Assembly (NCBI GenBank): GCA_963971535.1
Contig: OZ020587.1
Coordinates: 161,134,078 to 161,198,077 of the forward strand
Reading direction: 5' to 3'
Origin: Notolepis coatsorum
Lineage: Eukaryota > Chordata > Actinopteri > Aulopiformes > Paralepididae
Length of the DNA: 64,000 bases
Shown here: in pieces, positions 1 to 64,000 of the stretch
Layout: every line of letters starts with the position of its first letter
How positions within the stretch are numbered: the first letter of the stretch is position 1
Notes under the pieces: model-generated
Told to the model about the DNA's origin: nothing
The model's input: the letters and a program-made list of their open reading frames with translations, nothing else
Databases searched by the model: none
Made by a program: the position numbers and the translations under genes

Positions 1-893
1 CTCCCCCTGTCTCTCTCCCCTGTCTCTCTCCCCTGTCTCTCCTGTCTCTCCCCTGTCTCTCCCCTCTCTCCCCTGTCTCTCTCCTGTCTCTCTCCCCTGT
101 CTCTCCCCCACTCTCTCCCCCTGTTTCTCCCCTGTCTCTCTCCTTGTCTCTCTCCTGTCTCTCCCCCTCTCTCTCCTGTCTCTCCCCCCGTCTCTCCCCC
201 CATCTCTCCCCGTTTCTCCCCTGTCTCTCCCCCTCTCTCCTGTCTTTCTCCTGTCTCTCCCCTGTCTCTCTTCTGTCTCTCTCCTGTCTCTCTCTTCTGT
301 CTCTCTCCCTGTCTCTCTCTTCTGTCTCTCTCTTCTCTCTCTCCTGTCGCTCTCCTCTCTCTCTCCTCTCTCTCTCCCTGTCTCTCTCCTGTCTCTCTCC
401 TCTCTCTCTCCTGTCTCTCCCCTCTCTCTCCGTCTCTCCCCTGTCTCTCTCTTCTGTCTCTCTCCCTGTCTCTCTCTTCTGTCTCTCTCCCTGTCTCTCT
501 CCCTGTCTCTCTCCCTGTCTCTCTCCTGTCTCTGCCCTCTCACCCCATGTCTCTCTCCCTGTCTCTCCCCTGTCTCTCCCCTGTCTCTCCCCTCTCTCCT
601 GTCTCTCCCCTGTCTCTTCCCTGTCTCTCTCCTGTCTCTCTCCTGTCTCTCCTGTCTCCCCCCCCTCTCCTGTCTCTCCCCCTGTCTCTCTGCTGTCTCT
701 CTCCCCTGTATCTCCCCTGTCTCTCCCCTGTCTCTCTCCTGTCTCTCTCCTGTCTCTCCCCTGTCTCTCTCCTGTCTCTCCTCCTGTCTCTCCCCTCTCT
801 CTTCTGTCTCTCTCCCCTGTCACTCTCCTGTCTCTCTCCTGTCTTTCTCCTGTCTCTCCCCTGTCTCTCCCCTGTCTCTCCCCAGGCTGGATG
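1..893. repeat. CT-rich polypyrimidine minisatellite (haplotype copy 1)
   Basis: Almost uninterrupted C/T sequence made of variants of CTCTCCCCTGTCTCT. It is open in several frames and would give Ser/Leu/Pro/Cys-rich products, but those are products of composition and not genes. The array ends at a unique stretch starting CCCAGGCTGGATG. The same array reappears at 3064-3892 with small indels. Confidence 0.9.
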
Positions 894-1370
894 ATTAGAC
901 TGTGGGTTAATAGTCTCCTCCAGCGCCCCCCCCCCCGACCCCCAGAGACACGCACCTGTGATGTCCGGCCTTAAAAGGCTGCCCTTCTTTTATCCAGAGT
1001 GGGGTGTAGGACGAGTCTAATGACGTGCAGGACGGGTCTAATGATGTGGACCGTGATTATTATTCAGACAGAGCAAAGAGAGAGGATAAAGGAAACGCCA
1101 TTACGATTTCAGGACAGTTGGTTTCAGTAACGAAAAAAAAAAAAAAGGCATCTTAATTTACATGAGCAAGAGCAATCCTTCCTTTTATCTCGAGGTTGCA
1201 ACAGGGTCATATCTTAACGATTAAAGGAAGGCATCTCGGTCTGTCTCTTTGTGTGTGTGTCTGTATATCTGTCCTTCACATATCTCGAGAAGCGTTCGTC
1301 CAATCGACTCCACACTTGGCACGGGTATTGCTAAGATCCCGATGGAGGGTGGTGTTGAGTGTGTAGTCGA

Positions 1371-2738
1371 CAGTGATGCCACTAACGCGTTACTAAGTAA
1401 CGCGTTATTGTAATCTGATTACTTTCCCCCGAAAATAGTAATCTAACGCGTTAATCTTTACAAGCCAGTAATCTGATTGCAGTTACTTGTTCAAGTGGCT
1501 GTGCGTTACTATTTCGTTACTATCTCATCATAATGCAGGCGGAATGCAGTATTTTCTTTCGTTTTCGACAGTCAAATATACGTTTGGAAAGCTTTTCCTT
1601 GTATTGGGGAGTGACGTCACAGCACGCAAACTCGCGTGTTGAGCCATGCTGGTGGGCGCGGCTGTTATTGTTATTATCAGGCTGCGAGCTAGCAGGGAGA
1701 CGCTCGCGCTCGTAACGCTTCCTTGCACTGGAAGTTCACTAGTCTACTTAACGTTTGTGTAAACTAAGCCGGGTGAAAAAAATATTCACTTTGCGGAGGA
1801 AACAAAATACTGTCTACCGCATATGGAATATACAGCACAGCACGACCATCGACTTCTACAGGACTCGGAGTCGGAGCTGCACCAGCCAAACAGTATGTTC
1901 CACCTTTGAGTTAAACATCTTTTGCTTGCACTATTCATGAACATGGAACACCATACTGCAGTATGTAGGTTGTCAGTAGCACACTGACAACACTGCAGTA
2001 TATATATTCCCTCCCCGCCGTATGTATATTTCCCTCCCACCCACCCACCCCCTCCTAATGTACAGTCCCCTCCCCATCATATGTATATACTCTGTCAGGA
2101 TCTAGGGGTAACAGTACTGTATATTTGAATACCGCTTATGTCACAAATGTATCAGTACTAAATACCTATATGTCCCTATGCCATAAATGTCATGTATGTT
2201 GTGTATGTCATAAATGTCTATATGAATTGAAAATGGGGGACCCTGATGGAAACAAGACAAACGTCTTTCTCAGGTCTGCATCCCCTTAACAATTGTATGT
2301 ATTGAGCCGTACTGTATTGTACCCATTCTGCAATCTGTTAAATAAAGTTTTCATTCATTCATTCACACAATAATAAATAATAATAACGTAGAACCATATC
2401 TGAATGGGGCAGGCCTCAAAGGTAGGCTACATATCAGCCTACATGTGGTGTTATTGACCATTTATCTTTTGTGAAATCTATAGATCTATAGATAGCAAGA
2501 TAGGCCTACCTGCCCTATTAGTACATTTTACTCAAACTGAGTACATTTTACTAAAATTTTTTTGTCATTCTTATGTTGTGGCAGCAGCAGGGGGACGACT
2601 TCGTAACCTAGTTACTTTCAAAGTAACTAAGTTACTCTGATAATCAAGTAATCAGTAAAGTAACTAAGATTACTTTTTAAAGGAGTAATCAGTAATCAGT
2701 AATCAGATTACTTTTACAAGTAATCTGTGGCATCACTG
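1371..2738. mobile_element. Non-autonomous hAT element, copy 1
   Basis: The element starts CAGTGATGCCAC and ends with the inverse complement GTGGCATCACTG. It is flanked by a perfect 8-bp duplication GTAGTCGA at 1363-1370 and 2739-2746, the hAT signature. Near both ends are repeats rich in AGTAATCTGATTAC and ACGCGTTA. No transposase frame is seen in its 1368 bp, so it depends on another element. The intact copy shows what the site looked like before the LTR insertion found in the second copy. Confidence 0.88.
2515..2519. other. Empty target site of the LTR insertion
   Basis: Single CTATT. In the other copy the same 5 bp is duplicated at 5514-5518 and 11947-11951 around the LTR element. Confidence 0.85.
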
Positions 2739-2863
2739 GTAGTCGATCGGATGAGCGGTTCTCGACAGCGCCGCAAGCAGCCATACCACGGTTCTATACA
2801 ACGCTGCAAGCAGCCATACCATGGTTCTCAAGGACGCCGCAGCAGCCATGCCATGGTTCTCTA

Positions 2864-3063
2864 NNNNNNNNNNNNNNNNNNNNNNNNNNNNNNNNNNNNN
2901 NNNNNNNNNNNNNNNNNNNNNNNNNNNNNNNNNNNNNNNNNNNNNNNNNNNNNNNNNNNNNNNNNNNNNNNNNNNNNNNNNNNNNNNNNNNNNNNNNNNN
3001 NNNNNNNNNNNNNNNNNNNNNNNNNNNNNNNNNNNNNNNNNNNNNNNNNNNNNNNNNNNNNNN
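2864..3063. other. Assembly gap (200 N)
   Basis: Exactly 200 unknown bases. The round number indicates an estimated or default gap size. The gap lies between the two copies of the duplicated locus. Confidence 0.99.
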
Positions 3064-3892
3064 CCCCTCTCTCCCCTGTCTCTCTCCTGTCTCTCCCCCA
3101 CTCTCTCCCCCTGTTTCTCCCCTGTCTCTCTCCTTGTCTCTCTCCTGTCTCTCCCCCTCTCTCTCCTGTCTCTCCCCCCGTCTCTCCCCCCATCTCTCCC
3201 CGTTTCTCCCCTGTCTCTCCCCCTCTCTCCTGTCTTTCTCCTGTCTCTCCCCTGTCTCTCTTCTGTCTCTCTCCTGTCTCTCTCTTCTGTCTCTCTCCCT
3301 GTCTCTCTCTTCTGTCTCTCTCTTCTCTCTCTCCTGTCGCTCTCCTCTCTCTCTCCTCTCTCTCTCCCTGTCTCTCTCCTGTCTCTCTCCTCTCTCTCTC
3401 CTGTCTCTCTCCTGTCTCTCCCCTCTATCTCCGTCTCTCCCCTGTCTCTCTCTTCTGTCTCTCTCCCTGTCTCTCTCTTCTGTCTCTCTCCCTGTCTCTC
3501 TCCCTGTCTCTCTCCCTGTCTCTCTCCTGTCTCTGCCCTCTCACCCCATGTCTCTCTCCCTGTCTCTCCCCTGTCTCTCCCCTGTCTCTCCCCTCTCTCC
3601 TGTCTCTCCCCTGTCTCTTCCCTGTCTCTCTCCTGTCTCTCTCCTGTCTCTCCTGTCTCCCCCCCCTCTCCTGTCTCTCCCCCTGTCTCTCTGCTGTCTC
3701 TCTCCCCTGTATCTCCCCTGTCTCTCCCCTGTCTCTCTCCTGTCTCTCTCCTGTCTCTCCCCTGTCTCTCTCCTGTCTCTCCTCCTGTCTCTCCCCTCTC
3801 TCTTCTGTCTCTCTCCCCTGTCACTCTCCTGTCTCTCTCCTGTCTTTCTCCTGTCTCTCCCCTGTCTCTCCCCTGTCTCTCCCCAGGCTGGA
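3064..3892. repeat. CT-rich polypyrimidine minisatellite (haplotype copy 2)
   Basis: Same array as 61-893 with small indels, for example one additional short CT unit near 3400-3420. Frames open through it have no gene character. Confidence 0.9.
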
Positions 3893-5518
3893 TGATTAGA
3901 CTGTGGGTTAATAGTCTCCTCCAGCGCCCCCCCCCCGACCCCCAGAGACACGCACCTGTGATGTCCGGCCTTAAAAGGCTGCCCTTCTTTTATCCAGAGT
4001 GGGGTGTAGGACGAGTCTAATGACGTGCAGGACGGGTCTAATGATGTGGACCGTGATTATTATTCAGACAGAGCAAAGAGAGAGGATAAAGGAAACGCCA
4101 TTACGATTTCAGGACAGTTGGTTTCAGTAACGAAAAAAAAAAAAAGGCATCTTAATTTACATGAGCAAGAGCAATCCTTCCTTTTATCTCGAGGTTGCAA
4201 CAGGGTCATATCTTAACGATTAAAGGAAGGCATCTCGGTCTGTCTCTTTGTGTGTGTGTCTGTATATCTGTCCTTCACATATCTCGAGAAGCGTTCGTCC
4301 AATCGACTCCACACTTGGCACGGGTATTGCTAAGATCCCGATGGAGGGTGGTGTTGAGTGTGTAGTCGACAGTGATGCCACTAACGCGTTACTAAGTAAC
4401 GCGTTATTGTAATCTGATTACTTTCCCCCGAAAATAGTAATCTAACGCGTTAATCTTTACAAGCCAGTAATCTGATTGCAGTTACTTGTTCAAGTGGCTG
4501 TGCGTTACTATTTCGTTACTATCTCATCATAATGCAGGCGGAATGCAGTATTTTCTTTCGTTTTCGACAGTCAAATATACGTTTGGAAAGCTTTTCCTTG
4601 TATTGGGGAGTGACGTCACAGCACGCAAACTCGCGTGTTGAGCCATGCTGGTGGGCGCGGCTGTTATTGTTATTATCAGGCTGCGAGCTAGCAGGGAGAC
4701 GCTCGCGCTCGTAACGCTTCCTTGCACTGGAAGTTCACTAGTCTACTTAACGTTTGTGTAAACTAAGCCGGGTGAAAAAAATATTCACTTTGCGGAGGAA
4801 ACAAAATACTGTCTACCGCATATGGAATATACAGCACAGCACGACCATCGACTTCTACAGGACTCGGAGTCGGAGCTGCACCAGCCAAACAGTATGTTCC
4901 ACCTTTGAGTTAAACATCTTTTGCTTGCACTATTCATGAACATGGAACACCATACTGCAGTATGTAGGTTGTCAGTAGCACACTGACAACACTGCAGTAT
5001 ATATATTCCCTCCCCGCCGTATGTATATTTCCCTCCCACCCACCCACCCCCTCCTAATGTACAGTCCCCTCCCCATCATATGTATATACTCTGTCAGGAT
5101 CTAGGGGTAACAGTACTGTATATTTGAATACCGCTTATGTCACAAATGTATCAGTACTAAATACCTATATGTCCCTATGCCATAAATGTCATGTATGTTG
5201 TGTATGTCATAAATGTCTATATGAATTGAAAATGGGGGACCCTGATGGAAACAAGACAAACGTCTTTCTCAGGTCTGCATCCCCTTAACAATTGTATGTA
5301 TTGAGCCGTACTGTATTGTACCCATTCTGCAATCTGTTAAATAAAGTTTTCATTCATTCATTCACACAATAATAAATAATAATAACGTAGAACCATATCT
5401 GAATGGGGCAGGCCTCAAAGGTAGGCTACATATCAGCCTACATGTGGTGTTATTGACCATTTATCTTTTGTGAAATCTATAGATCTATAGATAGCAAGAT
5501 AGGCCTACCTGCCCTATT

Positions 5519-7869
5519 TGTTATGGTTTGTAACCGACCCCAATCGCACAACACAAGACAGGTATGATGGTTTGCCAAGAAACAGATATCTATTGAGAGA
5601 CAGGGAAAAAAGGGCACTGTCCCTTTAAGGGAGAACACAAATACAGGAATATAACAAGAGGGGAAAAACTAGGTGCCTTTAAGAGGCGGGCAGGAAAAGG
5701 GAACACTAAGGGAAGGTTAATGAACGCTAGGGGAAACATTAAAGGAACGCTAGGGGAAGGTTAAAGGAACAGAGGAACTAGAGACTAGGAGATGTCGGGA
5801 CAAGGAGAGCTAGGGAACAGGAGAACTGGGGACTAGGAGAACTAGGGACAAGGAACTAGGTGGAACAAGAAGGGGAGGACTTGGGACCAGGAACTAGGTG
5901 GAACTAGAAAGGGGAGAACTAGGGACAGAGGGGACTGAGGCCCGCGGAGGCGGGCTGGGGACAGGGAGGAACAGGGAGGACTGGTGGGAAACATCTGGGC
6001 TGCTCTGCAGAACAGAGGAGAGGGTTAATATTCAAAAGGGAACAACAGAGCAGATGCAGAACAGTCCAAATAAACAAAGTAACAAAGTAATAATATCTTC
6101 GTGTGACAAACACACAGGGGGAGATGTAATGTCCAAAAATACTATCTAAGTGAGAACAAAAACAGAGTGGGAAATGAAATGTCCAAACTACTAACTAAGT
6201 GAGAACAAAAAAGGAGGAATTACGCTGGGTGAGTGACTTAACAATCAAAACTCACCCAAGCGTATGCGGAATGGTACAGGAACGCAGCGGGACGGGGGCA
6301 AGAGGCATTACGCTGGGTGAGTGACATCACAATCAAAACTCACCCAGGCGTATGCGTAATGGTGCAGGAACAGCAGCGGGACGGGGGCAAGAGGCATTAC
6401 GCTGGGTGAGTGACATCACAATCAAAACTCACCCAGGCGTATGCGTAATGGTGCAGGAACAGCAGCGGCGGCGAGGGTGTCGCCACCGGGTAGCTGGCTG
6501 TCCGAGCCGAGGAACAGAGTGCTGGAACAGCGGCGGTGGCGAGGGTGTCGTCAACCGGGTAGCCGCTGTCGGAGCCGAGGAACAGAGTGCTGGAACAGCG
6601 GCGGTGGCGAGGGTGTCGTCCACCGGGTAGCCGCTGTCGGAGCCGAGGAACAGGGTGCTGGAACAGCGGCGGTGGCGAGGGTGTCGTCAACCGGGTAGCC
6701 GCTGTCGGAGCCGAGGAACAGAGTGCTGGAACAGCGGCGGTGGCGAGGGTGTCGTCCACCGGGTAGCCGCTGTCGGAGCCGAGGAACAGGGTGCTGGAAC
6801 AGCGGCGGTGGCGAGGGTGTCGTCCACCGGGTAGCCGCTGTCGGAGCCGAGGAACATAGTGGCGCGCCACACCTTGGTGTGCACGTCGGAACCGAGAGAC
6901 GCCTCGGGGTGCGTCTGCGAGGAGGAGTGTGCCAAGCACGAGGATCCTTGGAAGATGCGCGTTGCGCGCTGGAGACTGGAGAGCGTGCCAAGCCCTTGAA
7001 GATGCGCGTTGCGCGCTGGTGACTGGAGAGCGTGCCAAGCCCTTGCAGATGCGCGTTGCGCGCTGGTGACTGGAGAGCGTGCCAAGCACAAGGATCCTTG
7101 GAAGATGCGCGTTGCGCGCTGGAGACTGGAGAGCGTGCCAAGCCCTTGAAGATGCGCGTTGCGCGCTGGTGACTGGAGAGCGTGTCAAGCCCTTGCAGAT
7201 GCGCGTTGCGCGCTGGTGACTGGAGAGCGTGCCAAGCACGAGGATCCTTGGAAGATGCGCGTTGCGCGCTGGAGACTGGAGAGCGTGCCAAGCTCGAGGG
7301 TTCTTGGAAGATGCGCATTGCGCGCTGGTCTGGAGAGCGTGCCAAGCTTGAGCGTCCTTGGAAGATGCGCGTTGCGCGCTGAGGACTGGAGAGCGTCTGC
7401 GCTGGTCTGGATGTGCGTCAGGACGAACAGCTGCGCGGGGGTCTGCAGTGGAACGCTGGGGTGCCTCCCGTGGAAGTACAGGGAGCGCAGACCAGTCTCC
7501 CCCACAGGCAACGGCGACAGCTGGCGAAGGCTGGAGCAAACATCTCGACGCCGGAGAATGGAACAGCATAGGCAGACAGAGGATCTCCCGAAAGAGTCTA
7601 GATGTTTAGAGAATATGACTCGGCAAGTATACAACACGACCCCACGCCGAAACGAGGGGAAGAGCCCTGGTATTTAAAGCCCACAGGGGAACTAATTAGC
7701 CTGCCACCACAGGTGTGAGAGGTAATTGATAATAGTCCAGGTGTGGCCACTGAGAGTAAACGAGAGTAAAGAACGAGAGGGTGGGGGCTAGAGAGAGTGA
7801 GTGAGGAATTCCTAACAGTAGGCTTAAAGAAGACAGAGAAAGTTGGTGAGCAGCGGACAAAACCTCACA
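5519..7869 (-). repeat. Left LTR (3' LTR in sense) of non-autonomous element
   Basis: 2351 bp, TG..CA ends. It holds three tandem blocks: about three 88-89-bp units with the motif GCTGGGTGAGTGAC (from 6224), about six 68-bp units (6451-6856), and about ten 45-60-bp units with GATGCGCGTTGCGCGCTGG (6951-7390). Long minus-strand open frames across these blocks come from the repeats and are not genes. Confidence 0.9.
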
Positions 7870-7882
7870 GTACCCCCCCCTC
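7870..7882 (-). promoter_or_regulatory. Polypurine tract of non-autonomous element
   Basis: On the minus strand a G-rich run ending GTAC directly abuts the LTR start TGTGAGG. This is the place and composition expected for the primer of plus-strand DNA synthesis. Confidence 0.6.
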
Positions 7883-8039
7883 AACGGGAGCCACCTGGCG
7901 ACCCAAAACAAATACAGACAGAGTGGCAGGGGGCAAAACAAGACAAAAACAAAAGGTACTGGCCAAGCCAGCAGGGGAAGCCACCACAAGAGTGGGGCTA
8001 GCAAAAGAAACAGGGTCGCCGAGGGGTAACTAGGGTAGC

Positions 8040-9340
8040 AGAGGGGCAACAGGAGGAACTGGCCTAGAGGAAACCGGGCCTAGAGGAACCGGGTCAGGAG
8101 GAACTGGGTCCAGAGAACTAGTCCAGAGGAACTGGTCTAGAGAACTGGCCTAGAGAACTGGCCAAGAGAACTGGCCTAGAGAACCGGTCTAGAGAACTGG
8201 TCTAGAGGAACTGGTCTAGAGGAACTGAGGGGCAAGCAGGGTAGCTAAGGGGTAACCATGGTAGCACCGGGAAAGGGCTAGCAGAGGGAAAGGGTAGCCG
8301 CCAGGGCACCGAGCTACAGGGCCTATGCTAGCTGTACTGTTACATCAACATAGAGGCTGCGCAAGCTGCCGGAGCTAGGCTAGCAGAGGGAAGGTTAGCT
8401 GCCAGGGCACTGATAGCTACAGGGCCTATGCTAGCTGTACTGCTACATCAACATAGAGGCTGCGCAAGCTGCCGAGCTAGGCTAGCAGGGGGAAGGGGTA
8501 GCTGCCAAGGCACTGATAGCTACAGGGCCTATGCTAGCTGTACTGCTACATCAACATAGAGGCTGCGCTAGCTGCCGAGCTAGGCTAGCAGGGGGAAAGG
8601 GTAGCTGCCAAGGCACTGATAGCTACAGGGCCTATGCCAGCTGTACTGCTACATTAACATAGAGGCTGCGCTAGCTGCCGGAGCTAGGCTGGCAGACAGG
8701 GCTGGACCAGCATGAGAGAACAAGCTAGCTGGAAGGACAGTCCTAGCTGTGTGAGATAAACTGACCTTGCTAGCTGAAAGGGCAGTCCTAGCAGTGGGAA
8801 TACAACTACACAAAAAGTGGAGGCCATGCAGAGGGACCGGGTTAGCCGCTTGGGCCTGGCTAGCCACAGGGCCTATGTCAGCTGCAAGGCTGCATCAACA
8901 TAGAGGCTGTGCTAACAGCCGGGGCCAAGCTAGCAGACCGGGACCATGCAGAGGGAACTGGGTTAGCCGCCAGGGCATGGCTAGCTACAGGGCCCATGCC
9001 AGCAGCAAGGGCTGCATAAACATAGAGGCTGTGCTAGCAGCCGGGGCTAAGCTAGCAGACTGGGGCTCTGCTGAGGGACTGGGTTAGCTGCCAGGGCATG
9101 GCTAGCTACAGGGCCTATGCCAGCAGTAAGGGCTGCATTAACATAGAGGCTGTGCTAGCCGCCGGGGTAAAGCTAGCAGACAGGGCCATGCTGGTAGTAG
9201 AGGCCTAACAAGCTGCAGGGGGGTCAAACAGGGCTAAGAGGGGAGCTAAACAGGGAAGCTAAACAGGGCTAACAGGGAAGCAAATGGGGGAGTCAACAGG
9301 CTAACAGGGGAGCTAACCGGGGAGACCAACAAGCTAACAG
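8040..9340. repeat. Internal tandem repeats of non-autonomous LTR element
   Basis: 8040-8235 is made of about 18-20-bp units around GAGGAACTGGTCTAGAGAA. 8341-9200 holds about seven units marked by ACATCAACATAGAGGCTG. The first four are 101-105 bp apart and the next three about 121-122 bp apart or with a larger gap. 9200-9380 has short AGCTAACAGG units. No coding capacity was recognised. Confidence 0.85.
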
Positions 9341-9447
9341 GGGAGCTAACAGGCTAACAAGGAAGCTAGAGGGGAGCTAGAGGGAACAAGAAAAAAAAAA
9401 GGCAAACTCAACATACACCGTCTGTGCTGGCTGGGGTCGTCGATTTG

Positions 9448-9457
9448 GTGGGGTCGT
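9448..9457 (-). promoter_or_regulatory. Predicted self-priming site (PBS), non-autonomous element
   Basis: Minus-strand ACGACCCCAC, two bases inside the LTR. It has no TGG start expected of a tRNA-primed site. It is the exact complement of GTGGGGTCGT at the predicted transcript start in the LTR (11722-11713). Confidence 0.7.
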
Positions 9458-9459
9458 AC

Positions 9460-11946
9460 TGTTATGGTTTGTAACCGACCCCAATCGCACAACACAAGAC
9501 AGGTATGATGGTTTGCCAAGAAACAGATATCTATTGAGAGACAGGGAAAAAAGGGCACTGTCCCTTTAAGGGAGAACACAAATACAGGAATATAACAAGA
9601 GGGGAAAAACTAGGTGCCTTTAAGAGGCGGGCAGGAAAAGGGAACACTAAGGGAAGGTTAATGAACGCTAGGGGAAACATTAAAGGAACGCTAGGGGAAG
9701 GTTAAAGGAACAGAGGAACTAGAGACTAGGAGATGTCGGGACAAGGAGAGCTAGGGAACAGGAGAACTGGGGACTAGGAGAACTAGGGACAAGGAACTAG
9801 GTGGAACAAGAAGGGGAGGACTTGGGACCAGGAACTAGGTGGAACTAGAAAGGGGAAAACTAGGGACAGAGGGGACTGAGGCCCGCGGAGGCGGGCTGGG
9901 GACAGGGAGGAACAGGGAGGACTGGTGGGAAACATCTGGGCTGCTCTGCAGAACAGAGGAGAGGGTTAATATTCAAAAGGGAACAACAGAGCAGATGCAG
10001 AACAGTCCAAATAAACAAAGTAACAAAGTAATAATATCTTCGTGTGACAAACACACAGGGGGAGATGTAATGTCCAAAAATACTATCTAAGTGAGAACAA
10101 AAACAGAGTGGGAAATGAAATGTCCAAACTACTAACTAAGTGAGAACAAAAAAGGAGGAATTACGCTGGGTGAGTGACTTAACAATCAAAACTCACCCAA
10201 GCGTATGCGGAATGGTACAGGAACGCAGCGGGACGGGGGCAAGAGGCATTACGCTGGGTGAGTGACATCACAATCAAAACTCACCCAGGCGTATGCGTAA
10301 TGGTGCAGGAACAGCAGCGGGACGGGGGCAAGAGGCATTACGCTGGGTGAGTGACATCACAATCAAAACTCACCCAGGCGTATGCGTAATGGTGCAGGAA
10401 CAGCAGCGGCGGCGAGGGTGTCGCCACCGGGTAGCTGGCTGTCCGAGCCGAGGAACAGAGTGCTGGAACAGCGGCGGTGGCGAGGGTGTCGTCAACCGGG
10501 TAGCCGCTGTCGGAGCCGAGGAACAGAGTGCTGGAACAGCGGCGGTGGCGAGGGTGTCGTCCACCGGGTAGCCGCTGTCGGAGCCGAGGAACAGGGTGCT
10601 GGAACAGCGGCGGTGGCGAGGGTGTCGTCAACCGGGTAGCCGCTGTCGGAGCCGAGGAACAGAGTGCTGGAACAGCGGCGGTGGCGAGGGTGTCGTCCAC
10701 CGGGTAGCCGCTGTCGGAGCCGAGGAACAGGGTGCTGGAACAGCGGCGGTGGCGAGGGTGTCGTCAACCGGGTAGCCGCTGTCGGAGCCGAGGAACAGAG
10801 TGCTGGAACAGCGGCGGTGGCGAGGGTGTCGTCCACCGGGTAGCCGCTGTCGGAGCCGAGGAACAGGGTGCTGGAACAGCGGCGGTGGCGAGGGTGTCGT
10901 CCACCGGGTAGCCGCTGTCGGAGCCGAGGAACAGAGTGGCGCGCCACACCTTGGTGTGCACGTCGGAACCGAGAGACGCCTCGGGGTGCGTCTGCGAGGA
11001 GGAGTGTGCCAAGCACGAGGATCCTTGGAAGATGCGCGTTGCGCGCTGGAGACTGGAGAGCGTGCCAAGCCCTTGAAGATGCGCGTTGCGCGCTGGTGAC
11101 TGGAGAGCGTGCCAAGCCCTTGCAGATGCGCGTTGCGCGCTGGTGACTGGAGAGCGTGCCAAGCACGAGGATCCTTGGAAGATGCGCGTTGCGCGCTGGA
11201 GACTGGAGAGCGTGCCAAGCCCTTGAAGATGCGCGTTGCGCGCTGGTGACTGGAGAGCGTGTCAAGCCCTTGCAGATGCGCGTTGCGCGCTGGTGACTGG
11301 AGAGCGTGCCAAGCACGAGGATCCTTGGAAGATGCGCGTTGCGCGCTGGAGACTGGAGAGCGTGCCAAGCTCGAGGGTTCTTGGAAGATGCGCATTGCGC
11401 GCTGGTCTGGAGAGCGTGCCAAGCTCGAGCGTCCTTGGAAGATGCGCGTTGCGCGCTGAGGACTGGAGAGCGTCTGCGCTGGTCTGGATGTGCGTCAGGA
11501 CGAACAGCTGCGCGGGGGTCTGCAGTGGAACGCTGGGGTGCCTCCCGTGGAAGTACAGGGAGCGCAGACCAGTCTCCCCCACAGGCAACGGCGACAGCTG
11601 GCGAAGGCTGGAGCAAACATCTCGACGCCGGAGAATGGAACAGCATAGGCAGACAGAGGATCTCCCGAAAGAGTCTAGATGTTTAGAGAATATGACTCGG
11701 CAAGTATACAACACGACCCCACGCCGAAACGAGGGGAAGAGCCCTGGTATTTAAAGCCCACAGGGGAACTAATTAGCCTGCCACCACAGGTGTGAGAGGT
11801 AATTGATAATAGTCCAGGTGTGGCCACTGAGAGTAAACGAGAGTAAAGAACGAGAGGGTGGGGGCTAGAGAGAGTGAGTGAGGAATTCCTAACAGTAGGC
11901 TTAAAGAAGACAGAGAAAGTTGGTGAGCAGCGGACAAAACCTCACA
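9460..11946 (-). repeat. Right LTR (5' LTR in sense) of non-autonomous element
   Basis: 2487 bp, otherwise nearly identical to the left LTR. The 136-bp length difference equals exactly two 68-bp units: about eight units here (10392-10936) against six in the left LTR. The LTRs were identical at insertion, so the array has changed copy number since then or during reverse transcription. Confidence 0.9.
11713..11755 (-). promoter_or_regulatory. LTR promoter: TATA box and predicted start
   Basis: Minus-strand TTTAAATA at 11755-11748 lies 33 nt before GTGGGGTCGT (11722-11713). The latter is the exact complement of the inner site at 9457-9448. The start point is inferred from this spacing and complementarity. 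Confidence 0.65.
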
Positions 11947-12184
11947 CTATTAGTACATTTTACTCAAACTGAGTACATTTTACTACATTTTTTTTGTCAT
12001 TCTTATGTTGTGGCAGCAGCAGGGGGGACGACTTCGTAACCTAGTTACTTTCAAAGTAACTAAGTTACTCTGATAATCAAGTAATCAGTAAAGTAACTAA
12101 GATTACTTTTTAAAGGAGTAATCAGTAATCAGTAATCAGATTACTTTTACAAGTAATCTGTGGCATCACTGGTAGTCGATCGGA

Positions 12185-12484
12185 TGAGCGGTTCTCGACA
12201 GCGCCGCAAGCAGCCATACCACGGTTCTATACAACGCTGCAAGCAGCCATACCATGGTTCTCAAGAACGCCGCAGCAGCCATGCCATGGTTCTCTACAGT
12301 GCCGCAAGCAGCCATACCATGGTTCTCAAGAACGGCGCAAGCAGCCATGCCATGGTTCTCAAGAACGCCGCAAGCAGCCATACCATGGTTCTCAAGAACG
12401 CCGCAGCAGCCATACCATGGTTCTCATTAACGCTGCAAGCAGCCATACCATGGTTCTCATTAACGCTGCAAGCAGCCATACCAG
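12185..12484. repeat. 33-bp minisatellite (GCAGCCATACCATGGTTCT)
   Basis: About ten units of roughly 30-33 bp sharing GCAAGCAGCCATACCATGG, each followed by a variable TCAAGAACGCC or CATTAACGCT segment. The first units also occur in copy 1 just before the N gap (2750-2863). Confidence 0.9.
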
Positions 12485-12485
12485 G

Positions 12486-13332
12486 AAAGGAAGATAGAGG
12501 GCGAGGGGAGAAGGCGAGGAGAGGGGAGGAGGCAAGGGGAGGAGGCGAGGGGAGGAGGTGAGGAGAGGAGGCAAGGGGAGGAGGCGAGGGGAGGAGGCGA
12601 GGGGAGGAGGCGAGGAGAGGAGGCGAGGGGAGGAGGCGAGGGGAGGAGGTGAGGGGAGGAGGTGAGGGGAGGAGGTGAGGAGAGGAGGTGAGGGGAGGAG
12701 GTCAGGAGAGGAGGCGAGGAGAGGAGGTGAGGAGAGGAGGTGAGGGGAGGAGATGAGGGGAGGAGGTGAGGGGAGGAGGCGAGGAGAGGAGGTGAGGAGA
12801 GGAGGTGAGGAGAGGAGGAGAGGAGGTGAGGAGAGGAGGTGAGGGGAGGAGGTGATGGGAGGGGAGGAGACAAGGGGAGGAGGCGAGGAGAGGGGAGGAG
12901 GCGAGGAGAGGGAAGAGGTGAGGGGAGGAGGCGAGGGGAGGAGGTGAGGGGAGGAGGTGAGGGGAGGAGGCGAGGGGAGGAGGTGAGGGGAGGTGAGGAG
13001 AGGAGGTGAGGAGAGGAGAGGAGAGGAGGTGAGGAGAGGAGGTGAGGAGAGGAGGCAAGGAGAGGAGGTGAGGAGAGGAGGTGAGGAGAGGAGGTGAGGG
13101 GAGGAGGTGAGGAGAGGAGGTGAGGAGAGGAGGTGAGGAGAGGAGGAGAGGAGGTGAGGAGAGGAGGTGAGGAGAGGAGAGGAGGAGAGGAGGTGAGGAG
13201 AGGAGGTGAGGAGGGGAGGAGAGGAGGCGAGGAGAGGAGGTGAGGAGAGGAGTTGAGGAGAGGAGGCGAGGAGAGGAGGCGAGGAGAGGAGAGGAGAGGA
13301 GGCGAGGAGAGGAGGCGAGGAGAGGAGGTCAA
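12486..13332. repeat. Polypurine minisatellite, GGAGGTGAGGAGA type
   Basis: About 850 bp almost purely A/G on the plus strand, made of 13-15-bp units GGAGGTGAGGAGA or GGAGGCGAGGGGA. It breaks off at TCAACCTGTCTGGGGG. Long open frames on the minus strand (Ser/Pro/Leu-rich) are compositional. Confidence 0.93.
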
Positions 13333-13510
13333 CCTGTCTGGGGGAACAGGCAGCAGCCGGGCGTCCCACTGCTCCTCTCTGCTTCACGCGTGTTGTTCTT
13401 GGCAACGGAGCGACAGGACAGGGGGGGGGGGGGGGGTTGAAATACCCTCCCCTGGCAGCTGTGCGTTCACTTTGAAAATTAAACCCAGCGAGATTCATAT
13501 AGGAATAGGA
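13333..13510. other. Short unassigned stretch with poly(G)
   Basis: Unique sequence with a run of about 16 G at 13421-13436. No gene was recognised. Confidence 0.5.
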
Positions 13511-13623
13511 GAGAAGAAGAAGAAGAAGAAGAAGAAGAAGAAGAAGAAGAAGAAGAAGAAGAAGAAGAAGAAGAAGAAGAAGAAGAAGAAGAAGAAGAAG
13601 AAGAAGAAGAAGAAGAAGAAGAG
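13511..13623. repeat. AAG trinucleotide microsatellite
   Basis: About 37 uninterrupted AAG triplets. The poly-lysine and poly-phenylalanine frames across it have no meaning. Confidence 0.97.
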
Positions 13624-14374
13624 AAAAAAACAGCTCAGGCTGGCAGTTGTATCGGGGGTTCTATTGACGGGGGTTCTATTGACGAGAAGAGTCAATGTGC
13701 TCGGGATTAAAAAGCAATCCGGCGTTCCAAGTGACATCTCCCCTCGCACGCCATCACCAGCGCCAGTGTGTGTCTTGTACTTCAGAAGCCCAGGATCGAG
13801 CTGTCGACGCAGGGCAACAATCAAAGTTGTCGAGGGAGAGGGGCCTTTTCTCCCTCTCTCTCTCTCCCCTCTCTCTCTCCCCGCGCCGCTCTTGTTCTTT
13901 CAAAACATGCGATCTAGAAACTCAACTCAGCAACCAGGCAAATGAGATTATAGCATCCGTAACCCGCGCCCCCCCCCAACACACAGCAAACCTGCCCACC
14001 CGGAGCCCCCCGCCTGCAACCCCGCCCGCCCTCCCTCCTTGCCGTAACCACCGCTGTTTGCGCCTGGAGACGATTTTTAAATGCCGTCCTGTCACTGTCA
14101 GACCAGATCAATCACTGGGGGAGAAGCGTGGTGTAATTGGCTTTTCAGTGACACAACAACAACACAGTGTTGCATTTATATCAAAGGATGTTATACCATG
14201 TGACTTAGGAGAAGCTGCTTCTGTGGTCCTGGAGTACGGGGGGTGTGGGGGGGGGGGGGGGGTCGAAATCTCACTGCTGACTCCAAAAAATTTAATAAAG
14301 AAATCGACTAGTACCGCGCGATTATGGAAAGTATCGGACAAAAGTATTACTTGGTGAGTGTCTCTCGGTAGACC
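13624..14374. other. Unassigned intronic sequence
   Basis: Mostly unique sequence with short C and G runs (13970, 14241-14262). No exon of the myosin gene, RNA gene or element with recognisable ends was found. It contains the doublet GGGGTTCTATTGACG at about 13654-13682. Confidence 0.4.
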
Positions 14375-14422
14375 CTGTGTGTGCGTGTGCGTGCGTGTGT
14401 GTGTGTGTGTGTGCGTGTATGT
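14375..14422. repeat. GT microsatellite
   Basis: Imperfect (TG)n interrupted by C. Confidence 0.9.
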
Positions 14423-14577
14423 GTGTACAGTACACTGGCACCCTGGCGCAGGGGCTGAGAAATGTGCCTACTGGGATAAAAGGCTTTCTACTGGGAGAGA
14501 ACAAAGAACCACATGTGTCATAACGTTGAAGCTGAAGGCTGTCACTTCTTTACGGGAGAGTCTCTCTACATGTGAGG

Positions 14578-14587
14578 ACGAAGAGAC

Positions 14588-14668
<81 letters not shown>

Positions 14669-14709
14669 GACAGAGAGAGAGAAAGAGCAAGAGAGCGAGA
14701 GAGACACAC

Positions 14710-14740
<31 letters not shown>

Positions 14741-14742
14741 CT
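14578..14742. repeat. GA microsatellite
   Basis: (GA)n with interruptions, about 165 bp. Confidence 0.95.
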
Positions 14743-14959
14743 GCCACGTGTGTCTAGAACTAATATATATAACTTATATTTCATGCAGACACGTGAAAAC
14801 CTCTGACTTGTATTTCCAACATTTTGCGTTATAGTTCGGTAGAAGATTTTTCTTTGTGTTTTTAAGTCCAAAAGGAGGCTAAACTCTAAGCAACACGTGG
14901 AAACAGAAGACAAACAGTACTTTATTAACGGCTACTTCCTCACTGCGTCTGTCCGCTCT

Positions 14960-15196
14960 TAGTCGATGAAATAAGATGAGATATTCCTTTATTGATGCCC
15001 TTGGGGAAATTTGGGGCGCCATAGCAGCATGGGGGGAGGGGAGGTACAGGTATGGGCAGGGTAATAGTAGAAATACATAAATATAATCTGAATATAAAAA
15101 TAAGACAAAAAAAAACAGTGTAAACAATATAATTAACTCTAAGAAATATGAGAAAAATGTACGGTGTAAACAAAGGTGTAGATGAGGGTCTGTTTG
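14960..15196 (-). mobile_element. LINE 3'-end relic
   Basis: Plus-strand AGATATTCCTTTATTGATGC followed by CCTTGGGGAAATTTGG is the reverse complement of a common fish LINE 3' tail with an AATAAAGG-type polyadenylation region. No coding part remains. The chromovirus inserted at its right edge. Confidence 0.5.
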
Positions 15197-16260
15197 TGTT
15201 ATGGTTTGACACCGACCCCAAACGCAACGACACAAGAGAGTAGGATTCAGAGTTGCCAAAAACAGGGGCTTGTTTATTGAGACTAATTAAACAGCATAGA
15301 ATAGGAAGAGTCTAAACAAGACAGGAATTCAAGCAAGGATGGAAATGTTCTGCTGCTCTGCAGCTTCTCCCGAGGTGGTAGTAGGGGGTAGCAGATGCTG
15401 ACGTCAGAGCCGCTCTGCAGACTTCTCTCGGCAGAATCTCCGAGGTGATGCGGGACCGAGAGAGAGAGAGAGGAAGCGAGTCAACACAGGGTGCAGGTAG
15501 AACGAGCAGGAGAACAGGAGAGGTGACTTGTACCCAAAAACAAAAGTTATCCAAGTGAACTAATCTTCGTGTAAACACACACAGTGAGCAATGTTCCAAA
15601 ACACAATCCCAAGTGAAAAATATCTTCGGTGCAAAAATAGACACTGAGAGCGAAGTCCAAAATACAATCCAATGTGATAATATCTTCGGTGTGATAAACA
15701 CACAGTGGGAGATGTTAGGTCAAAATATTATCCCAGTGAAACAATCAAAAGGGCAACCGCTGGGTGAGTGACTGTCTGATAAAAAGGTGGTAATCTTCAG
15801 TGTTATAAAAACACACGAAAACGGAATTTGATCAAAGACAGTCATTAAAAACTCACCCAGGCGTTGTGCGTAAAGAGCGCTGGAACAGCAGCGGAGCGAG
15901 CGCGTCGCCACGGGAAAAAGGTGTCCAAGAGGAAGGCTTCTTGGATATCCTGGAGGTAAAGCACAGGGAACAACAGCAGCAGCAGGAACGGCGAATGCAA
16001 ACCGAAAATATCAAAACGATCCAACAAAACTTGAGTGGGGAAACGGGGTATAAATAATACGGGATTGATTGATTGACAAGCAGTGACAGCTGGGGGATGT
16101 GATTGAAAAGCGTGTGGACGGGAGAGAACCAATCAACGACGTCTCAGGGAAGAAGCGTGTGAATGGGGGAATGAAATGATTAACAGAAACAAATGGAAAA
16201 CAGAGCGAGGTGGTTTAAAGGAACAGAGCGAGTAGGTGAGCAAAGGACAGAAACCTCACA
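15197..16260 (-). repeat. 3' LTR of chromovirus
   Basis: Plus-strand TGTTATGG..CCTCACA. It contains TATTTATA (16056-16049), GTTGGATCGT (16025-16016), a leader hairpin (15758-15769 with 15851-15863) and AATAAA (15278-15273), all on the minus strand. Confidence 0.93.
15273..15278 (-). terminator. LTR polyadenylation signal
   Basis: AATAAA on the minus strand in the 3' LTR, about 76 nt before the LTR end. It would end R and leave a short U5. The same signal is present in the other LTR at about 20697-20702. Confidence 0.6.
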
Positions 16261-19200
16261 GTACCCCCTCCTCCACGGGAGCCACCCGGCGACCAGGCCG
16301 ACCCGGCTCGTCAGGATGGGCACGATGGAAGTCAGTGATCAAGCTGGGATCCACGATGAGCTGCCGGGAGACCCAGCTACGCTCCTCAGGACCGTAACCC
16401 TCCCAGTCTACCAGGTATTGGAACCCCCGGCCCCGCCGACGAACGCCCATCAACCGGCGGACCTGCCACTGGGGGTGACCATCCACCAACACGGGAGGCG
16501 GAGGATCAGGAGCTGGAGGCATAAGGGGACTGAGGGAGACGGGCTTAACCCGGGAGACATGGAACACGGGGTGGATGTGCATGGACGCAGGAAGTTTCAG
16601 GCGCAGGGCCGCCGGACTGAGTACCTTCAGGACCTCGAAAGGTCCGACGAAACGGGGGTTGAGTTTCTTGGCCGAGGACCGTAGCGGCAGGTCCTTTGCG
16701 GAGAGCCACACCCTCTGCCCAGGGCGGTAAGTCGGCGCAGGAACCCGGCGCCGGTCGGCACCACGACAGGCGCGCTCAGATGTCCGGAGCAGCGCGGTCC
16801 TGGTGATCTCCCAAACTCGTCGGCAGCGGTTGAGGTGGACCTGCACGGAGGGAACTGCCACTTCCGCCTCCTGTGCGGGGAAAAGAGGGGGTTGGTAGCC
16901 CAGGGAAACCTCAAAGGGTGAGAGGCCGGTGGCGGAACTGACCATTGAATTGATGGAGTATTCAACCCAGGGAAGGAAACGGCTCCAGGATGCCGGTCTC
17001 TCGGCTGCCACACACCGAAGAGCAGACTCCACGCTCTGGTTCATCCTCTCCGTCTGCCCGTTAGTATGGGGATGATAACCAGAGGAAAGACTGACCGTTG
17101 CCCCCAATCCCTTGCAAAAGGCCCGCCATACCTGGGAGGTGAACTGGGGCCCCCGGTCAGAGACGATGTCCTGGGGAAACCCATGAAGGCGGAACACGTG
17201 GTGAGTCAGGAGGTCCGCCGTCTCGGCCGCCGAGGGAAGCTTGGAAAGGGCCACGAGGTGAACCCCCTTGCTGAATCGATCCACCACGGTCAGAAGGCAG
17301 GTGTTCCCCTGGGAGGAGGGCAGACCTGTGACGAAGTCCAGCGCCACATGTGACCACGGACGGCTCGGAACGGGAAGTGGCTGCAAGAGCCCGGAGGGTG
17401 CCTGGTGAGAGGCCTTGCTGCGGGCACAGACCACGCAGGCCAATACGAACTCCTTGACGTCGTTCCGCATGGTGGGCCACCAGAAACGACGAGCCAGGAA
17501 GGAGAACGTGCGATGGACGCCAGAGTCGGGGACGAAGAGACGATGCATAGGGACGTTGCTAGGAGCACGCTGGAAGCGTAGGGCACGCCTAACCACACCC
17601 TCGATGCCCAAGGTGATGACTCCAACCACTCGGGCCTCCGGGAGGATGGGAGTAGGGTCCTCAGAGGGTGGAGCCCCCTTGGAGTGTAACCGGGACAGGG
17701 AGTCGGCCTTCGTGTTGCGGGAACCGGGGCGGAAGGTCAGCGAGAAGTCGAACCGACTGAGGAAACTGGCCCATCTCGCCTGCCGACCGTTGAGGCGCCT
17801 GGAAGCGCGGATGAACGTCAGGTTCTTGTGGTCCGTCCAGATGGTAAAAGGCTCCTCGGCACCCTCTAGCCAATGACGCCACTCCTCCAACGCAGCCACG
17901 ACCGCCAGCAGCTCCCGATTGCCGGTGTCGTAGTTCCTCTCGGCAGGGAGGAAGCGACGCGAGTAGAAGGCGCAAGGATGCACCTTCTGGTCCGAAAGAG
18001 AACGTTGGGATAGGACAGCGCCCAGGCCAGTATCCGAGGCGTCCACCTCCACAATGAACTGTCTCTTGGGGTCAGGGTGGAGCAGGATAGGGGCGGAAGT
18101 GAACCTCTTCTTGAGGGAGCGGAACGCAGCGCATGCCGCTGGGGACCAGTCGAACGGCAGAGCGGGGGAGGTCAGCTTGGTAAGTGGCTCCGCCACTTGA
18201 CTGTAGTTCCGGATGAACCTTCGGTAGAAGTTGGCGAACCCGAGGAAACTCTGTAACTCCTTCCGAGTGGTGGGTTCAGGCCAATCCTCCACAGCTTGGA
18301 TCTTGCGAGGATCCGCTCGGGTCAAGCCCTTCTCAACGATGAAGCCCAGGTAGTCGACGGAGTTGGAGTGGAAACGGCACTTCTCCGCCTTGACGAAGAG
18401 CCGATTATGGAGGAGGCGCTCCAGCACACGGCGGACATGCTGGATGTGTTCCTCGAGGGTCCTGGAGAAGATGAGAATGTCGTCCAGGTACACCACGACG
18501 AACACCTCCAGCATGTCACGAAGGACGTCGTTCATGAGTGCCTGGAATACCGCCGGGGCGTTGGTGAGGCCGAACGGCATCACTAGGTACTCGTAGTGGC
18601 CCCTGGGGGTCTTGAAGGCGGTCTTCCATTCATCGCCCTCACGGATACGGACAAGATGGTAGGCACTCCGGAGGTCCAGCTTGGTGAAGAACGAGGCCTG
18701 GGTCAGTGGCTCGAAGGTGAAGCTCATGAGAGGTAGAGGGTACTTGTTCTTGATGGTGATCTCGTTGAGCTGACGATAGTCGATGCAGGGTCGCAAGTCC
18801 CCATCCTTCTTACCAACAAAGAAGAAACCGGCCGCCACCGGGGAGGAGGAAGGCCGAATGAGTCCTGCTTCCAATGACTCAGAGATGTAGAGATCCATCG
18901 CCTTCTTCTCCGGAACGGTCAGACTGTAGAGGCGGCTGCCGGGAAGGGGAGCCCCTTGGCGGAGGTCGATGGCGCAGTCATAGGGGCGGTGAGGTGGAAG
19001 GGCCTGAGCCCTGGATTTACTGAAAACCTCCAAGAGGTCGTGGTACTCGGGAGGTATGGACGAGAGGTCCGGAGGCAACTCACCAGCGGGCCTCCGGGGC
19101 GGGGGACAGGACGCCGCCTGCAGACACAGGGCGTGACAGGAGGAGCTCCAGCCCTTGATGGTACCGGAGGACCAGGCGATGTGGGGCTCGTGCAGCGCGA

Positions 19201-19537
19201 GCCAGGGCCTACCCAGGACCACCGGGACAAGGGGGGATTGGGTGATGAGGAACTGGATTCTCTCGACGTGGTTCCCAGCGATGGTCAGCACGACTGGGCC
19301 GGTGCGTTGAGAGATGTCGGCCAGGCGGTGTTGGTCCAACGAGAAGATCTCCAAGGGCCTCACAAGGTCCTCAAGTGGAATGTTGGCTCGGGTAGCGAAC
19401 TCGAAGTCGAGGAAATTCTCGTCTGCCCCAGAGTCGATGAGGGCCTCCACCGTGGCACGTTGGTCCCCCCAGGCCAGGGTGACGCTCATCAGATGGTCAG
19501 GTGGTGCGCGGCGCTGGGAATGGGAAAAACGGCTCAC
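16256..19537 (-). CDS. pol: Pol polyprotein of chromovirus
   Basis: 1093 residues from the first start-like codon, a GTG. The frame is open further upstream across the end of gag, in the -1 frame, so Gag-Pol by -1 frameshifting is likely. Visible domains: protease with ALIDSGA (Asp35); reverse transcriptase about 200-400 with MPFGLTNAP and YLDD (350-353); RNase H about 493-615 starting FIVEVDAS; integrase with CVVC (701-704) and Asp734, Asp794, Glu830 (35 residues between the last two); a C-terminal chromodomain with [16 protein letters not shown], which in chromoviruses binds modified histones and steers integration. Odd: between FVPDS and GVHRT about 20 residues usual in this family, including the first zinc-binding His, are absent. 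The stop codon TGA lies inside the 3' LTR, and the polypurine tract is coding. Confidence 0.95.
16261..16274 (-). promoter_or_regulatory. Polypurine tract of chromovirus
   Basis: Minus-strand GGAGGAGGGGGTAC abuts the LTR start TGTGAGG. It also encodes the last residues of Pol (EEGV). Confidence 0.75.
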
Positions 19538-20604
19538 CAGGATCTCCGGGGGTCTCGGCGAGCCTGATCTTTTGGCCGGGTGGGACAGTCGGCGATTCGG
19601 TGTCCCGCACCTCCGCAGTAGAGGCAGAGACCGGACCTGAGCCTTGCCTCACGCTCCGCCTGGCTCAGATGAGAGCGTCCCAGCTGCATGGGTTCCTCCT
19701 CGCGAACCGAACGGGGAGGCCTGCTACCACCAGTAGTGTTGAGGACAGGGCGTCCAGGAGTGACGTCATGCGTCCGGGGAATCCGGGGTACCTCCGGAGG
19801 TAACAGTCGGGTCCTCTCGCGCCTTCTCTCCAGGAGGCGTCCGTCGATGCGGATGACGAGGCTAAACAGGTCCTCGAGGGAGTCGGGCAACTCCCGGGTA
19901 GCGAGCTGGTCCCGGACTGCGTCACTGAGTCCCCTCAAGAAGGTTAGGCGAAGTGCAGGGTCGTTCCATCCACTCTCCACCGCCGCCAGTCGAAACTCCA
20001 GGACATAGTCCGTCACCCTGCCGCTCCCCTGTCGGAAAGTCCCCAACCGGGCTCCGGGGTCCAGACCTCGGGCTGGATGGTGGAACACTCTGCGGAGCTC
20101 CGCCACGAAGTCTGGATAGGAGAAAACAAAATCTGCATCCATTGCCCAGGAGGAAGTGACCCACTGGGCAGCATGGCCTGAAAGCAAGTTCGTCATATAA
20201 GCCACTTGGGACCCTCGAGCAGTAAAACGGCTTGGTTGATGACGGAAAACCAACTCACATTGCATGATGAATGTGGCACACTCCTCGGGATTGCCGTCGA
20301 ACAGCCGTGGGACTGAGAGACGGGGTTCCCGAGGTGCGGGATCTGCTGGGGCTGCGGTGAATGCTCCTGAAGGATGTGAAGGAAGTAAAGCATTAACGGT
20401 GTCGCTCAGCGAGTGAAGCTGAGCGAGAATACCGGATTGTTGTCCCGCCAGAGCGGCCATTGACCCCTGAATAGGCAGGACCTGTTCTCTGAGATCCTGC
20501 ACCGCAGCCGCAGCCCTCTCTAGTTGGAGACTGTGATCCCTGGTCAACTCGACTTGATTAGCAAGTGCGGTTCTGACCCTCTCTGTGTCGGCTGGGGTCG
20601 TCAT
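19534..20604 (-). CDS. gag: Gag protein of chromovirus
   Basis: 356 residues, starting at an ATG only 16 nt inside the 5' LTR ([10 protein letters not shown]). The N-terminal part is helical and could form a coiled coil (residues about 10-75). The central capsid-like region contains CEFVFRHQ-type and GHAAQW-type motifs as in sushi/LDOC1-like Gag. A CCHC zinc knuckle is at Cys327, Cys330, His335, Cys340. Gag forms the particle that packages the element RNA. It overlaps the pol frame: gag ends TGG TGA, and in the -1 frame the same bases read GTG AGC of pol. No stop or frameshift is seen. Confidence 0.93.
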
Positions 20605-20608
20605 TTTG

Positions 20609-20618
20609 GTTGGATCGT
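20609..20618 (-). promoter_or_regulatory. Predicted self-priming site (PBS) of chromovirus
   Basis: Minus-strand ACGATCCAAC two bases inside the 5' LTR. It does not begin with TGG and is not tRNA-like. It is the exact complement of GTTGGATCGT at the predicted RNA start (21449-21440). Confidence 0.75.
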
Positions 20619-20620
20619 AA

Positions 20621-21683
20621 TGTTATGGTTTGACACCGACCCCAAACGCAGCCACACAAGAGAGTAGGATTCAGAGTTGCCAAAAACAGGGGCTTGTTTA
20701 TTGAGACTAATTAAACAGCATAGAATAGGAAGAGTCTAAACAAGACAGGAATTCAAGCAAGGATGGAAATGTTCTGCTGCTCTGCAGCTTCTCCCGAGGT
20801 GGTAGTAGGGGGTAGCAAATGCTGACGTCAGAGCCGCTCTGCAGACTTCTCTCGGCAGAATCTCCGAGGTGATGCGGGACCGAGAGAGAGAGAGAGGGAG
20901 CGAGTCAACACAGGGTGCAGGTAGAACGAGCAGGAGAACAGGAGAGGTGACTTGTACCCAAAAACAAAAGTTATCCAAGTGAACTAATCTTCGTGTAAAC
21001 ACACACAGTGAGCAATGTTCCAAAACACAATCCCAAGTGAAAAATATCTTCGGTGCAAAAATAGACACTGAGAGCGAAGTCCAAAATACAATCCAATGTG
21101 ATAATATCTTCGGTGTGATAAACACACAGTGGGAGATGTTAGGTCAAAATATTATCCCAGTGAAACAATCAAAAGGGCAACCGCTGGGTGAGTGACTGTC
21201 TGATAAAAAGGTGGTAATCTTCAGTGTTATAAAAACACACGAAAACGGAATTTGATCAAAGACAGTCATTAAAAACTCACCCAGGCGTTGTGCGTAAAGA
21301 GCGCTGGAACAGCAGCGGAGCGAGCGCATCGCCACGGGAAAAAGGTGTCCAAGAGGAAGGCTTCTTGGATATCCTGGAGGTAAAGCACAGGGAACAACAG
21401 CAGCAGCAGGAACGGCGAATGCAAACAGAAAATATCAAAACGATCCAACAAAACTTGAGTGGGGAAACGGGGTATAAATAATACGGGATTGATTGATTGA
21501 CAAGCAGTGACAGCTGGGGGATGTGATTGAAAAGCGTGTGGACGGGAGAGAACCAATCAACGATGTCTCAGGGAAGAAGCGTGTGAATGGGGGAATGAAA
21601 TTATTAACAGAAACAAATGGAAAACAGAGCGAGGTGGTTTAAAGGAACAGAGCGAGTAGGTGAGCAAGGACAGAAACCTCACA
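20621..21683 (-). repeat. 5' LTR of chromovirus
   Basis: 1063 bp, about 99 percent identical to the LTR at 15197-16260. It ends TGTTATGG on the plus strand at its inner edge. The predicted R-U5 leader is about 829 nt. Confidence 0.93.
21440..21480 (-). promoter_or_regulatory. LTR promoter: TATA box and predicted start
   Basis: Minus-strand TATTTATA at 21480-21473 lies 31 nt before GTTGGATCGT (21449-21440). That decamer is the complement of the inner priming site. Confidence 0.7.
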
Positions 21684-21688
21684 GTTTG

Positions 21689-23852
21689 CCCTATCGGTTA
21701 TATTATATGTTACAATAAATTGTGGCGTTGATCTTAGCGGCGTCAACTTAGACATCGTTAGGCCGCTAGTTAGTGTGGGTGACCTATACTATACTATACT
21801 ATTCTTTATTATTATTCCACCGATTTTGCAAACACTACTCTTGCCAGAGCGTTCGCGCCCCATACACGTGAAAGGTATCAAAACGACCGGCTTGCCTATG
21901 GCAACAGCGCTATTCAACCCCAGGACTCTGTTTTCCACCATCAACACACTTCTTAAACCCTCTGACACAATCTCCTGTTCCTTCACTGTCAGTAAATGTG
22001 TCTCCTATCTGTCACATCTCCAAACAAAAATTGACAAAATCCACACCCAACTAACAATTGCCTCCGCCAACACTATCTTCCCTCCGGATTCAACCCCCTC
22101 TCCACCGCCCAACCCACCTTTTACATCCTTCACTGAAATCACTGCATCGGACCTATCCTCCATTCTCTCTACAATGAAAACTTCTACCTGCATCCTGGAC
22201 CCTATCCCCTCCATCCTAGTCAAGGCTTGTCTCCCTGCCCTTTCTCCCCTAATCACCTCCATTGTAAACACCTCTCTGACCACTGGCCTATTTCCCCCCG
22301 CCCTCAAAATTGCTTCTGTCACCCCCTTACTAAAAAAACCCGGTCTCAACCCTGAAACCCTTGATAATTTCCGCCCCATTTCCAACCTCCCCTTCCTCTC
22401 AAAAATAATTGAGCGAGCCATTGCCTCCCAATTAAAATCCTACCTCGACAACAATAACCTTTATGATACATTTCAATCCGGATTCCGCACCAAACACAGC
22501 ACCGAAACTGCTCTTCTAAAGGTCACCAACGACATACTCCTCTCTGCCGACTCTGGTTCCCTCTCCATCCTCATTCTCCTAGACCTCAGCGCTGCTTTTG
22601 ACACCATCAGTCACCCCATCCTCATCACTCGTCTCCAGTCCTCCGTTGGCATCTCCGGAATCCCCCTCACCTTGCTCCAATCATACCTCTCACACAGGCA
22701 CCAATTCATCTCTATCAACAACTGCAAATCCCCCACTGCCCCCATCACTCATGGTGTCCCCCAAGGCTCAGTACTTGGTCCCCTGCTCTTCATCCTCTAC
22801 ATCCTTCCACTTGGTCTGATTCTCCGCCAACATGGCCTGCGTTTTCACTGTTATGCAGACGATACTCAGCTCTACCTCTCCACCAAGACTATCACTCCAG
22901 CCACTCTCTCCACCCTCAGCACCTGCCTCACAGACATCAAAACATGGATGCAAAATAACTTTCTTAAACTAAACTGCAATAAATCAGAAATCATCATTAT
23001 CGGTCCAAAATCCCTCACCAGCCACACCCAGGATTTCACCCTAAATATTGATGGTACCATTGTCACCCCCTCCACTCACGTCCGTAACCTTGGCATCATC
23101 CTGGACTCCACCCTTTCTTTCCTCCGCCATGTGAACCACATAACCAAATCGGCCTTCTACCACCTCCGGAACATTGCTCGTCTCCGCCCCTCCCTATCAC
23201 TCTCCGCTGCTGAAACACTGGTTCATGCATTCATATCATCAAGACTAGATTACTGCAACAGCATCCTCTACGGCTCACCAAACACTATCCTCAATAAACT
23301 CCAATATGTCCAAAACTCTGCTGCCCGCATGCTCATCTCCACCCGTCGCTCTGATCACATCACCCCTGTCCTCCACGACCTCCACTGGCTTCCAATCAAA
23401 TACAGGATACATTTTAAAATACTACTCATCACATTTAAAGCCCTCAACAACCTTGCCCCTCCCTACCTGTCCGACCTCCTCCACCGTCACACGCCCACCC
23501 GTCGCCTTAGGTCTGCAGATGCCAACCTCCTGACACCTCCCACGACCAGGCTCCGGACCTGGGGCGACAGGGCCTTTGCTGCTGCTGCCCCCTCCCTCTG
23601 GAATGCCCTCCCCAGCCATATCCGTGATGCAAACACCCTGACATCTTTTAAATCAGCCCTCAAAACTCACCTTTTCAATCTTGCTTTTGACCTCTAATTC
23701 TGTCGATGTTATTTTATTTCTGTCATGTATTATTTTTGTTCTGTTTTTTGTTTTGCCATAGTTTGTTTCTCCTGCCCATGTAAAGCGTCTTTGAGCACCT
23801 GGAAAAGCGCTATATAAAATAGATGTATTATTATTATTATTATTATTCAAAC
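21689..23852 (+). mobile_element. L2-like LINE, 5'-truncated
   Basis: One open frame with reverse transcriptase followed by a short 3' end: AAAGCGTCTTTGAGCACC, AAAAGCGCTATATAAA and (TTA)n. This is the classic L2-type tail. The endonuclease half is absent. The exact 5' break is uncertain and lies between 21689 and 21775. Confidence 0.85.
21775..23697 (+). CDS. L2-like reverse transcriptase
   Basis: 640 residues, intact but lacking the N-terminal endonuclease. The first about 45 residues (frame opened by a non-ATG codon) are probably not native; homologous sequence begins near LFNPRTLFSTINTLL. RT motifs in order: VTPLLKKPGLNPETLDNFRP, FQSGFRTKHSTETALL, LLDLSAAFDTI (catalytic Asp), GVPQGSVLGPLLFILY and HCYADDTQLY near residue 360. 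The C-terminal LLITFKALNNLAPPYL and SLWNALPSHIR motifs are present. The frame is open to its normal stop, so the copy is fairly recent. Confidence 0.88.
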   Translation: MGDLYYTILFFIIIPPILQTLLLPERSRPIHVKGIKTTGLPMATALFNPRTLFSTINTLLKPSDTISCSFTVSKCVSYLSHLQTKIDKIHTQLTIASANTIFPPDSTPSPPPNPPFTSFTEITASDLSSILSTMKTSTCILDPIPSILVKACLPALSPLITSIVNTSLTTGLFPPALKIASVTPLLKKPGLNPETLDNFRPISNLPFLSKIIERAIASQLKSYLDNNNLYDTFQSGFRTKHSTETALLKVTNDILLSADSGSLSILILLDLSAAFDTISHPILITRLQSSVGISGIPLTLLQSYLSHRHQFISINNCKSPTAPITHGVPQGSVLGPLLFILYILPLGLILRQHGLRFHCYADDTQLYLSTKTITPATLSTLSTCLTDIKTWMQNNFLKLNCNKSEIIIIGPKSLTSHTQDFTLNIDGTIVTPSTHVRNLGIILDSTLSFLRHVNHITKSAFYHLRNIARLRPSLSLSAAETLVHAFISSRLDYCNSILYGSPNTILNKLQYVQNSAARMLISTRRSDHITPVLHDLHWLPIKYRIHFKILLITFKALNNLAPPYLSDLLHRHTPTRRLRSADANLLTPPTTRLRTWGDRAFAAAAPSLWNALPSHIRDANTLTSFKSALKTHLFNLAFDL

Positions 23853-24537
23853 TCGGAAAGTTTAACTGCACCGTTTGGCTACGAATCGACTTTAAACGGT
23901 AAAATGTCGGTCCCATTGGAAATGCATTGCAAGTTAGAGTGCGGTAGCTGAAATTATCTTTTTTCCACTACCTTGGGTAAATTGCAAGAGTGATCTCAAT
24001 TTTGGACGTAGAAAAAAGACACATCAAAACGATGACACGACTGTCAGCTCGCTCACAAAAGAAAAATAAATGGAATTGGACATTTCTATCTTAACTGACG
24101 ACCATTTGTTTGAAGGTTCTCCTCCCCATAGACCGCAATGTAATCCCACTCTAGGAATGCGATGATTTTTTTGCTTTTTTACCCTTCTGTTCCGATCGCC
24201 ACCGACCGACGGAATGCCACAATATCGCACACAACCCTTCGCCTACTCGTTTAAGTGCTCACGTGCGCGTCACAACGCTTCATCTCTTATAGTTTTCTTT
24301 TAATCAACGTGACAATGCAGTCATGCATCTGCCTCCATAGACATGCATTGGATGGAAAGTGCAAGTAATTTGTGATTACATCACCTGTGTGGCTCATGGC
24401 TCATGATTGGTTCAGCCTAACAGCTGTGAGGCTCATGCTCATGGCTCAGCTGACCTGCCAATGACCTCATCGACTTAACCCTTCATTGCCCCTCTGTGTT
24501 GCAGTACTGAATTGCTGGACAGCGCCCTCTGTCTTGC
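23853..24537. other. Unassigned sequence after LINE
   Basis: Moderately AT-rich single-copy-looking sequence. It has a short duplication GCTGTGAGGCTCATG near 24390-24450. No gene was recognised. Confidence 0.4.
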
Positions 24538-24935
24538 GGGTTGTGTCATTGTACTCAGTAGGGATATCCTTTTTCATTGGTCGATGTTGACCACCTTTCA
24601 TTGGTTGATGTTGACCACTCCCCCGATCCATAGACCACGCCCCTTAGGCCACACCCCCTCAGTGTATCTCTTGAACCGTTTGTCGTAGAGACTTGCGGGT
24701 TGTTCCATTGTACTCGGTAGGGATATCCTCTTCCATTGGTCGATGTTGACCACTCCCCCGATCCTTAGACCACGCCCCCTTAGGCCACACCCCCTCAGTG
24801 TATCTCTTGAACCGTTTGTCGTAGAGACTTGCGGATTGTGCCATTGTACTCGGTAGGGATATCCTCTTTCATTGGTCGATGTTGACCACTCCCCCGATCA
24901 TTAGACCACGCCCCCTAGGCCACACCCCCTTAGTC
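24538..24935. repeat. About 139-bp tandem repeat, three units
   Basis: Three units share TTGCGGGTTGT, GTAGGGATATCC, ATTGGTCGATGTTGACCAC and ACCACGCCCC (starting near 24538, 24691 and 24830). A fourth partial unit appears at 25417-25500, after the interposed minisatellite. Confidence 0.85.
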
Positions 24936-25416
24936 CCGAACAATTTCAAAAAGTCCGAAAAGTCCGAAAAATTTCAAACACTCTGAAAAGTCAGAAAAAT
25001 TTCAAAAACTCGGAAAAGTCCGAAAAACTCGGAAAAATCTGAAAACTCGGAAAGATCCAAAAACTCGGAAATATCCGAAAACTCGGAAAAATCCGAAAAA
25101 GTTCAAAAACTCGGAAAAATCTGAAAATCCAAAAAATCCGGAAACTCGGAAAAATCCAAAAACTCGGAAAAATCCAAAAACTCGGAAAAATCCCAAAAAA
25201 ATCAAAAACTCGGAAAAATACGAAAACTCTGAAAAATGCGAAAATTTTTCAAAACTGAAAACTACAAACATTTTCAAAAACTCGTAAAAGTTCGAAAAAT
25301 TTCAAAAACTCGGAAAGGTCTGAAGAATTTCAAAAACTGAAAAGTCCAAACAATTTCGTAAACTCGGAAAAGTCCGAAAAATCTCTAAAACTCGGAAAAG
25401 TCAGAAAAGTTTCAAA
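24936..25416. repeat. AAAAACTCGGAAAAATCCG minisatellite
   Basis: About 480 bp of degenerate 14-19-bp units. It splits the neighbouring repeat family, since GGTCTATGTTGACCACTCC resumes right after it. Confidence 0.9.
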
Positions 25417-25593
25417 TGGTCTATGTTGACCACTCCCCGATCCTTAGGCCGCGCCCCCTTTTTGTATCCTTTGAACCGTTTGTCATAGAGACTCGCGAGA
25501 GACCCTCTCCCGTTGGCTGGCGGTGCACAGGCGTCACCCACACTTTCACAATTTCCCCCACGCGGAATTGTCTAGTTGTCTTTTATTGTTTCT

Positions 25594-25815
25594 CCCTGAA
25601 TGAGTTATTTCTGAATGAGTTATTGCTGAATGAGTTATTGCTGAATGAGTTATTGCTAAATGAGTTATTTCTGAATGAGTTATTGCTGAATGAGTTATTT
25701 AACTTATTTCTGAATGAGTTATTTCCAAATGAGTTATTGCTGAATGAAGTATTGCTGAATGAGTTATTTCCGAATGAGTTATTTCCGAATGAGTTACTGC
25801 TCAATGAGTCACTTC
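25594..25815. repeat. 15-bp minisatellite CTGAATGAGTTATTG
   Basis: About fourteen 15-bp units with two length variants. The frame reading LNEL repeats through it is a product of the 15-bp period and not a gene. Confidence 0.93.
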
Positions 25816-25879
25816 CTGATATGATTCCACATGGAGGAAAAATCCACCCTATAACAGAAATCACATTATTGCTGTGATA

Positions 25880-26250
25880 TGAAATAGTTTGATTGGGCTC
25901 TTTGCTTTAGGGAGCGCACTAATACTGATTAGGTACTGTGGCAGATATCATCGCCCGTCCCGTGGCTACGTGGAGGAAGGGAGATACTACTGTCACGGGC
26001 AGAGGAGAGTTAAAGCCTAGCTTAGCACAATGAATGGAAGCGGACAGTGCCGTTAGCCTAGAGACATTGTCCAACTAACACCTCTCCTGAAGGCTAACCG
26101 ACCATGTCCGCTTCCATTCATTGTGCTAAGCTAGGCTAACGTGCAGCCAGATAGCTTTCTACTGAACGCACAGAGAGGAAACTGGTATCTATCTTCTTGT
26201 CTCTCTCTAGAGAAGAAGACGATAAGCTAATTTCCCCAAATGTTGGCGTG
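25880..26250. mobile_element. Fold-back repeat element
   Basis: Arms 26009-26047 and about 26104-26140 are inverted copies (CCTAGCTTAGCACAATGAAT and its complement) around a 57-bp loop. The flank has GCTAATTTCCCCAAATGTTG and GTGTTCCTTTAAG, typical of a widespread fish interspersed repeat. No coding sequence. Confidence 0.6.
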
Positions 26251-26690
26251 TTCCTTTAAGTTTGTGAATGTGAGCAAGTACCAAACTCAAAGCTGGAAAG
26301 CTTTTGTGGATACAGTGATGAAACCACAAAACCATGGGCACAGTATCTGCGCTCTATCTGTCTGCAACAACTAACTTATTCATAATATATTATATAAGCT
26401 CAAATAAATATTCGATGAGTCCACAGCATCCGTCTCCAAGTCGTCGTCAATAGAGCGGCTCCCGCTCTTGTCTATAGATTACTTCGGAGTTTTCTGCCTT
26501 GTTCACGTTCAAAGTTATTGATTGAACCATCTGAGATCATAGGAATAACATTGTCCAGTTTTCCTGATCGGGTGGATTTCACTTAAAAAAAAATCTTTTT
26601 TAAAGCCTGACACAATTTGAACCGCGGCAACCGGTGAGATGTAAGACCCCCCCCCCCCCCCCCCACCCTGAAAATCATTTCAGTTTCAGT
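26251..26690. other. Unassigned intronic sequence
   Basis: Unique-looking, with a poly(C) run at about 26647-26664. No exon recognised. Confidence 0.4.
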
Positions 26691-26717
26691 TTAACTTTAT
26701 TTGAACAGGGACAGCAC

Positions 26718-27154
26718 TAGGGCTGTCTTAAATACTTCGAAGCTTCGAAGCTTCGTTCGATGGGCATGGGATTCGAATATGAAAAGAAAATTCGATTATT
26801 AAAAATATATGATTTTAAAAATAATTGCAAAATCAACTCTGCCTCTCTTTGTTAACTACAACAAGCAATGCTGTTTGTTATTTAAGATGAGGTCGGACTC
26901 GGCACTGACAGATTTGTGTTCATTGTGCTGCTTTTATAAAGCCTCAAATGACGGCTTACAATATTTCGTGAAAGCAAAGTGTTTTGTTTGTCTAAGATTT
27001 AAAAAGGTTTAAACTTTACAGCACTGACAAAGTTGAACAAAGTGCTGTACAAGTCCCACAACATTAAAAAGAAAATTATTTCGAAGCGTCGAATTAAAAT
27101 CGAATCTTGGCCCCGAAGCTTCGAATTCCAAAAAAAAATTGAAGGTCAGCCCTA
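26718..27154. mobile_element. hAT MITE with CGAAGCTTCG motifs
   Basis: 437 bp from TAGGGCTGTC to its inverse GTCAGCCCTA (one mismatch), flanked by the perfect 8-bp duplication GACAGCAC (26710-26717 and 27155-27162). The subterminal regions carry CGAAGCTTCGAAGCTTCG palindromes. There is no transposase. It sits inside an older repeat beginning CAGTTTAACTTTATTTGAAC. Confidence 0.9.
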
Positions 27155-27545
27155 GACAGCACACATTAATGGACATAAAGTAAATGTGTGAGACAGTGTT
27201 AGCCAAAGCTAATTTTCAACTGTTGTCCCTGGGCCTGGTGTTAAAAAGATGCTAAAAAGAAAGCATAACATATATGGCATACAGGTAATTAAGAACAGGT
27301 TAAAAACAGGTCAAAATATTTACATCAGACATGTACAGACAAAACAAACAATAATTCGACATATTAGGTACAGGCAAGCATAGGGGTTGACCGGCGGAAT
27401 TCATTAAAAGTATGAACGCAGTGTGTTTAAGTGTTTCAGAATCCCTGCCCGTCCATAACGTAGCGGATTAGTCCTCCACGCGGCGAGGATCTGCATCTAC
27501 AGTACAGATCAATGTTTATGTTTATGTTTATTTAGGATCCCCATT
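27155..27545 (-). mobile_element. Old LINE-like 3' repeats
   Basis: The TTTATTTGAACAGGGACAGC repeat resumes after the hAT element. From about 27515 an Expander/RTE-like tail begins (minus strand GCTAATGGGGATCC followed by AAATAAAC). Family names are by memory of the tail only. Confidence 0.45.
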
Positions 27546-27560
27546 AGCTTTTGCACTTTT

Positions 27561-28028
27561 TTTTTTTCTATTATCTTTCCCCCCCTCCTTTTTTCGATTT
27601 TTCTCCCATCCCAGTTAGTGGTTATGCCAATTCCCAACCCCCTTCCTGGTTGTTGCGCCCCCCCCCCCCCCCCCCCCTACTGTTGGTCCGGGAGGCCGGA
27701 GACTGTCACATGCTTTCCTCCGACACATGTGCAGCCAGCCGGCAGCCAGCCTGGCAGCGCAGATTCTCACCGGGAGAGTGTAACGTGTGGAAGGTCACAC
27801 TACCTTTCTCCAGATCCTACCCTCGCTGTGCAGCCGCCCCGACCGAACTGTAGGGGTCGCTGTCCACAACGCCCAGGACCCACCCACGGCTTCCCTCCCC
27901 CTAACTCAGCCAAACGAGTTAGTATAGCGATCAGCCCAAGCCAAGGCAATGCTGACTCTCCGGGAGTCGAGACCGCAGCCTCTTGCATTGGTGACGAGCA
28001 CAATCTCCGCTACGCCACCTGACCACCC
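27561..28028 (-). mobile_element. tRNA-headed SINE, copy 1
   Basis: Flanked by the 15-bp duplication AGCTTTTGCACTTTT (27546-27560 and 28029-28043). Minus-strand head GGTCAGGTGGCGTAGCGGAG has a box A (TGGCGTAGCGG) and a box B-like GGTCTCGACTCCC, the pol III promoter of tRNA-derived SINEs. It ends in poly(A) (plus-strand T run). It shares head and body with 41950-42438. It is inserted in the Expander-like tail. The poly(C) run at 27659-27675 is internal. Confidence 0.87.
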
Positions 28029-28067
28029 AGCTTTTGCACTTTTGACAAAAGCTATTCTTCCTGGGGT

Positions 28068-29455
28068 CCGACACTTGGATACTGGACTTTCTGAGTGAAA
28101 GGCCCCAGGCGGTCAGGGTGGGGGGTCAGACCTCCAACACCATCACCCTGAGCATCGGGTCCCCCCAGGGCTGTGTTCTGAGCCCCCTGCTGTACTCACT
28201 ATACACACATGATTGTGTGGCCAAGTTCAGCTCCAACTCCATAGTGAAGTTTGCGGACGACATAGTGGTGGTGGGGCTGATCTCTGACAACGACGAGAAG
28301 GCCTACCGGGAGGAGGTTGAGGTACTGGACCGCTGGTGCCAGGACAACAGCCTGCTCCTGAACATTGGTAAAACCAATGAGCTGATCGTGAATTTTAGGA
28401 GAACACAGCAGGGGACACACACACCACTGAGGATAAACGGGGCTATCGTGGACAGGGTGAGCAGCTTCAAGTACCTGGGGATCCACATATCAGAGGACCT
28501 GACATGGACAACACACATAGACGCAGTCGTAAAGAAGGCGAAGCAGCGCCTCTACCACTTGAGACAGTTAAGGAGGTTCAGAGTATCGGGAAAGATACTC
28601 CAGTCCTTCTCCGGAGCTGTAGAGAGCATCTTGACTGGAAACACACTGCCTGGTATGGAAACAGCACGGCGCAGGACAAGAAGGCCCTACAGAGAGTGGT
28701 GCGCTCAGCCGAGCGTACCACGGGTATTGCACTACCACCCCTGCAGGCCTTATATAACAAGAGGTGCAAATCCAGAGCCTGCAGAATAAGGAAAGACCCT
28801 CACCACCCCAACAACAACCTGTTCATGCTGCTGCGGTCAGGCAAACGCCTGCGAACACCAGCAACTAGGACAGAGAGACTCCGGCTCAGCTTCTTCCCCC
28901 AGGCCATCAGAGCCTTGAACACTGAACTCTCCACACACAAGCACACATGAGCACACACACAACACACACACTGTATACGCTCACACACTAAGCAGTCACT
29001 CTAGCATGAACGCACATACATGCTGCACACGCCCACACTCAACGGTCACCTTACACAATGAAAAGGTCACCTTAAAAAATAATAACGGGAGTGGTTCTTG
29101 TATAGTAAACAGAAGGATATAGCAAGCTAGCATAAGGACACATAGTATAACTAGATTTTATAGTATAGCATTGTATAGTAGTGTACATAAGACCCAGTGC
29201 CTCATCCGTAGCTAACCGTGTATTGCACTATCGCAGGACCTTAGCATGTCTTACCATGCTCTTGTAAACTTTATGTACATATACCTGTTATTATTATTAC
29301 TTGTATTATTGCACATTGTATTATTGCACAAATGTCCTATTATCATTCCTGTCTTATTACTATGTTCAGTTGCACATCGCTGCGGGCATGACCCCCCGCA
29401 TTTCACTGTATGCTTGTATGCCGTGACAAATAAAACTCTTGACTTGACTTGACTT
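28068..29455 (+). mobile_element. Rex-Babar-like LINE, 5'-truncated copy
   Basis: Begins inside reverse transcriptase ([14 protein letters not shown]) and runs to a tail of GTGACAAATAAAACTC followed by CTTGACTTGACTTGACTT. It closely resembles 40550-41832. Insertion is in the left arm of an Expander-like inverted pair. Confidence 0.88.
28118..28950 (+). pseudogene. Reverse transcriptase fragment, frameshifted
   Basis: Reading frame 28118-28612 encodes [28 protein letters not shown] (catalytic Asp pair) and [13 protein letters not shown]. Near 28611 a short deletion, compared with the sister copy at 41083-41090, shifts the frame. The C-terminal part ([17 protein letters not shown] through SFFPQAIRALN) continues in the frame ending at 28950. 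N-terminal RT and endonuclease are missing, so the copy is inactive. Confidence 0.85.
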
Positions 29456-29456
29456 A

Positions 29457-30055
29457 AAACAATACAACAATATATACATCATTAACAATCTCCTCCTCAG
29501 TTAAGGATGACATTGTACAAGATACTTATTAGTAGGATAAAGTATTCAAATCAAATAATTAAAATCAAATAAATAGGTGCTTCCTGAGCAGCACTCCCTG
29601 CCATCAACATAAATACAATTAACAAACAGTCAATTGGTTTTCACCGCTATGCCATAGGGTTCAGTGCATGCTCGTTAGTAGATGGTATTTAAAATTTTTC
29701 TTGAAAGTAGTTTTGGATTCTATTTCAGCGAAGTAGCTTGGCAATGAGTTTCATTCCATGATAGCTCTGTAAGAATAATTTTAATAATATAAAAAGAATA
29801 ACACCATTTTCCAAGTGCTTCAGTTTAAACACGGTCATATTTCAGCCTAGCCCCCCCTCCCTAAACACATCTATCTATCTAATACCATCTACTAACGAGC
29901 ATGCACTGAACCCTTATGGCAGAGCGGTGAAAACCAATTGACTGTTAATTGTATTTATGTTGATGGCAGTGAGTGCTGCTCAGGAAGCACCTATTTATTT
30001 GATTTTACTTATTTTATTTTAATACTTTATACTAATAAATATCTTGTACAATATG
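29457..30055. repeat. Inverted pair of Expander-like LINE tails
   Basis: 29512-29690 and 29880-30053 are about 175-bp inverted copies, sharing AAATAGGTGCTTCCTGAGCA and TGCATGCTCGTTAGTAGATG on opposite strands. The pair extends outward: CAAAAGCTATTCTTCCTGGG at 28042-28061 is matched in inverse at about 31523-31540. The left arm is broken by the LINE at 28068-29455 and the right arm by the LTR at 30126-31467. Confidence 0.8.
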
Positions 30056-30125
30056 ATGATATGATGATGTAATTGATGATAATGATGTAATTGATGTCAT
30101 TGATGATGTAATTGATGTTGATAAT

Positions 30126-31467
30126 TGTAACTGAGGGGTTACAATACCCTGACTGTATTAAAGATTGTGATATATTAAACCACTACTAGTTATGTACTTT
30201 AATTACTGGCCATACAGTACATGAATATATATGGTGAACACCCACACAAGAATATGGCATTGACACATAAAGTTCTATTTGGAGGGTATTTATTATTATT
30301 AAGCAACGTTAGGTTACAGATTGAGAATTAGGCTTGCGCTTGTATGGCGAAGAACACACGTAAAGTCAGTCAAGAGCATAAGTCAATGAGAATAGTATGA
30401 ATACTATGATGGGTCTAAGCTGACGCCACCTGTGGTATAGCAATTATATAAGCCACACCGGTACCAGCTGGAGACACTGGGGGGTTCCCTCCGGGGTGTA
30501 AGGCCGGTAGGGGGTAGAGGAATGTTCGGGTACAAAGTCTGGGTCAACGAGGAATAACGAGGCTCCAGATACAGGAGCCGGTGCATGTACTCCCTTGATC
30601 AGCAGACAAAGCAGCAGTTGTAATCCAAGATGCTCGAATAGCATTGACGACAGCTAGCCAGCCTCTTCCTAGAGGCGGGCCCGAGTGATGATCCTCACGG
30701 GGGTAAATCCCAAACGACAGTGGGATCGACGGTTCTCTTCTCCAGCGGTCACGGTCCCAAAGCAATATAATCCAACCAGAAATGGTTCTGCAGTCGCCGG
30801 TGTAGGTTCTCCGGTGTACATATCCAACGGTTCTTGCCTAGGACTCCTCGGGTGTGGGCACGGATTTAGGCCGCACAGCCTGGATAAGTGCACTAGCTAA
30901 AATACACGACGAACCGATGGTAATGCTGGTCACTGAAGAACTGTAGCCGCACGATACACTATAAATGATCGACTATTACTTCACATTAGATTAAGTCGAA
31001 CTCAACGTTACTGCTTTAAACTCTGACACTTTAGCACTCTATTCGCACGCGGTTCTCAATGCTCTATTTAGATGCAAGGTTGCTCACTTCACTGCACGTT
31101 GTATGCGTGGTGAAGGCTTGGACACTGAACTTGAACTACTGCTGTTTTACACCTGCGCCGTATTTATACGTAAGGTGATTATCTAGTGCCAACCTCAGTT
31201 CTGTCTCGTATTACTGCGCAGACTCTGGGCATGTTTCGACATGCCCGGAGTTGCCTTTGAACTTGCCGTTGGGGGCTTGGTCGTTGGCGCCTGGGGGTCG
31301 CTGTCCAATAGGAGAGCGAATATTACTCTGGTTTGTACACAGGTAAAGGGATATTCCGTGTATATATACAAATAATATACAAGGGATATCAAACGATATA
31401 CAAATATTATACAAGGGATAACAAACAATAAATATATATATTCGGTTTAATCTGACCCTTTGTAACA
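30126..31467 (-). mobile_element. Solo LTR (1342 bp)
   Basis: TG..CA ends (TGTAACTGAGG..CTTTGTAACA) with a 5-bp duplication ATAAT at 30121-30125 and 31468-31472. A minus-strand TATAAATA box (about 31163-31170) and a downstream AATAAA (about 30289) suggest minus orientation. No internal coding region and no second LTR are present, as after LTR-LTR recombination. It is not related in sequence to the two Gypsy elements above. The superfamily is unresolved. Confidence 0.72.
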
Positions 31468-31599
31468 ATAATGATGTAATGTATTGAATATTGTTGTATT
31501 GTTGTTGTAAGTGCTGGACCCCAGGAAGAATAGCTTTTTGCCTCGTCAGGGATAGAATGAAAAGTCCAAGACTTATTTCCATCGTTGTGTCCCTAATGG

Positions 31600-31654
31600 C
31601 ATGTGTGTGTCTGTGTGTGTGTGTGTGAGTTATGTGCCCTGAGCAGCCTGGAGG

Positions 31655-31752
<98 letters not shown>
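31600..31752. repeat. GT and TC microsatellites
   Basis: (TG)n at 31602-31627, and (TC)n, nearly perfect, at 31658-31750. Confidence 0.96.
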
Positions 31753-31753
<1 letters not shown>

Positions 31754-33064
31754 GCAGGCAGGCTGGCCAGGCCCCTGTTGGTCCCTACTGAGCACCAGCC
31801 AATTCAAACACTCTGATCCCAGTGATCTGGAGGTGGGGTGGGGGGGGGTTGGGGGGGTCCCGGCTCCGAGGAATTTGTCCATGCAAATACATCCCATTTC
31901 CGCTGACAAAACACCACCACATGCCACAAGCCTCGAGGTCCCGGATTCTAGAGGGGGGGCGCTCAAGTAGCCTCGCTGTTTTCACCGTGGAAGTCTTTCA
32001 CTTTCTCTCCTTACAGTCCCCACCCCCCACCCCCCACGCTGTTCTCTCCGGCGTCTCTCTCCCTTCATCGTTATTCGGTCCGTCTCGCTCGAGATCTGAA
32101 GCTCACGAGCGCCTCTGGTCTCGTCTACAGATCACCAATGGATCTTTCTAGATCATCTTAAATCTCTGTGGTTTGAACCCCCCCCCCACCCTCCCCTTAC
32201 AGATAGGAACACTTGGTTTGCTTTTGGTTAAATGGTCTCCCTGCGAGAGATTGCAATTTGATATTTGTATTTGATAATACTGGGTGGTGGGGAGGAGGGG
32301 GGTGGGAGGAGGGAGGGAGGGGTGGGGGCGGGGAGAGGGAGGGAGGGGGCATTACAATTCTGTGCCTGTGTTGTGTGTGCGGTGTGATATTCCAGGCTCA
32401 CTGTTTTCCCCCTTTCATCTCAATGTCAAAGAAGCGGGGTCTACAAGGCTGTCCCCTAGTGGCCTCATCGCGCATCAGCAGGGAGAGAGAGAGAGAGACG
32501 ACCCAGAAGTGTGAAAACCACCCTGGTATAAAAAATAGAAAGAAAAAAAACACTGATTTTCATCAGATCCCCCAGATAACGGTAATTTCACAGATAACAG
32601 TGAATCTATAATGTGAACTAAAATGCAAATTAAATTCCCCCGATTTTACCCCGAAGAATAGATTTATAATTTTTCCTCCGCTCCTCGTCCTCACTTAAAA
32701 GGGAGCGGAGGGCCTTCTCTCCCCCCAGATTGACACGCAGAGAGAGAGAGAGGGGAGATTGTGTCTCATGGCTTTTAATCTAACAAGATGATCTATAGTT
32801 TCACGGAATGTAATGAGAGAATGAGGGACCTCCAACTCCAAAGTGGATTCACATGATGGAGAGAGTTGACTGAGAGTAACCAACCCCCCCCCCCCCCCCC
32901 CCCCCCCTCTGAAGAGAGAGTTGTAACCCCCCCCTCTGAAGAGAGTATGCACATACTGGAAGAGCACTGGGATGATTCAAGATTAATCTGGAATGATTCA
33001 AGAATAGACATGGTAAATAGACATTAATTAATGTTAATAAATCGCTTAAAGGTGGAACTGGATC
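31753..33064. other. Unassigned intronic sequence
   Basis: Unique sequence with C/G homopolymers (32166-32176, 32885-32907) and a G-rich stretch at 32282-32350. No exon, RNA gene or bounded element was found. Confidence 0.4.
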
Positions 33065-33425
33065 ATACCTATACAATGTGCAGTTTTTCTTCTATGCCCC
33101 TATGCTATACTTGCTGTTACTCTATACTGTACAACAAGCACAACAAGTTATTTTCTTAAAGTGTCCTTTTCCTTCCTTTAAAGTGTGCTTTTCTTGTGTG
33201 TTTAAAGTGACCTGTGTGTGCGAGTGCAGAATGTTGTGTTGTGTTGTGTGTGTGTATGTGTGTGTTCATGTGTGTGTGGAGAGATCAATGTTGTGTGTGG
33301 ATGAGAAATCAAAGAGAGTTTGTACATAAAACACCAGCAAAGTAAGATTTTCATTGTATGGCAAACTGTCTGTTTAACTGTGCACATGACAATAAACAAT
33401 CTTTAATCTTGAATCTTGAATCATA
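33065..33425 (+). mobile_element. LINE 3'-end relic
   Basis: Ends ATTTTCATTGTATGGC.. GTGCACATGACAATAAACA with a CTTTAATCTTGAATCTTGAA tail, as in Rex-Babar-type LINEs. Internal GTGT-rich segment. No ORF. Confidence 0.55.
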
Positions 33426-33499
33426 AAACACTTTAACACAAAAAACTACTGGTGACCCTTCTGGATGAGGTGTTTTCATGATTACCGTACGCATCATAG

Positions 33500-33765
33500 A
33501 TTCGATTCAAATGTATTGTAAATGGCTGCATTTACAGTATGTAGCAGTTTTTATCCAAAGAGCTTTACGTTTTTTGTTCCTCACATTTTTACCCGTTCAC
33601 TCACACATTCACACACCGACGGCGGAGGCGACCATGCAAGGTGCCCAACCTGCTCATCGGGAGGGTTAAGGGTTAGGGGTTAAGTGTCTTGCTCAAGGAA
33701 ACATCGACACGCTGCCCGGGAGGAGCGGGAATCGAACCGGGAACCTCCAGATTACCGTAAGTACA
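33500..33765. repeat. Dispersed repeat, copy a
   Basis: Shares CTCACATTTTTACCCGTTCAC and GGGGTTAAGTGTCTTG with 35640-35790. The minus strand reads CCCGGTTCGATTCCCGCTCC, a box B-like sequence, so a SINE or SINE-like repeat is possible. Confidence 0.5.
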
Positions 33766-34350
33766 GTACAACGAAAAGAAGTTTGGCATCCAACCAGAGT
33801 GCAAATGTAACAGTAAAGTGCAATAGTAATATACAATGTACAGGTGATTAAACTGGGTATAACATATATAAATGAGTACTACTGAGTAATAGTGCTAATC
33901 AGATGTATGTACAGAGTTGTAGTGTTAATATGTACAGTGATACAGGTATAAAGACACTATGGTAGTAAGTCATACTGGCCAGCAGCGTAACTAGGAGTAG
34001 GTAAGGGATATGTACAGTTATAGATATAGTATCTACAGATATGTAAAATTATTATATGCAGGTATGTACAGACAGCTGTGGATATATAATATAATAATAA
34101 TAATAATAATAATAATATAAATATATATATATATACGGTATATACAGCATTATTGTACATGCTATCATACAGAGTTATATGGGTTATATGCAGGTGTATA
34201 AGTAGGTATATAGAAGGATTGTATACAGGTATATTCAGACAAATATGTATATATATATATGCGGTAAATATAAATGTATATATATGTTATATACAGTACT
34301 ATTGTACATTCTATCATACAGAGTTATATGGGTAGAGTACAGTATGAGGC
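33766..34350 (-). repeat. AT-rich LINE 3'-UTR-like repeat
   Basis: Many TATGTACAG, ATATACAGT and GCAATAGTAATATACAATG segments, resembling the 3' untranslated part of the minus-strand LINE at 52617-53200. (TAA)n and (TA)n at 34091-34142. No ORF. Confidence 0.45.
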
Positions 34351-34561
34351 AGCTAGTTCCTCATCACCGCGGTAATGTAACCAGATACATGAGAGCAAAC
34401 AGACAAGACAGTCCGACGACTAGAACAGCAGAGAGAGGCTTTTAGAATCAAATGGACACAGAGTGCCGTGGTCGCCCGGTAAACAGTGCATCGCGTCTTT
34501 TGAAAAGCCAGAGTGCTGTTTGCGTGCGTTCATTGAATTTGCTCTTTATAGACCGCATTCG

Positions 34562-34883
34562 TCCTCGGGAGTTCATTCAATTCCAAGAAAAAGGAAGGTG
34601 TTTTCCGACGGGAGCGCTCGGGCCCCCGCGTCCATCCTCCTGTTTAAAGTTTATACACACACGCCATGTGGCTTTCCTAATGGAGACTTAACTAAAGGCT
34701 ACCTATTGTAAATCGGAGCTCCTCCTCGGGAGTTCATTCAATTCCAAGAAAAAGGAAGGTGTTTTCCGACGGGAGCGCTCGGGCCCCCGCGTCCATCCTC
34801 CTGTTTAAAGTTTATACACACACGCCATGTGGCTTTCCTAATGGAGACTTAACTAAAGGCTACCTATTGTAAATTGGAGCTCC
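34562..34883. repeat. 161-bp tandem duplication
   Basis: 34562-34722 and 34723-34883 are identical apart from AATCGGAGC versus AATTGGAGC. The duplication must be recent or an assembly effect. Confidence 0.93.
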
Positions 34884-35639
34884 TTTTAATCCGCCCCACC
34901 CCCCCAACAACCCCCCTCCCGTAAATGAAAGCAGGCATTTAATAACAGGTTCCTAAAGAAGAGGAAGATAAGCGTATAATGTGGCTTTAGCTGAAATAAA
35001 GTCAGGAAGTGAGGAATCTGATAATTGAACAGCGCCCATTAGCATCGCAGCTAACGTCGAGTGACCCGCTGCCCGGCGGCTAACGACTAGCGCATTAGCA
35101 CCAACCGTCATTTACCCCCCCCGACCGGGGAAAAGAAAGGGCGGAACGGAGAACGGTTGTGCTCTTTTGTAATCTCTAAATACTGCTCCTTCATCCCCCG
35201 GGGGTATTTAGAGAACCTTATCACGGAAATATCCCGCTGCACCACAATCTGTGAGATAGCGCTCAGCGGCGGCTGCTGCGGGAAACCAAGAGGGACAGCT
35301 TAGTGAAAATAAAAACACAGGCCCGCGCTGGGGAGCGCTGAGCCTCTCAGGAGATAATGGGAGACTGGAGGTTTATCCACAGACGCGGCGGGCGTGCGGA
35401 GGGCTTGGAATGGAGAGAGGGGGGGGAGTGGATGGAGGGGGGGGGGGGGGGGGTTAGGAGGCACGTCTTTTTAAAAAGAAAACCTAGCTACTTACCTGAA
35501 AACGTTAAATATGGAGGAGACCCGGCGCACACAATCGAGACGACAATACAACCAGAGCCGGCCTGGATTGTCATCACGGGAAGTTTGTGGCACGGAAAGT
35601 TTTCCATTATACGTGTGAAAATGTGGGTTAGTTTGGTGG
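34884..35639. other. Unassigned, partly GC-rich intronic sequence
   Basis: Contains a perfect 11-bp inverted repeat TCTCTAAATAC (35173-35183) with GTATTTAGAGA (35204-35214), and a poly(G) run near 35439-35453. No exon recognised on either strand. Confidence 0.4.
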
Positions 35640-35778
35640 ACTATGGTAAATGGTAGATGGTTGCATTTATATCTCTCTTTTATCCCAAAGCTCTTTACAG
35701 TTTTTTTTGTTCCTCACATTTCACCCGTTCACTCACAAATTCACACGCCGACGGGTGCCGACCTGCTTAGGGGTTAAG
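35640..35778. repeat. Dispersed repeat, copy b
   Basis: Second copy of the 33500-33765 family, cut off at GGGGTTAAGTGTCTTG, where it fuses directly with the first unit of the exon-derived minisatellite. Confidence 0.55.
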
Positions 35779-36489
35779 TGTCTTGGTCAGGGGGCTGGAG
35801 AAGAACTTGCTGAAAGGAGCTTGTTCTCCCAGGTTCTCACCTGTCTTGGTCAGGGGGCAGGAGAAGAACTTGTTCTCCCAGGTTCTCACCTGTCTTGGAC
35901 AGGGGGCTGGAGAAGAACTTGTTCTCCCAGGTTCTCACCTATCTTGGTCAGGGGGCAGGAGAAGAACTTGTTCTCCCAGGTTCTCACCTGTCTTGGTCAG
36001 GGGGCTGGAGAAGAAGAACTTGTTCTCCCAGGTTCTCACCTGTCTTGGTCAGGGGGAAGGAGAAGAAGAACTTGTTCTCCCAGGTTCTCACCTGTCTTGG
36101 TCAGGGGGCAGGAGAAGAACTTGTTCTCCCAGGTTCTCACCTGTCTTGGTCAGGGGGCAGGAGAAGAAGAACTTGTTCTCCGAGGTTCTCACCTGTCTTG
36201 GTCAGGGGGCAGGAGAAGAACTTGTTCTCCCAGGTTCCCACCTGTCTTGGTCAGGGGGCTGGATAAGAACTTGTTCTCCCAGGTTCTCACCTGTCTTGGT
36301 CAGGGGGCAGGAGAAGAACTTGTTCTCCCAAGTTCTCACCTGTCTTGGTCAGGGGGCTGGAGAAGAACTTGTTCTCCCAGGTTCTCACCTGTCTTGGTCA
36401 GGGGGCAGGAGAAGAACTTGTTCTCCCAGGTTCTCACCTGTCTTGGTCAGGGGGCAGGAGAAGAATAACTTGTTCTCCCAGGTTCTCAC
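35779..36489 (-). repeat. Minisatellite made of a myosin exon end and splice donor
   Basis: About fourteen units of 49-52 bp. On the minus strand each has TTCTTCTCCAG, CCCCCTGACCAAGACAG and GTGAGAACC. The last two segments are the terminal bases of the adjoining exon (36490-36619) and its 5' splice site. The outermost unit (35783-35846) even retains GCTGAAAGGAGCTTG, matching more of the exon. Each unit thus repeats a full donor, and many also an acceptor-like TTCTTCTCCAG. The array lies at the very start of the intron in the transcript. Frames open through it are not genes. Confidence 0.93.
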
Positions 36490-36619
36490 CTGTCTTGGTC
36501 AGGGGGCTGGAGAACAACTGCTGGAGGAGCTTGTTCTCCGACGTTCTCAGGACCACTACGATGTCCGCCGGCAGGGTGTCCCGGTTCTTCTCCAGGAAGC
36601 CGTTCACGTTGTACAAGAC
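36490..36619 (-). CDS. myo3: Class III myosin exon (motor domain, before loop 2)
   Basis: 130 bp, 43 codons plus one base. It encodes [34 protein letters not shown] and LFSSPLTKT, the segment after HYAGKV and just before actin-binding loop 2 of a class III myosin. These are actin motors with an N-terminal kinase, found in photoreceptors and hair-cell stereocilia. Acceptor: minus TTGTTCTTCTAAAG at 36620. Donor: ACAG then GTGAGAACC at 36489. The frame continues exactly from the exon at 37548-37636. The exon end has seeded the adjoining minisatellite. MYO3A versus MYO3B cannot be decided. No frameshift or stop. Confidence 0.93.
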
Positions 36620-37547
36620 CTTTAGAAGAACAACAGGGCAACCGTTTTAGCATGCGATTAACACTAGAACAGTCAGACTTCACGCGCTAAACCTGTTCAG
36701 ATGAGGACCATATAGTCCTAAACCTAAACCTGTCCAAAACCATATAGTCCTAAACCTGTCCAGATGAGGACCATATAGAACCTGTCCAGATGAGGACCAT
36801 ATAGTCCTAAACCTGTCCAGATGAGGACCATATAGAACCTGTCCAGATGAGGACCATATAGTCCTAAACCTGTCCAGATGAGGACCATATAGTCCTAAAC
36901 CTGTCCAGATGAGGACGATATAGTCCTAAACCTGTCCAGATGAGGACCATATAGTGCTAAACCTGTCCAGATGAGGACCATATAGTCCTAAACCTGTCCA
37001 GATGAGGACCATATAGTCCTAAACCTGTCCAGATGAGGACCATATAGTCCTAAACCTGTCCAGATGAGGACGATATAGTCCTAAACCTGTCCAGATGAGG
37101 ACCATATAGTGCTAAACCTGTCCAGATGAGGACCATATAGTGCTAAACCTGTCCAGATGAGGACCATATAGTGCTAAACCTGTCCAGATGAGGACTGGTG
37201 CTGTTCAGATAAGAACCATATAGTCATCAAACAGGAAGGTACTGGAGACATGGATCATCTTTAGAGACATACTATTTCAACACAGGTTTCAACACAAACG
37301 TGTACTATAGAACAGTCATATTGTTTTGGAATGTTCGAATACTAATCATTTGGAACTAAAGAAAGATGCACTATATCTTCCAATGTATCTTTTTTCAGTT
37401 CCAAATGATTGGAATTCTAAAATAAAAAAAACAGTCCTATGACCAGCGCAGCTGTTTTAGTGTTAAACAAACAATCGAATTGTTTTTAATGCAGAAAATC
37501 TGCGAATCTTACAGTAGATAACGTGCAAATGGTATGAAGACAGATAC
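36620..37547 (-). other. Myosin intron (928 bp) with 31-bp minisatellite
   Basis: 36690-37200 contains about sixteen copies of CCTGTCCAGATGAGGACC followed by ATATAGTCCTAAA (31 bp), some shortened to 26 bp. The rest, 37201-37547, is unique and AT-rich. Intron ends are GT (37547-37546) and AG (36621-36620). This repeat does not resemble the flanking exons, unlike the two other intron-start arrays. Confidence 0.9.
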
Positions 37548-37636
37548 CTTCCCTGCGTAGTGCTGGATGCCAAAGCAGAGCTCCACACGCTTGGGTCTCC
37601 AGAAGTACTTGTTGCGCAGATTGTCCTCGAATTTAT
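37548..37636 (-). CDS. myo3: Class III myosin exon (HYAGKV segment)
   Basis: 89 bp. Two bases complete an Asp codon begun in the exon at 61403-61556, then 29 codons read [15 protein letters not shown] and [14 protein letters not shown]. The HYAGKV motif is conserved in all myosin motors, and [11 protein letters not shown] is characteristic of class III. Acceptor: minus CTCCACTACAG at 37637. Donor: AAG then GTATCTG at 37547. No repeat array follows this donor. Confidence 0.94.
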
Positions 37637-38507
37637 CTGTAGTGGAGATTGGAAGAAAGTTAGGATAATAAGATGCTTTGATTTTGCACAAAATCATATA
37701 ATATTTAAAAGGCCACATTTACCAAAGGATACAATGTAATTACCTGTTAAATCCCTTCTTAATAAGTTGATGTATGTAGAATTGGTTTGATATCTGATCA
37801 TGTTCCCAGTATTGTAATGTAGCAGCGAGGTCAGGGGTCAATTTGCTCTCAATTGAAGAGCAACTAAGCCTTTTAGCTTTTAACTCAATGGTGGCCAATA
37901 ACGAGTAAACTTGTTATTGCCCGCCAACGCTTGAGCGCCAATAACGAGTAAACTAGTTGTAGGATCCTTTGATCCTTTTCCTTTGATCCCAGTTCTAAAC
38001 GATCATCCGGATCACTCTAGCCGCCCCTGGTTCGTTTGCCTACGTTGGAATTGCAATGCCGATCGAATCTCACCAGGTGGCAGTATCGCCTACCTTTTAA
38101 ACTCTGATAGAAAGGGATCAGTACTAGAGACAATGAATGAACTGGACTATCAAGACTCGCTCTGAGGGGGAGGAGCTCTTCCAAAGCAATCGCTAGCAGA
38201 TCTGCTCAAAACCTAGTTTCCCGTAAACACGTGTAATTACATATAAATAAGTAATCGCGATTGCCGATGGGATCATTGGAATTATTCTTTCTGGAGTACC
38301 TTCTGGCTAAGGTAAGGACCCCCTATGTCTATTATACCGAACCTGAAACATGTTTCTGTAACATTCAGTGTCTTACTTTACCGGACCTACAACAAGCGTT
38401 TTCTAAGGATTGCATTTTCGGGGTAAGACTACCCCCCCCCCCCCCCCATTTGATGATCTTGTGAAGGCACATGTGTACATGGTATATATCTTTGATTTGG
38501 GGGTTCA
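37637..38507. other. Intron sequence, unassigned
   Basis: Right part of the small-exon acceptor side. The doublet CCAATAACGAGTAAACT occurs at about 37894 and 37936, and a poly(C) run at 38431-38448. No exon or bounded element recognised. Confidence 0.45.
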
Positions 38508-39234
38508 GGGGATCTCCTTCTATTGGGCGACTTCAACCTGCCTGACTCATCTCAGTCGGTCCCAGTGGTCTCCCTCCTACAACAATTTGACCTGACTCCC
38601 AGTGCCATGCCTCCCACCCACAAAGCAGGCAACTCCTTGGATCTCATATTTTCCCGTAACTCCAGCATCATTAACACCACGGTAACTGCCCTACATGTAT
38701 CTGACCATTCCTTCATATCCTTCTCACTAACTCTCATGCTTAACCGAAAGGTCTTCACCCCAACTCAAACCGTCTCACTCAGACGCAACCTGCCCTCCCT
38801 ATCCCCCTCCACCCTCTCCTCTGACATAATATCCGCTCTACCTTTGAGTGACACCTTCTCTGCTCTCCCCACAGAGATGGCAACCTCCACCCTCCTCTCA
38901 GCCCTTGCAACCTCCTTCGACAAGCTCTGTCCCTTCGTTGAGAAACCTGCCCGCCGTTCCCCACCCAGTCCATGGCTGACGGATGCAGTGAGAGAACAAA
39001 GACAGGTCCTGAGAGCGGCTGAGAGGAAGTATAGAAAGTCACGCCTCACTGCTGACATCGACACATATCACAACCTCTTGTTAACATTCTCCAAAACCAT
39101 TACTAATGCCAAAGCTTCTTTCTTTCACCATAGGATCGATGCCTCTGCCAAGAATCTTCGCAAACTGCATGCTACCATGTCCTCCCTCCTTACTCCCCCC
39201 CCACCCCCTCCTCCCTCATCTTTTTCTGCCGAAG
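38508..39234 (+). pseudogene. L2-like LINE fragment: end of endonuclease and linker
   Basis: Frame 38523-39281 starts LLGDFNLPDSSQS with SLDLIFSRN and VSDHSFISFSL, the last two blocks of an APE-type endonuclease. PWLTDAVREQRQVLRAAERKYR and FHHRIDASAKNLRKL of the linker follow. It is cut before reverse transcriptase in a T-rich stretch (39231-39280). The RT of the same kind of LINE reappears at 48335-50724, beyond about 9 kb of nested insertions. The two may be halves of one element, but a short overlap in the protein leaves that open. Confidence 0.75.
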
Positions 39235-39282
39235 ATTTTTTTGTATTTTTTTTTGTATATTTTTTTTGTATTATTTTTTAAA
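39235..39282 (-). other. T-rich tract, possible 3' tail of minus-strand LINE
   Basis: T runs separated by GTA. If the Tx1/L1-like element (41833-48330) ends here, this is its A-rich tail and the Rex-Babar-like LINE is inserted within its 3' end. Inferred only. Confidence 0.35.
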
Positions 39283-39289
39283 CAAACAC

Positions 39290-40039
39290 ATAAACAAACA
39301 TGACAACACACGATTAGATATACAAGCATTGTTACCAGTGCACATCAAATTAAATCACCGTTTAGATAAATGTCTTATACAAGATATGCCCCTAATACCT
39401 GCTATCTATTCCCCTCACGTGTCACGTGAGACAAAGAAGTGGACCGACGAATCAGAGGCCACGCTCCAGGACGTGTTTACCGAAACGGATTGGGATATGT
39501 TCAAAGGAAGCGCCAGTGACGTCAGCGAGCTCGCAGACACAGTGGTGAGCTACATTACAACAATAGCCGATGGTATTGTCCCCAGAAAAACGGTGCGGAT
39601 TTTTCCAAACCAGAAACCGTGGGTGGATAGCACTATTAGAGCAGCTCTGAACTCTCGTACCACCGCCTACAACCTGGGTAGAGAGTCAGGAAACATGGAG
39701 GAGTATAAGGCTTCAGTCTATACTCTACGCAAGGCTGTCAAACTTGCTAAGAGGACATATGCTGACAAACTGGAGACACAAATGGCACAAAACGACACAA
39801 GAGGATTATGGCAGGGACTGAAGACAATAACTGACTATAAAGTCAGCGCCCCCTCAATGGGGAGCGACGACGCCTCCCTCGCGGACAAGCTCAACATCTT
39901 CTACGCTCGGTTTGGTGTAGACAGTGGCGCTGCTGGCTCTCCGGCTAGTGACGTCACTGGCGCGCCGGCTGTTGTGGAGGGGGGGGGGGGCAACCGCGGG
40001 GGGGCGGGGACGCTCTCTCGTTGTCGGAACACAGTGTGA
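39290..40039 (+). pseudogene. LINE linker region, frame 1
   Basis: Encodes RETKKWTDESEATLQDVFTE, PNQKPWVDSTIRAALNSR and the run KLNIFYARFG, the region between endonuclease and RT. The frame is lost at a G-rich stretch (39979-40010, two long G runs), probably by homopolymer slippage. RT continues in another frame from 40021. Confidence 0.8.
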
Positions 40040-41409
40040 GAAGAGCATTTATGCAGGTGAACACCAGGAAGGCTGCTGGCCAAGATGGCATAACAGGACG
40101 CATACTCAAGTCCTGTGCTAACAAGCTGGCCCCAGTGTTCACCGCCATATTTAATCAATCCCTGGCGGAGTCAGTGGTCCCTGCCTGCTTCAAGATGTCT
40201 ACCATCATCCCTGTACCGAAGAAACCCTCCCCAACATGTCCAAATGACTACAGACCGGTGGCACTCACCTCTGTGGTCATGAAATGTTTCGAGAGGCTGG
40301 TCAAGGACCACATTTGTGCCTCCCTCCCTAGTGATATGGACCCTATGCAATTTGCATACAGGACAAACAGGTCCACCGACGACGCGGTCTCCCAGGTACT
40401 GCACAGCACCCTCTCGCACCTTGACCGTCAGAAGGGGGGCTATGTGAGACTGTTGTTCATTGACTACAGCTCAGCGTTCAACACCATAGTCCCCACCAGA
40501 CTGGTGGACAAGCTGATCGAGCTAGGTCTGAGCTCCGCCCTGAGCGCCTGGGTACTGGACTTTCTGAGCGAAAGACCCCAGGCGGTCAGGGTGGGGGGTC
40601 AGACCTCCAACACCATCACCCTGAGCATCGGGTCCCCCCAGGGCTGTGTTCTGAGCCCCCTGCTGTACTCACTCTACACACACGACTGTGTGGCCAAGTT
40701 CAGCTCCAACTCCATAGTGAAGTTTGCAGACGACACGGTGGTGGTGGGGCTGATCTCGGACAACGACGAGAAGGCCTACCGGGAGGAGGTTGAGGTACTG
40801 GAACGCTGGTGCCAGGACAACAGCCTGCTCCTGAACATTGGTAAAACCAAGGAGCTGATCGTGGATTATAGGAGAGGACAGCAGGAGACGCACACACCAC
40901 TGATGATTAACGGGGCTACCGTGGACAGGGTGAGCAGCTTTAAGTACCTGGGGGTCCACATCTCAGAGGACCTGACATGGTCAACACACATAGACACAGT
41001 AGTAAAGAAGGCGAAACAGCGCCTCTACCACCTGAGACAGTTAAGGAAGTTCAGAGTATCGGGGAAGATACTCCAGTCCTTCTACTCAGGAGCTGTAGAG
41101 AGCATCCTGACCGGAAACATCACTGCCTGGTATGGAAACAGCACGGCACAGGACAAGAAGGCCCTACAGAGAGTGGTGCGCTCAGCCGAGCGTACCACGG
41201 GTATTGCACTACCCCCCCTGCAGGTTCTATACAACAAGAGGTGCAAATCCAGAGCCTGCAGGATAATGAAAGACCCTCACCACCCCAATAACAGCCTGTT
41301 TCAGCTGCTGAGGTCAGGCAGACGCCTGCGAACCCCAGCTACTAGGACAGAGCGGCTTAGGCTCAGCTTCTTCCCCCAGGCCATCAGAGCCATGAACAAT
41401 GAACATTGA
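40021..41409 (+). CDS. Reverse transcriptase of Rex-Babar-like LINE
   Basis: 462 residues from a TTG; probably not the native start, since the upstream frame was shifted. Motifs in order: [66 protein letters not shown] (catalytic Asp), [30 protein letters not shown] (FADD in place of YADD) and [15 protein letters not shown]. The C-terminal [15 protein letters not shown] and [17 protein letters not shown] follow. Complete to the natural stop. Confidence 0.88.
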   Translation: MSEHSVRRAFMQVNTRKAAGQDGITGRILKSCANKLAPVFTAIFNQSLAESVVPACFKMSTIIPVPKKPSPTCPNDYRPVALTSVVMKCFERLVKDHICASLPSDMDPMQFAYRTNRSTDDAVSQVLHSTLSHLDRQKGGYVRLLFIDYSSAFNTIVPTRLVDKLIELGLSSALSAWVLDFLSERPQAVRVGGQTSNTITLSIGSPQGCVLSPLLYSLYTHDCVAKFSSNSIVKFADDTVVVGLISDNDEKAYREEVEVLERWCQDNSLLLNIGKTKELIVDYRRGQQETHTPLMINGATVDRVSSFKYLGVHISEDLTWSTHIDTVVKKAKQRLYHLRQLRKFRVSGKILQSFYSGAVESILTGNITAWYGNSTAQDKKALQRVVRSAERTTGIALPPLQVLYNKRCKSRACRIMKDPHHPNNSLFQLLRSGRRLRTPATRTERLRLSFFPQAIRAMNNEH

Positions 41410-41949
41410 GTGCTCAGAACATTGAACTATCCACACACAAGCACACATGAACACACACACGACACGCACGCTGTGCACGCTCACACACGAGCAGCCACTT
41501 AACACTTTAACATGAGCGGGCACACACTCATGTCGCACACACGCACACTTATGGCCAAAGGAAAGGACACTTTAAATTAGAATAACAGGAACAGTGTATT
41601 GCACTACCAAAGCTAACTAGCATGTCCCATATGCTCTGTAAATAACTATGTACAGATACCGAGATGTCACTCCATGTTACCTGTTACCTGTTTACTGCAC
41701 AATGTTGTTTTTTCATTTTTTGATTCTATTATATGTTGTACCACTGTATTGCACATCGTTGCGGGCAAGACCACCCGCATTTCATTGTATACCTGTATGC
41801 CGTGACAATTAAAACTCTTGACTTGACTTGACTATGCTCTTGCTCGCACCCCCCACCCTGGAACCCCCAATGGATAATCCATCCATTATCATTCGCTCCT
41901 AACCAGACACTACCATTATATGCTAGCTTTTATTCTCTCCACCACTTCT

Positions 41950-42438
41950 TTATTTTTTATTGGTCTTTTTCCCCCTCCATTTTCCTCCGATTTTCTCCCA
42001 TCCCAATGTTAGTCGTATGCCAATTCCCAGTCCCTTCCTGGTCGCTGCGCTTTACCCCCCACAGTCAGATCATTTGGGAGAGTGGAGGCTACCACGTGCT
42101 TCCTCCGACACACGTCCAGCCAATCACCGCTTCTTTTCACCTGGCAGCGCGGATTCTCATTGAGAGGGCGTAGCGTGTGGGAGGACCACACTATCCCCCT
42201 CACGTCCAATCCGCGCTTAGCAGGCGCCCCGACCGAACTGTAGGAGTCGCTGTTTACAACGACCCGGACCCACCCCGCCAGCTTCTCCCACCCTCTGATA
42301 CAGCCAATTGTATCAGTGCAGACGGCCAGCCAAGCTGGTGACAACCCCGGAGCTGTGAGCTGGATTCGAACAGGCGAACCAAGCTCACAGCTCCGGGGCT
42401 GGTGACGAACGCAATCTCCGCTCGACCACCTAACCGCC
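41950..42438 (-). mobile_element. tRNA-headed SINE, copy 2
   Basis: Flanked by the 16-bp duplication TCTCTCCACCACTTCT (41934-41949 and 42439-42454), so it is inserted in the end of the Tx1/L1-like LINE. Minus-strand head GGTGGTCGAGCGG (box A) and GTTCGAATCC (box B, perfect consensus). The body matches 27561-28028. The head contains a perfect 17-bp stem, CCCCGGAGCTGTGAGCT with its complement (42345-42361, 42382-42398), enclosing box B. Confidence 0.9.
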
Positions 42439-44703
42439 TCTCTCCACCACTTCTAACCACATTGTCAATTTGGATTCATTGAGACCCAAAATTCTTGCTG
42501 TAGATATTTCTAGATAAATCACATTGAGATATGTAAGAATCCAGACCTTTCGGCACATTTTTTCCGGTTGAATCCATCGTGATGCTATCAGTTTTTTAGC
42601 CACTGTAATACCAGATAAAACCAATCTCTTTAGCTGTATAGGTACTGCATACTCAAAAACATCATTCAGCAGTAATACAGAGGGGTGTACAGGTATATTC
42701 AGAATTAAGAGATTTGATAATTGCTGGGTCACTTCTTTCCAGAATATCTTAACTGGTGGGCAGTCCCAGTACATGTGCATAAATGTCCCCTCGTCCCCAT
42801 TTGTACATAAGGAGCATTTGGAGTCTTGTTTAAGACCCATTCTGTTCAGTCTTATAGGAGTCAAGTATGTCCTATGAATATAGTTAAGATTGATTTGTTG
42901 ATGGTCCGGGTTCCTTGATGCAAGTCGAACATTTGCCCAGGCTTCTTGCCAATCAAAATCTTTTTCCAGGTCTGGTATATCCCCCCTCCAAATAGAGTCT
43001 AGGTGGAGGGTTTCATACGAGGCCGTTAGTAATTGATGATAAAAATCTGATACAAAACCTCTCGATGTCTCTCTTTCATAGAAAAACTTGTGGTATCTGT
43101 GGTGTGCAATTGGTATCCTTAATGGAACACCGTGAGCCTTCAAACATAACAATAATTGTGCGTAAAAATAATATGTGGAACCGGTGAGATTAAATTTTTT
43201 TTCTATTTCATCATAACTACAAATACCCTGTTTGTTGAAAACATCTCCTAATGTATGTATGCCTTGCTTTTCCCATCTAGGGAATCTTATAGGTCGTTTT
43301 CCAATCAGGAGTGCATTGTTATTGAATAAGGGAGTATGATTATGCCATTTATGTGGGTTAGAATATTTTTTTTGTGTTTCACGCCATATCCGGATCGCAT
43401 GAGTAATTATGGGGCCAAATTTCAGTTCGCATTGCTTAATTGATAATTTGGTGTATACTATGTCCTGCAGTCTCTGTGGTGCTACTATATTTACTTCTAA
43501 ATTTCTCCAGGATACTGATGCTTGGGGTTCAAACCAGGTTGTCAGTGGTCTTAAAGTGTACGCCTTAAAATAGTGGAAACATTTTGGAAATGCCATCCCT
43601 CCGTCGGCTTTGTTTCTCTGTGCAGTGGATCTTTTTATACGTGGTGGTTTGTTATTCCAAATAAATTTATATGAGGAAGAGTGTAATTTTTTCCAGTAAC
43701 CATCTGGAGGGGGTAACGGAAGCATTGAGCTGATTAAGTTGATTCTAGGTAAGACATCCATCTTAACTATTGAAACCCGTGCCTGTACTGAGTTTTTAAG
43801 TTTTGACCTGTCAAAGTCGTATTTGATTTTATTTTGGATTTCTATGTAATTGTGTTTCACCGTTTGGCTTATGGTAGGGAATACTTCAACTCCCAAACAT
43901 CTAAAGTGTTTAACCATTGGTATTTCTTCTGGAAGACTTGTATTTTTTGCAGGGGCGTTCAGTGGAAGGAAAGCCGACTTTGGCCAGTTTATCTTAAATC
44001 CCGATAGGTCGCCAAAGTCATTAATCAACTTGAGAAGATGAGGCATTGCGGTGTTAGGGTTTTGCATGAACAGTATTACGTCGTCCGCATATAGACAAAT
44101 TTTGTGTTGTGTGCCCTTGATTACGATTGGTTCTATGAGTTGGGATTGTCTTATATATTGTGCTAAAGGTTCTAGTGATAAATCGAATAGTCCGGGACTA
44201 AGAGGGCAACCCTGTCTAGAAGAGCGTGATACCGGAAATATTCCGGAGGTGATTATACCTGTTGTAATCATGGCCGATGGGTCTTTGTATAATACTTTAA
44301 TCATATCAATGAATCCTTTTCCTAACCCCATCCTTTCTAATGCTGCCCATAGATACGACCATTCCAGCCTATCAAAAGCTTTAATTGCATCCAGGGACAG
44401 CATCGCCTTAGGTGTGGTGTCGTCCTTGCTGGCATCTAGTACGTATAGTAATCGTCTTATGTTGTCAGTGATCAAACGGTTTCTTATGAAGCCAGTTTTA
44501 TCCAGATGAACTAAAGACATCATATGCTTTTGAAGTCTGATGGCTAATACCTTAGAGAACAGTTTGATATCGGTTCCGAGGAGGCTTAAGGGTCTATAAC
44601 TACCGCACTCGGTGGGGTCTTTGTCTTTTTTAAGGAGGACTGTTATGAGTGCAATATTGTCGTTCTTATGAAAGTTCCCCTCCTTGACTGAGTATAAAAT
44701 CAT
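42430..44703 (-). pseudogene. LINE ORF2, reverse transcriptase half
   Basis: 757 residues in the same frame as the endonuclease half (44731-46179), separated only by a TAG at 44731-44733. RT motifs: ALITVLLKKDKDPTECGSYR, PLSLLGTDIKLFSKVLA, GFIRNRLITDNIRR, LSLDAIKAFDRLEW (usual Glu after Ala replaced by Ile), SRQGCPLSPGLFDLSLEPL, ICLYADDVILF. A C-terminal Cys/His-type segment (CSLCTNGDEGTFMHMYWDCP) is present. The last residues before the stop run into the SINE junction. Apart from the nonsense codon it looks conserved. Confidence 0.88.
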
Positions 44704-44730
44704 ATTAAGTAATAGGGGTCCAATTATGTC

Positions 44731-46179
44731 CTAGCATGAGAGGTACATTTCTGGTGGGATACCGTCTCTTCCAGGAGCCCTACCACTTTGCATTTCGGAT
44801 ATGGCCTTTCTGAGTTCCTCTTGTGTGATTGGTGTTTCTAACTGTTTAGCATCATCCTCTGAAAGTTTGGGGAGGTTAATTTGATTAAGATATGTGTCCA
44901 TTTTGTTTTGATCGAAGGTCGTTTCTGATTTATACAAGTTGGAGTAGAATTCTTTGAATGTCGCGTTTATTTCTTTGGTGTCTGTTACAAGTCCTTGTTG
45001 TGCTTTAATGGAAGTTATATCTGCAAATTTTGCGTTAACTCTTAATCGCGTAGCTAGTAGGTGACTTGGTTTGGAACCTTGAGAGTAATGCTGTTGTCTT
45101 GTGCTACGTATTTGTACTTCAGATTGTTGTTTGTAAATGGCGTTAATCTCTATTTTTAGTAAATTAACTTGAGATTCCAGTCGAACCGAGTCGTTATATT
45201 GTAAAGAAGTAAATAATGTAGAGTAAAGCGTTTCTAGTTCCGCCAGTTTTGAGCATCGATTCTTGCATATTTTGGATGAAAAGCTATCAGTGAAATCCTT
45301 GATCATTCCCTTTACCGACATCCATAATATTCTAGGGTCCGGCACCGAGTTCACATTCTCTGGTAGGAATACTGAAAGAGCTTCTTTGAGTTGTGTAATG
45401 AATTCCTTGTTATTCAGCAGTGTCATGTTAAAGCGCCATCTTGGGGCTCGGGATGATAGTACACCAAATGATCCTTTTAGGAGTAAATAACAGTGATCTG
45501 ATAATGCATTGGGTACCATCTCCACTTCATAGTTATCAAATAGTCTCTGTGTTGCGAAAACATAATCTATTCTGGAGAGTGTTTTATGTCTTGCTGATCG
45601 ACAAGAGTACTTCCGGGTCGTTGGGTTGAGTGATCGCCATAGATCATTTACACCTGTATTCTTTGCCCAATCCTTTAACGCATTAGATGACTTTTTTTGT
45701 TCGTTGGAAAAGTTGGGATAAGATTTATCCAACCCAGGGTCCCAAATGGCATTAAAATCCGCACCAATTATAAATGAGTATTCTGGAAGGTCTAACATTT
45801 CCCTAGTTAGTGCAGTGTAGAAATTAGTTTCGTATAGATTTGGGGCATATACCGCTACCAACGCTATTTTCCTATTCTTGTGTATAATCTTAGCTATGGT
45901 TATCCGACCATCTGCATCAGACCATACTCCCTTCAATTCAATATTCAATGTCCGTTTCACGACTATAGCAACTCCACAGGTTCTCGTTCCAAAGGAAGAG
46001 TGACTAATGTTATGGTATGTGTTGTCCGCTAACGTAGCTTCGTCTCCCACTAAAATGTGCGTTTCGCTTAAGAGAGCCACATCAACCTGTTTGTTTTTCA
46101 TCAATGTGAGCACGCTTTTGCGTTTATGTTGATTATTTATTCCCCCAGTGTTCCAGATCATTATATTCAAACTAGCCAT
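44731..46179 (-). pseudogene. LINE ORF2, endonuclease half
   Basis: 482 residues. APE-type endonuclease motifs: IMIWNTGGINN, LLSETHI, VAVYAPN, IIGADFNAIWDPGLD, SRIDYVFAT and ALSDHCYLLL. The N-6 domain and start of the RT palm end at SGRAPGRDGIPPEMYLSC, then TAG. It nicks target DNA at the start of target-primed reverse transcription. The single stop means the full ORF2 of about 1250 residues was disabled recently, or needs readthrough. Confidence 0.88.
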
Positions 46180-47185
46180 AATCTATACATATTGACTTGT
46201 ATTTGTTGGTAATATTTCTGGAGTGCGAATTCACAATGGATTTACATCCCACTGTTGAGGTCCCGATGAGAGCCGAGCATAAAAACATACATATATACAA
46301 AAAAAAACCTGATCCCTCCTCCCTTACAGAGTCATACAAGGTACCTATTTGATACCTCCTTCGCGTACAACTTCTTCCTTTCCTGCACCTCCGGTCTGCC
46401 CAGAATGAGCAATTTATCCTAAGCTTTCCTATGTATACCATAGGATCTATACTTTTAATTCTAATTTAATAGAATGTCACCTGTGACCAAGCCTCTCTCC
46501 CGTTAATGTAATTATAACAGAATGAAAATTATACCTAAATTTTTTAAACCTTCTATTAACATTTATTGGTTACAACATTTCAGAATAAAGAAATAAAGAA
46601 TAAGAAATAATGATGTTTAGAATTAGATATCGAAAACCCATATAATCCGGGAATATCTACTTAAATTTTTTTTTTAAATACCTTTGCATGTTTACACATC
46701 TAAACGACAAGGAGATTTTTAAATACTTGTATGCAGATCGTCCCCTGTCATGCGTGATCATTAATCTGTTATGGTGGTCGTTGTTCTTCACGTCTATTTC
46801 ATGACCAAGTCTCATATCGTTGTTGTTTCACGGGGCCATCATTGAAAAAGGTATTGTATTCCAGAGTGCTGTCAGCTGCTCGTGACTTGCAGATTGATGT
46901 TTTAATGTTCCAGTACATTCTTCGTGCCTTAGAACAATAACAATCCAGTGTATTCCAGAATATTCCGTTATGACTCATAGCCTTCAAGTAAGAAAAATAG
47001 AATAGAAAATTCTAGAATGTTCCAAAATGGTCGGTATCAAATCATGATCTGCATATTACCATGAATATATATGGTGTTTAGCGTTTTATATCAAATTACT
47101 TATTTCTCAATGTTGTCAAAAGCTTGTATGTTGCCGTTTTTGATGTCGATGCAATTGTAGAGTTATCCATGAAAGATGAATCTTG

Positions 47186-48198
47186 TCATCCACTTTTTAT
47201 ATTCTTCACGTAATCTTCTGCCGCCTCAAGCGAACGTAGCACAAATCTCTTTCCTTCTCCCTCAACTATGGAAAGAATAGCTGGATACCGTAAGACGGGG
47301 TGGAGACCTTTCTCATATAGCCGGAGTACTACACCCTTGTAGTGGGCCTGCAGAGTTATGGCTTCCTTGCACATGTCTTCATAAAACCACACTTTTTTTC
47401 CCTTTGTACATCAGTTTTCCCCATTTCTTGCGTGATTCCCTGATAATCGTGTCTCTTGTTGCAGTTTCCCGTAGACTAGCAATTATCACTCTTTCCTTGT
47501 TGTTGTTGTTGTTGTAGTTTTCAGTTCCAATTCTGTAGCGTTTGTCCACTATCTTCTGTAGATAGGATTTCAGAACCTAGGATTTCGACTAGCACTGCAG
47601 CAAACTTGTCATCTGTGCAGTTGACTGATTCATCCAAACCCACTATACGGAGGTTAAATCTGCGGGCGTGCCGTTCTATTTCTAGCAGATGGATCAAGTT
47701 TTCCTCCTTGTTGTCATGGATCATCTGCCGGAGCTGTTTGTTTTCCAGTTGCATTTCCTTCGATACTTCAGCGATAGTTTCAAATAGTTCCTTATTCTTC
47801 TCATCTTGTTTCCGTGAGTATTCGATCCCAGTATTTGCAACCGCCGTTATGCGATCGGATTGTGCTACAACCTGTGTCTTGATTTCTTCAAGTTTAGCCT
47901 CTATGGCTATCTTAAATGCGGTAGCATTAGTCTCGGCTCTTTCCACAGCTTTAGCAATATCATTAACCTTGTCGGTTAAGATCTTCATCATAGCTGTCAT
48001 CAGCGTTTTGAAGTCGGGTGACATACTCTCCATGACTGTCTCGGCTGAGGTCGTCGGAGTATTGGAATCCATGCGATTGTCGGGCTTTTTGTTCTCAGTA
48101 GCGTCTGCTTTTCCTTTCACTGTGGAACGTGTCACCGCGCCGTCTACCGTTGGAGAATCTGCTTCACGGCTTTTTGAGTTATCTTTCTTTGCTGGCAT
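47186..48198 (-). pseudogene. LINE ORF1 (RNA-binding protein), frameshifted
   Basis: Starts MPAKKDNSKSREADSPTVDG. A heptad-rich coiled coil occupies residues about 60-190, then RRFNLRIVGLDES, the start of the RRM. Frame is lost near 47555-47570 (the sequence KIVDKRYRIGTE follows in another frame) and again at an A run near 47393-47400. The C-terminal domain (VWFYEDMCKEAI to VLRSLEAAEDYVK) lies in the frame ending 47186. L1-type ORF1 proteins form trimers that coat LINE RNA. Inactive. Confidence 0.85.
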
Positions 48199-48334
48199 GC
48201 TGCGTTTTACTTTGATATAGTTAGTTGAAGGTCTTAGTTAATATATACGTCGAGGTTTAAACACATTAGTGTTGTATAAAGTAGGTTTTTAAGCGAAATT
48301 AACAAAAATTGGAGCGGAGCTTGTGACAGATGCG

Positions 48335-50724
48335 ACTGTCACATACTGTCGTCAAACCGGAAGTCCTTTGCGATCTTCTTTGAGGAAAAAGTGGAGAACA
48401 TCCGCAGCTCCTTCTCCCAACCCCCACCCATTCCAAACACTGAATCGAGAACCTCATCCTTCACTCTGTCATCTTTCTCTCCCATTACAGAAGCCGAGAC
48501 CCTGACACTGGTAACGTTGAACCGTCCGACTACATTCCAGCTGGACCGGCTACCCTCCCCACTCCTCCAGACCATAGCACCGGACATCCTCCCATTCCTA
48601 ACTGCAACCATCAACTCCTCACTCAACCCTAAAACAAGCCAGAGTCACGCCCCTCATAAAAAAAACCAACCCTGAACCCCACCGTCATAGGCAACTATCG
48701 TCCTGTCTCTCTTCTCTCCTTCCTTTCTAAAACACTTGAATGTGCTGTATCTAGAGCTGCCGCGGTATCGGTATTACCGCGGTATCGCTGTTACATCATG
48801 CCCACCGCAGCGTTGGGCTGAATACCGGCATCACCGCTGTTTTTTATTATATTATCATTATTATTACGCTCTCGTTGGGCTTGCGGCTCTGCAGATATAC
48901 CCTACTTCTCTGTCGAGATTCCAAGCGACCCTATTGGGTACCAGAAAAGTCACATGAAACACTGCAGACCACTGATTGGTCAGAAGAGATACGCGTCACA
49001 TGCTTGGAGCATCTTGCAGTGCGTTTACTTCCTGAATCTCAGCCATCACAACACGGCTAATAGTACGTTAGCTCCCACCGGAGACCGGAGTGGATTACCG
49101 ACGCCGTCGCTCCTCAGGGAACGAGGCATAATGATTATACTGCAACGAAATGTTATAATAAAAGCCCTTTGTTCTATACACTTGTCTGATTGAAAACTTT
49201 ATTAACAGACCGCAGAATGGGTACAACTCGGCACGCTCTGAGCAAAGAAAGGAACTTAGATATTAATTGAGTAACGCTTGCCTTGCTATGTGGTCCGGTA
49301 AATACGAACGTGTAACTATACTAACGTTAATGCCACAAATCGAATACCTTTGTAATCATAAGTAGTAACGTTATAATAATAATAAGAAGAAAGGGTCGGG
49401 GGGGTAACCGGTGGGCGCGACACCGAGGGGAGACTTCGAATCCGTGTTTCACTTTTAATAACGAATGCGTGCATGCCGAATCCCAAACAATATCCATGCT
49501 GCAAAGTCATCCTCTAAAGATAGACATTTAGACTAGAGGCAGGCTATATGCTATATAAAGAGTAGACTACAAAAAAAATGCATTCAAACTTTTTTTTTTG
49601 TGTGTGTGTGCGGTAATACCGCGGCGGTAGGAAATATTTTGCAAATGTGTGCGGTAAGGAAAACAGCAATACCGCGGCAGCTCTAGCTGTATCCAACCAA
49701 CTTACTGCTTATCTCTTACAGAATGACCTCCTAGACCCCAATCAGTCTGGCTTCCGTACTGGCCACTCCACAGAAACGGCCCTCATTGCGGTCACAGAGG
49801 CACTTCACTTAGCAAAAGCGAAAGGCCTCTCCTCTGTCCTGATTCTCCTAGATCTATCTGCAGCCTTCGACACAGTCAACCATCAGATCCTCCTCGCGGC
49901 CCTTGCAGGAATGGGAGTGGCTGGATCTGCGCTGACATGGCTGACATCATACCTCAACGACCGCTCCTACCAAGTGTCATGGAGAGGGACCCTGTCGGCC
50001 ACCCGCCCCCTGCGGACGGGTGTCCCCAAGGGCTCGGTCCTAGGACCCCTTCTCTTCTCCCTCTACACTAAATCACTGGGTAAAATTATCACGTCTCATG
50101 GCTTCTTATCATTGTTATGCCGATGATACTCAACTCTTCCTCTCCTTCCCTCCCTCAGATATCCACGTCTCTGAGCGGATCTCGGCCTGTCTGTCCGACA
50201 TCTCCGCCTGGATGATGACCAACCACCTCAAACTGAACCTAAGCAAAACAGAATTGCTCCACCTGCCGGCCAAATCCTCCCCCCTGAACTTCTCTGCTCA
50301 CATCGCAGCAACAACCAGAACCTGCAGATTCCTCCTGAGAAACGTCAGAAGGATCCGCCCCTTCCTGACAAAAGAAGCCACCCAACTCCTCGTCCAATCA
50401 ACAGTCATCTCCCGCCTCGACTACTGCAACGCACTGCTAGCTGGCCTCCCGGCCACTGCCACCAAGCTTCTTCAACTCATTCAAAACGCAGTGGCCCGCC
50501 TGATCTCAAACCTACCGAAGTCGGCCCATGTCACCCTGCACTGGCTCCCCATTGCTGCACGTATCCGCTTCAAGGCCCTCGACCTAGCATACCGTGCGGA
50601 AAAGGGAACCGCTCCAGCCTACCTCCGGTCAATGGTCTCTAACTACACACCCTCAAGACCCCTACGCTATGCATCTTCTGGCTGCCTCAGACCTACTCCT
50701 ATCCTAGGACTAATAGGAACCCAA
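48335..50724 (+). mobile_element. L2-like LINE body, split by hAT element
   Basis: Parts 48335-48751 and 49694-50724. It encodes SFAIFFEEKVENIRSSF, then after frameshifts NYRPVSLLSFLSKTLECAVS. After the hAT element come QNDLLDPNQSGFRTGHSTET, LLDLSAAFDTVNH, GVPKGSVLGPLLFSLY, CYADDTQLF and SRLDYCNALLAGLPATATKL. It stops abruptly at a LINE insertion near 50725 and its C-terminus and tail resume at about 51986-52365. Confidence 0.82.
48752..49685. mobile_element. hAT element with CCGCGGTATT ends
   Basis: 934 bp with 17-bp inverted ends TAGAGCTGCCGCGGTAT, flanked by the perfect 8-bp duplication GCTGTATC (48744-48751 and 49686-49693). Subterminal repeats are TACCGCGGTAT. No transposase. It interrupts the RT of the L2-like LINE. 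Confidence 0.93.
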
Positions 50725-50736
50725 GGAGGACAATAA
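49647..50736 (+). pseudogene. L2-like reverse transcriptase remnant
   Basis: Two overlapping frames, 49694-50100 and 50098-50736. They cover the fingers through palm, including the Asp of LDLSAAFDTV and YADD, and the thumb. The frame changes at about 50100 (GFLSLLC versus SYHCYADD). The last residues (GLIGTQGGQ) are read into the inserted LINE tail. Confidence 0.82.
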
Positions 50737-51985
50737 CACTACCTGATGCATACTGCACCTTATGTGACACTGTGAATACTGTGAATATATATATATATAT
50801 ATTTCAGTTAGTTAGATAGTTAATTATATTGACCAATTTGTTTACACTGCTGTGTTGGTTTTTACTACCTGTACCCCCCCTCCTTCCCCCATGCTCAGTA
50901 TATTTTTACTGTATTTATTTACTGTATATTTTATTTCATTTTTATTCTATTTTACTCTACTCTTATCCTAGGCAACTTGATTTGATTTGTGTTATTATTC
51001 TAATTCGTGACCTGTCCTGTCCAGTGGCGGCGGGAGGGAGGGGCTAGCAGGGGCTTAAGCCCCCTCTGAAAAAGGCTTAGCCCCCTCTAAGCCCCCCCTC
51101 CCAGTTATGTTTTTTATTTTATTTATATATAAAAATACATTACGAATTCCGTTATATTGGACATTTGTGTCTTTGTGAAGCTGTATATACTATTCATCAT
51201 ATCTATGGCTGTCACTATAGCCAATTGAAATGCTAGAAATGGTCACGTGGACTGGGAGAACCAATGGAATTTCTCTTTCACTTCCGCGTTTGGGATGCCG
51301 TCCCAAAACAAACGTCTTTGGATAACTTCTTTGGGAAATACCATGAGCCAGAAGAGGAGACTACGACCTATAAAGCTTCTTTCAAATAAGAAGAAGAAGA
51401 AGGAGTCATACTTAACTTTGACATTGGCTTTTGGAGGACCGAAACGATAATAAGCAACCGGTGACTCTCGCGTGTTGACATGACAACCCGTAGCCCCTTT
51501 CGTGACTGTGATGCACCGAGTGAATCCACAGTCACTTGCTCCTCAATAGGAAACCAACCTAGATTCACCATGAAGGACTGGTTCTGGCCGAACCGTTCGT
51601 TATACAAGTATCACAGAGAACGTTTTGGAGGACCGAAGCTAAAACAATAATAAGCAGGGCAGTGCTGCCTGCATTATGGTGAGTGTTGTGTTTTAATAAT
51701 AATAATACATTCGATGTATAATACACCCGCTGTTACAGCACACACACACACACAGACACACACACACTGGAATGTCGGGTCGCTGTGCAAATTTTAATGT
51801 CGGGTCGCCTGTGCCCATTATAATTCATTAGCACCTGCTATAAACAATCCAGCCCCCGCAGAGCTCCCGCAATGCCAATTCTCTGGCGCCGCTGCTGGTC
51901 CTGTCTAAATGTTTAAATGTTTAAATGTTGAGCGATTTGCAGTGTCAAATTTCCCACGGGATAATAAACGTATTTCTATTCTATT
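50725..51985 (+). mobile_element. LINE 3'-end insertion, itself split by a hAT element
   Basis: 50740-51021 and 51906-51985 form a LINE 3' untranslated end, with GTGAATATATATATATAT, T/A-rich sequence and the tail GGGATAATAAACGTATTTC plus (TATTC)n. It is placed inside the C-terminal coding region of the L2-like LINE. No ORF remains. Confidence 0.65.
51022..51897. mobile_element. hAT element, CAGTGGCGGCG ends
   Basis: 876 bp flanked by the perfect 8-bp duplication GTCCTGTC (51014-51021 and 51898-51905). Ends CAGTGGCGGCGGG and inverse CAGCAGCGGCGCC match partly. A remnant frame (51247-51450) is too short and unlike transposase to call. CA repeats at 51739-51766. Confidence 0.85.
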
Positions 51986-52365
51986 CTATTCTAAGCTCCG
52001 GGAGGGTCATCAAAGAGCCGCCTATTCTCAGTCCTTGCCCCACAATGGTGGAATGAACTACCCACCCCAGTTAGGACAGCCGAATCCCGTCCAATATTTC
52101 GCCGTCGACTAAAGACGCACTTCTTCAACCATTATCTGAAATAATAAAAGAATTAAATAAAAAATCTAACCCTAACTAACCTTACTGTCATGCACTTGTC
52201 CTAATAAACTAACCTACACTGTAACACGCAACACTTTGATGAATATTGTTACTCAGCTGATAGAGTTGTACCCTTCCTGATGACCTGTCGTACAGAACTT
52301 GTAAGTCGCTTTGGATAAAAGCGTCAGCTAAATGACTAAATGTAAATGTAAATGTAAACCAGAAC
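51986..52365 (+). mobile_element. C-terminus and 3' tail of L2-like LINE
   Basis: In frame it reads SVLAPQWWNELPTPVRTAES and FRRRLKTHFFNHYL, the usual end of this LINE protein, followed by GTAAGTCGCTTTGGATAAAAG and the (AAATGTA)n tail. It is most simply the end of the LINE interrupted at about 50724. Confidence 0.8.
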
Positions 52366-52616
52366 GATTTGGGCTTATTGCATATAACTACTGTAATAAA
52401 CTACAAACTAGAAATAGTGTCTGTCAAATGAGCCATACTATTGTCTCCATAGCTATAATATAGAATATACAATAGCTCCGCAAAGATCGTGAAATATCGT
52501 GAAAATGGTCAAGAAAAGCTGGCGCTAGACAGTAAAGGATGGGGGAAAATACAGAAAGCCCAAAAATAAATAGAATAAAAAATAAAGGTTTGAACCCTTG
52601 CACCCAGCAGTAATTA
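52366..52616. other. Short intron remnant
   Basis: AT-rich, nothing recognised. Confidence 0.4.
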
Positions 52617-54139
52617 AGTTTCAAGTTCAAGTTTTCAAGTTTCTTTAATAGTTGTCATACAGAAGTACAGAATACTTTTATACAAAATGCTTCTTACTGT
52701 TACGCTCCAGAGAGCAAGACAAGATAAGTATGAAATAAAATAACATAGTATAGCATGTAAATTAGAAGTAAAAAAATGAGGTCACAGTGTTCAGTATAGA
52801 CATATGTACAATGTTCGATGCAGAATAGACGTAACTGAGTTACCATATAATATACAATACTATGCAGTGTACTAATATACAATACTACAATACTATATAG
52901 TGCAAGGCAGAAATGGGATGAGGTGCAATTTAGGTACAATTTACAGTAGGTGTACGAGTTGTAGTGCAAATCCTTTATCAATAAATATAAAGTGTGTTTG
53001 TGTGATCTAAAGTGTGGAGAGTGGGGGCTGCAGTGTGTTGTTTGTTTAAGTGAGTGTGTGCGTGTGGGTGTGTGTGCTGTGTGCATTTGATGGTTGTTGC
53101 ATAGTGTTTATTGTTCGTTTAGCAGCCTGATGGCCTGGGGATAGAAGCTTCTTCTGAGTCTTTCTGTGCTCGCCTTAAGACTCCGGTATCGCTTGCCTGA
53201 CCGCAGCAGTTAAAAGAGGCAGTTGTTCGGGTGGCTCGAGTCCTTAATAATTATCTTAGCCTTCCCCCTGCACCGCTTGTTGTAAATGTTCTGGAGGGTG
53301 GGAAGCCCCCCTCCAATTGTGCGTTCGGCTGAACGTGTCACTCTTTGTAGTCTGCTACGGTCTTGTGCAGTGCTATTCCCAAACCAGGAGGTGATGTTGC
53401 CAGTCAGGATGCTCTCTATTGTACATGAGTAGAAGTTCCTAAGGATCTTCTGACTGACTTGGAACTTACTTAGGCGCCTGAGGAAGTAGAGGCGTTGTCG
53501 TGCCTTCTTCACAACACTGTCAATGTGTGTGGTCCATGTCAAATCCTCGGATATGTGGGCTCCGAGGTACTTGAAACTGTTCACTCTCTCAACCGGTGCC
53601 CCGTCGATGCTGAGGGGGCTGTAGTCCTTGACCCCCGACCTCCTGAAGTCCACAATCATCTCTTTTGTTTTGCTGACGTTCAGGGAGAGGCAGTTCTCCT
53701 GACACCACTGTGACAGATTCTCTACCTCTTCCAGGTAGGCCCTCTCGTCGTTGGCAGAGATCAGGCCCACCACTACTGTGTCATCAGCAAATTTGATGAT
53801 TGTGTTGTTGTTCCGCTGTGCTACGCAGTCATGTGTGTACAGGGAGTAGAGGAGGGGGCTCAGAACACAGCCCTGGGGGGCCCCTATGTTGAGCGTGATG
53901 GATGAGGAGGTGCAGTTGCCTGCTCTTACCACCTGGGGTCTGCCCGTCAGGAAGTCCAAGACCCACTGGCAGAGGTCATAGTTCAAGCCCAGGTCCCTGA
54001 GCTTGGCTATGAGTTTGGAGGGGACTATGGTATTGAATGCTGAGCTGTAGTCGATGAACAGCATTCTCACATAGTTCCCCTGCCTCTTGTCCAGGTGTGA
54101 TGCTGCTGTGTGCATTAGCACACAGCACACTATACACAT
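52617..54139 (-). mobile_element. Rex-Babar-like LINE, 5'-truncated, minus strand
   Basis: Plus-strand left end AAGTTTCAAGTTCAAGTTTTC is the reverse complement of a (CTTGAA)n-type LINE tail. A 3' untranslated region of about 500 bp follows, then the C-terminal and palm half of RT. Truncated near 54139, where a palindromic element starts. Confidence 0.87.
53210..54139 (-). pseudogene. Reverse transcriptase, partial (Rex-Babar-like)
   Basis: 309 codons. The native part begins [20 protein letters not shown] (Asp) with [18 protein letters not shown], followed by [33 protein letters not shown] and [17 protein letters not shown]. It ends [15 protein letters not shown] and has a premature end near 53210. 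The N-terminal fingers and endonuclease are missing. About as close in motif spelling to 40021-41409 as sister families are. Confidence 0.87.
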
Positions 54140-54145
54140 TAACGT

Positions 54146-54433
54146 TAGGTTATGACTATAACCAAGTTCTGTGAATTAGGGGTGACGCTTGGCATCACTA
54201 CTGCACTTCCTCGCGTACGTGCACGCGCACTGAATAAATTCCACAAATGTACCTTTAATACCAGTATTAGTCTGACCACACCCCTCATCAGCTTACCTTC
54301 ATAAGCAGGTGTGTGGTCACCTGCTCTCCTCCTTCCCAAGCTTTCACCACAAGGTGAGGTCAAGGGCTGCAGCGGCCGTCTGATGCCAAGCGTCACCCCT
54401 AATTCACAGAACTTGGTTATAGTCATAACCTAA
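54146..54433. mobile_element. Small palindromic element, 53-bp inverted ends
   Basis: 288 bp. TTAGGTTATGACTATAACC..AAGTTCTGTGAATTAGGGG..GCTTGGCATCA is repeated in inverse at 54381-54433. The interior (from ACTTCCTCGCGTACGTGCAC to TTTCACCACAAGG) is the same as the right end of the 5.2-kb element at 59407-59555, in inverse. Confidence 0.75.
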
Positions 54434-54965
54434 TGTTCTGTTTCATTAGGGGCTCTGCTTGGCATCACTACTGCACAAGGGGAGGCCAAGCGGAGCCGCT
54501 GGCTGACAAATACACCCCGCTGACAGCCCCCCAAAACCATCAGAACAGGGAGGGCCGAGCCCCCCCGACCCCCCCTAATGGAGGGTATCCCCCCTATTAG
54601 GGGCTTCACGGGAAGGCGACGGACCCGACCGTGCGAAGAGGCACTCAAGCAACTCAACGCACAGGGTGAGCAGACCGTGGCTTGACCCCACGACTACACA
54701 CACGCACAACCCGCATGCCACCCGGGAACGAACGGAGGAACAACCTCGTTACTTCCCCCAGAATCACGGGGTCAAGGGCAAAAACCCAACCCCGTGGCAA
54801 GGCCGTAGCAGCGGAGCGCGAAGGAAGACCCAGACCCACCAAAAGGACTGGACTCCCTGGAACGGGGGCCCGGAGAAGTCCATGATGCCAGCATCAAGAC
54901 CCCACCAGGTGGGCACGTAGTGCCCCGCCCCCCACATCGCCAGCGTATTCGGACAAAGGCCCCTC

Positions 54966-55083
54966 AGTTACTGCACCTGGTATTCCCAGGCGGTATCCCA
55001 ACCAAGTACTAACCAGGCCAGAACCTGCTTAGCTTCCGAGATCGGACGAGATCAGGCGTGTTCAGGTCGGTACGGCCGTAAGC
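54966..55083 (-). ncRNA. 5S rRNA-like sequence 1
   Basis: Minus strand begins GCTTACGGCCGTACCGACCT and matches eukaryotic 5S rRNA to its last bases: GATCTCGTCCGATCTCGGAA, AGCTAAGCAGGTTC (box A) and TGGTTAGTACTTGGTTGGG, CCGCCTGGGAATACC (box C). Deviations such as GGGATACC for GGGAGACC, and no T run directly downstream, mark it as a dispersed 5S pseudogene or pol III promoter module and not a standard tandem 5S gene. Confidence 0.85.
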
Positions 55084-55747
55084 CGAGCGGGCCCTGTCCC
55101 CCCAATAGTACACCGCCTGGCACACTGACCCTGCAGAACAGACAGTCAGCATGGCCGTAAGCACACAAAAAAGGTTAACCAACGGAAGCAGGCAGCGCAC
55201 CGGGGAAAAACCAGGCAACAGGCTGTTAACCCTAGCCTGGAGACTGCGGACGAGACAGGCGCCAGAGGGGACAGCTGAACACAGCTGCCCCGGCGGAAGG
55301 GGCGTATGCTGGCGTCGTTGCATGACCAAGCCTCCATTTAAAAACCCCCACCCAGAGGGGTTGAGGCAGAGAAGGCTGACACGATTGGCAGACGTCATGA
55401 ACGTGCAGGGGCACCCTCAACCGGGTAACCCGAGAGTTGACACTGCTCCAACACACCAGGGAATCAACCACCTTGGTGTTACCCAATGCGGTGGTTGTTC
55501 CTATAACCCCTCAAGAAAAAACTCCAAAACACACCTGCGGGTATACACCGGCTATACCGCAGTACAAGTGTCTCAGTTCCCAAAAAAAGGTTAACCCAGG
55601 CCTACGGGTCGACGAACATTACCTCGGACCGGGCCTGGCGATACGGGAAGCACAGGGTCACCAGAGGAGGTCAAAGACCACCCCCAACAGGCCCCTCTTC
55701 GCCATGCGTGAGAGAGGAGCGAAAAATAATGGAGAACCAGCCCCTAA

Positions 55748-55863
55748 GCACACCGTACTTGGTATTCCCAGGCGGTCTCCCAACCAAGTACTAACCAGGA
55801 CCAACCTGTGTAGCGGCCGAGATCCGACGAGATCGAGCGTGTACAGGTTGGCATGGCCGTAAG
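55748..55863 (-). ncRNA. 5S rRNA-like sequence 2
   Basis: Minus strand begins GCTTACGGCCATGCCAACCT. GATCTCGTCGGATCTCGG and a complete box C (GTACTTGGTTGGGAGACCGC) are kept, but box A is altered (GGCCGCTACACAGGTTGG). A T5 run lies about 30 nt downstream (near 55720). It is more diverged than copy 1 and in the same orientation, about 780 bp away. Likely not a functional ribosomal gene. Confidence 0.8.
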
Positions 55864-58800
55864 CCATTACGACAGTGCTGAGTAAAAACGTACCCAACCA
55901 GGGTCTCCATAGCGCTTAACCCTGTGACACCCGGACCGACCTGGCATTTTTCCCCCTGAAAAAAGCCCAAGTCCCTCAGGGTACCAGAACAGCAGATCTG
56001 CATCCCCGGCGGACAACGGGTTCAACTGATCTGGTCCAGCGTGACCAGAACCAGTCCCGTGCCCTAACCACGCCGACATGCCAACTCCAGGAGAAAGGGC
56101 AGATATGCGTGTCGATCTTAACATGAAAAAGAAGGCGCCACCCAGACGTTCGGCCGAACCGCGCCTGGTGGCCCACCCCAAGGGCGTGAGACCCCTCTAC
56201 ATATGTTCAGATCCATTCCGTCATCATCCCCCAGACATGAACGAGAATCCGTCGAAAAACCAACCCAGGTCGTGGGATTTGGTCGTCGGAAGAGGAAAAA
56301 CCCCCATCTCAGTTGCTTTATAAAAACGCTGTTTCAACCACAAGCAACCAAGGCGTGCCAGTCAGTCGCCTGTTTACAGCGAGCTAGCACTATACGTGCG
56401 TCGGGACACACCCCCATCAATGAACAGGCTATTTAGACCTGTCATTGAATCCCCAAGGCGCCCAGGGGAACGACAAGAGGGGTGTGACACTCCCTAACTC
56501 CAAAACTTTTTGAATAGAAAAGAAGGAAGCATCAACAGTATGTATCCCAGTCTACACAGCCAGGGGTAAAAATTGTTCACATTTTTACATCCCACCACCC
56601 TCCCATAGGAAGGAGACGGGGATCCCCAGAGAGACTTCCCACGCGAGCTGTACAGATTGAAAAGAATATATTGCACCTTGAGCCATGTAAAAAATTGGTT
56701 TTAGGGCTCTCCGGGGAAGAGGCACTGAACCCATACACACTCAATAATCGAAATGAATCGAATACATACACAATAGAATAGGACCCTTCTAGAGGGTCCA
56801 CTCACTTTGACAATCTGAGGAGGAAGGCTCTGTACTCTGATGGAGGCTCCCTCACATGGAAGAAGGAGTCCGAACTCACAGAAGGCCCGAATAGGCGCTT
56901 GGTGAGGAGGAGCCCTGACCACCCCCCTGAAACAGAGCCATCACATGGACCTGAACAGCACACGGAAGTCCTACCAACAGAGACGCGCACGGTGACGTAC
57001 TCTATGGCGGGGGAATTCCTGCGGTGCACACGCCCAATATACCAGGCCGTGGGACCAGGAAACTCCCTCCCCCCCCCCCCCCGTAACGTGCCGAACCGCC
57101 ACGTGACGTGAACCTTGAAGGACAGGGGGTGTACCCCTGACCGACAGAAACAAGGGGGAGAGGAAAGGTTACCAGTTCACCCCTTTACGACCCCACACCC
57201 ATGATACGATGTAATGACAAAAAGAGAATATGACACAGTCATAGTCAGCTCCATGAAGCGTTTGACAGCTCCACACAGCGCATGAGCTAACCTGCTATCT
57301 GATTTTTACTAAGGAAAAACACAGAATAGAGAGGGCTCTAAGAGCCCCGGTCCAACATACACATGTGCTTCTGTGGCCAGTCCAACCCAGTTGTAGGTCA
57401 CATGACACACACAACCCATCATCACCTACAAAAAATGGCAAAAAACACTCAACAGAGGAACGCCGTTTTTCACAATGAGAGAATACATCATTCTCGATTA
57501 GTATCGGCCACAGGCCTTGCTAAGCACACACGACAGCGACCAAACAATCTTTTCGTTTAGGAAAATAAAGTTTCTCCAGCAGTTTTAGCACAACCTCAGC
57601 AATCAAGCTAAGGGTTACATCGCATCCCTACCACACAAAAGACACAAATAGTGCACAAACATGTCTGATAGGAGGATGAAAAAGTCCCCAGGGAACCGGG
57701 GGGAAACACAATCCTCTTATTTTACCCTCAATACGGCCAGTTAAAAACAGGAAACCCTGTTAATATGTGAACACACTGTTCATTGTCATCACAGGCTGAG
57801 AAAAGAACATTCTTTCACTCACTTGTCACCAAGCATAGCTTCATAGGTTAGTTACCTTAGTTGTGAGTACACGGTACATATAAACACCATGATGTTTCTC
57901 ACACAACAACCAGATCATTACATCCCGATTTGCACGGAGAAGCTAACTGCCAGTGACAAAAACAGCTCACACATAACCCGCGCCGTATCCCAAATGCATT
58001 GCAGCAACACACGTTTTGGAAAAAAACATCGTTATTCACAATACATTTAGAAAAGTAAAACCAGAAGACCCGGAACGTAGATCACCGAAGTGCAGTCACA
58101 GACACCGTAGGAACACAGCCGCTCCTGTGTTGTTCGAACTGGGCAGCGTCACCGCTCCAACCCGCACTACAGTCCTTTGTTGATGCAACCTTGCCGTCCT
58201 GGCTCAGGGCAGGGTCGACGAAACATCCCCTGTCAAGGATGACGTCGTAGTCAAGAGTGTAAAACATGTTAAAATCAAAGCACGTTCAACAGAATAGCAT
58301 CAAGCTAACGGCCGCTCCAACCGTTCGGGTGCTACTGCTCCTGCTCGCGAGACGCCGAGCTAACGACGCACGCGACCAGAAGCGAGCTCACGGCGGCGCG
58401 CGAGAAGCTAAGCTACCCCGCGCCAGGCCATGGCCTATAGCAGCAAGCTAACGTTACCTAGCGATCACGACATGCTAGCACCGCAGCAACAGCTGACTGG
58501 CTAACAGTAGGCCCAACCTGAGCAGGCCATGCAGCGATCCCAGCAGGCTAACGCAGCAGTTAACAGCTGACTGGCTAACCGTAAGCTAAGCAGCTATCAA
58601 CTGAACCTGTAAACAATGACATAACACTCACCCAGACAGGCCGCCGTTCTGAACCTCTCCTCACTTTTTAAGAGAAAAGAGAAAACAAGATGTCAACACC
58701 GCTTCACAACGGTGATTTTACCAACACCCGACGGAATCAGCACAATACCAACTGGCCTGTGTAGCTGACTATGAACATGGATCTGCCGCTATCGCACATC

Positions 58801-59600
58801 CATGCACATATCCCCTCGTGAAGGAATACTCTCATTTGGATATGAAAGATGGGGCCTTAACACGGTGACAGAGAGAATCCACTCGTCCAAAACACACAGG
58901 GATCACCAGTGTTAATGGTCGCGGCCCACTAGTTAAAACTATAATGGTCTTCAGACCAAGGCCTTCTGTCACCTAGGTGGCTGAACAAAGGACCCTAGCC
59001 TGGGGCCGGTTTCCATAAACATTGTCAAGTAGCCCCCATAGCACTAACAGACAAGTGGAGCCTGCCAGCAAACACTACTCACCCAACCTGGAACGCACCG
59101 CTTCTCACAACAGCGGCATGTCCGACAGTTCAGCTGTGGCCTGACATGTTTCACCCCAACAAACACAGCAAGGAACTGCAGTTGAGAAGCATGCAGCGGC
59201 GTGCTCCCAATACGAAAACCGGTGGAGGGTTTTTAGAATGATCATCATCTTCTAGACACTCCAGTACGAAGACAATATCGCCGTATTTTCTCGAAAATAG
59301 TGAGAGAGAAAATAAAGATATGATGTCAACGTATCTCCTTCCTTGTAAACAACATTTTTCTCCACGTCAACTAACAACACGTCAAGTGGGGTACTACCGA
59401 GGCACTTCCTTGTGGTGAAAGCGAGAAGGAGGAGAGCAGGTGACCACACACCTGCTTATGAAGGTAAGCTGATGAGGGGTGTGGTCAGACTAATACTGGT
59501 ATTAAAGGTACATTTGTGGAATTTATTCAGTGCGCGTGCACGTACGCGAGGAAGTGCAGTAGTGATGCCAAGCAGAGCCCCTAATGAAACAGAACATTAG

Positions 59601-60047
59601 CTACATATCTCTTGTCGTGGAATTAACACAACATTATGCATACTTTTGACAATAAATTAAATAAGAATTTGTTCTTACTTGCTTGCCTGGGTAAATAAAG
59701 GTAAAATAAATAATAATAATAATTTAAAAAAATAATACTTTCTTTTTCTTTTTAAACAGATACCGATAATTTCCGATATTACGTTTTAATGCCAATATCG
59801 GACATCCCTATCTGTAACCATTTCACTATCACACCACCAAAATGGTTAACCCTTTCACTGCAACAATACAGAAGGGGTTAACCCTTTCACTGCCACACGA
59901 CAAAGGGGTTAACCCTTTCACTGCCACACGACAAAGGGGTGTTAACCCTTTCACTATCACACTACTGACGGTTAACCGTTGGTCTGTTGGTAGGTAGTGT
60001 GATAGTAAAGGGTTAACCTCCTGTAGTGTGGCAGTGAAAGGGTGTAA
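59601..60047. repeat. DNA-transposon remnants and 30-bp repeats
   Basis: 59605-59815 holds AATTTGTTCTTACTTGCTTG..GGGTAAATAAAGG and a CCGATAATTTCCGATATTACG segment like degenerate hAT ends. 59820-60040 consists of about six copies of GGTTAACCCTTTCACTGCCA in both orientations. Confidence 0.6.
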
Positions 60048-61402
60048 ATAAAGGTCTCAAGGCCCCTCTCACCCAGCAGCGTCTGTAAATAAAGGTATCG
60101 AGGCCCCTCTCTCACCCAGCAGCGTCTGTAAATAAAGGTATCGAGGCCCCTCTCTCACCCAGCAGCGTCTGTAAATAAAGGTATCGAGGCCCCTCTCTCA
60201 CCCAGCAGCGTCTGTAAATAAAGGTATCGAGGCCCCTCTCTCACCCAGCAGCGTCTGTAAATAAAGGTATCGAGGCCCCTCTCTCACCCAGCAGCGTCTG
60301 TAAATAAAGGTATCGAGGCCCCTCTCTCACCCAGCAGCGTCTGTAAATAAAGGTATCGAGGCCCCTCTCACCCAGCAGCGTCTGTAAATAAAGGTCTCGA
60401 GGCCCCTCTCTCACCCAGCAGCGTCTGTAAATAAAGGTCTTGAGGCCCCTCTCACCCAGCAGCGTCTGTAAATAAAGGTATCGAGGCCCCTCTCACCCAG
60501 CAGCGTCTGTAAATAAAGGTCTCGAGGCCCCTCTCACCCAGCAGCGTCTGTAAATAAAGGTCTTGAGGCCCCTCTCACCCAGCAGCGTCTGTAAATAAAG
60601 GTCTCGAGGCCCCTCTCACCCAGCAGCGTCTGTAAATAAAGGTCTCGAGGCCCCTCTCACCCAGCAGCGTCTGTAAATAAAGGTATCGAGGCCCCTCTCT
60701 CACCCAGCAGCGTCTGTAAATAAAGGTATCGAGGCCCCTCTCTCACCCAGCAGCGTCTGTAAATAAAGGTCTTGAGGCCCCTCTCACCCAGCAGCGTCTG
60801 TAAATAAAGGTATCGAGGCCCCTCTCACCCAGCAGCGTCTGTAAATAAAGGTCTCGAGGCCCCTCTCACCCAGCAGCGTCTGTAAATAAAGGTCTTGAGG
60901 CCCCTCTCACCCAGCAGCGTCTGTAAATAAAGGTCTCGAGGCCCCTCTCACCCAGCAGCGTCTGTAAATAAAGGTCTCGAGGCCCCTCTCACCCAGCAGC
61001 GTCTGTAAATAAAGGTCTCGAGGCCCCTCTCACCCAGCAGCGTCTGTAAATAAAGGTCTTGAGGCCTCTCTCACCCAGCAGCGTCTGTAAATAAAGGTCT
61101 CGAGGCCCCTCTCACCCAGCAGCGTCTGTAAATAAAGGTCTCGAGGCCCCTCTCACCCAGCAGCGTCTGTAAATAAAGGTCTCGAGGCCCCTCTCACCCA
61201 GCCGCGTCTGTAAATAAAGGTCTTGAGGCCCCTCTCACCCAGCAGCGTCTGTAAATAAAGGTCTCGAGGTCCCTCTCACCCAGCAGCGTCTGTAAATAAA
61301 GGTCTTGAGGCCCCTCTCACCCAGCAGCGTCTGTAAATAAAGGTCTCGAGGTCCCTCTCACCCAGCAGCGTCTGTAAATAAAGGTCTTGAGGCCCCTCTC
61401 AC
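60048..61402 (-). repeat. Minisatellite made of myosin exon end, donor and acceptor-like sequence
   Basis: About 32 units of 41 bp (43 bp when CTCTCTC replaces CTCTC). On the minus strand each reads CAGACGCTGCTGG, then GTGAGAGGGGCCTC, then GAGACCTTTATTTA. The first 13 bases are the last 13 of the exon at 61403-61556 and the next are its 5' splice site. Because the unit ends in a pyrimidine-rich TTTATTTA and the next begins with CAG, every unit also forms an acceptor-like TTTATTTACAG 10 nt before the next donor. The array opens the 23.8-kb intron. Confidence 0.95.
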
Positions 61403-61556
61403 CCAGCAGCGTCTGCTCCGTGGCCTGGGGGAAGCGGCTCTCCTCGTCCATCAGGGACAGCAGGCCCATGGGCTTCTGCAGGAACATGTCCAGGATGGGC
61501 CGGTTGTCCTCGTACTCCACCAGGCCGGCGTCCACGCCCTCACTCTGGTACTCGAT
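61403..61556 (-). CDS. myo3: Class III myosin exon ([14 protein letters not shown] segment)
   Basis: 154 bp, 51 codons plus one base: [51 protein letters not shown]. This is the lower 50-kDa part of the motor near the relay region; KPMGLLSL and [10 protein letters not shown] are strongly class III-like. Acceptor: minus TGTGATGGTCAG at 61557. Donor: CTGCTGG then GTGAGAGG at 61402. The leftover G joins AT of the next exon to give Asp (DKFEDN). Upstream exons are not in the window. Confidence 0.94.
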
Positions 61557-64000
61557 CTGACCATCACAACACAACACACATCTCCCGTTAAAGGCCAATG
61601 TCGTATATTATGATAAATATAGCTCCTAAAACATACTGTGGAACTGTCCCCAACAGGGTTTAAGTGCAGAAAGTGATAAAGGTTTTTTCAAGTTACAGGA
61701 AAACAGATCTTGGATACAGAGAATAGGTACTTTGCAATAGATAGTCAGTTAATTAAAGTAAGCTTTACTATGGGCAAAATGACTGTAATACACTTTTAGT
61801 CTATAAAAGTTAATGATTAATAATTGAGACAGCATGAAATATGGGAATATTGTTGAAATCTTGATCCCCAAAACAGGTCGACGTCTACTGGGAGGTTTTG
61901 AACTCGGTATGATCAATGCACAACACGTTAGACCAGTCTCATATTAGTAAATCCCTAGAAAAGAGATCAGTAAGATACATAGGCTTTTTAAAATAGCCCA
62001 CAAGTAAAGTAATTGATTAGATTAAGATAGCACAGAGGTCTAAAAAAGGCAATTAAATTACTCTGCCACTTCCCTCTCTGTCTCTGCAACAGTAAATACT
62101 AGCTGGTCTATCTTTCTAAAAAGACAGGCCTGGAGACAGAGTGGATTAGCATTACAATCTTAAAGTAAACTGCAGCTGCGCCTCTTCCCCCACGGGGGGA
62201 CAGGTAAAACAATAAAGGTTTGAGTTTCTAGCAGGCCAGCTTTAACATTAGAACAAATGGCTGTGTTTACCAAAACGAAACGCTGAATAGGGCTGTCAAC
62301 AGACACCCGTATATTACGATTGACAAACCTACAGTTTCTATAGAAATGCTGAGAGCCGCCACCTAGTCGGGGGATTGTAAAGATAAGCACCGTTTGGTAC
62401 AGAACTTCAAAGGAGGTTTCATGTGACTCCTGCAGGCACAAATTGCCGGCAGGGAGACCCTCCTGTCTTTCAGGGAGAGAGGAAAAGTGGATTTCGACTT
62501 AAATGTTGTTTTAATATAGTCTAACATTAATAACAATACAGGAAAATAACCATAAAGTAGAGCTGGTCAGTTTAAAACAATGTAGGTCGTTTTTGGACTC
62601 ATTAAAGGATAAATAATAAAAACTAGCCTGGATTAAAGAAAACTGTTGCAAGTAGACTTGGATACTTGGGGAATAATACAATAACTTAATGATAAAGTAC
62701 TTGTTAAATAAACATAATCTAATAGAAGTAGAAATAACTTAAAGTTAATCTAACGTCAAACATAAGGTTATAGAATTAATAAATGCAATAGGATTGTCTT
62801 AAAACCAAAAGGGACTAAAATAGATAATCATCTGGAGAAACTATATTCAACTAAAATATAGGTTTCTGTGTTCCATTGTTCTTGGTTAAAACCACCAATA
62901 GGGCTAAACATAGTTTCTAAGCTCCAATTACAATCAGGAAAAAGATAACATTCATGATATAAGTATAGTCATAACTAATTCTTAAGCTGTTAGTCAGTAA
63001 AATTAGATACTGAATTAGTAAACGTTAACTAAGTGAAATATAACTTATTCTCTTAAAGATATTAAGGACGGCCTCTTAAGGTAGTCAGAGGAACCGCCGG
63101 CCCTAATCAAAATGGCTGCGATATGTTTCAACCAATCAGGATGTAGAGACACTTCCCTCTGACGTAGTAATCTAGCGTTTTCCAGAGGAGGAGTTTAAGC
63201 TTTAAAAATAGCATGCATGATAGACAGAACAGACACGCCGTTTGAAACCATCCCATGAACAGGAGAAACGGAGAGGACTGCTGGAAGCTGAGAACGAGAA
63301 AACAATCCCTTTGTCTCTAGGGGCAACAAAGAATCAACAATCAACGAGGCTCCACCATCGAGGCTCCATTGAAGATACTACTTTTGATTAGACTAGTATT
63401 AATGACAAGCGGCATAGTGCTTGAATTCATTGATATTATTGCACATTCCTTTTTAATTGAACCAGACGATTCTTGTTCACTGTTGGACTTTGAAATAAAC
63501 AGATCTGGACAATAGAAAACCTCTCCTCTTCATTGATGCTTTTTCCTCTGCCGTCCTACAGACCGTGTTGGTCTTATTAGTAATAGGTTATAGGGTCAAT
63601 ACAGAACACAACGCAGAGTAGCTTAGATAGATGGTTTTAAGGTAAACCCCTATTTCCTTTAACGATACCAACTTGCAGGTTGTATTTTTGTTCAATAAAC
63701 AATGTGACTAGGCCAACGATGACTTTCATGAAGAGGGGGACATTTTTTTTTAAATTGACCAAGTTTTAGCATTTTTATCAAACATTTTGTCGACCAAACC
63801 ACAACCATCACGCACGTGGATATTGAAATCCATGGATTAATAATGTGCGTGTGTGATCTTAATGCTGACGTCAGACGAGGTACAGGGCAGCAGCGGCTCT
63901 GAGAGTCACAGGGCAGGTAGTGCCAGGAAGCAGAGAGCCTTGCTACTACTAGCCGAGGAGTGATGAATGAAAATGTATCTGTTTCACCTAACACTATTGC
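61557..64000. other. Upstream myosin intron with LTR-like candidate
   Basis: AT-rich. At 63190-63210 a TTTAAAAATAGC TATA-like box follows a CAATCAGG motif (63136), and AATAAAC at 63495 follows about 290 nt later, a promoter to poly(A) order as in an LTR in plus orientation. No TG..CA borders with a target duplication could be fixed, so this is only a candidate. No exon of the myosin gene was found here. Confidence 0.35.

Follow-up and report, generated by a model that had tools for sequence, protein, structure and literature searches.

To our knowledge, donor-spanning VNTRs are known only from a few human genes. One of these is IFI6 (6-16/G1P3), whose minisatellite has a 12-nt unit in 26 copies, so that extra units would stay in frame, unlike those of the fish arrays described here. 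The IFI6 minisatellite supplies multiple splice donors, and two of its downstream repeat units are used (PMC4526556, citing Turri et al. 1995). In ABCA7, a 25-bp VNTR (~12-427 units) directly adjoins exon 18, whose donor it contains; the donor situated one unit downstream is used, with a retention of 2 +/- 1% that is unchanged by array length, and skipping of exon 19 increases with VNTR length (PMC5954066). The 31-bp VNTR of CBS, c.1444_1467+7(16_21), lies at the exon 13/intron 13 boundary, and enzyme activity is reported to be lower in the presence of more units (PMC2630376, PMC5188458). Given the donor-spanning repeats of these three genes, the statement made in a first-pass annotation of the present locus (i.e. 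that no described class of such repeats exists) was wrong.

Here, we analyse a 64-kb window (the whole stretch of fish DNA under study) that holds three exons of a myosin III gene and two tandem arrays, A and C (Table 1), each of which starts at an exon end with its canonical donor and carries a usable-looking donor in every unit (except for the final copy of array C, which is devoid of a donor). As in ABCA7, the arrays start at an exon end, the canonical donor is included and repeated in each unit, and the unit is not a multiple of 3, so that its retention breaks the frame; the ABCA7 unit differs in that it begins at the GT and is intronic (PMC5954066), and it is not known to have acceptor-like ends. 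With CBS they share a unit that crosses the exon-intron boundary (by its name, 24 exon and 7 intron bases, in 16-21 polymorphic units), although the CBS unit is shorter, is present in fewer copies, belongs to another gene, and its sequence is termed non-coding in one of the sources (PMC5188458). Tandem genomic duplication of AGGT segments is a described route of intron gain (PMC3443670), and array C resembles its products in being a tandem exon copy in which AG|GT could serve as both donor and acceptor; in that route a new intron appears inside an exon, whereas the fish arrays multiply an existing junction and show no new intron. The units of array C, which read ...CAG|GTGAG, may also be set beside recursive zero-length-exon sites; the latter reside inside long introns and have RNA support (PMC5126111), while the fish units are exon-adjacent and would be candidates at most. 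What is new here is the occurrence of two arrays in one gene and of units that combine an acceptor with a donor.

The myosin III gene and its surroundings

Exons A, B and C together match the Pfam family Myosin_head (PF00063, E 6.8e-31), and the top named protein match is a myosin-IIIb of Tachysurus (91% identity over 124 aa). Both agree with the first-pass annotation, which had assigned the gene to myosin III; its 23.8-kb intron is likewise borne out by the distance measured between exons A and B (Table 1). The 3' end of exon A reads ...GAGCAGACGCTGCTGG|GTGAGAGG and that of exon C ...CTGACCAAGACAG|GTGAGAAC (both on the minus strand). Generic motor probes recovered no further myosin exons to the left of 35.7 kb in the 64-kb window, so the remaining exons either lie outside it or were missed, and a single generic motor probe applied upstream of exon A gave no notable match.

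Table 1. Exons, intron and tandem arrays of the myosin III locus (positions within the 64-kb window).
Feature	Position	Strand	Size or units	Description
Exon A	61403..61556	-	154 nt	IEYQSEGV...TEQTLL; phase 1 end at CTGG|GTGAG
Array A	60043-61415	-	33 tandem units of 41/43 nt	TRF period 41, 33.0 copies
Intron A	37637..61402	-	23,766 nt	begins with array A; of the scanned ORFs, four inside it have retroelement domains
Exon B	37548..37636	-	89 nt	ends ...YAGK; donor AAG|GTATCT outside any array
Intron B array	36687-37195	-	31 nt x 16.7	unit holds GGACAGGTTTAG (GGACAG|GTTTAG)
Exon C	36490..36619	-	130 nt	VLYNVNG...PLTKT; end ACAG|GTGAG
Array C	35779..36519	-	14 donor-bearing units	unit 1 = exon C end; TRF 35820-36519

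A Pfam scan of ten of the larger ORFs in the window found retroelement-type domains in eight and none in the other two. ORFs with RT or endonuclease domains are situated inside intron A (39952-46182 and 53213-54175), and a minus-strand element (16259-20622) has Pfam matches to gag, RT, RNase H, integrase and chromodomain; by this domain order we take it to be Gypsy-like. The window also contains a 200-N gap (2864-3063) and near-identical TRF rows (5700-7396 vs 9641-11473, as well as 10-1048 vs 3067-4048, the latter two flanking the gap). Such duplicated blocks may represent either a recent duplication or unmerged haplotypes.

Array A repeats the end of exon A together with its donor

Each unit of array A is composed of 13 nt from the end of exon A and 28-30 nt from the start of intron A, and the first unit overlaps the exon itself. 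Unit lengths amount to 41 nt in 24 cases (the last one measured to the array edge) and to 43 nt in nine. The motif CTGG|GTGAG is kept in 33/33 units, and so is CTGGGTGAG, while the 13 exon-derived bases are unchanged in all but one of the 33. The amplification of the donor and exon end that the first-pass annotation had described (about 32-fold, in 41-43-bp units carrying the last 13 exon bases) was thus confirmed by direct reading, by TRF and by splitting the array into units; its count becomes 33 donors once the true donor of exon A is included.

The junctions between units carry TTTATTTACAG / CCTTTATTTACAG without exception (32/32), placing an acceptor-like AG 31-33 nt downstream of the previous unit's donor and 10 nt ahead of the next GT. 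The proposed 10-nt micro-exons do have an acceptor-like AG and a donor as their bounds at every junction, but they would not work between adjacent units: a spacing of 31-33 nt is too short for an intron, and a micro-exon of array A could therefore join only non-adjacent units.

Eight columns of the unit alignment are variable, six of them in the middle block, one in the exon part and one in the donor-labelled block (at the edge of a 2-nt indel). This distribution could hint at a possible constraint on the splice motifs, and in that case it would count against an account in which the array is pure baggage. An exon origin for the intronic half of the unit was ruled out (its score is matched by 1407 of 2000 dinucleotide shuffles), and the absence of exon similarity in this half means that the unit is an exon end plus an intron start. 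The end of exon A taken together with the first units showed no special RNA structure (z 0.07; 97 of 200 shuffles fold equally well), and the exact array junction had 0 matches among prokaryote contigs and 0 among viral contigs, as expected of a fish gene.

A second donor-spanning array at exon C

Array C, which the first-pass annotation had overlooked, is a second donor-spanning array of the same gene. Beyond exon C it comprises 13 more donor-bearing units and a final copy without a donor, with a start-to-start spacing of 49, 52 or 63 nt (mostly 49 or 52 nt; 63 nt once). The downstream part of the unit derives from exon C itself (none of 2000 dinucleotide shuffles reaches its score), so that array C copies the final ~60 nt of this exon in tandem; a nearly complete exon C end is retained in the 63-nt unit, and the unit junctions restore CAG|GTGAG. 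The short word TGAGAAC is shared by the interior of exon C and the first bases of the following intron, and it is likely to have been the seed of the first duplication.

Of the three donors found in the window, two sit in arrays, for which the probability is 0.02-0.09 from array coverage alone and 0.0004-0.0015 for arrays of at least 100 nt that start inside exon ends; these values derive from a formula applied post hoc, and with n = 3 donors the coincidence is suggestive only.

Donor-like units as such are not peculiar to arrays A and C, since five arrays (out of all 53 TRF rows with a period of at least 20) reach a U1 pairing of -9.3 kcal/mol or better. The other three are a purine-rich array at 12516-13329 (periods 13/26/39 nt; its plus-strand GAG|GTGAGG pairs with U1 at -10.2) and an 89-nt unit in 2.9 copies that occurs in two places (6214-6468, 10155-10409) and holds TGG|GTGAGT on each strand (U1 -11.2 / -10.4), with no known exon at any of them and no gene found at the purine-rich array. 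The background amounts to 42 among 2000 chunks (41 nt each, scored for the plus strand alone). An exon end was not seen within the array of the short intron B (36687-37195).

The same junctions in relatives

Relatives were represented by 187 protein clusters (clustered at 90% identity, paralogues included; the best ones listed among 209, 145 and 38 hits), taken from a collection that holds ORFs running from the exons into the introns. Most of them are labelled lgn, which we took as assemblies of archived reads. Such assemblies tend to break at arrays of this kind, and array-bearing close relatives could therefore be missed in the cluster set.

The end of exon A was visible in 145 clusters (of the best 187 listed), 138 of which continue with G and seven of which are spliced; G is the residue expected if the codon is split by a G|GT donor as in the window. 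For the end of exon C, G comes next in 32 of 33 clusters (among the same best 187). A search for 15 words of the array peptides in these 187 listed best clusters returned a lone match (PPDQD, in P0112), which lies before the exon and is due to chance. One cluster (P0009) has exon B and C peptides identical to those of the window, followed after exon C by a different, non-array continuation, and another (P0154) runs into the intron after exon C as G-E-N, matching the window. The comparison of the same intron in relatives, put forward as a check in the first-pass annotation, thus placed the donor of the sampled clusters at the codon used in the window and detected none of the array peptides in them, which indicates that the splice junctions are old and that the arrays are not general.

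Intron A was read through in nine clusters (among the best 187 listed), where it measures 93-204 nt: in frame in five (132, 120, 204, 93 and 150 nt) and in the next frame in four (179, 155, 128 and 128 nt). The cluster with the 93-nt intron (P0013) resembles the paralogue type, and there are two less certain read-throughs in the third frame (~213 and 84 nt). As this detection is biased to short introns, it proves that they exist, not how frequent they are. The intron A of the window is more than 100 times longer than these read-through introns, its growth being explained in part by the reverse-transcriptase/endonuclease ORFs that it harbours. Judging from these comparisons, arrays A and C are lineage-specific and intron A has swollen since.

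In exon A, the final complete codon (61404-61406) is CTG (L) and is located inside the repeated unit of array A, while in the relatives (145 clusters from the best 187 listed) the corresponding residue is V in 133, I in 12 and L in none. L may have been there before array A or may owe its spread to the array.

Origin of the arrays and their likely effect on splicing

We reason that arrays A and C are probably two independent lineage-specific minisatellites, which began as duplications spanning a splice junction, expanded, and were tolerated with the first donor doing nearly all of the splicing. The endpoints of the duplications would have flanked a conserved exon-intron junction, separately for each array, and later growth to 33 and 14 donor units may have proceeded by slippage or unequal exchange. 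That the first unit of array A is the end of exon A supports the earlier proposal of a tandem duplication that started across the exon-intron border.

The donors of both arrays appear strong by U1 pairing energy (calculated with unmodified U1, and hence no predictor of splicing): all 33 donors of array A have -9.3 kcal/mol, a value that only 9 of 1500 other GT in intron A equal or surpass, and 12 of the 14 donors of array C have -11.1, the other two (-10.3 and -9.5) both still being AG|GT. The donor of exon B reaches only -5.8 kcal/mol. When the 33 donors of array A are used in turn to join exon A to exon B, the frame remains open for the first only. The exon-proximal donor, the sole one in array A to give an open reading frame, would accordingly carry out almost all of the splicing, and its being the productive one would account for the tolerance of the arrays; the first-pass annotation had arrived at the same view of tolerance through the first donor. 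In array C, donors 3-14 introduce a stop, and donor 2 is out of frame, yet stop-free within the exons of the window. Downstream donors, when used, would thus yield out-of-frame or stop-containing sequence that is probably removed by NMD, and the acceptor-like half of each unit would be mostly a by-product. At most, low mis-splicing may be expected, with a possible effect of array length on the next exon, as in human ABCA7.

An alternative that we regard as less likely is that the array is an expression rheostat whose length tunes the output of myosin III via a leak to NMD-bound transcripts or via skipping of exon B. It draws on human genes of like architecture, in which exon 19 skipping (ABCA7) and a reported loss of enzyme activity (CBS) go with length (PMC5954066, PMC2630376, PMC5188458), on the frameshift or stop that each of donors 2-33 of array A produces, and on the length of exon B (89 nt, no multiple of 3), whose skipping would break the frame. 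Unit retention in ABCA7 is itself constant across VNTR size, however (PMC5954066), and an effect is no proof of selection for it.

Recursive splicing, in which the units would act as stepping points (zero-length exons in array C and 10-nt micro-exons in array A), seems improbable to us. A step from unit to unit would leave 0 nt in array C (where AG directly precedes GT) and 10 nt in array A, and CAG|GTGAG of array C, preceded by a stretch that is only partly rich in pyrimidines (10/16), comes near to the recursive consensus (Y)nNCAG|GTAAGT (PMC5126111). The acceptors of array A have 11-12 pyrimidines out of 16, against a median of 8 in 722 other YAG of intron A (80 of which reach 11) and 8 in the acceptor of exon A, but the acceptors of exons B and C are richer (13/16). 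Moreover, the array occupies the extreme start of the intron, where no distance is saved, the 31-33 nt spacing would bar steps between neighbours, and for insertions of one to six 10-nt micro-exons the frame is open for three and six only. The short intron A of nine relatives (among the best 187 listed) weakens the case for an array that arose as an aid to the removal of a long intron, and with it the suggestion of the first-pass annotation that recursion through a very long intron was the reason for the array.

A wider reading is likewise improbable, in which exon-end capture recurs in the lineage, fields of acceptors plus donors are spliced through, the number of units sets myosin III output, and the coding end of the exon is altered. 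If true, splicing would proceed by zero-length steps in array C and by 10-nt micro-exons taken three at a time in array A, and changes in array A would pass back to the exon's coding end (e.g., L vs V/I).

It is decidedly unlikely that the 33 donors serve as a landing pad that recruits U1 snRNP and shields a retroelement-bearing intron from early polyadenylation. The suppression of polyadenylation by U1 is an established pathway (PMC3826338), and the array would concentrate sites of a pairing strength that is scarce in the rest of intron A (see above), but all 33 of them are confined to the initial 1.4 kb of the 23.8-kb intron. An assembly artefact (a wrong unit number or a false array) is the hardest to believe. 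The 200-N gap and the near-identical TRF rows (5700-7396, 9641-11473) hint at a possibly imperfect assembly elsewhere, but arrays A and C are gapless and have graded variants, with local clustering of the variant types in array A, all of which is seen in real minisatellites, and other genomes do have donor-spanning arrays.

Significance of the arrays

As two minisatellites that probably arose by separate junction-spanning duplications, arrays A and C extend the donor-spanning VNTRs to a fish sensory myosin, with two of them in a single gene. The 33 near-identical donors that array A presents in cis constitute a natural experiment on how the spliceosome chooses among equal 5' splice sites. Tandem repeats attain an unusual density in Atlantic cod (PMC5241972). 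If exon ends were often captured in fish genomes rich in repeats, gene output would vary by a route that is hardly visible to short reads.
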